In this document: piece after piece, positions 1 through 42,689 of the stretch
Numbering within the stretch: position 1 is the first letter of the stretch
How the letters are laid out: every line of letters begins with the position of its first letter
IMG/VR virus record: IMGVR_UViG_3300033148_007469
Coordinates: 1-42,689 of that record
DNA: 42,689 bases
Strand: one strand, 5' to 3'
DNA from: a virus
Notes under the pieces: generated by a model
Seen by the model: the letters and a program-made list of their open reading frames with translations, nothing else
What the model was told of the DNA's origin: nothing
The model's database searches: none
Translations under genes and position numbers: made by a program

Positions 1-3000
1 TCATCAAGTTCCCAATCTTCAAGTTCAAGTTCACAAAGTTCAGCATCTTCAGAAAGCTCAAGTAGTTCAAGCAGAACACCTTGTACATTTGATGATGATT
101 TTGATGGAGTTGATGGTGATTCACCTGATCCTTATAAGTGGAAAGAGTATGATTTTGATCCAGTTGCATTAAGTATACAATCTAATAAACTTAATTTTAA
201 TTACACTGGTACAATATCTAAAGTGCCTTTTATTAGAGCTAGAAATAGTCAAAGTGGTTGGGGTCTTGGTGGTGATTTTGATATTAGAGTGGATTTTGAT
301 GTTACTACTTTAGATGCCAGTGATATCTCGGATCCAAATGGATTTGCTTTTAGAGTAGTAGAATCTGATGGTTCAATTTATTCAATTTATAGAGCCAGAA
401 GCTCTTCTAATAATTCATATATGCTATGGGCTAGTGGAGAGGGTAGTATATGGGCAAGTACATCTGCAGCCACATCTGGTAAATTAAGATTAACAAAAAC
501 TGGTTCTACAATTAAAGCATACCATTGGACAAACTCACAATGGGAATGGAATGGTAATACTAATGGTTATACATTTGTAAATACATCTTCTGATCCTTTA
601 TTTGTGGAAATGTCGTTTATACATCTTTTAACATCTTCATCAACAACAGTAAATATGAACGCAGATAATTTTATTGTATATGATGGTTGTGATGATCTTT
701 ATTCATCAAGTTCAAGTTCTAGTTCACAAAGCTCAAGTTCACAAAGCTCAAGTTCAAGCTCAGAAAGTTCAAGTTCACAAAGTTCAAGTTCAAGTTCACA
801 ATCTAGTTCTTCAAGTTCACAATCTAGTTCTTCAAGTTCACAAAGCTCAAGTTCACAAAGCTCAAGTTCCTCAAGCTCAAGTTCACAATCTAGTTCTTCA
901 AGTTCACAAAGTTTAAGTTCAAGTTCACAAAGTTCAAGTTCTAGTAAATCTATTAGTTCTTCAAGTTCACAAGAATCTAGTTCAAGTTCACAAAGCTCAA
1001 GCTCAAGTAGTGAATCCAGTTCAAGTAGTGAATCATCATCAAGTTCAAGTAGTGAATCAAGTTCAAGTTCAAGTAGTGAATCAAGTTCAAGTAGTGAATC
1101 AAGTTCAAGTAGTGAATCAAGTTCAAGTAGTGAAAGTTCATCAAGTTCAAGCTCAGAAAGTTCAAGCTCATCAAGCTCGGAAAGCTCAAGCTCATCAAGT
1201 TCAAGTAGTGAGTCTAGTTCAAGCAGTAGTTCTGAAAGTTCTTCAAGCAGTAGTTCTGAAAGTTCTTCAAGCAGTAGTTCACAATCTAGTTCTTCAAGTT
1301 CACAATCTAGTTCTTCAAGTTCACAAAGCTCATCAAGTTCAAGTAGTGAAAGTTCAAGTTCAAGTAGTGAAAGTTCAAGTTCAAGTAGTGAGTCTAGTTC
1401 AAGTAGTAGTTCTGAAAGTTCATCAAGTTCAAGTAGTGAGAGTTCATCAAGCAGTAGTTCACAATCTAGTTCATCAAGTTCACAATCTAGTTCATCAAGT
1501 TCACAAAGCTCAAGTTCTTCAAGTTCAGAAAGTTCAAGTTCTAGTAGTGAATCTAGTTCAAGTAGTAAAAGTTCTGAAAGCTCAAGTTCTGAAAGCTCAA
1601 GTTCTGAAAGCTCATCAAGCAGTGAAAGTTCATCAAGCAGTAGTTCTGAAAGTTCATCAAGCAGTAGTTCTGAAAGTTCATCAAGCTCAAGTTCTGAATC
1701 TAGTTCATCATCTAGTGAAAGTTCTAGTTCATCAAGCAGTGAAAGTTCTAGTTCAAGTTCAGAATCTTCAAGTTCAGAATCTTCAAGTTCAAGTTCACAA
1801 AGTTTAAGTTCAAGTTCACAAAGTTCAAGTTCTAGTAAATCTATTAGTTCATCAAGTTCACAAGAATCTAGTTCAAGTTCACAATCTAGTTCATCAAGTT
1901 CACAAAGCTCTGAATCATCAAGTTCATCAGAAAGTTCATCAAGCTCAAGTTCTGAAAGTTCATCAAGCTCAAGTTCTGAAAGTTCATCAAGCTCAAGTTC
2001 TGAAAGCTCCAGTTCTTCAAGTAGTGAATCTTCAAGTTCAAGTAGTGAAAGCTCAAGTAGTGAAAGCTCATCAAGTAGTGAATCTTCAAGTTCAAGTAGT
2101 GAAAGCTCATCAAGCTCAAGTTCAGAATCTTCTAGTTCACAAAGTTCATCAAGTTCAAGTTCTGAATCATCAAGCTCAAGTTCAATGTCTTCTAGTTCAA
2201 GTTCACAAAGTTCTTCAAGCTCAAGTTCACAATCTAGTTCTTCAAGTTCAAGTTCTGAAAGCTCATCAAGTTCAAGTTCCGAATCTAGTTCTTCAAGTTC
2301 AATGTCTTCAAGCTCAAGTTCACAAAGTTCTTCAAGCTCAAGTTCCGAATCTAGTTCTTCAAGTAGTGAATCAAGCTCAAGTAGTGAATCTAGATCAAGT
2401 TCTGAATCATCAAGTTCTGAATCATCAAGCTCAAGTTCTGAAAGTTCAAGTTCTTCAAGCTCCGAAAGCTCTTCCAGCAGTAGCTCCGTAGTGAATCTAG
2501 TTCATCATCTAGTCAAAGTTCAAGTTCATCAAGTTCTGAGAGTTCATCAAGTTCTGAGAGTTCATCAAGCAGTAGTTCTGAAAGTTCATCAAGCAGTAGT
2601 TCTGAAAGTTCATCAAGCAGTAGTTCTGAAAGTTCATCAAGCAGTAGTTCTGAAAGTTCATCAAGTTCTGAGAGTTCATCAAGCAGTAGTTCCGAAAGTT
2701 CATCAAGCAGTAGTTCTGAAAGTTCATCAAGCAGTAGTTCTGAAAGTTCATCAAGCAGTAGTTCTGAAAGTTCAAGTTCTGAGAGTTCAAGTTCTGAGAG
2801 TTCCTCAAGTTCCAGTTCACAAAGCTCAAGTTCAAGTTCACAATCTAGTTCTTCAAGTTCACAAAGCTCAAGTTCACAAAGCTCTGAATCATCAAGCAGT
2901 AGTTCTGAAAGCTCATCAAGTTCAAGTAGTGAATCAAGCTCAAGCTCAAGTAGTCAAAGTTCTAGTTCAAGTAGCGAATCTTCATCAAGTTCAGAATCAT

Positions 3001-4328
3001 CAAGCAGTAGTTCTGAGAGTTCTTCAAGTTCAAGTTCTGAAAGCTCATCAAGCAGTAGTTCTGAAAGTTCATCAAGTTCAAGTTCTGAAAGTAGTAGTTC
3101 TAGCCAGGAAAGTTCTAGTTCTTCCGCATCTACTAGTTCTTCTAGTTCACAAGAATCTAGTTCTAGTTCAACATCTTCAAGTTCTAGTTCACAAAGTTCC
3201 GAATCTTCCAGCTCAAGTAGTGAATCAAGTTCAGAAAGTTCATCAAGTGAATCCAGTTCAAGTTCAAGCTCAAGTAGTGAATCAAGCAGTAGTTCTGAAA
3301 GCTCATCAAGTTCAAGTTCACAAAGTTCTAGTTCTGAATCAAGCTCAAGCTCAAGTTCAGAAAGTTCTTCTAGCTCAAGTTCTGAATCGAGTTCTTCAAG
3401 TTCAATGTCTTCTAGTTCAAGTTCACAAAGTTCTTCAAGCTCAAGTTCTGAATCAAGTTCTTCAAGTTCAATATCTTCAAGCTCAAGTTCACAAAGTTCT
3501 GAAAGTTCTAGTTCAAGTGAATCAAGTTCTAGTTCTGAAAGTTCGTCAAGTTCTAGTTCTGAAAGTTCGTCAAGTTCAAGTTCTGAGAGTTCATCAAGTA
3601 GTGAAAGTTCAAGTTCCAGTTCTGAGAGTTCATCAAGCAGTAGTTCTGAATCTAGTTCATCAAGTTCTATTTCTTCACAAAGTTCTAGTTCACAATCAAG
3701 TTCTTCTAGTTCACAATCAAGTTCTTCTAGTTCACAATCAAGTTCTTCTAGTTCACAATCAAGTTCTTCTAGTTCACAATCAGTATCAAGTTCTAGTTCA
3801 GGCTCAAGTTCAAGTTCTTCACAAAGTTCTGAAAGTTCATCAAGTGAATCCAGTTCAAGCTCAAGTAGTGAAAGTTCTTCAAGTTCTGAAAGTTCATCAA
3901 GCTCAAGTTCAATATCATCTTCTAGTTCTTCAAGTTCACAAAGTTCTAGTTCTTCAAGCTCAGAATCATCAAGTTCAAGTTCAATGTCTTCAAGTTCAAG
4001 TTCACAATCATCTAGCTCAAGTAGTGAATCATCTTCAAGTGAATCATCTAGTTCTTCTATTAGAAGTTCATCTAGTTCACAAAGTTCACAATCATCTAGC
4101 TCAAGTAGTGAATCTAGCTCAAGTTCAAGTAGTGAATCCAGCTCAAGTCAAAGTTCTGAAAGTTCAAGTTCTAGTTCTAAATCTCCTACAGACATAAACA
4201 TTCAATTAGAACTACTTGAAATGAATTGGACAATATTTGATCAAGTTGTTTCAATTATTAATGAGCGACTTGGGAGAGAACCAGAATATATAAACACAAC
4301 AACAAATTTAATTTTTTATCTTACTTAG
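1..4328 (+). CDS. Giant serine-repeat fibre-like protein 1 (5' end outside window, one frameshift)
   Basis: The frame is open from base 1, so the gene begins upstream. It encodes a Ser/Gln/Glu stretch (about residues 1-24 of the visible part), then a globular island of about 210 residues (to base 702) rich in alternating beta pattern, aromatic and Gly residues, resembling a laminin-G/concanavalin-type jelly roll. After that come about 1,160 residues of Ser runs broken by single Gln, Glu or occasional Met/Lys. A short non-repetitive C-terminus begins with SPTDINIQ and ends at the TAG at 4326-4328. Frame 1 loses register at about 2487, where TCC-GTA-GTG replaces an expected TCC-AGT-AGT; one missing A explains it, and the third frame then stays open to 4328. 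Repairing it gives 1,442 visible residues. A naive call running on to 4197 has an out-of-frame tail. Probably a virion fibre or surface filament, judged from its place beside tail genes; no receptor-binding motif is recognised. Confidence 0.75.
703..4184 (+). repeat. Serine-repeat coding tract 1 (Ser runs with Gln/Glu)
   Basis: About 3.5 kb is built almost only from Ser codons TCA, TCT, AGT, AGC, TCC and TCG, plus CAA or GAA. Units are commonly 5 to 9 codons long: a run of 4-8 Ser followed by one Gln or Glu. Gln dominates the first 350 bases and Glu the middle; the two mix, with some Met (SSSSMSSSSS), after base 2100. The other frames also stay open for long distances, which creates spurious Val/Gln/His-rich and Leu/Asn-rich reading frames. 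Confidence 0.95.
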
Positions 4329-4336
4329 TATAAATA
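4329..4336 (+). promoter_or_regulatory. T4-type late promoter box TATAAATA upstream of neck/tail genes
   Basis: An exact TATAAATA lies directly after the stop codon of the preceding fibre gene and 22 bases before the ATG at 4358. In T4 this octamer is the whole late promoter, read by the gp55 sigma subunit. The match is seen; the function is inferred from its recurrence ahead of other blocks in this window. Confidence 0.5.
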
Positions 4337-4357
4337 AACAATAGAGGTATATAATTT

Positions 4358-4690
4358 ATGTCAGCATTAGATGCATATAAAAAAATGTTAGAAAATGGTT
4401 CAGCATCAAAACCAATAAAAATATCACAGCCAACACCTGAAAATCCAGATGGTGGTATTGGTGGTAGTATGGCACAAAACACATCATTAGGTGAATCAAA
4501 AGAAGATACTAGTTGGCAAGAATTTGATTCACAAATGCAAGAATATAAAAAAACAAGAAAACCAAAAAAACAAGTTAAGTCAAAAAACGAAAGCAATATA
4601 GTAAAAAAACTTGAAAGAAGAATTGTTCTTCTTGAAGGCATTGTAGAACAAATAATGAAAACACAAATGGATTTATTGAAAAATGGGTAA
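4358..4690 (+). CDS. Small hypothetical protein with C-terminal coiled coil
   Basis: 110 residues, not recognised. The N-terminal half is polar and Pro/Gly-rich. Residues about 65-107 are charged with a heptad-like pattern (VKKLERRIVLLEGIVEQIMKT) suggesting a short coiled coil. An AGAGGT ribosome site lies about 9 bases before the ATG. Its last 8 bases overlap the start of the gp14-like gene, so the two are probably translated together. Its place as the first gene after a late promoter box and just before neck and tail completion genes suggests a small structural or assembly protein; that role is inferred only. Confidence 0.7.
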   Translation: MSALDAYKKMLENGSASKPIKISQPTPENPDGGIGGSMAQNTSLGESKEDTSWQEFDSQMQEYKKTRKPKKQVKSKNESNIVKKLERRIVLLEGIVEQIMKTQMDLLKNG

Positions 4691-5336
4691 AATTGGATCA
4701 AATGAGTGGGAATTATATGATATTTCTAGTAATGTTGAACAAGATTTGTTCAAAGGATATATTACTGAATTTACTGATATTGCTGGAATAAGAATAGAGT
4801 ATTATATAAGAGATGAGAGTATTGAAATGGATGATTTGTATGGTGAATCAACAAATACAAGTTATATGACACCAAAAGAAACTAAAATTGTTTATGATGT
4901 AACAGAAGAACCGACAATGACAACAGGTTTTGGTATTAATTCAGAGGAACAAATACAATATGCTTTAATGCCAAAGTTTACTTTTACAAGAGATGTTAGT
5001 GGTGGATATAGTCCTAAACCCGGCGATGTTATTAAAACAATATGGAATAATAGAGTATATGAGATAGCTGATGTTGATGAAGAGGCACATATTTTTCATT
5101 TGAATAAACAAATATGGTCGTTTATTTTGAAACCATTTAGATTTAGCGATCAATCACAATCTATTGGTAATAATGTTGGTCCAGATGATATAACACAATT
5201 TAATAGAGATCCATCACCAGAGTTAAATCCAGACACAACCACTCAACCATTGACAGCTTATGGTGATAATAAATTTATAGAAGAAGAAAGTGATGAAATA
5301 ATTGATTACGATAATTCAATTTATGGGAATTTTTAA
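4683..5336 (+). CDS. Neck protein, T4 gp14-like
   Basis: 217 residues; T4 gp14 has 256. The central part (about residues 95-160) carries the pattern typical of this family: a Pro/Gly turn (PKPGDVI), an aromatic strand with YEIADVDEE, then a hydrophobic strand with FHLNKQIWSFILKPFRFSDQ. The N-terminus has a YIRDES stretch like the conserved start region of T4-like neck proteins, and the C-terminus is acidic and probably flexible. gp14 forms part of the neck that closes the filled head before the tail joins. Order supports the call: the next recognised tail gene is gp15-like. Assignment rests on remembered family pattern and context, not an alignment; a different head-closure protein remains possible. 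Confidence 0.6.
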   Translation: MGKIGSNEWELYDISSNVEQDLFKGYITEFTDIAGIRIEYYIRDESIEMDDLYGESTNTSYMTPKETKIVYDVTEEPTMTTGFGINSEEQIQYALMPKFTFTRDVSGGYSPKPGDVIKTIWNNRVYEIADVDEEAHIFHLNKQIWSFILKPFRFSDQSQSIGNNVGPDDITQFNRDPSPELNPDTTTQPLTAYGDNKFIEEESDEIIDYDNSIYGNF

Positions 5337-5355
5337 ATAATAGGAGATTAAAATA

Positions 5356-5646
5356 ATGACTAGAGATTATGATTATGAAGAAAAAGTAAACGATGCTTAT
5401 AAAAAAGTTCTTGAATACGATAAAGAAAAAATAGATGAGATCAAAGATAAGAAAGATAAGCAGTTTAAATGGACACATGGCATTAATGATGCTTATAAGA
5501 AAGCTATAAATGAAACTGTAGACATGACAGGTGAGAAATGTGAGAAATGTAAAAAAGGTGTTTATAAAGAAACATCAATACATGATGATGCTGATGGTGT
5601 ATTACATTGTTCAGAATGTAATGATCAAATAAAAAGATATAAATAG
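5356..5646 (+). CDS. Small zinc-ribbon-like protein
   Basis: 96 residues. The N-terminal half is very charged (Lys/Glu/Asp) and helical, with the motif DAYKK appearing twice (residues about 13 and 45). The C-terminal third holds two CxxC pairs, CEKC and CSEC, 22 residues apart, which fits a zinc ribbon. A good GGAGAT ribosome site precedes the ATG. It lies between two virion assembly genes, so a small structural or assembly factor is likely. No specific family is recognised. Confidence 0.7.
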   Translation: MTRDYDYEEKVNDAYKKVLEYDKEKIDEIKDKKDKQFKWTHGINDAYKKAINETVDMTGEKCEKCKKGVYKETSIHDDADGVLHCSECNDQIKRYK

Positions 5647-5655
5647 AGTTATTAA

Positions 5656-6426
5656 ATGGCTAGAGAATATTATTATTATAAAGCATTTAGAAAAACAATC
5701 ATTCAATTTCTAGATATATTTAATGAGATAAATATTGCTAGGTATGAAAGAGATGGTACTACTATTTCTAAATATATAGAGGTTCCTATAAAATTAGCAG
5801 TTAAAGAAAAAACTTGGTATTGGTTACATGAAAGAAAAGATGATCAAATGTTACCAATGATAACTGGTTGGATATCTGCAATTGATTATGCGGCAGATAG
5901 AAAAATTAATTCTGGTTATCAAATAACAAGCTCAACCGATGTAGATGGTGGATCAGTATCAAGATATCTTTTACCAGTTCCATATAATTTAACATTTACA
6001 TTAAATATATGGTCATTACATATGAGTGATATAGATCAAATACTTGAACAAATTTTACCTTGGTTTGATCCTTTTATATATGTTAAAATGAATATACCAG
6101 AACTTGACTGTGCGTATGATATAAAAGTTATATTTCAAAGCTGTACTCCAGAAGTTTCACTTGAAATGGCTGATGAGGATTATAGAGTTATTAACTATAC
6201 AATTGATTTCTTAGTGGAAACTTATTTATTTAAACCAATTTCAAATTCAGGAATTATCAAAGAAATTATAACTAGTTATTATACAAATGAAGATGTGTTT
6301 GAATCTAGATCATTTACATCTTCAACAGTTTCAGCAGCTCCTTCTGGTGGTATAAGAAATTTAATAATAGGTTGGAAAGATGAAGATGGGAATACAATAA
6401 CTAAAATGGAGGAATTTGGACCATAA
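5656..6426 (+). CDS. Tail completion / sheath stabiliser protein, T4 gp15-like
   Basis: 256 residues, close to T4 gp15 (272). The order of features fits the family: an N-terminal helix, a strand with IEVPIKLAVKEKTWYW, a LPMITGWISAIDYAADRKIN segment, VPYNLTFTLNIW with ILEQILPWF (about residues 112-140), and a long beta-rich end with EVSLEMADEDYRVINYTIDF. In T4, gp15 caps the tail tube and sheath and joins tail to head. The stop codon overlaps the next ATG by one base (TAATG), so it is translationally coupled to the tube gene. Confidence 0.8.
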   Translation: MAREYYYYKAFRKTIIQFLDIFNEINIARYERDGTTISKYIEVPIKLAVKEKTWYWLHERKDDQMLPMITGWISAIDYAADRKINSGYQITSSTDVDGGSVSRYLLPVPYNLTFTLNIWSLHMSDIDQILEQILPWFDPFIYVKMNIPELDCAYDIKVIFQSCTPEVSLEMADEDYRVINYTIDFLVETYLFKPISNSGIIKEIITSYYTNEDVFESRSFTSSTVSAAPSGGIRNLIIGWKDEDGNTITKMEEFGP

Positions 6427-6944
6427 TGGGACTTTGTGGTGATGCAAATATAAGTTTGAATAAAGCAGCTCCGACAAATTTTGTTTTGTCGTTTCCAGTG
6501 CTACCAACTCAAACAACAACATCAGGTAGTGTTCCTTTAGTTATGAATATTTTTGGTGCTGTTGTTCCTTCTATTAGTTTAAATTCAGAAGAAAAAATGT
6601 GGCAAAATACTAAAGTAAAGGGTGTTCAATCGCCTTTAGAATTTGATCAATGGTTAGTAAATTTTGTTGTAGATGATTATTTTCAAAATTGGAAACTTCT
6701 TTTTGATTGGATGGCATATATAAATAATAATAAAGATAAAATGATGGAACGAGAAATTAATTTTAAAGTTGATGCATCATTAATTCTTTTAAATAATTTT
6801 AAAACAAAAATTTTAAATATAACATTTGTTGGTATATGGCCAACTACTTTAGGTGAGGTTTCAATGAACCAAAGAGAAGGCGATATATCATTAGAATGTA
6901 TGGTAAACTTTAATTATGATTATTTTGAAGTAGAAGAGCTATAA
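6426..6944 (+). CDS. Tail tube protein, T4 gp19-like
   Basis: 172 residues (T4 gp19 is 163). The family pattern is clear: APTNFVLSFPVLP near the start, then VPSISL, a DQWLVNFVVDDYFQNWKLLFDWM block (about residues 78-100), SLILLNN, and a C-terminal strand series ISLECMVNFNYDYFEV. Tube subunits stack as hexamers inside the contractile sheath. It lies between the gp15-like and sheath genes; in T4 the tube follows the sheath, so the local order is changed. Confidence 0.85.
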   Translation: MGLCGDANISLNKAAPTNFVLSFPVLPTQTTTSGSVPLVMNIFGAVVPSISLNSEEKMWQNTKVKGVQSPLEFDQWLVNFVVDDYFQNWKLLFDWMAYINNNKDKMMEREINFKVDASLILLNNFKTKILNITFVGIWPTTLGEVSMNQREGDISLECMVNFNYDYFEVEEL

Positions 6945-6947
6945 AAA

Positions 6948-6966
6948 TATAAATAATATATAAATA
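6948..6966 (+). promoter_or_regulatory. Double TATAAATA late promoter box before sheath gene
   Basis: Two exact TATAAATA octamers, 6948-6955 and 6959-6966, lie in the 81-base gap before the sheath gene. The doubling ahead of one of the most abundant virion proteins fits a strong late promoter. Assignment is by analogy with T4. Confidence 0.5.
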
Positions 6967-6987
6967 AGGTGTAGAATAATATTAGCT

Positions 6988-7009
6988 TATCTATTTTATA
7001 AAATAGATA
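6988..7009. promoter_or_regulatory. 22-base perfect palindrome in sheath leader
   Basis: TATCTATTTTA is followed directly by its exact reverse complement TAAAATAGATA. It ends one base before the AAAGGAG ribosome site of the sheath gene. It could form an mRNA hairpin in the leader or be a protein operator. It is not a terminator, because no T run follows. Confidence 0.45.
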
Positions 7010-7025
7010 TAAAGGAGAAAAAAAT

Positions 7026-8807
7026 ATGGCATTATATTTAAGCCCACTTGTGGACATTAACGAAATTGATTTAACTACAACAATACCTGCTGTAGCAACT
7101 TCAATTGGTGCTATTGTACTACAAAATACCTGGAAAGGGCCAGAAAAAAAACAAATACTAGTAACAAGTGTTGATGAATTAATAGAAAATTTTGGAGAAC
7201 CAACATCAACAGAATATGAGGATATTTTAGCAGCAACAGGCTATTTAAAATATGGTTCTGTTCTTTATTGTACAAGAATGATGCCATCAGGTGCTACATT
7301 TGCTGGTGTTTATGGAACACCAGCTGCTTCAGGATCATTAACAGCATATACAACAGCAGTATCTGATGCATATACATTAACAGATTTTGCTTCAGAAGAT
7401 CCGGATGAATTTGGTAATGAAAGCGTTGTTTTTGATGCAGGAAGAGCTGACAATGGATATACTTTATCAATTATAGCAAAAAGTAGAGGATTATGGGGTG
7501 AATCTATAAAAGTAGCTTTAGTTGGCAGAGATACTTATAATAGTGTAAGACAAGGAACATTAGCCGGACCTATAGGAATATCACAAGATTTGCATGATGA
7601 TATTAGTGATTGTGATGTATTATTTAGTTCTGATTATCAGTTTCTTATATTAGTAAAAGCTGCTAGTCAAACTCAAGCAAGCATATCACCAATTACATAT
7701 AGTGTAGTAGAAAAATATCTTGTATCTACAAGCACTTCAGAAGCTGATGATGAAGGACAAAATCTTTTTTGTGAATCATCAATAAATAGTTCTTCTAATT
7801 ATATTAGAATAGCAATGTCATCAGCACATGAAAATACTGATTATTCGTCATTTTTTACAACTGACTATACTCTTTATGATGGTGGATCAAATGGTGGAAC
7901 ATTAACAGATAGTGATATAATAGCTGGTTATGATTTATATCAAAATCCAGAAGAAATAGATGTAAATATTTTTATTGATTCTGGTAAATCAACAGCAGTT
8001 AAAACAAGATTAATTGATATTTGTGAAATAAGAAAAGATTGTATGGCTATATTGGATGTTCCTAAATCATTAGTTGTAAATAACAGAGGAAGCGAATCTA
8101 CAGATTGTAGAGATTTTCGTTTGGGAACACATGCAACACCAGCATATCAGTTTAATGAAAATACAAGTTATGCTGCTGTATATGCAAATTGGTTAAATAT
8201 TTATGATAAATGGAGTGGAAGATATCGCTGGGTGCCGTCTTCTGGTCATGTAGCTGGAATTTATGCTAATACAGATAATGTTTCTGATCCTTGGTTTGCA
8301 CCAGCAGGACTTAATAGAGCTATTTTGTCTGGTATACGAAAGCTAGCTTGGAATCCAACAAAGGGTGAAAGAGATACTCTTTATAAAAATGGTTTAAATC
8401 CAATTGTTTCTTTTGCTGGTCAAGGAAAAGTTGTTTGGGGTCAAAAAAATATGTTGGACAAATCTTCAGCATTTAATAGAGTAAATGTAAGAAGATTATT
8501 TATTATTTTGGCTAAGTCAATATCGACAGCATTAAAATATTTCTTATTTGATCCGAATGATGCATTTACGAGAATTCAAATTATAAATATGATTGAACCT
8601 TTCTTGAGAGATGTTAAATCTAGAAGAGGTATATATGATTATCTAGTTGTTTGTGATGATAGAAACAATACTAGTGAAAGAATTGCAAGAAATGAATTAT
8701 GGTGTGATATATATGTTAAACCAACAATAGCTGCTGAATATGTTGTATTAAATCTAGTAGCAACTAAAACAGGTGCATCATTTACAGAGCTTGTTTCTTC
8801 TGTATAA
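7026..8807 (+). CDS. Tail sheath protein, T4 gp18-like
   Basis: 593 residues (T4 gp18 is 659). The N-terminus (SPLVDINEIDLTTTIP) and the PEKKQILVTSVDELIENFGEP segment are typical of myovirus sheath subunits. The C-terminal third has the most conserved part of the family: FNRVNVRRLFIIL, ALKYFLFDPND, a DVKSRRGIYDYLVVCDDRNNT block, and YVKPTIAAEYVVLN. The protein forms the contractile tail sheath. A strong AAAGGAG ribosome site sits about 8 bases before the ATG. Clear full-length match. Confidence 0.95.
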   Translation: MALYLSPLVDINEIDLTTTIPAVATSIGAIVLQNTWKGPEKKQILVTSVDELIENFGEPTSTEYEDILAATGYLKYGSVLYCTRMMPSGATFAGVYGTPAASGSLTAYTTAVSDAYTLTDFASEDPDEFGNESVVFDAGRADNGYTLSIIAKSRGLWGESIKVALVGRDTYNSVRQGTLAGPIGISQDLHDDISDCDVLFSSDYQFLILVKAASQTQASISPITYSVVEKYLVSTSTSEADDEGQNLFCESSINSSSNYIRIAMSSAHENTDYSSFFTTDYTLYDGGSNGGTLTDSDIIAGYDLYQNPEEIDVNIFIDSGKSTAVKTRLIDICEIRKDCMAILDVPKSLVVNNRGSESTDCRDFRLGTHATPAYQFNENTSYAAVYANWLNIYDKWSGRYRWVPSSGHVAGIYANTDNVSDPWFAPAGLNRAILSGIRKLAWNPTKGERDTLYKNGLNPIVSFAGQGKVVWGQKNMLDKSSAFNRVNVRRLFIILAKSISTALKYFLFDPNDAFTRIQIINMIEPFLRDVKSRRGIYDYLVVCDDRNNTSERIARNELWCDIYVKPTIAAEYVVLNLVATKTGASFTELVSSV

Positions 8808-8843
8808 TAAATATAGCATACTAACATAATAGGAGTGAATAAA

Positions 8844-9440
8844 ATGGAAGTAAGATTAATAACAGAAACATCATATGATTTTGAAATTATAGAAGATAGT
8901 AAAAACAATAATACATATGTTGCTGGGATTTTTTCCAGTGCAGATATTGTAAATTCAAATAATCGTAAGTATAAAAAGCCTATACTAGAACGAGAGGTTT
9001 CTAAAATCAATGAAAAACTTGAAAAGAAATCTCTTTGGGGAGAGCTTGGGCATCCTAACATGCCCGAAGTTAATGCTGATAGGATTGCTATACTAACAAC
9101 TCAACTAGAGTGGAAAGGAAATAATCTTTATGGTAAGGCTAAAGTACTGGATACTCCTATGGGTAATATTGCGAAAACATTAATAAAAGAAGGCAATATG
9201 GGTATTAGTTCTAGAGGATTGGGAACAGTTGCGGATGATGGTTATGTAAATGAAGATTTTAATTTAATAACTTGGGATCTTGTTACTGATCCTTCAAATG
9301 GGCCATCTTGGGTAAAAGGTATTTACGAAGGTAAATCATTTGATGAGTACTTCAAAAAAGAACCAACCATAGAGGACGCTAAAGAATATTTAAAGAGAAA
9401 AATTTGGCAAGTAATAGAAAATATAGATAAAAATCTCTAA
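8844..9440 (+). CDS. Prohead core protease, T4 gp21-like (peptidase S80 type)
   Basis: 198 residues from ATG 8844 (T4 gp21 is 212). The GTG at 8835 is also in frame but lies inside the AGGAG ribosome site, so ATG 8844 is preferred. The protease signature is present: His70 in LWGELGHP and the Ser pair at 122-123 in GISSRGLG, with NSNNRKY upstream. The family matures the prohead by cutting scaffold and capsid proteins after Leu/Ile-x-Glu. It is followed by scaffold and capsid genes as in T4. No portal gene lies between it and the sheath. Confidence 0.92.
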   Translation: MEVRLITETSYDFEIIEDSKNNNTYVAGIFSSADIVNSNNRKYKKPILEREVSKINEKLEKKSLWGELGHPNMPEVNADRIAILTTQLEWKGNNLYGKAKVLDTPMGNIAKTLIKEGNMGISSRGLGTVADDGYVNEDFNLITWDLVTDPSNGPSWVKGIYEGKSFDEYFKKEPTIEDAKEYLKRKIWQVIENIDKNL

Positions 9441-9498
9441 TTCAAATCATTTGATATTATTGAATATTAGAATATTTATGCTATTTTTATAGTATATG

Positions 9499-9506
9499 TA
9501 TAAATA
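9499..9506 (+). promoter_or_regulatory. TATAAATA late promoter box before scaffold/capsid genes
   Basis: An exact octamer in the 112-base gap between protease and scaffold genes, 46 bases before the scaffold ATG at 9553. It would drive the scaffold and major capsid genes up to the terminator at 11663. The rest of the gap is AT-rich and holds nothing else I can name. Confidence 0.5.
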
Positions 9507-9552
9507 ACATAAAAGAAAGTATAATTTTTAAAATAAATAGGAGGAATAAGAT

Positions 9553-10383
9553 ATGGATAAACTTCTTGAAATGTTGGGTGCGAATAAGTTGGATGAATCA
9601 ACTCAAACTCAAATTAAGGAAAAACTTGAAACACTTATTGGAGTGAAAGCTCAAGAAAAGGTTAATACAATTCTAAAAGAAGAAAAGGATAAACTGGTTG
9701 AGTCTTATGAAGGAAAATTTGAAGAATACAAAGAAGAAATTACAGGCAAATTTTCGAATTTTGTAGACTCTGTTCTTGATGAAGAATTAACAATTCCTGA
9801 TAAAATTATTGAATTTGCTAAAAAAGGCGAACTTTATCATGATTTGATTGAACAGTTTAAAATTCGTTTGAGTGTAGATGAAGGACTTTTAGATGAGGAA
9901 GTAAAGGGGCTTTTGAAAGAAGCGAAAGAAGAAATTCTTAAATTACGTGAAAGCATGAATAAACAAATTGAGGAAAATCTTGAAACTCGTAAAGATGCTC
10001 AAGAAATGGCTTCTGAAATTTATTTAAGAAGAAAATGCGATGGTCTTACAGAAGGCCAGAAAAAATATGTTATGGAAATGTTAGACAGCGTTACTGATAA
10101 ATCTGAAATAGATAAAAAATTCGATATCATTCTTGAAGCTTATAAAGAAGAAGACGATGAGGATGATGACGATAAGAAAGACAAAGACGATGAAGATGAC
10201 GACAAAAAAGGTAAAGGTAGTGTAGATGAGAAAGACGAAGAAGACGATGACGATGATGACGATAAGAAAGACAAAGATGATGAGGACGATGAAGACGATG
10301 ATGATAAGAAAGACGAATCTTCAAGTCCTTTCAAAGATGTAATGAAGCAATATGTAAAAGTATTACAAGAAAACAAAATTTAA
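9553..10383 (+). CDS. Prohead scaffold (major core) protein, T4 gp22-like
   Basis: 276 residues (T4 gp22 is 269). Nearly all helical and highly charged, with long coiled-coil stretches from about 20 to 190, as expected for the internal core around which the capsid assembles. Residues about 197-257 are an extreme Asp/Glu/Lys repeat (DDKKDKDDEDD units), followed by a conserved-looking C-terminal helix (FKDVMKQYVKVLQENKI). Position between protease and capsid protein matches T4. GGAGG ribosome site. Confidence 0.88.
   Translation: MDKLLEMLGANKLDESTQTQIKEKLETLIGVKAQEKVNTILKEEKDKLVESYEGKFEEYKEEITGKFSNFVDSVLDEELTIPDKIIEFAKKGELYHDLIEQFKIRLSVDEGLLDEEVKGLLKEAKEEILKLRESMNKQIEENLETRKDAQEMASEIYLRRKCDGLTEGQKKYVMEMLDSVTDKSEIDKKFDIILEAYKEEDDEDDDDKKDKDDEDDDKKGKGSVDEKDEEDDDDDDDKKDKDDEDDEDDDDKKDESSSPFKDVMKQYVKVLQENKI
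10140..10316 (+). repeat. Acidic Asp/Glu/Lys repeat in scaffold gene
   Basis: Imperfect repeats of GAY/GAR/AAR codons (units like GACGATAAGAAAGACAAA) encode the charged tail of the scaffold. The low-complexity codons leave two antisense frames open (Ser- and His/Leu-rich); these are not genes. Confidence 0.8.
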
Positions 10384-10414
10384 AATATTATAATAAAAGT
10401 AGGAGGAAACAAGC

Positions 10415-11647
10415 ATGAATGTAAAAGACCTTATAAAAAAATGGGGAGGGGTTCTAGATGAAGGATCTCCAATTACATCATCTAAGATTAAAAAATCAAC
10501 AGCTATTATGTTGGAAAATCAACATAACTCTTTGATGGAAACAACTGGATGGGGTACTGGGGCAGATTCGTTTGGTGCTGGTGATGGTGTTGGTAGTGCA
10601 AACTATGGAACATCTGGTGTATTCCAAAAAATTGCCGTTCCAATGGTTCGAAGAACTTTCCCAGAACTGGTAGCACATCAACTAGTTGGTGTTCAACCAT
10701 TGACTGGTCCTGTTGGCCTTGCTTTCGCGTTGAGATTTAAAGCTGGTACAACATCAGGTACTTATACAGCTAACACTACAGAATTGGGATATAATACTCT
10801 TGATTCTACGTATTCTGGTTCTTATGTAACATCCGCTGGTGAAGCACTTGGTTCAGCAACGGGAACACCAGGAACAGTTGGTAGTGATATTGGTTTAGGT
10901 TTAGGAACTGGAACCCATATTCGCGAAGTAAACATGACAGTAGAGAAAACACAAGTTGAAGCAAATACTCGTAAATTGAGAAGTCGTTGGTCACTTGAAG
11001 TAGCTCAAGATTTGAAAGCTATGCATGGGTTGGAACTTGAAGAAGAAATGATGGATATCCTAGCATATGAAATCACAGCAGAAATTGATCGCGAACTTAT
11101 TGCGGCAATTGATACTACAGTACATAATGTACTTAATTATCACAGAACATGGTCATTCACAACATCAGCAACACAAACTGGTCGTTGGGAAATGGAACGT
11201 TACCGTGAATTGTATCATTATCTAATCCGTAGATGTCAAGATATTGCTATCAATACTCGTAGAGGATCTGGTAATTGGATTGTTGGTAATCCGAGAGCCG
11301 TTGCTATACTTGAAACCTTGGCAGCATTTACAATCGCCCCTGTAGCTGGTGATGTAAATACAGCACCAACTGGTGTATCAAGACTTGGTTCACTTGATGG
11401 AAGACTTACGGTTTACCGTGATACATTCCAATCAGCAGATCAATTTTTGATTGGTTATAAAGGACCATCTGAGTATGATACAGGTGTTATTTATCTACCT
11501 TATATTCAACTATTGGCTTCAAAAGCAGTATTTGAAAATTCATTCCAACCTTCAATTGGATTGATGAGTAGATATGCAATACATAATCATATTTTTGGTG
11601 CGAAAAATTATTACCAAAAGATTACAATGACTAACTTACCTACGTAA
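10415..11647 (+). CDS. Major capsid protein, T4 gp23-like
   Basis: 410 residues, shorter than T4 gp23 (521). The family block around residues 70-108 is clear: VPMVRRTFPELVAHQLVGVQPLTGPVGLAFALRF. Later blocks include TVEKTQVEANTRKLRSRWSLE, AQDLKAMHGLELEEEMMDILAYEI and a C-terminal SRYAIHNHIFGAKNYYQ. The first 42 residues look like a removable N-terminal piece; SLME at 39-42, just before TTGWGTG, fits the L/I-x-E cleavage rule of the S80 protease. AGGAGG ribosome site; more C-ending codons than neighbours, in keeping with high expression. Followed directly by a strong terminator. Confidence 0.95.
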   Translation: MNVKDLIKKWGGVLDEGSPITSSKIKKSTAIMLENQHNSLMETTGWGTGADSFGAGDGVGSANYGTSGVFQKIAVPMVRRTFPELVAHQLVGVQPLTGPVGLAFALRFKAGTTSGTYTANTTELGYNTLDSTYSGSYVTSAGEALGSATGTPGTVGSDIGLGLGTGTHIREVNMTVEKTQVEANTRKLRSRWSLEVAQDLKAMHGLELEEEMMDILAYEITAEIDRELIAAIDTTVHNVLNYHRTWSFTTSATQTGRWEMERYRELYHYLIRRCQDIAINTRRGSGNWIVGNPRAVAILETLAAFTIAPVAGDVNTAPTGVSRLGSLDGRLTVYRDTFQSADQFLIGYKGPSEYDTGVIYLPYIQLLASKAVFENSFQPSIGLMSRYAIHNHIFGAKNYYQKITMTNLPT

Positions 11648-11662
11648 GATAGTTTGATTTAT

Positions 11663-11698
11663 AAAAAAGGAGTGTGAACAATTCACACTCCTTTTTTT
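11663..11698 (+). terminator. Rho-independent terminator after capsid gene
   Basis: A perfect 10-base stem (GGAGTGTGAA / TTCACACTCC, 11669-11678 with 11682-11691) with a 3-base loop, flanked by an A run and a 7-T tract. Ends the scaffold-capsid transcription unit. Confidence 0.95.
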
Positions 11699-11741
11699 AT
11701 GCTTAAAATTTCATTTACTTTCTTGGCTTTTTATGATATTA

Positions 11742-11749
11742 TATAAATA
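11742..11749 (+). promoter_or_regulatory. TATAAATA late promoter box opening the terminase/PrkA unit
   Basis: An exact octamer 19 bases before the small terminase ATG and about 45 bases after the capsid terminator. Together with the terminator at 17555-17588 it defines a separate unit of six genes. Confidence 0.55.
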
Positions 11750-11768
11750 ACTCTTAGAGGTGTATTAT

Positions 11769-12197
11769 ATGGAAATTGATAGACAAAATCTAGAAGATGA
11801 ATTTGATATGGAAAACATAAGTAATGATATTTCAAATTTAGAGCCAGTAAATGTTGATGATCCAGAAGAAGTTATAAAATCAAATATTGAAAGAGCAGAG
11901 CGTATATTAAATTTATTAGAAAATGAGCTTAATAGAGGAAATATAACAGCAAGAATGATGGAGGTCGCATCTACTTTAATAAATTCTGTTACACTATCAT
12001 CAAAGGAATTAATATCAGATAGAAACTACAAATCTTATTTACAAGTTCGTCAACAAATGATACAATATAAATATGATGAATTAGATTTTAAAAAAAATAA
12101 AAAGGAACAACCAGTAAATCAAAATTTAATTATTGCGAACAGAGAGGATATTCTTAAAATTATCAATAAATCAGAAACGAAAAAAATAGGAATATAA
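11769..12197 (+). CDS. Terminase small subunit, T4 gp16-like
   Basis: 142 residues (T4 gp16 is 164). After an acidic start it has the family's helical hairpin: IERAERILNLLENELNRGN, then MMEVASTLINSVTLSSKELI (about residues 40-85), followed by a basic tail. Small terminases of this type form a ring that recognises DNA and regulates the packaging motor. A GTG at 11760 is in frame, but AGAGGTG overlapping it is better read as the ribosome site for ATG 11769. Unlike T4, the large terminase is not next: five genes of the PrkA unit and two others intervene. Confidence 0.65.
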   Translation: MEIDRQNLEDEFDMENISNDISNLEPVNVDDPEEVIKSNIERAERILNLLENELNRGNITARMMEVASTLINSVTLSSKELISDRNYKSYLQVRQQMIQYKYDELDFKKNKKEQPVNQNLIIANREDILKIINKSETKKIGI

Positions 12198-12200
12198 AAT

Positions 12201-14216
12201 ATGAATGAGAAAGGAAAAAAGAATACAATGATTAATAACAATTGTGATGGTAATGTCGGTAACACCAATGATTTTACAGAAATTATTGTGAAACAAAAAA
12301 ACGAAACAAAAGCATTCGAACAATGGGAAGGAACGGTTCTTGACTATCTTAAAAAGGTAGATGAGAACAAAGAAATTGCTGATTTCGCATCAGGTCGTGT
12401 TTTTAATATGATGATGCAAAGAGGAACGGAAGAAGTGGATAGATCACTACTAACACAGGGGTATGATGATCTTGTAAAATACAATTTCTTTGATGATAAG
12501 ATGTATGGAATACATGAACCAATTCATGATATGATGAAATTTTTGAAAGCCGCATCAAGGAGAACTGAAACAGGTAAAAGAATTCTTTTGCTTGTTGGTC
12601 CAGTTTCTTCTGGTAAATCAGAAACAGTCAAACTCATTAAAAAGGGATTGGAAAGATATGAAACAGAAAAATATGCCATCAAAGGATGTCCTATACATGA
12701 GGAACCATTGCATGCTATTCCAGATAGTGATAGACCATTCTGGAATGAAAGATTAAAAACAAAAATTGAAGGAATGTTATGTCCTAAATGTCAGCAAAAT
12801 ATTGATGAGAATTATACTAAAGATGGTGTTGTTCAGTGGGACACCATCCCTGTTGAGAAAATTAATATTTCTGAGCAACGAAGAGTATGTATTGGTACTT
12901 TTCAGCCTTCTGATCCTAGCTCACAGGATATTACAGAACTTATTGGTAGAGTTGATACAGCAAAGCTATCAAGGTTTGGTGAGACAGACCCAAGAGGGTA
13001 TAAATTCGATGGTGAACTACAAGTTGCAAATGGTGGTATGATTGAATATGTGGAGTTATTAAAAGCTGATATAAAATTCCACTATGTTCTTATTACAGCC
13101 GCTCAGGAACAACTTATTAAGTCTCCTGGTTTTCCACAAATGTATATTGATACAATGATTGTTGGTCATACTAACCAGACTGAGTTTGATTCTTTTAAAG
13201 CAGATAAGAAAAACGAAGCTCTACATGATAGAATGTATATTGTTAAATGGCCTTATAATCTAAGAGTAGATGATGAAATTAAAATCTATGAAAAGATGAT
13301 TAGAGAATCTGATTTCAGAAATATACATGTAGCACCAGGTACTCTAAAAGCCGCTGCTCAATTTGCAATTTTAACAAGGCTTACTAAAAGTGGAAATGTA
13401 TCATCTTTGATTGAAAAAATGAATATCTATAATGGTGAAATATCAGAAGAATTCAAAAAAACAGATGTTGATTTAAAACATTTGATTGAGGAAGGTAGAA
13501 AGAATGGAGAAGGTATGTTTGGTATTTCTCCAAGATTTATTATCAATGCTATGAATATAGCACTTGGTTCAAAAGAATCAAAAAACTGTATTAATGCAAT
13601 TGATATTATTCGTGCCTTGAGAGATAACTTTTCACATCATATTGGTATCGCAGAAGAGGAAATTGAAAATTATATGAATCTATTGATTGCTAGTAAAGAT
13701 TCTGTATCATCAAAGTATAAGGAATTCGCTATGAAAGAAGTAAACATGGCATTTTTACATGCATATGAGGAACAGGCAGAATCATTGTTCGAAAGATATA
13801 TGATAAATGTTGAGTCTTTCTGTAAAAAAGAACAAATTGAGGATTCTATTACTGGAGAGTATGGTGGTCCGGATGAAAAAATTATGAGATCTATTGAAGA
13901 ACTAATAGGTGTTCCACAGGAAGGCAAGGAAACATTTAGAAATGGTATTTTTGTTTATAAGTCAGATTATTTAAGTAGAAATCTTCCATTTACATATAAT
14001 GATTATGATCCTATTCGCGAAGGTATTGAAAAGAAACTCATTAGCGATTTAAGGAATGTTGTGTCATTATCATTGACCGATTCATCATCAACAAATCCAA
14101 AATCAAAAGCTAAGAGAAATAAGGCTGTAAGAACGCTTTTGAAAAAGGGATATTGTGAGAAATGTGCAAACACTTTACTATCATATATTGGTGAGGCACT
14201 TCGCAGAGATTCGTGA
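12201..14216 (+). CDS. prkA: PrkA/YeaG-family AAA+ serine protein kinase
   Basis: 671 residues; bacterial PrkA/YeaG are about 630-645. Walker A is GPVSSGKS at 133-140. Family landmarks follow in order: KGCPIHEEPLHAIP (161-174), a CPKC pair (194-197), IGTFQPSDPSSQDITELIG (231-249), DPRGYKFDGELQVAN (263-277), KADIKFHYVLITAAQEQ, GHTNQTEFDSF, then KNEALHDRMYIVKWPYNLRVDDEIKIYEK. The C-terminal third should hold the kinase-like part. In Bacillus and enterobacteria PrkA acts in sporulation, stationary phase and nitrogen stress, as kinase and AAA+ ATPase (an AAA+ protease role has also been proposed). The first about 60 residues look like an added N-terminus; Met10 is a possible alternative start. 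It forms one unit with YeaH- and SpoVR-like genes. Confidence 0.95.
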   Translation: MNEKGKKNTMINNNCDGNVGNTNDFTEIIVKQKNETKAFEQWEGTVLDYLKKVDENKEIADFASGRVFNMMMQRGTEEVDRSLLTQGYDDLVKYNFFDDKMYGIHEPIHDMMKFLKAASRRTETGKRILLLVGPVSSGKSETVKLIKKGLERYETEKYAIKGCPIHEEPLHAIPDSDRPFWNERLKTKIEGMLCPKCQQNIDENYTKDGVVQWDTIPVEKINISEQRRVCIGTFQPSDPSSQDITELIGRVDTAKLSRFGETDPRGYKFDGELQVANGGMIEYVELLKADIKFHYVLITAAQEQLIKSPGFPQMYIDTMIVGHTNQTEFDSFKADKKNEALHDRMYIVKWPYNLRVDDEIKIYEKMIRESDFRNIHVAPGTLKAAAQFAILTRLTKSGNVSSLIEKMNIYNGEISEEFKKTDVDLKHLIEEGRKNGEGMFGISPRFIINAMNIALGSKESKNCINAIDIIRALRDNFSHHIGIAEEEIENYMNLLIASKDSVSSKYKEFAMKEVNMAFLHAYEEQAESLFERYMINVESFCKKEQIEDSITGEYGGPDEKIMRSIEELIGVPQEGKETFRNGIFVYKSDYLSRNLPFTYNDYDPIREGIEKKLISDLRNVVSLSLTDSSSTNPKSKAKRNKAVRTLLKKGYCEKCANTLLSYIGEALRRDS

Positions 14217-14260
14217 GAATTTCATAAATATAAATTATAAAATCAAAGAAAGGGTATTGG

Positions 14261-14545
14261 ATGAATGACAATGAAGAGTTTGAAGATGATGATCTTGATG
14301 AGTTTTCTTTTGGAAATGATAAAAGTAAAATCAGAATAGCATATGAGGATATAAGGTCTATAATATATAGTTTTATTATGATGATCTTCTATAATATTAG
14401 AAGATCATCAACATATAGAACCATACATATAGGCTTTATGATTCTATGGGCTATAATATGCTGGACAGTAACACTAGGACAATTTGATATAAAAATAATG
14501 GATGGTGAAAACAAAAATGTTATTTTCCATTTACCAAGTTTATAG
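14261..14545 (+). CDS. Small single-helix membrane protein between prkA and yeaH genes
   Basis: 94 residues, not recognised. An acidic N-terminus (Asp/Glu-rich, residues 1-20) leads to a hydrophobic, amphipathic stretch (about 34-46) and one clear membrane helix at about 57-72 (IGFMILWAIICWTVTL), then a polar end. A ribosome site (AAAGAAAGGG) lies about 6 bases before the ATG, and a near-match to the late box (TATAAATT, 14229-14236) lies upstream. Its position inside the PrkA-YeaH-SpoVR unit suggests a membrane anchor or partner for these cytosolic proteins; inference only. Confidence 0.75.
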   Translation: MNDNEEFEDDDLDEFSFGNDKSKIRIAYEDIRSIIYSFIMMIFYNIRRSSTYRTIHIGFMILWAIICWTVTLGQFDIKIMDGENKNVIFHLPSL

Positions 14546-14556
14546 AAAGGAATAGA

Positions 14557-15969
14557 ATGACAATAATATATCATGATCGCTGGGGACTATCAGACAAGGG
14601 AAGAAAAGATGCACAAAGGCATCGTGAAAAAATTGATGATGCTATTCGCAGAAACGCCCGTGATGTCATTGGTGAAGAATCAATTATAACTAGAAAGGGT
14701 AAGAAGATAGTAAGAATACCTGTAAGGGGATTAAAAGATTATCGTTTTATTCATGGTAATAGTAAAGGTAGTGGTGGTGCTGGACAAGGTGATGGTGGAC
14801 CAGGTGATATAATAGCTAGAAAACCAAAACAGGGACATGGTGATTCAAAACCTGGTAATCAAAGAGGTATTGATTATATGGAAACAGAAGTCGATATAGA
14901 TTATCTTCTAAAAATCATGTTTGAAGATTTAGGATTACCTTGGATTGAAGAAAAAACAAAAGCAAGACAGATTATACCAAAAGGCTGGAAATTTAAGGCT
15001 ATATCGAAAAAAGGTATACCACCCAGATTGCATAAAAAGAGAACAATGATAGAAACAATTAAGAAGAATATTGTTCTAGCAGCAGCTATAATGGAAGATA
15101 CAGGATGTGATGAAGAAACAGCTTATAAAGCATTAAATATGTCATTCTGTGATCTAAATGAAGCTATTATGATAGTTAAGGAGAATAGAGTAGATCCAGA
15201 TGCATCAACAGACCTAGTTATAACAGATGATGATATGAGATTCAAAAAAATAGAACAAACAGTAGAATATCATTCGAATGCTGTTGTTATTGCTATGATG
15301 GATGTATCTGGTTCAATGTATAAAGAGAAAAAATATCTTTGTAGAAGTCTATTATTCTGGATGACAGAGTTTCTAAAGAAATCATATGAACATGTTCAAA
15401 TAAGATTTATACAGCATACAACAGAAGCACAGGTTGTAGATGAAGATTCGTTTTTCAATAGAGGCGAAAGTGGTGGGACTTTATGTTATACAGCATTTGA
15501 ACTAGCAAATTATATGATTGAAACAGAATATCCAATAAATGAATGGAATGTGTACTGTGTATATTGTGGGGATGGAGAGGATTTTGATACAGAAAAAACA
15601 GTCAAACAAATCCAAATCATGTTAGATAAAAAAGTTAATATGTTGAGTTATATTGAAGTTTTGTTAAATGGAGAACATACATATAGTGGTTCTTTGTTAA
15701 ATAAAATCAAAAGCAAATGGAGGTTTAAGACCGCAAGAATAAAAAGAACGGATTTTCTAAAGAATGATGAATTGAGATTTTTATGTTCTATAATAAAAGA
15801 TTTCAAAGGAGAAGAAATAATGAAAGTGTTAAACATAAAAGAAAACGAAGATGGTTCTGCTAATGTTGAATTAGATATTGATGATACAGAATTAAATATA
15901 CTCGTTGAATATGCTATTGTGACCCTACTTAAAGAATATATAAAAAGTGAAAGGGATATAAATGAATAA
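14557..15969 (+). CDS. yeaH: YeaH/YhbH-family VWA protein (DUF444) with inserted UBA-like segment
   Basis: 470 residues; bacterial YeaH is about 430. The N-terminus (DRWGLSDKGRKDAQRHREKI) and the Gly-rich linker (66-102) are hallmarks of the family. The metal-binding VWA site is AMMDVSGSMYKEKK, with DVSGS at 249-253. FIQHTTEAQVVDEDSFF, GESGGTLCYTAFELA and YCGDGEDF follow in family order. Residues about 172-212 look like an inserted three-helix UBA/EF-Ts-type module (IMEDTGCDEETAYKALN, then DLNEAIMIV). YeaH works with PrkA/YeaG in bacteria, probably as a substrate or scaffold. The stop overlaps the next start by 8 bases. Confidence 0.93.
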   Translation: MTIIYHDRWGLSDKGRKDAQRHREKIDDAIRRNARDVIGEESIITRKGKKIVRIPVRGLKDYRFIHGNSKGSGGAGQGDGGPGDIIARKPKQGHGDSKPGNQRGIDYMETEVDIDYLLKIMFEDLGLPWIEEKTKARQIIPKGWKFKAISKKGIPPRLHKKRTMIETIKKNIVLAAAIMEDTGCDEETAYKALNMSFCDLNEAIMIVKENRVDPDASTDLVITDDDMRFKKIEQTVEYHSNAVVIAMMDVSGSMYKEKKYLCRSLLFWMTEFLKKSYEHVQIRFIQHTTEAQVVDEDSFFNRGESGGTLCYTAFELANYMIETEYPINEWNVYCVYCGDGEDFDTEKTVKQIQIMLDKKVNMLSYIEVLLNGEHTYSGSLLNKIKSKWRFKTARIKRTDFLKNDELRFLCSIIKDFKGEEIMKVLNIKENEDGSANVELDIDDTELNILVEYAIVTLLKEYIKSERDINE

Positions 15970-17446
15970 GTCTGAAATGAAGAGATTGATAAAGGTTGAA
16001 GAACGAATATATCAAATTGCTGAAGAAATGGGTTTAGAGTTTTGTCCTATAGAATTTGATGTTGTTCCAAACAAGAAGATGATAGAGCTAATGGCATATA
16101 TCATGCCTGGAAATATATCCAACTGGAAATATGGAAGAGATTATGAACGAATTCGTACAATGTATGAAAAATCAAATTATAATCTTCCTCTTGAAATGGT
16201 TGTGAATACAGATCCATCAAGAGCATATTTAATGAAAGATAATACTTTTGCAATTCAGGTTCTTGTTATGTCTCATGTTGTTGGTCATGTTGGGTATTTT
16301 ACAATGAATAAACATTTTACACCTACAGATAAACAAATCATTACAGTAATTTCAGAAGCATCAAAGAGATTTAATAAGTATGAAAGAATGTATGGTATTG
16401 ATATTGTAGAGAAAACAATTGATGCTGCACACTCGATTATGTTTCATTCTTCACCATTTGATACTGAATTGGAAAGTGAAAAAAGAGAACGTATATTTAA
16501 ACAGATGAAAAGAAAATTTGTATCAAAGGGAAGATCTGAATTTGGAGACTTAATACCATCAAATAGTATTAAAGTAGAAGGAGATATAGAATTATATAAT
16601 AGAGATCTATGGATGACTTTGAAAAAAAAATCACCAGTAGAACCAACAGAAGACTTTCTTAGATTTATAATTGATAACTCAAAATCACTAGATGATTGGC
16701 AAAAAGATATTTGTGAAATTATAAGACAACTAGGTATTTATTTCTGGCCTCAAATGAGGAGTAAGTATGCAAATGAGGGGTTCGCTACATTTATCCATGA
16801 AAAAATAATGTGGCAACTATTTCAAGAAGATTATTTGGATAAATCAGATCATGCGCAGTATAACTATTCTAATTCTCTTGTGAAAGCTAAAAATCCGTTA
16901 TCATTGAATCCATATTTAGTAGGATCAAAAATATGGGAAGATATTGAGGATAGATGGAATAAAGGAAGATATGGTAAAGAATATGAAAATGTAATAAGTA
17001 TAAAAGAAAGAGAAAATTGGGATACAGGTGTTATGAAAGGTAGAGAAAAGGTTCTTGAGGTTGTAAGAACATGTAGCGATTGGTTTTTTATGAAAGAATT
17101 TTTAACACTAGATCTAGTAAATGATATGGATTTATACATATATGCTATAAAAGATACAAATGTTTCAGAAGATTTCATTATAACAAAACATAAAGCAAAA
17201 GAGATTGCTGATTTAATATCATCAAGTTTTGTTCATAGTGGTGTTCCAAAAATTCAAATAGTTAATAGTGATAGTAAAGGAAGAATGAAAATTGAACATA
17301 TGTTTTCTGGCATACCACTTGAACCTACATATTGTAAAGAAACATTAAAACATATACATTTTTTATGGGGAAACGATATTGCTTTAAAAACAAATGATGG
17401 CAAAAGAGATATATTTTATACTGCATTAAAAAAGAAAGGAAAATGA
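15962..17446 (+). CDS. spoVR: SpoVR/YcgB-family protein
   Basis: 494 residues, the usual size. Landmarks: MGLEFCPIEFDVVP near the start, MSHVVGHVGYFTMNKHF (103-119, His105, His109, His118), GIYFWPQMRSKYANEGFATFIHEKIM (258-283), and a C-terminal LKHIHFLWGNDIALKT. In Bacillus SpoVR is needed for spore cortex formation; YcgB belongs to the RpoS/NtrC stress regulon with YeaG-YeaH. Biochemical role is unknown. The His/Glu pattern hints at a metal site. It is encoded with an 8-base overlap behind the VWA gene and an ATGA overlap ahead of a microprotein gene. Confidence 0.93.
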   Translation: MNKSEMKRLIKVEERIYQIAEEMGLEFCPIEFDVVPNKKMIELMAYIMPGNISNWKYGRDYERIRTMYEKSNYNLPLEMVVNTDPSRAYLMKDNTFAIQVLVMSHVVGHVGYFTMNKHFTPTDKQIITVISEASKRFNKYERMYGIDIVEKTIDAAHSIMFHSSPFDTELESEKRERIFKQMKRKFVSKGRSEFGDLIPSNSIKVEGDIELYNRDLWMTLKKKSPVEPTEDFLRFIIDNSKSLDDWQKDICEIIRQLGIYFWPQMRSKYANEGFATFIHEKIMWQLFQEDYLDKSDHAQYNYSNSLVKAKNPLSLNPYLVGSKIWEDIEDRWNKGRYGKEYENVISIKERENWDTGVMKGREKVLEVVRTCSDWFFMKEFLTLDLVNDMDLYIYAIKDTNVSEDFIITKHKAKEIADLISSSFVHSGVPKIQIVNSDSKGRMKIEHMFSGIPLEPTYCKETLKHIHFLWGNDIALKTNDGKRDIFYTALKKKGK

Positions 17447-17553
17447 TAATTATTATATCAATAGTATTATGTGTTGTTGTTTTTATTCTTGGTTGTATTA
17501 TGGGAACAACAAAATGGTTTGATAAATTAATGAAAGATATATTAGATAAATAA
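17443..17553 (+). CDS. 36-residue membrane microprotein at end of PrkA unit
   Basis: The ATG overlaps the SpoVR stop (ATGA), and AAAGG lies 5-8 bases upstream in the end of SpoVR. The product starts MIIIISIVLCVVVFILGCIM, one full membrane helix, followed by a short Lys/Asp-containing amphipathic tail (WFDKLMKDILDK). Stop TAA at 17551-17553, two bases before the terminator stem region. Coupled translation, good ribosome site and position argue it is real. Unknown function; a second small membrane partner in this unit is plausible. Confidence 0.65.
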   Translation: MIIIISIVLCVVVFILGCIMGTTKWFDKLMKDILDK

Positions 17554-17554
17554 T

Positions 17555-17588
17555 AAAAAGGGATAGATATAAAAATCTATCCTTTTTT
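17555..17588 (+). terminator. Rho-independent terminator after PrkA-YeaH-SpoVR unit
   Basis: The stem GGATAGAT / ATCTATCC (17561-17568 with 17575-17582) has a 6-base loop, extended by an A run pairing with a 6-T tract. Confidence 0.9.
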
Positions 17589-17601
17589 ATGCTCAATATT
17601 A

Positions 17602-17609
17602 TATAAATA
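17602..17609 (+). promoter_or_regulatory. TATAAATA late promoter box before methyltransferase/terminase genes
   Basis: An exact octamer 19 bases upstream of the ATG at 17629 and just after the preceding terminator. Confidence 0.5.
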
Positions 17610-17628
17610 TATATAAGTATAATTAATT

Positions 17629-18204
17629 ATGGATAAATACGAATCAATTAGAAAAAAATTTAGATCAACAACTCACGGCTCCATGGCGGTGCTTATAGAA
17701 AAATATTCTGTAAAGAAAATGGCAGAAATAGGACTCTATAAATGTAGAGCTGTTAAAGATCTTTTAAGAAAATATGATAATATCCTTGATGAATACTGGG
17801 GCATTGATTTTTTTCTTGAACAAGATTGGAGCAAAGAAAGAGGATTATATCAAAAAGAATGGGATGATTTATATGGATGGGCCTGTCATTTTATGATGTT
17901 TTTTAAAAGCTTTAGAGTGCTTAAAATGTCATCTAGAGAGGCATCAGATTTGTTTGGGAAAAGAAAATCGTTTCCTGACTGGCGACCATTTGATATGGTA
18001 TTTATTGATGCTGCTCATGATAAGTATTCTGTAAAGAAAGATATAGAGTTATGGATTGGTCTGATAAAACCAGGTGGAATTATATCTGGACATGATTATG
18101 GCCAAGGCAGACATCCAGAGACAGAATCAGCAGTTAATGAATTATTAGGTAAAGAGAATATTAAAACATTGCCAGGATATGTATGGTATATGGAGATACA
18201 ATGA
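17629..18204 (+). CDS. Class I SAM methyltransferase (Methyltransf_24 type), copy A
   Basis: 191 residues. The SAM-binding start is KMAEIGLYKCRAVKDLL, and the acidic strand 4 and loop are PFDMVFIDAAHDKYSVKKDI, then LIKPGGIISGHDYG (about residues 118-160). This form is common in sugar O-methyltransferases. It is a clear paralogue of the gene at 28370: both share SVKK-AEIGL-KCR, DEYWG-D, MMFFKSF, the HD(K)-SVK motif and the ENIKTL-G-VWY-EI C-terminus. It lies apart from the main sugar cluster, between the PrkA unit and terminase, with an ATGA overlap to the next gene. Confidence 0.85.
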   Translation: MDKYESIRKKFRSTTHGSMAVLIEKYSVKKMAEIGLYKCRAVKDLLRKYDNILDEYWGIDFFLEQDWSKERGLYQKEWDDLYGWACHFMMFFKSFRVLKMSSREASDLFGKRKSFPDWRPFDMVFIDAAHDKYSVKKDIELWIGLIKPGGIISGHDYGQGRHPETESAVNELLGKENIKTLPGYVWYMEIQ

Positions 18205-18827
18205 AGTTCAAACAATATATAAATGAAGTCGATTTGAGTTTTTTATATGATGATGGTGAAGTTGAATTAATTGCCGAAAAACTAAAGAAAGACTGCATGC
18301 CTTTTATAAAAGAAATGAAAAAAGTCAAACCAGAAAGTTGGATATATAGAGCTACAGAAAGTGTAATAAAAGATATTAAAAAAATCAAACCACGAACAAA
18401 TAGAAGACCTCGTAATATGCCAGAAGAATTACATACATATATGAATATGTCGTTCAAAAAACATTTTGGTTGGAAACCTAGAAGTGAGGGTGTTTTTACA
18501 TCCAGTGATTATTGGCAACTAGAACATGTATATGGTAATGTATATATGTTTTTTCCTATAGGTAATTATAAGTATGTTTACCATCCCCATGTAATAGACA
18601 TATATATGTTTTTTGATCAAATATATAATATAAGTATGGGTGGTAAATATATTAAAATAGATAAAATGAAGAAAAAATTTAATGATATTTTTTTACAATA
18701 TACAGATAAAAATCTAAAGAAAGCATATTATGGTAAAGTAGAAATAACATTTAAATGTAAATCATATTTTCTAGTTAATAGAAAATATGAAGATGTATTG
18801 AAAGAAAATATATACGGTTTGAAATAA
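18201..18827 (+). CDS. Uncharacterised phage protein, possibly ADP-ribosyltransferase-like
   Basis: 208 residues from ATG 18201, which overlaps the previous stop (ATGA); the upstream in-frame ATG at 18183 lacks a ribosome site. It begins MKFKQYI like many phage proteins of this kind. Conserved-looking parts are WIYRAT (about 48-53), KPRTNRRPRNMP, FGWKPRSEGVFTSSDYW and a strand pair VYMFFPIGNYKYVYHP. The order Arg-containing strand, then Ser/Thr-Ser-Ser strand resembles the R-S-E type of ADP-ribosyltransferases, but I do not see a secure catalytic Glu. I recognise the general pattern from phage genomes without a proven function. Confidence 0.6.
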   Translation: MKFKQYINEVDLSFLYDDGEVELIAEKLKKDCMPFIKEMKKVKPESWIYRATESVIKDIKKIKPRTNRRPRNMPEELHTYMNMSFKKHFGWKPRSEGVFTSSDYWQLEHVYGNVYMFFPIGNYKYVYHPHVIDIYMFFDQIYNISMGGKYIKIDKMKKKFNDIFLQYTDKNLKKAYYGKVEITFKCKSYFLVNRKYEDVLKENIYGLK

Positions 18828-18855
18828 TAAGTAAAACCAAGGAGTGTGAATTAAA

Positions 18856-20403
18856 TTGGCAATACGGTATGATGAGCAATATGTAAAACGCCCAAACACA
18901 GAAATAGAATATACACCAGAAGATATTTCAGAGTTACACAAATGCTCACATGATATAGATTATTTTTTAAAATATGTTAAAATAGTCAATCCAGATAAAG
19001 GTGAAATGTTTTTTGATCCTTATGACTATCAAAAAGATTTGCTCGATAAATTTGCTAAAAATCGTTATAATGTAGTACTGGCATCAAGACAGAGTGGTAA
19101 AACTACTTCTGTTGCGGCATATGTACTTTGGTATTCTTTATTTCATAATGATAAAACCATTGGTATTGTTTCAAATAAAGAAGCATCAGCTAAAATGATC
19201 CTTGGACGATTGAAACGTATGTACGAATGCTTACCTGTTTTCTTAAAACCTGGTGTTCATGAATACAGTAAGACATTTATAACATTTGATAATCATACTA
19301 GAATTTTAATTTCAGCTACATCACCCGATGCGTTTCGTGGTGAATCAATAAACTTACTTTGTACAGATGAGTTTGCTTTTGTACCAAATAATATTGCTGA
19401 AGAGTTTTGGGCTGCTAATTATCCTACTATTTCTGCATCTACTGAAGCAAAAATTATCATGATCAGTACGCCATGTGGTATGTTTAATTTGTTTCATAGA
19501 ATATATTCACAATCCGAAGCCAATATGAATAGTTTTGTTCATACTAGAATAGGATGGGAACAGGTTCCTGGTAGAGATGAAGCATGGGCAAAGGAACAAA
19601 TAGAGAATCTTGGTATGACTAAATTCAATCAAGAATTCAATGTACAGTTTATTGGATCAACACATACTGTATTAAATACAGAAACAATAGAAACACTTCT
19701 AACTGTATGGAGTGATCCTAATTTTACTGATCTTAATGATAGATTTAGAATATGGGAAAAACCAGAAAGTGGTGATAAATATGTAATGGGTGTTGATACT
19801 AGCAAAGGAACAGGAGAGAATTGGTCAACAATACAAGTATTTAAAATGAAGAGCATAAATCCTGTTGCATTGGAACAAGTTGCTGTATTTGAAGATAATT
19901 TGACTGATGTATATGAGTTTTCAGATATAGTTGATCGTATTTCATTATATTATAATAATTCATATATAATGGTTGAGAATAATGGTGAAGGTGCACCAGT
20001 TGTTCAAAGACTGTGGTGGGACTTGGAAAATGAAAATCTTGTAAATACAGGATCTAAGGTTGCAAATCTTGGAATACGAGCTACCAGAAGTACAAAACCA
20101 AAAGCTGTTTTGCTTATGAAAAAGCTTATAGAAGATGGTAGTGTAATAATCAATGATAAGAATACTATAGAACAATTAAGTACTTTTATAGAAGATGGTA
20201 ATAAATTTTTTGGCAAAGATAAACCAGATGATCTTGTATCTGCTTTATATTGGGCATCGTATATATTTGAAATGAATATTCTAGATGAATCTATGGGATT
20301 TATAAGTAAAGATGATGATGTAGATATGTGGGGTATATTATCAGATGTAGAAAAACCAGAAGAAGATTGGAGTTGGTTAAATAATTCTGAAATTTATAAC
20401 TAA
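18856..20403 (+). CDS. Terminase large subunit, T4 gp17-like
   Basis: 515 residues (T4 gp17 is 610). ATPase: Walker A SRQSGKTT (77-84), Walker B LLCTDE (167-172), coupling motif ISTP (203-206). RNase H-like nuclease: MGVDTSKGTG with Asp314, IMVENNGEG with Glu374, and KPDDLVSALYWA with Asp458/459. It packages DNA into the prohead and cuts the concatemer. The start is TTG at 18856: AAGGAGTG lies 10 bases upstream, GTG 18845 reaches a stop at once, and the next in-frame Met is far inside. The small subunit is about 6.7 kb upstream. Confidence 0.96.
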   Translation: MAIRYDEQYVKRPNTEIEYTPEDISELHKCSHDIDYFLKYVKIVNPDKGEMFFDPYDYQKDLLDKFAKNRYNVVLASRQSGKTTSVAAYVLWYSLFHNDKTIGIVSNKEASAKMILGRLKRMYECLPVFLKPGVHEYSKTFITFDNHTRILISATSPDAFRGESINLLCTDEFAFVPNNIAEEFWAANYPTISASTEAKIIMISTPCGMFNLFHRIYSQSEANMNSFVHTRIGWEQVPGRDEAWAKEQIENLGMTKFNQEFNVQFIGSTHTVLNTETIETLLTVWSDPNFTDLNDRFRIWEKPESGDKYVMGVDTSKGTGENWSTIQVFKMKSINPVALEQVAVFEDNLTDVYEFSDIVDRISLYYNNSYIMVENNGEGAPVVQRLWWDLENENLVNTGSKVANLGIRATRSTKPKAVLLMKKLIEDGSVIINDKNTIEQLSTFIEDGNKFFGKDKPDDLVSALYWASYIFEMNILDESMGFISKDDDVDMWGILSDVEKPEEDWSWLNNSEIYN

Positions 20404-20409
20404 AAATTA

Positions 20410-20417
20410 TATAAATA
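20410..20417 (+). promoter_or_regulatory. TATAAATA late promoter box before gp13-like gene
   Basis: An exact octamer 20 bases before the ATG at 20438, in the short gap after the large terminase. It is the last exact box in an intergenic position before the sugar cluster, and may serve that cluster too. Confidence 0.5.
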
Positions 20418-20437
20418 AATAATAAGAGAGATAAAAA

Positions 20438-21268
20438 ATGGCTATAACAAAAGTTGATTTATCAACAAAAATTCGTCGCAGGTTAGGACACCCTTTAATA
20501 AAAGTAGAGTTAGATGATACTCAAATATTTGATGCTATAGATTATGCAAGAGATAAATTTATAAAATGGGCGGTTGGTCAATCAAGAATTGAAACATTCT
20601 TTACTATGGCATTATCTGCTACTCAAACAGTTTACCAATTACCAACTGGTGTTACAGAGGTAGTTGATTATACTGATTCTGGTGGATCTGCTGGCGGCGG
20701 AATAAATACATTGTTTACTCTAGATAATTACTTATATAACAATGGTATGTATGAGGCATTATATCGTACAAACATGAGTGGTGGTGGGTATACTATAATA
20801 TCATATCATATAGCTAGAGATTTTCTAGAAACAGTTAATAGATATATACCAACAAAATATAATTGGAAATATCATAGATTTTCAAATGAATTAGAAATAC
20901 AACCAGCTCCACCGACAGGAAATGCATTAACAATAACACAAGATGGTAATGAATTTACTATTGACTCACCTGGATATGCATTATTAAAAGTATATATGAT
21001 GGAAGGAAGCACACATAATGAAAATTGGTCAAGTAGTGATCAGAATTTTTATACTAGTGATTGGATTTTCGATTATGCTCTTGCAGAATGTAAAATTATG
21101 TTAGGAAGAATAAGAAGTAAATTTGCTAATTTTACATCTGTTGGAAATACCGGTATAAGTATGGATGGTGGTGATCTGATAAGTGAAGGAAAAGAAGAAA
21201 AAGAAAAGCTTGAGGAAACACTTAGACTAGAGGAGGTGTGGGAAGGCCTCGATATTTCAATAGGATAG
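20438..21268 (+). CDS. Neck / head completion protein, T4 gp13-like
   Basis: 276 residues (T4 gp13 is 309). N-terminus: LSTKIRRRLGHPLIKVELDDTQIFDAIDYARDKF, as in phage head-completion proteins. A long beta-rich middle follows. The C-terminal part holds the most telling block: WIFDYALAECKIMLGRIRSKF, then MDGGDLISEGKEEKEKLEETLR (about 208-266). gp13 and gp14 form the neck that seals the packaged head. In T4 these two genes are adjacent; here they are about 15 kb apart. Confidence 0.75.
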   Translation: MAITKVDLSTKIRRRLGHPLIKVELDDTQIFDAIDYARDKFIKWAVGQSRIETFFTMALSATQTVYQLPTGVTEVVDYTDSGGSAGGGINTLFTLDNYLYNNGMYEALYRTNMSGGGYTIISYHIARDFLETVNRYIPTKYNWKYHRFSNELEIQPAPPTGNALTITQDGNEFTIDSPGYALLKVYMMEGSTHNENWSSSDQNFYTSDWIFDYALAECKIMLGRIRSKFANFTSVGNTGISMDGGDLISEGKEEKEKLEETLRLEEVWEGLDISIG

Positions 21269-21303
21269 TATAAAATTAAAATGTTATAATAAAAGGTATA
21301 ATA

Positions 21304-23880
21304 ATGATAAAAAATGTTACTAAAGAAATGTATAAGTTAAATAAAATGTTAGAGCAAGAAATAAAGACGTTATCTAGTAATAATAATATTCTTAAAAAAG
21401 ATCCAAAAGCATTATTAATGAGTGTTTTATTTCAAGACAACCATATCCACCACATATTACCAGATAACAATGAAAATAAAAAAATAATGCTTCAATCCAT
21501 ATATGATAGATATGGAGAAATAATAACACAGACACAAACAGAACCTACCAAAACAATAACACAGACACAAACAGAACCTACCAAAACAATCACACCTAAA
21601 GTAATAAAACGAACAATAGACAATCCACGAAAAATAATATTTGGGCATCATAGAGCATTAGGCGATGGGCTGATGTTTACATCAGGCATTCGTGATTTTA
21701 AATTACTTTTTCCAGATATAGTTATAAATGTAGATAGTAATCAAAAAATGCTTTGGGAAAACAATCCTTATATTGATAGAAGTATTAAAAAAGACGATGA
21801 GGGTGTTGAGTATTATAAAGTTGGGTATCCAATGATTGGTAATATCAATAACTCTCATATGCATTTTACATCAATGTTTCTTTTTGATATGATTGCTATT
21901 GCTGATTTTCATGAACCATTGCCAATGAGTATAGGAGAACTTACTGCTATATTTGCAAATGGTAGAATTGGTGATCCATCACTTGGTGATACAAAAAAGA
22001 ATGCAGAAAATGCTATAGAACCATTTATATCCTTTCGTGAAAAATATCATCAAATTTGTAAAGAATTTGCTAGACAACGTGGTGATATTCATCTTACTAA
22101 AGAAGAGAAATCATATAATTTAATAAAAGATATTTATGGTTTTGAAAAGTATTGGGTAATTGGCCCAGGTGGTAAAAGAGATTGTACTTGTAAAATATGG
22201 GATTGGAGAAAGTTTCAAGAAGTTATAGATCATTTTGAAGGAAAAATAAAATTTGTTACTATAGGTAGAAGTGATCATTTAATAGAAAATCTTAGTAATG
22301 TTATTGATTTAACAGATAAATTTAATAAAAGTGTAAGATCACTTGTGCCACTTCTTTATCATGCTGAAGGGTGTGTAAGTGGCCCAAGTTTTTTAATGCA
22401 TCTTGCAGCTGCAATGCCACCAAAGTATAGAAAAGCTCGTAAACCATGTGTTGCTATATTTGGTGGCAGAGAACCTCATATGTGGAGTGGATATACCAAT
22501 CATCAGATTCTTCATTCAAATGGTATTTATTCTTGTTGTGATAATGGTGGATGTTGGAAAGCCAGAGTAACACCACTTCAAAAAGATCCGAAACATAATA
22601 AGAATCTTTGTAAGAAACCAGTTAAAGTTGATGATAAACATGTTGCTGAATGTATGGATAATATTACATCACAAGATGTTATTCGTGCAATAGAAAAATA
22701 TTATGATGGTGATATATATAAATATGAAAATCAAGGAACTAGCTTAAAAAAATATATCAAGCCAGTAAAGAATATAACGATACCATCAATAATCAATCAT
22801 ACAAATAAAGAAATCAATATTGTTGGTAATCTTAACTCTAAGGGTGGTGGGGAACAAAGCTTAGCAATGATTTCCACTCTATTAAGAAAATCTGGTTGGA
22901 AGGTAAACTTGTATCCGTGGTCAACTGTTCATGAAAATTATAAAGATATAGAAACAGAGCCACATTCATATAAAGAAGGTATGCTTGAAAATATGAAAGA
23001 GGGTTTACCACTTCTATTTTATGCTAATGATTGTGTATGGGATTTCGCTAAAACGGCAGAACCTATAGTGAATAAAAGCTCTTCAGTCATAATAGGTATA
23101 AACTTTGCAAATGGATCATTAACAAAATGCAATTGGCTAGCAAAATCTAAAAAACTTAGAGCTGTTATTTTTCAAAATACAGAGAAACGCGATGAATGGA
23201 TACGAGATGCAATAGGTTTTGATGATACACAACTTGTAGTAATGTTTGGTGCTATTAATCTTGAAAAATTTCTTGATGTTGCCCCACAGAAAAAAGAGAA
23301 AGATCAGGATCTAATGATAATAAAAACATGTCTTCCGGATTATAGAAAATATGTAACAACTGAAACTGAAAGCGGTGGTGATAAACAACATTTATGGCAA
23401 CATAATATAATAAAAGAAAATGATGTTAAGTTTTATTCTCGTTTACTAAAAGATACAAAGAAAACAAAATTTGCATTTATGGTCGCTCATAAAGAATTAG
23501 TTAAGGCATTTGAGAAAGAGCCAAGAATGATTTTTTACAAATGGAATGAAATGGATGTTGGTGACTTTTTAAAGCAAGGTCATATATTTCTTTATAGAAC
23601 ATCTAATCATTGGAGAGATCAGTATCCAAGAGTAATGGCGGAAGCACTTGCTGCTGGTATTCCATGTTTAGGCGAGCCAAGAGATGGTACTAAAGATAGA
23701 ATAGTTCATGGAGATTCTGGATTTCATTGTATTGATTATGATGGTTTTCTTTATGCAATAAAATTACTACAACGAAAAGAGGATTATCGTCATAAAATGG
23801 GAATGTATGCAAAAGAATGGGCAAAAAAGAATTTAGATCCAAAAAAATGGATTGAAGTTATAGAGCAATTAGTATTATAG
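21304..23880 (+). CDS. Two-domain glycosyltransferase (GT9-like plus GT4-like fusion)
   Basis: 858 residues. Residues 1-73 are helical; 74-95 are two copies of an 11-residue TQTEPTKTI-type repeat acting as a linker. The first domain (about 108-470) resembles heptosyltransferase-type GT9 enzymes: IIFGHHRALGDGLMFTSGIRDF at its start, VIGPGGKRDC, and the acceptor-side GCVSGPSFLMHLAAAM. The second (about 502-858) is GT-B/GT4-like: VGNLNSKGGGEQSLAMISTLL, then RVMAEALAAGIPCLGEPRDGT (from about 775) and GFHCIDYDGFLYAI. Such a protein could add two sugars in succession. It opens the sugar-modification block. Confidence 0.8.
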   Translation: MIKNVTKEMYKLNKMLEQEIKTLSSNNNILKKDPKALLMSVLFQDNHIHHILPDNNENKKIMLQSIYDRYGEIITQTQTEPTKTITQTQTEPTKTITPKVIKRTIDNPRKIIFGHHRALGDGLMFTSGIRDFKLLFPDIVINVDSNQKMLWENNPYIDRSIKKDDEGVEYYKVGYPMIGNINNSHMHFTSMFLFDMIAIADFHEPLPMSIGELTAIFANGRIGDPSLGDTKKNAENAIEPFISFREKYHQICKEFARQRGDIHLTKEEKSYNLIKDIYGFEKYWVIGPGGKRDCTCKIWDWRKFQEVIDHFEGKIKFVTIGRSDHLIENLSNVIDLTDKFNKSVRSLVPLLYHAEGCVSGPSFLMHLAAAMPPKYRKARKPCVAIFGGREPHMWSGYTNHQILHSNGIYSCCDNGGCWKARVTPLQKDPKHNKNLCKKPVKVDDKHVAECMDNITSQDVIRAIEKYYDGDIYKYENQGTSLKKYIKPVKNITIPSIINHTNKEINIVGNLNSKGGGEQSLAMISTLLRKSGWKVNLYPWSTVHENYKDIETEPHSYKEGMLENMKEGLPLLFYANDCVWDFAKTAEPIVNKSSSVIIGINFANGSLTKCNWLAKSKKLRAVIFQNTEKRDEWIRDAIGFDDTQLVVMFGAINLEKFLDVAPQKKEKDQDLMIIKTCLPDYRKYVTTETESGGDKQHLWQHNIIKENDVKFYSRLLKDTKKTKFAFMVAHKELVKAFEKEPRMIFYKWNEMDVGDFLKQGHIFLYRTSNHWRDQYPRVMAEALAAGIPCLGEPRDGTKDRIVHGDSGFHCIDYDGFLYAIKLLQRKEDYRHKMGMYAKEWAKKNLDPKKWIEVIEQLVL
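21523..21588 (+). repeat. 33-base tandem repeat, two copies
   Basis: Copies at 21523-21555 and 21556-21588 are identical and in frame, each encoding 11 residues rich in Thr/Gln/Pro between the N-terminal helix and the first catalytic domain of the glycosyltransferase. Probably a flexible linker able to change copy number. Confidence 0.85.
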
Positions 23881-23894
23881 AAAAGGGGAAGTAA

Positions 23895-24365
23895 ATGAAA
23901 AAATATTTAAAATATCTATTGTATGTACTTGAACATAAAAAAAATGTTGGCATTGAATGTCTTAAAATGGGAATGCCAATTCATGCAATAACTCATGATC
24001 TGTCAAAGTTCCTTCCGTCAGAGTTTATACCTTATGCTAAATATTTTTATGATACAAATAAAGCCAAGAAATACGACAAAGGAACTGAAAATAATAAAGA
24101 TTTTCAATTGGGTTGGAATCATCACCAAAAACGAAACAAACATCATTGGAATTATTGGGTAAGTGTAACAAGATCTTCTAATGCACAACTTCCCATTCCC
24201 ATGCCCAGAAAATATGTAAAACAAATGATAGCCGATTGGCGTGGAATGAGTCGAAAATTTGGTGGAACATGGCAAAAATATTATAATGAAAATCACGAAG
24301 AAATGATTCTTCATAAGCGAACAATAACAAGAATTTCTATATTAAGTACACAGGATAATATATGA
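23895..24365 (+). CDS. DUF5662-like protein
   Basis: 156 residues. The pattern HDLSKFLPSEFIPYAKYF, then LGWNHHQKRNKHHWNYW (about 72-90), then MPRKYVKQMIADWRGMSRKFGG matches a small family found in phages and bacteria. The many His and Asp residues suggest a metal-dependent, HD-like fold, but no activity is known to me. A ribosome site (AAAGGGGAAG) precedes the ATG. It sits between two glycosyltransferases, with an ATGA overlap to the next gene. Confidence 0.75.
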   Translation: MKKYLKYLLYVLEHKKNVGIECLKMGMPIHAITHDLSKFLPSEFIPYAKYFYDTNKAKKYDKGTENNKDFQLGWNHHQKRNKHHWNYWVSVTRSSNAQLPIPMPRKYVKQMIADWRGMSRKFGGTWQKYYNENHEEMILHKRTITRISILSTQDNI

Positions 24366-25294
24366 AAATTTTAGTTTATGGTAACAGAAGAAAATATAAT
24401 GGATATGGTCATGGTTATAAAGGAAGCTGGTATGAAGAACTTTGGAGAGAAGAACTAGCTAGAAGTACAGATTCTTTTTTTTATGGATGGGGTTATGGTG
24501 AAAAATATGGATATGAATGGGATGGTGAAATAACATTACAAGAAATAATTGAAAAATATTATAAACCAGATGTTATACTTACAAATGGTTTAAATAAAAT
24601 ACAAGATTTTAATGATATTAAGAATATTTTAAAGATACATATAGCTGGTGATTTCTATGAGAATGGTAGAAATTTATCAAATTATTATAGACATTTTAAC
24701 CACCATGCATTTGATATATCATTTGGATATTCTACATCAACAAGAGATTTTTTAAGAAAGAATAATGTAGGAAAATATCAATACATATTACCCTTTGCAG
24801 TAGATACAAATATATATAGAAAAAAGAGTGATATTCCAAAAGAAATAGATGTTTCTACATTTTGGGGAGCATCTGATAAAATATATCCTTTAAGAAGAAA
24901 AATAACAAGAATGATATGGAAAATGGATGTAATTAGTTGGATCACAAGAATATATTTTGAAGAAGCTGTTGATTTGACAAACAAATCAAAAATAGTAATA
25001 AATTGTAATTTTAAATTTAAATTTATAACTCCAAGAACACCAGAAACATTAGCATGTGGAACTTTTCTTTTAACTGATAATTGTGATGATTTAAAAAAAT
25101 TTGGATATATTGATGGATATCATTTAGTTACTTTTGATTCATTAGATGATTTAAAAGATAAAATTTATTATTATTTAGAAAATGAAGATGAACGTGAAGA
25201 AATAGCACAAAATGGAATGGATCTTGTTAGAGAAAATTATAATAATGTTAATAGAGTCAATAAATTTATTGATATTGTTAATAAACATATATAA
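24362..25294 (+). CDS. Glycosyltransferase, GT-B fold (Glyco_trans_1_2 type)
   Basis: 310 residues. N-terminal KILVYGNRRKYNG and PDVILTNGLNK fit a GT-B first Rossmann half. The second half has ILPFAVDTNIYR, STFWGASDKIYPLR, and the donor-binding block FITPRTPETLACGTFLLTDNCDDLKKFGYIDG with a downstream DLKDKIYYYLENEDEREEIAQNG (about 225-290). This is the CgeB/DUF3880-like group, common in glycan and protein-glycosylation clusters. The start overlaps the previous stop. Confidence 0.8.
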   Translation: MKILVYGNRRKYNGYGHGYKGSWYEELWREELARSTDSFFYGWGYGEKYGYEWDGEITLQEIIEKYYKPDVILTNGLNKIQDFNDIKNILKIHIAGDFYENGRNLSNYYRHFNHHAFDISFGYSTSTRDFLRKNNVGKYQYILPFAVDTNIYRKKSDIPKEIDVSTFWGASDKIYPLRRKITRMIWKMDVISWITRIYFEEAVDLTNKSKIVINCNFKFKFITPRTPETLACGTFLLTDNCDDLKKFGYIDGYHLVTFDSLDDLKDKIYYYLENEDEREEIAQNGMDLVRENYNNVNRVNKFIDIVNKHI

Positions 25295-25303
25295 GGAGAA
25301 AAT

Positions 25304-26131
25304 ATGAATATAGGTGTTATTTATATTGCAGTAAATAAAAAGAAAGGAAGAAGTGATGGTCATGCAATAAAAAGTCAATATGAACTAGCAGTAATATCAG
25401 CAAAGAGTGTTAGAAAACATGTCCCAAATTTAGGTATTACTCTTTATACAAATTTGAATGTTGAATTTGATGAAGTTTTTGATAATGTTGTAAAAGTTGA
25501 TCAACTTGAAACACATCATTTAATGTGGCAAAAAAAGTGGGAGTATTTATCTACATCACCATATGATATAACTTTACATTTGGATGCTGATACTTATGTA
25601 TGTGATGATTTTTCTGAGATATTTCCATTGATGGATCATTTTGATATGGCCATCCCAATGTCGCCACATTATTTTTCTAGAAAAATAGGCAGAGTTCCAA
25701 AATCTTATCCAGAATTAGCAGGTGGTATGTTTATATGGAAGAAAAATGAAAAAATGATAAAGTTTATAAATGATATGATTGAAGAATTAAAAAATAGAAG
25801 AAGATACTTTACAGATGAACCATATTTAAGAATGTTGTTATATGAAAGTGATATTAGATATTCGGTTTTGCCTATGGAATATAATTGTGTTATAACACAT
25901 CCTGGATATTTGTATGGTAAAATTAAAATAGCACATGGTAGATGTGATTTAGTTGAAAATGCTGAAATTATGAATAGAGATACTGGAAAAAGAATATTTT
26001 CTGGAGAAACTCTTTATCTTATGGACACAGCACAAAAATTTTTGACTGTAGTTGAAGAAATAAAATATGGCCATTCTAAATACACAGGAGGCCCTAAAAA
26101 AATAAAAATCCCAGAAGGAGAAACATTTTAA
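25304..26131 (+). CDS. Glycosyltransferase, GT-A fold (GT8-like)
   Basis: 275 residues. GVIYIAVNKK, then a YELAVISAKSVRKHVPNLGITLYTN stretch, followed by the metal/nucleotide motif LHLDADTYVCDD (DAD at about 93-95), a GGMFIWKKNEK segment and a late HPGYLYGKIKIAHG. This order is that of retaining GT8-like nucleotide-sugar transferases. AGGAG ribosome site before the ATG. Donor and acceptor cannot be told. Confidence 0.75.
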   Translation: MNIGVIYIAVNKKKGRSDGHAIKSQYELAVISAKSVRKHVPNLGITLYTNLNVEFDEVFDNVVKVDQLETHHLMWQKKWEYLSTSPYDITLHLDADTYVCDDFSEIFPLMDHFDMAIPMSPHYFSRKIGRVPKSYPELAGGMFIWKKNEKMIKFINDMIEELKNRRRYFTDEPYLRMLLYESDIRYSVLPMEYNCVITHPGYLYGKIKIAHGRCDLVENAEIMNRDTGKRIFSGETLYLMDTAQKFLTVVEEIKYGHSKYTGGPKKIKIPEGETF

Positions 26132-26134
26132 AAT

Positions 26135-26692
26135 ATGTTAAGAGAATTTAATAAAGACTGGGCAGTTATGGATTTACTTAGTGATCTTATTTTGAGTAAT
26201 TCTGAAGGTGATATATTTGAAATTGGATTCGGAAGATCTACAAAAATATTGAATAAGTATGCTATTCATTATAATCGTATACATCATGTATGTGATATAA
26301 ATTGGAAAAAAATTAATCAAGCCGATAAAAAACTTAAAAATTTAAATTCTTATGTAGGAAAATCTTTAGATTTTATAAAAACCTTTTCAGATATATCTAT
26401 ATCTATTGCTTTTATTGATGGAGAACATATTCATGAAACTGTTATGAAAGAATTTGAATTTATTTTTGAAAATTTAAGTAAGAATGGTGTTATATTCATA
26501 CATGATACATACCCACCTGATGAAAGCTGGATTTCAGAAAATAATAAAGTTTCTGGTAATATTTATAAAGTTAGGCAAGGGTTAGAAAAAAGAGATGATT
26601 TACAAATATTTACATGGCCTTATAGTGCTATAAATAGTGGATTATCAATGATTATGAAAAAAGAAAAAAATAGACCGTTTTATAAGAGGTAA
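26135..26692 (+). CDS. Class I SAM methyltransferase (Methyltransf_24-like), copy B1
   Basis: 185 residues. SAM motif GDIFEIGFGRSTKIL; acidic loop IAFIDGEHIHETVMKEFEFI; NGVIFIHDTYPPDE (about 118-131). The C-terminus FTWPYSAINSGLSMIMKK is nearly the same as in the protein at 29454, so the two are paralogues within the same cluster. Probably methylates a sugar or other small acceptor; the substrate is unknown. Confidence 0.75.
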   Translation: MLREFNKDWAVMDLLSDLILSNSEGDIFEIGFGRSTKILNKYAIHYNRIHHVCDINWKKINQADKKLKNLNSYVGKSLDFIKTFSDISISIAFIDGEHIHETVMKEFEFIFENLSKNGVIFIHDTYPPDESWISENNKVSGNIYKVRQGLEKRDDLQIFTWPYSAINSGLSMIMKKEKNRPFYKR

Positions 26693-26696
26693 TATA

Positions 26697-26999
26697 ATGA
26701 AAAGAAATATAACAATTACAGAGTATGATGAAGATTATATGGGTATATTTTTTGGATTTTACTCTAATGATAAAATTAGCATAAGAAAAGATTTATCAAA
26801 AGCTGCGAAAAAACATTTGATATTTCATGAATTTACCCATTCACAAAAAATGTTTAAAAGCAGATTATTATCAGAACTTTATGCTAATTGGGTGGCATTT
26901 ATGGCATCCCCCATTGGTGGAATAATTATTGTTTTTAAAACAGTTACATCACTAAAGAGATTAAGATATTATAAAAATCTTATAATAAAGGGAGAATAA
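26697..26999 (+). CDS. Minimal HExxH metallopeptidase-like protein
   Basis: 100 residues. HEFTH (44-48) follows KKHLIF, and Glu60 in SELYAN lies 12 residues after the last His, as expected for the third zinc ligand of gluzincin-type peptidases. The rest is short: an N-terminal beta segment and a hydrophobic stretch (about 66-82) that may touch the membrane. It is too small for most full peptidases, so it may be a minimal domain, an anti-restriction or toxin-related domain, or a non-catalytic zinc protein. Confidence 0.6.
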   Translation: MKRNITITEYDEDYMGIFFGFYSNDKISIRKDLSKAAKKHLIFHEFTHSQKMFKSRLLSELYANWVAFMASPIGGIIIVFKTVTSLKRLRYYKNLIIKGE

Positions 27000-27003
27000 A
27001 AAC

Positions 27004-27711
27004 ATGGCAGGAAAAATACATTATTATGATACATATGATTTGAGAAAATTTTTAAAAATATCACCATATTGTATAGATGGATTGATAGATATTGGTGCAA
27101 ATGTTGGTTCGGTTTCTATAATGGGTAGATTATTGTTTCCAGCTGCGAGAATTATAGGATTTGAACCATGTAAAGAGACTTATGATATACTAGAAAGAAA
27201 TATGAGATACTGGAGAATTGAAAGTCATAATATAGCAATAGGTGATGGAAATCCAATGTGTTTTATAAGAAGACAAAATAATGGTTATCATAGATTTATA
27301 AGAGAAGATGAGAATAAATGGTTGCCAAAGAAACCAGAATATTTTGTGGATAGTTTAACTTTAAAACAAATGTTTGATACATATAAACTGAATGATTTAG
27401 AATCTTATATAATAAAAATAGATACAGAAGGTGGAGAAAGACATCTTCTTAATGATGAATCTATTAATATAGTCAAGGGTTGTGTTCAGTTTATGGCAGA
27501 AATACATACTCCTTTTGGTGGTGAAATACAGGAATGGAATGATTGGATAGATGAGTTTAAAGATGATTTTGAATTAAGATTATCTGTATGGAAGGATAAA
27601 GGAACAAAATATAAAAGAAGTGTTTATATACCAGTTGATAAATTACCAGAAGGTGGAACTATGGAGTTTATGCTAGTAAGTAAAGAATGGGTTTGTAAAT
27701 ATAGGATATAA
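27004..27711 (+). CDS. FkbM-family methyltransferase
   Basis: 235 residues. LIDIGANVGSVSIMG (motif I), ARIIGFEPCKETYDILERNM (acidic end of strand 2), then the FkbM hallmark VDSLTLKQMFDTYKLNDLESYIIKIDTEGGERHLL (about 117-148). These enzymes usually O-methylate sugars or polyketide-like acceptors. In tight line with the other cluster genes (4-base gaps). Confidence 0.85.
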   Translation: MAGKIHYYDTYDLRKFLKISPYCIDGLIDIGANVGSVSIMGRLLFPAARIIGFEPCKETYDILERNMRYWRIESHNIAIGDGNPMCFIRRQNNGYHRFIREDENKWLPKKPEYFVDSLTLKQMFDTYKLNDLESYIIKIDTEGGERHLLNDESINIVKGCVQFMAEIHTPFGGEIQEWNDWIDEFKDDFELRLSVWKDKGTKYKRSVYIPVDKLPEGGTMEFMLVSKEWVCKYRI

Positions 27712-27715
27712 AAAT

Positions 27716-28366
27716 ATGAAATGGACACCAAATAAATCGTATATGTGGAGAGAATATCAAAAAGAACTCATTGATGTTCAGAGGAAAATACAATATATAG
27801 ATGATTTCGATGGTCTATATAATAAAGCATTTTGGGAAAAAAGGACTATAAGACCGTTTGATTATTATGGTAAAATTATTACAGAACTTTTTGAAATAAA
27901 ATCTATGGTGGATTTTGGATGCGGCATTGGTCCTTATTTAGTTGGTGCTCTTCAAGGTGGTGCTAAAAAAGTTCTGGGTTTTGAAAAGGGATTTGAAATA
28001 GGAAAAGAATATATTCCAAAAAATATTATTGATCATATAAAATATGGTGATGTTGGTGAATTAATAGATTGTGGTAAATGGGACTGTGTTTTATCTATTG
28101 AAGTAGCAGAACATTTATTACCAGATGAAGTATCAATATATATGGAAAATCTAATAAATGCATCTAGTAGATTAATAATAATGAGCACATCACCAAAACG
28201 TAGTATGTATCATCTTAATCCGCAGTATAAATCATACTGGATACATAGATTTAAAGAATGTAACATAGAATACAGTGGAATGAAAACTCTGAGATTAGTA
28301 AATGCTTTAAAAAATATAAAAGCTAGAAGATATCTTATAGATTATATAATGGTATTTGAGGTATAA
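27716..28366 (+). CDS. Class I SAM methyltransferase (Methyltransf_23-like)
   Basis: 216 residues. Motif I is MVDFGCGIGPYLVGAL (about 62-77), then VLGFEKG, WDCVLSIEVAEHLLPDE (strand 4 and following helix), and SSRLIIMSTSPK. The N-terminus (residues 1-50) is helical and includes AFWEKRTIRPFDYYGKII. Acceptor unknown; the cluster context suggests sugar or lipid-like acceptors. Confidence 0.8.
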   Translation: MKWTPNKSYMWREYQKELIDVQRKIQYIDDFDGLYNKAFWEKRTIRPFDYYGKIITELFEIKSMVDFGCGIGPYLVGALQGGAKKVLGFEKGFEIGKEYIPKNIIDHIKYGDVGELIDCGKWDCVLSIEVAEHLLPDEVSIYMENLINASSRLIIMSTSPKRSMYHLNPQYKSYWIHRFKECNIEYSGMKTLRLVNALKNIKARRYLIDYIMVFEV

Positions 28367-28369
28367 TAA

Positions 28370-28885
28370 ATGAAAAGAAAGAGATTCGTTAGTGTTACTG
28401 CAAATTCTATTTGTTCAATTATAGAAGAATATTCTGTAAAGAAATATGCAGAAATAGGTTTATGGAAATGTCGTGGAATGAAAAAAATATTAAAAAAATA
28501 TGATGATAAAATGGATGAATATTGGGGTGTGGATCATTTTAGACAAAATTCAAAATTTTTTTATGCTAGTAGATTGATGATGTTTTTTAAAAGTTTTAAA
28601 TTACTTAACATGACATCAGAGCAATCTTCTGTACTTTTTAAAGAAAGATCAGAACATCCAAATTGGAAACCGTTTGATATGGTTTATATTGACGCTTCGC
28701 ATGATAAAGAAAGTGTTAAAAATGATATAAAATGTTGGAAACCATTAATAAAAAAAGGTGGAATTATATCTGGTCATGATTATACACATCCAAGTTGTCC
28801 AGAAGTTAAAATAGCTGTGGATGAATGCTTTGGAGAAGAAAATATCAAAACCCTAGAAGGATGGGTATGGTATATAGAAATATAA
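28370..28885 (+). CDS. Class I SAM methyltransferase (Methyltransf_24 type), paralogue of copy A
   Basis: 171 residues. KYAEIGLWKCRGMKKIL, FDMVYIDASHDKESVKNDI and KKGGIISGHDYTHP match the protein at 17629 part by part, with a shorter middle. Its stop shares one base with the next ATG. Confidence 0.85.
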   Translation: MKRKRFVSVTANSICSIIEEYSVKKYAEIGLWKCRGMKKILKKYDDKMDEYWGVDHFRQNSKFFYASRLMMFFKSFKLLNMTSEQSSVLFKERSEHPNWKPFDMVYIDASHDKESVKNDIKCWKPLIKKGGIISGHDYTHPSCPEVKIAVDECFGEENIKTLEGWVWYIEI

Positions 28886-29454
28886 TGAAAAAATATATAG
28901 ATGAAACAAGTGGTATATGGAATATAGATATGGCAAAAAGACATCATAGTTATGATCCTGTTCTAGCTGGTGCTATAAAGTATATGTTCAAAAATCCAAA
29001 AAGAGTTGCCGATCTTGGATGTGGCACAGGTAGATATTGTAAAATATTTGAATCATATGACTGGAAAGTAGATGGATATGAAGGAACAGAAGGCATAAAA
29101 GAATTAGGTATCTATGATAATATTTATAGTTTAGATTTATCACAACCCATTAGTGGTGTTGATACAGAATATGATTTAGTTATATGTCTTGAGGTGGGTG
29201 AACATATTCCAGAAAAATGTGAAGACATATTCATTGATAATGTGGCAAAATTTACTAGCAAAAATATAGTACTAAGCTGGGCAATTCCTGGTCAGGGTGG
29301 AAAAGGACACTTCAATGAGAGGTCTAATAAATATGTCATCAAGAAATTTAGAGAACGAGGTCTATTTGTGAAAAAGAGATGGTCAAAGGTATTAAGATAC
29401 TATAGTACATTGAGATGGTTTAAAAATACAATTATAGTTATGGAAAGAAGATAA
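28885..29454 (+). CDS. Class I SAM methyltransferase (Methyltransf_23-like), second
   Basis: 189 residues from ATG 28885, which shares its first A with the previous stop (TAATG). An earlier in-frame ATG at 28825 lies inside the preceding gene and adds an unrelated tail, so it is rejected. Motif I is VADLGCGTGRYCKIF (about 38-52), then WKVDGYEG, YDLVICLEVGEHIPEKC, and NIVLSWAIPGQGGKGH. The C-terminus is basic. Overlaps the next gene by one base. Confidence 0.8.
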   Translation: MKKYIDETSGIWNIDMAKRHHSYDPVLAGAIKYMFKNPKRVADLGCGTGRYCKIFESYDWKVDGYEGTEGIKELGIYDNIYSLDLSQPISGVDTEYDLVICLEVGEHIPEKCEDIFIDNVAKFTSKNIVLSWAIPGQGGKGHFNERSNKYVIKKFRERGLFVKKRWSKVLRYYSTLRWFKNTIIVMERR

Positions 29455-30068
29455 TGGGTAACGAATATCTTAGAAATTTTGAAATGGAATCATTATGGAC
29501 TGTAGTAGATAGTTTAGCACCAATTATTTTATCTAATGTTAAAGGATCTATTATAGAAATTGGTATGGGTAATTCAACTATAATGCTTTTAAAACATGCA
29601 ATTAAATATGATAGAGTTTTAATGAGCTGTGATCGTAGTGATAAAATTATTAAAAGAGTTAAAGATACTATTGATAAACATAAACTGAATTATAAAAGAC
29701 ATCATATCCATCAATGTATATCAACTGTTTTTATAGAAAAATTAAAGAAAACATTATTGAAAAATAATAATTCAGAATACTTACCAGCGATTGTTTTCAT
29801 AGATGGTAATCATTATTATGATGCTATTAAATATGAAGTTGATTATTTTATGGATATTTTACCACAAAATGCTATGATATTTTTACATGACACATATCCA
29901 CAGAAACATTATTATGAAAAGAAAATAAGTGCTGGCAGGACATGTGATTCATATAAGATAAGACATTATTTAGAAAATAATAAAGATTTATTTACTTTTA
30001 CTTGGCCATATACTGCAGCATATTGTGGTTTAACAATGGTTATGAAAAAAGATTTAACTAGACTCTAG
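29454..30068 (+). CDS. Class I SAM methyltransferase (Methyltransf_24-like), copy B2
   Basis: 204 residues. GSIIEIGMGNSTIMLLKHAI, AIVFIDGNHYYDAIKYEVDYF, NAMIFLHDTYPQ and FTWPYTAAYCGLTMVMKK match the protein at 26135. It is about 20 residues longer, mainly before the acidic loop. Start shares one base with the previous stop. Confidence 0.75.
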   Translation: MGNEYLRNFEMESLWTVVDSLAPIILSNVKGSIIEIGMGNSTIMLLKHAIKYDRVLMSCDRSDKIIKRVKDTIDKHKLNYKRHHIHQCISTVFIEKLKKTLLKNNNSEYLPAIVFIDGNHYYDAIKYEVDYFMDILPQNAMIFLHDTYPQKHYYEKKISAGRTCDSYKIRHYLENNKDLFTFTWPYTAAYCGLTMVMKKDLTRL

Positions 30069-30081
30069 GAGAGAAAAATTA

Positions 30082-30972
30082 ATGGATGATAGATTAAGAG
30101 AGTTGAAAGATGGTAGTTTTATAATTAATCAAAAAAATCTTTGTAAAGATATAGAGAAATTATGGTGGTCACAATATGGATCTAATTTTACTTTTTGGGA
30201 TAAAAAGTTTATTAAATTAGAATCTGATAAAGAGTTTAAATATAATAAAATTTCTCTTTGTACAAATGTTATGGATAGATTAGATGATTTAAAACAAACA
30301 TTACCACAGAATATAAAAGATAATTCTGATTATCCAAATGTTGAATATGTTATACTTGATTATAATAGTACTGAGGATAATCCTGGTATGTGGATTAAAA
30401 AAAATTATATGAATATGATTGAATCTGGTGAAATGATATTTATACAAGAGTGTACTGTAAAGAACTATAGTATGTCTCATTCAAGAAATATTTGTTTTAA
30501 AGTTGCTACAGGTGATATAGTTATTAATATAGATGCTGATGGATTTACAAATAAAGGATTTTGTACATTTTTAAATAGACTTGCTAATGATCAACCAGAA
30601 AAAGCAATATTTACAAAGGGTAAAAGTATGACCAGAGGTCGTCTTGGTTTTTATAAAAATGAGTTTATTGATTTACTTGGTGGTTATGATGAAAACATGG
30701 AAGGATATGGTCATGATGATAAAGATTTAATGTATAGAGCATGGCAGTTGGGTTTTAAAATGATGTGGTTTGGTGGTCAGTTTTATAGAGCCGTTGAGGG
30801 ACACAAAAAACATCAATCAGCTAATTATAAAAGAAGTTGGAAAATAACAGAGTCACGAAATAAATTAATATCAATAATAAATTTAATTGTTGGTGATCTT
30901 AAATCTAATGAAAACCATCGTTGGGGAAGAGCAACATTAAGGAAGAATTTTAATGAATGGATCAAAATATAA
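30082..30972 (+). CDS. GT2-type glycosyltransferase with GT7-like C-terminal motif
   Basis: 296 residues. KISLCTNVMDRLDDLKQTL opens a GT-A fold; YVILDYNSTED is the strand after it; the DxD motif is VINIDADG (about 148-155). LLGGYDENMEGYGHDDKDLMYRA (about 197-219) is the acceptor-side block shared with galactosyltransferase-type (GT7 C-terminal) enzymes. AGGAG-like ribosome site before the ATG. Its last 20 bases overlap the next gene. Confidence 0.82.
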   Translation: MDDRLRELKDGSFIINQKNLCKDIEKLWWSQYGSNFTFWDKKFIKLESDKEFKYNKISLCTNVMDRLDDLKQTLPQNIKDNSDYPNVEYVILDYNSTEDNPGMWIKKNYMNMIESGEMIFIQECTVKNYSMSHSRNICFKVATGDIVINIDADGFTNKGFCTFLNRLANDQPEKAIFTKGKSMTRGRLGFYKNEFIDLLGGYDENMEGYGHDDKDLMYRAWQLGFKMMWFGGQFYRAVEGHKKHQSANYKRSWKITESRNKLISIINLIVGDLKSNENHRWGRATLRKNFNEWIKI

Positions 30973-31531
30973 TATAAGATTGTGGAGTTTAGAAAAATTC
31001 GGTAGTAATTATATAGTAGATTGGTTATCAGAATATGATTGTAATGTGTATAATTTTGAAAATCAAGAAATAAAAATATCTAATGATGGATATGATATAT
31101 TATTACTTAGAGATATTTGGAATTGGATGGCTGATTATATATACTATGATGAAAATACTAAATTTACTCTTGATAATTATAATCCATCATATAAAAATGA
31201 TCCATATGCTAATCTTATAGATGGTAAAAAATACTTAGATATTAAATACTTATATTCTTTATATTATCAATATGCTAAGGAATTTATAGAATCAAATGAG
31301 TTTATTGTTATATCATTTAATAAATGGTTAGTAGATGAGGAATATAGAAAAGAAATATTAGATAAAATTGGAATTGAACATAAAAGTTATTCAATAGAAA
31401 GTGATGATATTTTAATTAGATGGGAAATTTTTATACAAAGTGTATCATTTTGGGAACAACTATTAAATTGTCAAGATGCTGTTGAACTTTCAAAGAAAAT
31501 ATTTGGTAGACCAAAAAGAATAATATGTTAA
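30953..31531 (+). CDS. Sulfotransferase-like protein
   Basis: 192 residues. Landmarks resemble short sulfotransferase-like phage proteins: LWSLEKFGSNYIVDWLSEYD near the start (place of the PAPS 5'-phosphosulfate loop), LLLRDIWNWMADYIYYD (place of the 3'-phosphate strand with Arg), and VISFNKWLVDEEYRKEILDKIGI. The exact loop residues are not canonical, so this is a fold-level guess. Sulfation would fit a glycan-decoration cluster. It overlaps the preceding glycosyltransferase by 20 bases. Confidence 0.5.
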   Translation: MNGSKYNIRLWSLEKFGSNYIVDWLSEYDCNVYNFENQEIKISNDGYDILLLRDIWNWMADYIYYDENTKFTLDNYNPSYKNDPYANLIDGKKYLDIKYLYSLYYQYAKEFIESNEFIVISFNKWLVDEEYRKEILDKIGIEHKSYSIESDDILIRWEIFIQSVSFWEQLLNCQDAVELSKKIFGRPKRIIC

Positions 31532-31550
31532 ATTATAAAAAGGATAAAAT

Positions 31551-32336
31551 ATGAAAAATTTTATGGTAGCAAATGTGCAGAAAAAAGGTAGGTTTTCTCC
31601 AGGCATGACTGTTAATGCATTAATAGCACAAATAGAAAATAGTTTAGAACTAGGTTGGAGAGCAAAGGATATAATGGTTTTGTCAAATTTTGACTTCTAT
31701 TATAGAGGCATAAAAACATATCAAATAGATCTTAATGAGTTTTGTCTTACTGGTAGTAAAATGTTTGGACTTAAATGGTTATTTGATAAAAAACAGATTG
31801 ATGATGTTATATGGTCACATGATCTTGATGCTTGGCAAAATGTATGGTTTGATCAACCTGAAATGAAAGATGTTGCTGCTGGGCAATATAGTCGTCCGAA
31901 ATTCAATGGTGGTAGTATATTCTGGACGCCACAATGTAGAGATATAGTAAACGAAATAGTTAAAATTATTTCAAAACATGAGTATAAAAAAGAAGAACCC
32001 ACAATAAATAAAGTTTTCAAATCTAAAAAGTTTAAAGATCGTGTAACTACCTTAGATTATAGTTATAATGTTGGTTGTTCTGGATTTTTGGAAAGATTTA
32101 TACTTGGAGAGAAACCAATTAAAGTTGCTCATTTTCATCCACATAGAGGTTTAGCATGGGAAACCTTTGCTCTTGATAAACATGGAATTGATGAAATACC
32201 AATGACCGATAGATTAATAAAATTATTATTAAAATATTATCCCGGTCGCCCAAAAAAACTTAGTGCAAAAAGTGAAAAATATAAAGGACAATTCAAAGAG
32301 AAAATAGAAAAGCTTAGACAAAAATCTAAAAAATAA
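31551..32336 (+). CDS. Putative GT-A-like transferase, last gene of the cluster
   Basis: 261 residues. WRAKDIMVLSNFDF, then VIWSHDLDAWQNVWF (DLD at about 92-94 in the place of a DxD motif), FNGGSIFWTPQCRDIV and a late VAHFHPHRG. The layout resembles GT-A nucleotide-sugar enzymes, but the match is weaker than for its neighbours. The C-terminus is strongly basic (Lys-rich). Followed by a terminator-like hairpin. Confidence 0.55.
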   Translation: MKNFMVANVQKKGRFSPGMTVNALIAQIENSLELGWRAKDIMVLSNFDFYYRGIKTYQIDLNEFCLTGSKMFGLKWLFDKKQIDDVIWSHDLDAWQNVWFDQPEMKDVAAGQYSRPKFNGGSIFWTPQCRDIVNEIVKIISKHEYKKEEPTINKVFKSKKFKDRVTTLDYSYNVGCSGFLERFILGEKPIKVAHFHPHRGLAWETFALDKHGIDEIPMTDRLIKLLLKYYPGRPKKLSAKSEKYKGQFKEKIEKLRQKSKK

Positions 32337-32345
32337 GAAATTTTT

Positions 32346-32386
32346 AAATATCCCTAAATATACTATATTGTATTTGGGGTATTTTT
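32346..32386 (+). terminator. Terminator-like hairpin after sugar cluster
   Basis: Arms 32346-32360 and 32371-32384 pair with one bulge and one G-T pair around a CCC/GGG core, followed by a T run. It separates the sugar cluster from the giant serine-repeat gene. Confidence 0.7.
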
Positions 32387-32398
32387 ATGCTTTTTAAA

Positions 32399-32406
32399 TA
32401 TAAATA
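32399..32406 (+). promoter_or_regulatory. TATAAATA late promoter box before giant serine-repeat gene 2
   Basis: An exact octamer 37 bases before the ATG at 32444 and just after the terminator-like hairpin, so the giant gene has its own late-type signal. Confidence 0.55.
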
Positions 32407-32443
32407 TTAGATAGTGGAATAATGTAAATTTTTAAGGTATATA

Positions 32444-35400
32444 ATGGCAGAACCAAACGTAAAATTTGAAGATACTGGTGCAGTAACATTTGAAGATACT
32501 GATGCAGTAGAATGGTGGAGTAGTTCTTCAAGCTCCGAAAGTTCTTCAAGCTCTGAAAGCTCTGAAAGTTCTTCAAGTTCTGAAAGTTCTTCAAGTTCTG
32601 AAAGTTCTTCAAGCAGTAGTTCCGAATCTAGTTCAAGCTCAAGCTCTGAAAGTTCTTCAAGCTCTGAGAGTTCTTCAAGCTCTGAAAGTTCTTCAAGCAG
32701 TAGTTCTGAGAGTTCATCAAGCAGTAGTTCTGAATCAAGCAGTAGTTCTGAAAGTTCTTCAAGCAGTAGTTCTGAATCTAGTTCAAGCTCAAGTTCTGAA
32801 AGTTCGTCAAGTTCTGAAAGTTCTTCAAGCTCTGAAAGTTCTTCAAGCTCTTCTTCAACTTCATTTACACCAGATGTGGTTTTTAAAGATACTGGTGCTG
32901 TAGAATGGACCGATACAGATGATGTTGTTTTTGAAGATATATCAGTAACGGGTGATTCAAGCTCAAGTAGTGAAAGTTCGTCTGAAAGTTCTTCAAGTAG
33001 TAGTTCAGAATCCTCATCAAGCAGTAGTTCCGAAAGTTCATCAAGCAGTAGTTCCGAGTCAAGCTCAAGTTCCGAAAGTTCTTCCAGCAGTAGTTCTGAA
33101 AGTTCATCAAGCAGTAGTTCTGAAAGTTCATCAAGCAGTAGTTCTGAATCTAGTTCAAGCTCAAGTTCTGAATCTAGTTCAAGCTCAAGTTCTGAAAGTT
33201 CATCAAGCAGTAGTTCTGAAAGTTCATCAAGCTCAAGTTCTGAAAGTTCTTCAAGTTCTTCAAGTTCTGAATCATCTTCAAGCTCAAGTTCTGAGAGTTC
33301 TTCAAGCTCAAGTTCTGAAAGTTCATCAAGCAGTAGTTCTGAATCATCTTCAAGCAGTAGTTCTGAAAGTTCAAGTTCTTCAAGTTCTGAATCATCAAGT
33401 TCTTCAAGTTCTGAGAGTTCTTCAAGCTCAAGTTCTGAATCATCTTCAAGCAGTAGTTCTGAATCATCTTCAAGCAGTAGTTCTGAATCATCAAGTTCTG
33501 AATCATCAAGTTCTGAAGTTCAAGTTCTTCAAGTAGTGAATCTTCAAGCTCATCAGAAAGTTCTTCAAGCAGTAGTTCCGAGAGTTCATCAAGTAGTAGT
33601 TCTGAATCAAGCAGTAGTTCTGAAAGTTCTTCAAGCTCTTCTTCAACTTCATTTACACCAGATGTAGTTTTTAAAGATACTGGTGCTGTAGAATGGACCG
33701 ATACAGATGATGTTGTTTTTGAAGATATATCAATGACAGATGAATCTAGCTCAAGTTCTGAATCTAGTTCTGAAAGTTCAAGTTCTGAAAGTTCAAGTTC
33801 TGAATCATCTTCAAGTTCTGAAAGTTCATCAAGTTCAAGTTCTGAAAGTTCATCAAGTTCAAGTTCTGAAAGTTCAAGTAGTGAATCATCTTCAAGCTCA
33901 AGTTCAGAAAGTTCAAGTTCATCAAGTTCAGAAAGTTCAAGTTCATCAAGTTCAGAAAGTTCAAGTTCATCAAGTTCGGAAAGTTCAAGTTCGGAAAGTT
34001 CAAGTTCATCAAGTTCTGAGAGTTCTTCCAGCTCAAGCTCTGAATCATCTTCCAGCTCAAGCTCTGAATCATCTTCCAGCTCAAGCTCTGAAAGTTCATC
34101 AAGTTCAAGTTCCGAATCATCTTCCAGCAGTAGTTCTGAATCAAGCTCAAGTTCTGAAAGTTCATCAAGTTCCAGTTCTGAAAGTTCATCAAGTTCAAGT
34201 TCCGAATCATCTTCCAGCAGTAGTTCAGAAAGTTCGTCAAGCAGTAGTTCTGAGTCAAGTTCAAGTTCTGAAAGCTCAAGTTCGTCAAGTTCTGAAAGCT
34301 CAAGTTCGTCAAGTTCTGAATCATCAAGTTCTGAATCATCTTCAAGCAGTAGTTCTGAATCAAGCTCAAGTTCTGAAAGTTCTTCCAGCTCAAGTTCTGA
34401 AAGTTCTTCAAGCAGTAGTTCTGAATCATCAAGTAGTGAAAGTTCTTCCAGCAGTAGTTCTGAATCAAGTTCAAGCTCTGAAAGTTCAAGTTCGTCAAGC
34501 TCTGAAAGTTCAAGTTCGTCAAGCTCTGAGAGTTCAAGTTCTTCAGAAAGTTCATCAAGCAGTAGTTCTGAATCATCTTCAAGCAGTAGTTCTGAATCAA
34601 GCTCAAGTTCTGAAAGTTCTTCAAGCAGTAGTTCTGAAAGTTCTTCAAGCAGTAGTTCTGAAAGTTCTTCAAGCAGTAGTTCTGAATCATCTTCAAGCAG
34701 TAGTTCTGAATCAAGCTCAAGTTCTGAAAGTTCATCAAGCTCAAGTTCTGAAAGTTCTTCCAGCTCAAGCTCTGAAAGTTCTTCCAGCTCAAGCTCTGAA
34801 AGTTCTTCAAGCAGTAGTTCTGAATCAAGTTCAAGTTCTGAGAGTTCATCAAGCAGTAGTTCTGAGAGTTCATCAAGCAGTAGTTCTGAGAGTTCATCAA
34901 GCAGTAGTTCTGAAAGTTCATCAAGCAGTAGTTCTGAAAGTTCATCAAGCAGTAGTTCTGAAAGTTCAAGTTCGTCAAGTTCAGAAAGTTCTTCCAGCAG
35001 TAGTTCTGAAAGTTCAAGTAGTGAAAGTTCTTCCAGCAGTAGTTCTGAGTCAAGTTCCAGTTCTGAGAGTTCATCAAGCAGTAGTTCTGAGAGTTCTTCA
35101 AGCTCAAGTTCTGAGAGTTCTTCAAGCTCAAGTTCTGAAAGTTCATCAAGCAGTAGTTCTGAATCAAGTTCAAGTTCATCAAGTTCTGAAAGTAGTAGTT
35201 CTAGTTCTTCCGAGTCTAGTTCAAGTAGTGAAAGTTCTTCAAGCTCAAGTTCTGAATCATCTTCAAGCTCAAGTTCTGAATCATCATCAAGCTCAAGTTC
35301 TGAAAGTTCTTCAAGCAGTAGTTCTGAATCATCTTCAAGTTCTGAAAGTTCTAGTTCTGAATCATCTAGTTCATCCAGTTCTGAAAGCTCTAGTTCTGAA

Positions 35401-38400
35401 TCATCATCCAGTTCTAGTTCAGAAAGCTCTTCAAGCTCAAGTAGTGAGAGTTCTTCAAGCTCAAGTAGTGAGAGTTCTTCAAGTTCAAGTAGTGAAAGCA
35501 GTAGTTCTAGTTCTTCTGAAAGTTCGTCAAGCTCGGAAAGTTCTTCAAGCTCAAGCTCAGAAAGTTCATCAAGCAGTAGTTCTTCTGAAAGTTCTTCAAG
35601 TTCCAGTTCTGAAAGTTCGTCAAGCAGTAGTTCAGAAAGCTCAAGCTCAAGTTCCAGTTCTGAAAGCTCTTCAAGCTCAAGCTCTGAGAGTTCTTCAAGT
35701 TCAAAATCTAGTGAAACATTTAGTAGTTCAAGTTCTGAATCTAGCTCAACAAGCTCTGCAAGTTCTGAAAGTTCAAGTTCTAGTAGTGAAAGCTCTTCAA
35801 GCTCAAGCTCTGAGAGTTCTTCAAGTTCGTCAAGTGAGAGTTCGTCAAGTTCGTCAAGTGAAAGTTCTAGTTCTTCAGAAAGTTCTTCAAGTTCTTCAAG
35901 CTCTGAAAGTTCAAGTAGTTCAAGCTCTGAAAGTTCAAGTAGTTCAAGCTCTGAAAGTTCAAGTAGTTCAAGCTCTGAAAGTTCAAGTTCAAGTTCAAGT
36001 AGTGAAAGCTCAAGTTCTTCAAGTAGTGAATCATCTTCAAGTTCAAGTAGTGAATCATCTTCAAGCTCAAGTTCAGAAAGTTCAAGTTCATCAAGTTCAG
36101 AGAGTTCTTCCAGCTCAAGTAGTGAGAGTTCATCAAGCAGTAGTTCTTCTGAAAGTTCGTCAAGTTCCAGTTCTGAGAGTTCGTCAAGTTCCAGTTCTGA
36201 GAGTTCGTCAAGTTCCAGTTCTGAGAGTTCATCAAGCAGTAGTTCTGAAAGCTCAAGTTCTAGTTCTTCTGAAAGCTCAAGTTCTAGTTCTTCTGAAAGC
36301 TCAAGTTCATCAAGCTCGGAAAGTTCCTCAAGCAGTAGTTCAAGTGAATCATCATCAAGTTCTAGTTCAGAAAGCTCAAGTTCTTCAGAAAGTTCCTCAA
36401 GCAGTAGTTCTGAATCATCTAGTTCTAGTTCAAGTGAATCATCTAGTTCGTCAAGCTCGGAAAGTTCAAGTTCATCAAGTTCGGAAAGTTCAAGTTCAAG
36501 TTCTAGTTCAGAAAGTTCTTCAAGCAGTAGTTCAGAAAGTTCTTCAAGCAGTAGTTCTGAAAGTTCATCAAGCTCAAGTTCTGAAAGTTCATCAAGTTCC
36601 AGTTCTGAGAGTTCTAGCTCAAGCTCAAGTAGCGAATCATCAAGCTCATCAAGCTCTGAGAGTTCAAGTTCATCAAGCTCTGAAAGTTCAAGTTCAAGTA
36701 GTTCTGAAAGTTCATCAAGTTCAAAATCTAGTGAAACATTTAGTAGTTCAAGTTCTGAATCTAGCTCAACAAGCTCTGCAAGTTCTGAAAGTTCAAGTTC
36801 TTCAAGTGAAAGTTCGTCAAGTTCATCAAGTGAAAGTTCGTCAAGTTCATCAAGTGAAAGTTCGTCAAGTTCGTCAAGTGAAAGTTCTAGTTCTTCAGAA
36901 AGTTCATCAAGTTCATCAAGTTCTGAAAGTTCATCAAGCAGTAGTTCTAAAAGTTCATCAAGTTCAAGCTCAGAAAGTTCATCAAGTTCAAGCTCAGAAA
37001 GTTCAAGTTCCAGTTCAAGTTCTGAGAGTTCAAGTTCATCAAGCTCGGAAAGTTCATCAAGCAGTAGTTCTGAATCTAGTTCAAGCTCAAGTAGTGAGAG
37101 TTCAAGTTCGTCAAGCTCAGAAAGTTCAAGTTCGTCAAGCTCAGAAAGTTCATCCAGTTCTAGTTCTTCTGAATCATCCAGTTCTAGTTCTTCTGAATCA
37201 TCCAGTTCATCCAGTTCTGAGAGTTCTTCAAGCAGTAGTTCAAGTGAATCATCATCAAGCTCAAGTTCTGAAAGTTCAAGTTCATCAGAAAGTTCTTCAA
37301 GCAGTAGTTCCGAATCATCAAGTTCATCAAGTAGTGAATCATCAAGTTCATCAAGTAGTGAATCATCAAGTTCATCTAGTAGTGAATCATCAAGTTCTAG
37401 CTCAAGTTCTGAAAGTTCTTCAAGTTCAAGTTCCGAATCATCTTCAAGCAGTAGTTCTGAAAGTTCAAGTTCTTCAAGTTCTGAAAGTTCAAGTTCTTCA
37501 AGTTCTGAAAGTTCTAGCTCAAGTTCAAGTAGTGAGAGTTCTTCCAGCTCAAGTTCAGAAAGTTCAAGTTCTTCAAGTTCTGAGAGTTCATCAAGCAGTA
37601 GTTCTGAAAGTTCATCAAGTTCAAAATCTAGTGAAACATTTAGTAGTTCAAGTTCTGAATCTAGCTCAACAAGCTCTGCAAGTTCTGAATCATCAAGTTC
37701 AAGTTCAGAATCTAGTAGTAGTTCTGAAAGTTCGTCAAGCAGTAGTTCTGAGAGTTCAAGTAGTTCTAAGAGTTCTTCCAGCTCAAGTTCTGAAAGTTCT
37801 TCCAGCTCAAGTTCTGAAAGTTCTTCCAGCTCAAGTTCTGAAAGTTCATCAAGCAGTAGTTCTGAAAGTTCGTCAAGCAGTAGTTCTGAAAGTTCTTCCA
37901 GCTCAAGTTCAAGTGAATCATCAAGTTCATCAAGTTCAAGTGAAAGTTCGTCAAGTTCTAGTTCAGAAAGTTCATCAAGCAGTAGTTCAGAAAGTTCATC
38001 AAGCAGTAGTTCAGAAAGTTCATCAAGTTCAAGTTCTGAAAGTTCATCAAGTTCCAGTTCTGAAAGTTCTTCAAGCAGTAGCTCTGAGAGTTCAAGTTCT
38101 AGCTCAAGTAGTGAAAGTTCATCTAGCTCAAGTAGTGAAAGTTCGTCAAGTTCCAGTTCTGAGAGTTCTTCTAGCTCAAGTAGTGAAAGTTCTTCCAGCT
38201 CAAAATCAAGCACAACATTTAGTAGTTCAAGTTCCGAATCTAGCTCAACAAGCTCTGCAAGTTCTGAAAGTTCAAGTTCAAGTAGTGAATCATCTTCAAG
38301 TTCTGAAAGTTCATCTAGTTCTAGCTCTGAAAGTTCGTCAAGTTCTGAATCATCTTCAAGTTCTGAAAGTTCGTCAAGCAGTAGTTCTGAATCATCATCA

Positions 38401-39321
38401 AGCTCAAGTTCTGAAAGTTCATCAAGTTCTGAAAGTTCTTCAAGCAGTAGTTCTGAAAGTTCTTCAAGCAGTAGTTCTGAATCATCATCCAGTTCAAGTT
38501 CAGAAAGTTCTTCAAGCAGTAGTTCTGAATCATCTTCCAGCTCAAGTAGTGAGAGTTCGTCAAGCAGTAGTTCTGAATCATCATCAAGCTCAAGTTCTGA
38601 AAGTTCTTCAAGCTCTGAAAGTTCTTCAAGCAGTAGTTCTGAAAGTTCGTCCAGCTCAAGTTCTGAAAGTTCATCAAGTTCCGAATCATCTTCAAGCAGT
38701 AGTTCTGAAAGTTCAAGTTCATCAAGTAGTGAATCTAGCTCAAGTTCTAGTAGTGAGAGTTCAAGTTCATCTAGTAGTGAGAGTTCATCAAGTAGTGAGA
38801 GTTCATCAAGCTCAAGTTCCGAGAGTTCTTCAAGCAGTAGTTCCGAGAGTTCATCAAGCTCAAGTTCCGAGAGTTCTTCAAGCAGTAGTTCAGAAAGTTC
38901 TTCAAGTTCAAGTAGTGAGAGTTCTTCCAGCTCAAGTTCTGAATCTAGTTCAAGTGATGTATTTGGTAAAGTATGGGGTTATGAAACACCTATAGGTAAT
39001 AAAGGATTGCCATGGGATAATTGGAAGTTTAAAGAATCTGCTGTGGATGCTAGATATGATTCAAGTTATGGTGTATTAAAAATAAGATTAGATGAAGAGT
39101 TTGTAAGCCCTGTGGTTGATTTTGGATCAAGTGAAACAAGATACTTAATTACTGATTATGATACTTATGATACAGGACTCGGATCTGGTACAATTCAATG
39201 GAGAGGACATAATACAACATCATTTAACCAAGATGATGATGAAGTTAGTGGACCGACTTGGGAAAACTATGGTGCTGGTAATAAAGATTGGAGATATGCA
39301 CAATTAAAGGTAACAGGTTAA
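32444..39321 (+). CDS. Giant serine-repeat fibre-like protein 2 (one frameshift)
   Basis: Starts MAEPNVKFEDTGAVTFEDTDAVEWW, then runs of Ser with single Glu for about 2,150 residues. It ends in a globular domain of about 122 residues (from DVFGKVWGYETPIGNKG, 38956-39321) rich in Trp, Tyr and Gly, likely beta. Two further DTGAV modules interrupt the Ser runs (about 32866-32950 and 33654-33740). Register is lost at about 33516 (TCT-GAA-GTT where TCT-GAA-AGT is expected); one missing A explains it, and the next frame is open to the TAA at 39321. Repaired length is 6,879 bases, exactly 2,293 codons. Automated calling splits it at 33667/33733. No signal peptide. Probably a virion fibre or surface filament. 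Confidence 0.8.
32851..32944 (+). repeat. 94-base direct repeat encoding DTGAV module, copy 1
   Basis: It matches 33639-33732 at all but about one base (GTGGTT versus GTAGTT) and encodes STSFTPDVVFKDTGAVEW plus the following TDTDDVVFEDIS. The spacing is 788 bases, not a multiple of three, because of the missing base at about 33516; 789 would be 263 codons. Confidence 0.9.
33639..33732 (+). repeat. 94-base direct repeat encoding DTGAV module, copy 2
   Basis: Partner of 32851-32944. It lies after the frame break and reads in the downstream frame, showing that the downstream frame is the true continuation of the same gene. Confidence 0.9.
35701..38273 (+). repeat. Higher-order repeat markers (KSSETF modules)
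   Basis: A module reading SSKSSETFSSSSSESSSTSS plus ASSES occurs at about 35701-35778, 36721-36798 and 37621-37689, identical in DNA over about 69 bases or more, and a variant (KSSTTF) at 38200-38273. Spacings of 1020, 900 and about 579 bases show the tract grew by duplication of blocks near 1 kb. Variants recur in giant gene 3 at 41776 (KSSTAF) and 42157 (KSSTTF). Confidence 0.85.
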
Positions 39322-39325
39322 GGAT

Positions 39326-39711
39326 ATGAAACAAGAGTTAATAGATGGAATTATACTTTTAATTAAAAATCTTCCAGAATGGGGGAAAAGACAAAAAGTT
39401 ACTATTCTTTTAGGTATGGAGTCTTTTGTTTCATATTTACCAACAGAAAGAATAATTAGAATTAAGACAGTAAGATGTGATTTTTGTGGAGCTTGTTGTA
39501 TGGAATTACCACCCAATAGTAATTTTCACCCAATAGTAATTTTGTTCCTTTTGGTATTGACGATGAAGGTAAATGTAATGTTCTTTATAAAGATAGAGAT
39601 GGCACATGGAAATGTGGTGCAAAATATAATAAACCATATAGATGTCTTGGCGATCCGTCAAAAAGAAACACACCAGAATGTTGTATAGAATATTTGGAGA
39701 TTAAAGTATAA
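39326..39711 (+). pseudogene. Cysteine-cluster protein (YkgJ/UPF0153-like), broken by 17-base tandem duplication
   Basis: The start is four bases after the giant gene's stop, with AGGAT just before the ATG. The frame as given runs to 39688, but after residue about 65 it becomes implausible. Removing one copy of a 17-base tandem duplication (39510-39526 and 39527-39543) gives a coherent 122-residue protein: CDFCGACC, then DEGKCNVLY, WKCGAKYNKPYRC and TPECC, ending at TAA 39709-39711. The eight-plus Cys pattern is that of the CxxCxxCC zinc/iron-chelating family. The next gene's ATG follows directly (TAAATG). Either a real inactivation or an assembly fault. Confidence 0.75.
39510..39543 (+). repeat. 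17-base tandem duplication
   Basis: CACCCAATAGTAATTTT occurs twice in a row without mismatch. 17 is not a multiple of three, so it shifts the frame of the cysteine-cluster gene. Confidence 0.95.
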
Positions 39712-42689
39712 ATGGCTAATTATTATCTTGAAGATCATGGTACGGCTAAATTAGGTGAAACTAATTATACCGACCGCCGAAGATGGTGATTGGACTGATA
39801 GGCCAGCAGCTGGTGATTTTATACTTATTACTCGCGTTGCAAGATACGCTGCTACTGCTTGTAATAAAGATACAGAAACTTCACATGAATATAGACTAGA
39901 GTTTAGTGAGGACGGTGGTGCGTGGACACCTGTTGGTGCCGCTACAGCTATTGCTTGGGGTTCGACTTCAATAACTACACCTGCAGTTCAAACCACTACT
40001 CAGTTATGTGGTGCTGTTGATGTTAGTGATGTTTACACTAATACTGATTCAGATAATTCAATTACTGCCGGTGAAGTTTTGTCAGGGGCAGATGCTGAAT
40101 TTCAATGGATGCTTAATCTTGATAATGCCAATATTAGTAGTGTTTATACATTTCAAGTTTATTGTGTTACTGATACAGTAGTTTTAAATAATACAATTAA
40201 CTCAACAATAACAATTGAAGCAGATAGTTCAAGCAGTAGTTCTGAAAGTTCTAGCTCATCAGAAAGTTCTTCAAGCAGTAGTTCTGAATCATCTTCAAGC
40301 AGTAGTTCTGAAAGTTCTTCCAGCTCAAGCTCTGAAAGTTCAAGTTCATCAGAATCATCTTCCAGCTCAAGTTCTGAAAGTTCTTCAAGCAGTAGTTCTG
40401 AATCATCTTCAAGCAGTAGTTCTGAAAGTTCTAGCTCATCAGAAAGTTCTTCCAGCTCAAGTTCTGAAAGTTCTTCAAGCAGTAGTTCTGAAAGTTCTTC
40501 AAGCAGTAGTTCTGAAAGTTCTAGCTCATCAGAAAGTTCTTCCAGCTCAAGTTCTGAATCATCTTCAAGTTCTGAATCATCTTCAAGCTCAAGTTCTGAG
40601 AGTTCAAGCTCATCAAGTAGTGAATCAAGTTCAAGTAGTGAGAGTTCTTCAAGTTCAAGTTCAGAAAGTTCTTCAAGTTCTAGTTCTGAATCATCCAGTT
40701 CTTCAGAAAGTTCTAGTTCAAGTTCTTCTGAAAGTTCTTCAAGCAGTAGTTCTGAAAGTTCAAGTTCATCAGAATCATCTTCCAGCTCAAGTTCTGAATC
40801 TAGCTCAAGTAGTGAATCATCTTCAAGCAGTAGTTCTGAAAGTTCTTCCAGCTCAAGTTCTGAAAGCTCATCAAGTTCAAGTTCTGAAAGCTCATCAAGT
40901 TCAGTTCAAGTTCTGAATCTAGCTCAAGTAGTGAGAGTTCTAGTAGTGAGAGTTCCAGTTCATCCAGTAGTGAGAGTTCATCAAGCAGTAGTTCTGAGAG
41001 TTCATCAAGCAGTAGTTCTGAGAGTTCATCCAGTTCTAGTTCAGAAAGTTCTTCCAGCTCAAGCTCTGAAAGTTCGTCAAGTTCAAGTAGCGAATCAAGT
41101 TCAAGTAGCGAATCTTCAGCTATTATTGAATCAAGTTCTAGTTCTTCTGAATCATCAAGTTCTAGTTCTTCAGAATCTAGCTCAAGTTCTACGTCTTCTA
41201 TATCAAGTTCACAAAGCTCAAGTTCTGAAAGTTCAAGCTCAGAGGGTTTTACATGGATAATTGAAGATATATTATTTGATGAAGGTACTGAATCAAGTAG
41301 TTCTAGTTCTGAAAGTTCAAGTTCATCAAGTAGTGAATCAAGTTCAAGTAGTGAAAGTTCTTCCAGCTCAAGTAGTGAATCTTCAAGTTCTTCAAGCTCT
41401 GAGAGTTCAAGTAGTGAATCTTCAAGTTCTTCAAGCTCTGAGAGTTCAAGTAGTGAATCTTCAAGTTCTTCAAGTAGTGAATCATCTTCAAGCAGTAGTT
41501 CTGAGAGTTCAAGTAGTTCTGAATCATCTTCAAGCTCAAGCTCAGAATCTAGTTCTAGCTCTGAATCATCTTCAAGTTCAAGTAGTGAATCTTCAAGTTC
41601 ATCAAGTAGTGAATCTTCAAGTTCATCAAGTAGTGAATCTTCAAGTTCATCAAGTAGTGAATCTTCAAGTTCATCAAGTTCAAGTTCTGAATCTAGCTCA
41701 AGTTCTAGTAGTGAGAGTTCAAGTTCATCAAGTAGCGAGAGTTCAAGTTCTTCAAGCTCGGAAAGTTCTTCAAGTTCAAAATCAAGCACAGCATTTAGTA
41801 GTTCAAGTTCTGAATCATCCTCAACAAGTTCTGAAAGCTCTGAATCATCAAGTTCAAGCTCGGAGAGTTCTAGTTCATCAAGCTCGGAAAGTTCTAGTTC
41901 ATCAAGCTCAGAAAGTTCATATAGTTCAAGTTCTGAGAGTTCTTCAAGTAGTGAGAGTTCATCAAGTTCAAGTAGTGAGAGTTCATCAAGTTCAAGTAGT
42001 GAGAGTTCATCAAGCAGTAGTTCTAAATCTTCAAGCTCATCAAGCTCGGAAAGTTCAAGTTCATCAAGTTCTGAGAGTTCTTCAAGCTCAAGTAGTTCAG
42101 AAAGCTCAAGTTCATCAAGTAGTGAATCATCTTCAAGTAGTGAATCATCTTCAAGTTCAAAATCAAGCACAACATTTAGTAGTTCAAGTTCTGAATCTAG
42201 CTCAACAAGTTCTGAAAGTTCAAGTTCTAGTAGTCAAAGTTCTGAAAGTTCGTCAAGTTCCAGTTCTGAGAGTTCGTCAAGTTCCAGTTCTGAGAGTTCA
42301 TCAAGTAGTGAATCATCAAGTTCTAGTTCTTCAGAATCATCAAGTTCTAGTTCTTCAGAATCATCTAGTTCTAGTTCTAGCTCTGAAAGTTCTTCAAGCA
42401 GTAGTTCTGAAAGTTCTTCAAGTTCCAGTTCTGAAAGTTCATCTAGCTCAAGCTCTGAATCATCTTCCAGCTCAAGTTCTGAGAGTTCTTCCAGCTCAAG
42501 TTCAGAAAGTTCATCAAGCAGTAGTTCTGAAAGTTCATCAAGCAGTAGTTCTGAATCATCAAGCAGTAGTTCAAGTGAATCATCAAGCTCAGAAAGTTCA
42601 TCTAGCTCAAGTTCTGAATCATCAAGTTCAGAAAGTTCATCAAGCAGTAGTTCAGAAAGTTCATCAAGCAGTAGTTCAGAAAGTTCATC
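39712..42689 (+). CDS. Giant serine-repeat fibre-like protein 3 (3' end outside window, two frameshifts)
   Basis: The ATG at 39712 follows the previous stop directly (TAAATG). The first about 20 residues (MANYYLEDHGTAKLGETNYT) run into a stop unless one extra base in 39769-39778 (ACCGACCGCCGAAG) is removed; then AEDGDWTDRPAAGDFILITRV continues for about 170 residues of beta-rich domain ending TINSTITIEAD. Ser/Glu repeats begin at 40226. Register is lost again at about 40903 (TCA-GTT where TCA-AGT is expected); the next frame is open to the window end. Non-repeat islands: SAIIES (41118) and EGFTWIIEDILFDEGTE (from about 41242). KSSTAF/KSSTTF modules tie it to giant gene 2. An alternative GTG at 39755 lacks a ribosome site. 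Confidence 0.7.
40226..42689 (+). repeat. Serine-repeat coding tract 3 (Ser runs with Glu)
   Basis: About 2.5 kb to the window edge, composed as tract 2, with a few Gln (41211, 42235) and two non-repeat islands near 41118 and 41242-41290. Confidence 0.95.

Follow-up and report, generated by a model that had tools for sequence, protein, structure and literature searches.

Apparent relocation of the portal gene away from the other head genes in a minor lineage of uncultured T4-like phages

The window analysed here, the entire 42,689-bp record of an uncultured virus (IMGVR_UViG_3300033148_007469), is a genome fragment that appears to show one side of a gene-order rearrangement, in which the portal gene was most likely relocated (probability roughly 0.85), and neither lost nor too diverged to be recognized. 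The novel gene junctions are present in several contigs, the changes are reciprocal, and a sister contig carries the portal, the main tube gene gp19, and the genes from the small terminase (TerS) to gp13 together. The "missing portal" becomes a rearrangement with both products in hand.

The T4-like virion cluster, delineated by open reading frames (ORFs) and scans with PHROG and Pfam, fills the left half of the window and includes a gp23-type capsid, a gp21 protease, a gp18 sheath, and a gp17 terminase. All window features listed in this paragraph lie on the plus strand. The left flank is formed by the gene of a Ser-rich repeat protein (1–4197; 5' end cut) without matches in PHROG, Pfam, or NCBIfam. 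Next comes TATAAATA (4329–4336), a site resembling a T4-type late promoter, ahead of a gene group designated block B: orf110 (4358–4690), which lies between gp13 and gp14 in relatives; the gp14-like head closure protein Hc2 (4683–5336; phrog_679, E = 2.6e-9); orf96 (5356–5646); a gp15-like sheath stabilizer (5656–6426; phrog_227, E = 3.1e-48); a gp3-like tail tube terminator, not the main tube (6426–6944; T4 gp3, E = 1.5e-20); and the tail sheath gp18 (7026–8807; phrog_23, E = 2.2e-106). After a novel junction at the place that the portal holds in relatives (8808–8834), block A starts with the prohead protease gp21 (8835–9440; phrog_207, E = 5.5e-55) and continues with the scaffold gp22 (9553–10383; phrog_237, E = 2.3e-8), the major capsid protein (MCP) gp23 (10415–11647; phrog_138, E = 4.3e-85), a gp16-like TerS (11760–12197), a PrkA serine kinase (12201–14216; PF08298, E = 1.7e-107), a DUF444 (YeaH-type) protein (14557–15969; PF04285, E = 1.9e-85), a SpoVR-like protein (15962–17446; PF04293, E = 6.7e-91), the large terminase (TerL) gp17 (18856–20403; PHROG and Pfam), and the gp13-like head–tail adaptor Ad2 (20438–21268; phrog_211, E = 2.4e-23). 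A second novel junction (21269–21303), common to the window and the sister contig G044, joins gp13 to the glycosyltransferase GT858 on the right flank (21304–23880; Pfam; 82.8% identity to the G044 copy).

Several features of the flanks are peculiar. The Ser-rich protein reaches 1671 amino acids in contig L101 (967–5982), a very long ORF with open frames also in other frames, and a leftward extension of the window via the gene upstream of it recovered only L101's own contig. On the right, the region 3' of gp13 (21304–31531) encodes glycosyltransferases and about six small methyltransferase-like genes and has much in common with G044. Further downstream, a plus-strand ORF of 1862 amino acids (33733–39321) without PHROG or Pfam matches lies opposite an ORF of 1679 amino acids on the minus strand (33174–38213).

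The original prediction, made from the sequence alone, held that the sheath is followed at once by the protease and that the portal is gone from its T4 position. Both statements were confirmed: the sheath stands upstream of the protease with a gap of only 27 bp, and no frame of the window matched a portal profile. The portal profile PF07230 had no match in the window; it matched 22 of 24 related records (E = 4.0e-35 to 9.5e-106; the misses are G010 and G018) and none of 14 control genomes, and the relatives were therefore used as positive controls. A clade portal profile of 76 sequences found no match in the six stop-to-stop frames of the window, G018, and L101. It yielded E values below 1e-250 for G044, G025, G033, G002, and G003, which are not independent, because some of these portals belong to the profile. 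The large unassigned ORFs of the window (1–4197, 21304–23880, 32444–33667, 33733–39321, 39755–41260, and 41261–42688) are unlikely to include the portal, as none of them was assigned to a portal family by PHROG, Pfam, NCBIfam, PF07230, or the clade profile. A gp20-type portal is thus absent from the window fragment and is present in the sister contigs G044 and G025.

The sheath/protease junction occurs in five distinct sequences with different sample numbers, namely the window, G018 (3300035698), L105 (3300033149), L002 (3300031578), and L106 (3300031673), with a spacing of 19–27 bp, and the sheath and protease of the other four share 74–92% identity with those of the window. Near-identical copies of the junction are found in L001 (3300033153) and L101 (3300033141). 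Although all sequences are metagenomic assemblies, their number and diversity make a single bad assembly an improbable source of the junction, and we consider an assembly chimera extremely unlikely.

The gene order of relatives was derived from loci retrieved by similarity to the MCP, the sheath, a portal alignment, and the G025 portal (80 kept of 100, 107, 133, and 91 confirmed). Because the loci were chosen by similarity, the counts below do not represent population frequencies; genes identical over 400–500 bp were collapsed, and accessory genes were skipped in favor of the next core gene. According to the gene maps, the prevailing order in the head part is portal, small gene, protease, scaffold, MCP, TerS, PrkA, DUF444, SpoVR, TerL, and gp13, which continues with orf110, gp14, gp15, gp3, sheath, gp19, hub, tape measure, and tube cap. 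Accessory genes interrupt this order in many relatives. The whole run from portal to cap is present on one record (G033, whose PHROG matches provided the names hub, tape measure, and cap), and G003 has portal, protease, TerL, gp3, sheath, gp19, and cap in that order. Upstream of 98 distinct proteases, the portal is the nearest core gene in 88 cases and the sheath in 5, with none found in the remaining 5. The sheath is followed by gp19 in 64 of 79 cases, by the protease in the same five sequences, by a second sheath in 2, and by no detectable core gene in 8. The portal precedes the protease in 82 of 93 cases and gp19 in 2 (G025 and G044); none was found in 9. Downstream of gp13 (35 distinct genes), gp14 comes next in 22 cases and GT858 in 2 (window and G044); the remaining 11 show no further core gene.

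The same survey uncovered other irregularities. The portals of L262 (G031), L234, and L250 lack a core gene downstream over 1.9–7.1 kb and are possibly other displaced portals. In L036 and L047, the block TerL–SpoVR–DUF444–PrkA–TerS is inverted between MCP and gp13, which constitutes another rearrangement of the same region. Extra neighboring copies of the sheath gene are present in L117, L124, L125, L137, and L138, the last of which also has tube-like copies. A sheath scan over genome contigs returned one short contig, L349, which had been assigned to the MAG of a Thermoplasmata archaeon and carries the sheath and gp19 of the clade; this represents either a binning error or a hint at the host.

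In a tree of 90 MCPs, the sequences of the window type (window, G018, L002, and L003; L001, L101, and L105 were not included) form one clade (100/100) inside a group of 32 rows (100/99). The assignment of L003 to the window type is based solely on 91% identity, as its 2.1 kb hold no protease. In all other members of this group whose upstream side is readable, the portal precedes the protease. The gene order of the window is therefore derived within the clade, as judged from the tree; the window-type clade is shallow and nested among phages in which the portal precedes the protease. The original prediction had taken the reshuffled order to mark a deep-branching lineage, which is not supported by this placement. 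The wider clade as a whole is only distantly related to annotated phages: the top-ranked MCP match has 35.9% identity, and all 2513 matches are under 60%. This distance would agree with an ancestral order in a deep-branching T4-like lineage, but such a scenario is highly improbable considering the nested position of the window-type MCPs. Moreover, in phage C48C1 (OQ984149), the top-ranked match, which falls outside the clade, the protease also follows the portal, separated from it by two small genes. Its order is gp13, gp14, gp15, TerS, TerL, sheath, tube, portal, two small genes, protease, scaffold, and MCP; unlike in the window, the portal lies between tube and protease, and TerS and TerL are adjacent.

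In a tree of 78 portals, the portals of G025, G044, and G045 form one clade (100/100), although G045 is cut inside its portal and its displacement is assumed from 84% identity. Window-type MCPs and displaced portals each adjoin a group with G002, G033, and L005, albeit at weak forks (93/68 for MCP and 91/54 for the portal), and the two halves plausibly belong together. Tetranucleotide signatures do not link G025 with the window (cosine of 0.40, below the 0.51 of G033), although repeats weigh on this measure.

Both G025 (25,486 bp) and G044 (76,834 bp) carry the portal, the small gene, and accessory genes, followed by gp19, hub, tape measure, and cap. The small gene, which encodes about 60 amino acids and follows the portal in five of six relatives checked, has stayed behind the portal in both contigs and is absent at the junction in the window. 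On G044, the portal (9772–11775) ends 1.8 kb before gp19 (13585) and 43,028 bp upstream of TerS (54803), from where the contig continues with PrkA, DUF444, SpoVR, TerL, and gp13 (66192), then GT858 (67077) and much of the glycosyl- and methyltransferase run of the window. The genes from TerS to GT858 share 73–88% identity with those of the window, except orf214 (55%), and those beyond GT858 share 68–82%, except orf192 (43%) and the last partial gene (34%); the DUF5662, GT310, orf100, and MT171 genes of the window have no best match in G044. A profile search of G044 for sheath and protease found neither. G018, which has the same sample number as G044, holds orf110 through sheath, protease, scaffold, and MCP, all missing from G044, and lacks portal, gp19, hub, tape measure, cap, TerL, and gp13, all of which G044 has. 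We infer that the two contigs are complementary parts of one genome. The portal, the sheath/protease junction, and TerS do not occur together on any single contig.

Of the two explanations that the original prediction had offered for the missing portal, placement elsewhere is supported by the arrangement on G044, whereas excessive divergence is contradicted by the strong matches of the displaced portals to PF07230 (E = 3.6e-100 for G025 and 7.8e-93 for G044). Loss of the portal in the window type, or its replacement by an unrelated one, for instance in a defective or satellite phage, would also explain why no portal profile matches the window, G018, or L101. All three are fragments, however, and the gp20-family portal of the sister G044, into which an intein is inserted, shares one molecule with the genes from TerS to gp13, which renders loss or replacement very unlikely.

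Matches to inteins and related elements are not restricted to the portal of G044 (L354:9772–11772), where an intein-splicing domain scores above the cut-off. PrkA and SpoVR of the same contig show weaker splicing matches, SpoVR together with a LAGLIDADG domain above the cut-off, and its TerL is divided into two parts, with a weak match to an intein (the loci with these matches are L356:15257–18319, L357:16–2592, and L357:3915–6079). The portals of L024, L037, L071, and L078 are likewise enlarged or split.

The relocation of the portal can be rationalized by an ancestral state in which blocks A and B, in the order A–B, lay between the portal with its small gene and gp19. Both blocks would have left this slot and rejoined as B–A between the Ser-rich protein gene and the glycosyltransferase cassette, and the portal with its small gene would have remained near gp19, separated from it by accessory genes. 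Excision of A–B as a circle would join the sheath to the protease, and reopening of the circle between gp13 and orf110 upon reinsertion would yield the order of the window; an equivalent block interchange would have the same outcome. The portal of the window phage itself would then lie off the contig. No direct trace of the circle was found, and a search for repeats in the window (4198–21400) detected none over 24 nt touching the breakpoints, the longest two-copy repeat being an AT-rich pair of 24 nt (10376–10399 and 21272–21295).

In the pair of G044 and G018, MCP and TerS are also parted, and more than one event therefore occurred. The gene downstream of MCP in G018 weakly matches a restriction-enzyme-type family (PF18741, E = 1.9e-4, below the cut-off), and sugar genes on the minus strand come after it. 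It is possible, if on balance improbable, that portal, gp19 module, and neck genes moved separately instead of by one block interchange. Besides the separation of MCP and TerS, the inverted TerS–TerL block of L036 and L047 indicates that pieces of this region have moved more than once in the clade. On the other hand, the three broken adjacencies (portal/protease, gp13/gp14, and sheath/gp19) and the new ones (sheath/protease and portal–gp19) fit a single interchange, and a contig with only one broken adjacency was not recognized among those fetched, although the portals of L262, L234, and L250 are unexplained.

The remaining elements of the reshuffled order differ in origin. The predicted distances were accurate, with 15.1 kb between the gp14-like and gp13-like genes (predicted, about 15 kb) and 6.66 kb between TerS and TerL (predicted, about 6.7 kb). 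The separation of gp13 and gp14 is part of the rearrangement, but the gap between TerS and TerL is not. It is occupied by a bacterial-type prkA–DUF444 (yeaH)–spoVR operon (12201–17446) that is present also in most relatives: among 65 distinct TerS genes, the next core gene is PrkA in 55 and TerL in 5, with a contig edge in 5, and SpoVR is followed by TerL in 34 of 39 cases. Judging from this distribution, the operon is an older insert, and the gap predates the displacement of the portal. A gene of about 396 amino acids takes the place of the operon in L318, L323–L328, and L335. The PrkA of the window has matches in 16 of 50,697 annotated phage records and the SpoVR in 9, mostly Thermus phages and huge metagenomic phages. 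The identity of TerS itself is based on a weak PHROG match (E = 0.0085) and on matches of the family profile to the solved T4-like small terminases 3txq and 3txs (E = 6e-4 to 7e-4); a Foldseek search with its model gave no match better than E = 1.2.

The claim that the tube precedes the sheath did not hold. The family profile of the gene in question (6426–6944) has its stronger match in T4 gp3 (E = 1.5e-20), compared with E = 8.3e-4 for gp19, and the clade profiles of gp3 and gp19 separate from each other in profile searches. The model of the protein has a tube fold with VIA-align Z scores of about 12.7–12.9 to gp3, gp54, and tubes alike, and the fold alone does not discriminate between them. 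The profile of the main tube gp19 matches the tube of C48C1 with 117.8 bits, and gp19 probably went with the portal.

In the window, the octamer TATAAATA, which we take to be the T4-type late-promoter consensus, stands upstream of orf110, sheath, scaffold, TerS, and gp13 and occurs also inside the sheath gene (at 8582). In G033, it precedes portal, scaffold, TerS, and sheath. The protease of G033 lacks such a site, and in the lineage of the window this gene was presumably transferred from the transcript of the portal to that of the sheath. The number of upstream intergenic regions with the octamer exceeds the base-shuffled expectation (in parentheses) in the window, 6/13 (0.58); G044, 10/45 (0.80); G033, 5/26 (0.34); G003, 12/89 (1.69); and G040, 15/129 (3.26); the enrichment is weak in G002, 3/89 (1.39); G025, 1/11 (0.29); and G028, 1/8 (0.34). 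Because virion proteins act in trans and the octamer precedes many units, function could have persisted after the rearrangement.

Endonuclease-like genes are located near the changed places in sister contigs: the interval from portal to gp19 in G044 includes an HNH-like gene (E = 7.6e-4, narrowly missing the cut-off), and in L103 the Ser-rich gene is preceded by a GIY-YIG gene. Homing endonucleases have been proposed as agents of rearrangement in T4 relatives (Petrov et al. 2010, PMC2993671), which is only a lead for the lineage of the window. A speculative and rather doubtful extension is that the late virion genes of the clade behave as promoter-bearing cassettes whose order is permuted by excision and reinsertion, probably through homing endonucleases and inteins, and that portal-initiated head assembly has been freed from the linkage of portal and prohead genes.

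A rearranged order of core genes is already known from T4 relatives (PMC2993671; PMC4546147). The core genes of the phages compared by Petrov et al. occur in several arrangements, and the available text is silent on whether any of the listed topologies parts the portal from the prohead protease. Also in the T4-type Campylobacter group II phages, the virion modules differ in order and orientation between the close relatives CP21 and CP220/CPt10 (PMC4546147). Their modules, however, comprise 28–55 kb with long repeat regions at the borders, and two are inverted, whereas the breaks in the lineage of the window lie between single genes, its virion genes are on one strand, and no repeat over 24 nt is present at the breakpoints. 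The Far-T4 contigs (Roux et al. 2015, PMC4360716) are likewise metagenomic fragments of uncultured, distant T4-like phages in which the MCP gene has portal, terminase, and tail genes in its vicinity, but they are reported to be largely collinear, and the words kinase and SpoVR are absent from the text. A literature search of partial coverage retrieved no account of the clade and none of a portal separated from the prohead genes. Overall, gene shuffling of a fairly ordinary kind appears to have left the portal distant from the other head genes in this minor lineage. The adjacency of portal and protease, which is kept in 88 of 93 proteases with a readable core neighbor, is breakable while sister contigs keep the portal, and gene neighborhood is a poor guide to what is "missing" or "deep-branching" in fragmentary phage contigs.

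A leader such as MKFKDYIKE or IDKYLNE starts about 6–33% of the genes in G044, G025, G045, G033, G002, G003, G040, G028, and G010, which is 3 to 17 times the rate at internal positions for a motif written after seeing examples. It resembles the capsid-targeting leaders of T4. Such leaders comprise 10–20 residues in T4 and are removed by the prohead protease (PMC5694885). The window has one match to the motif (18183–18827), a number equal to chance.
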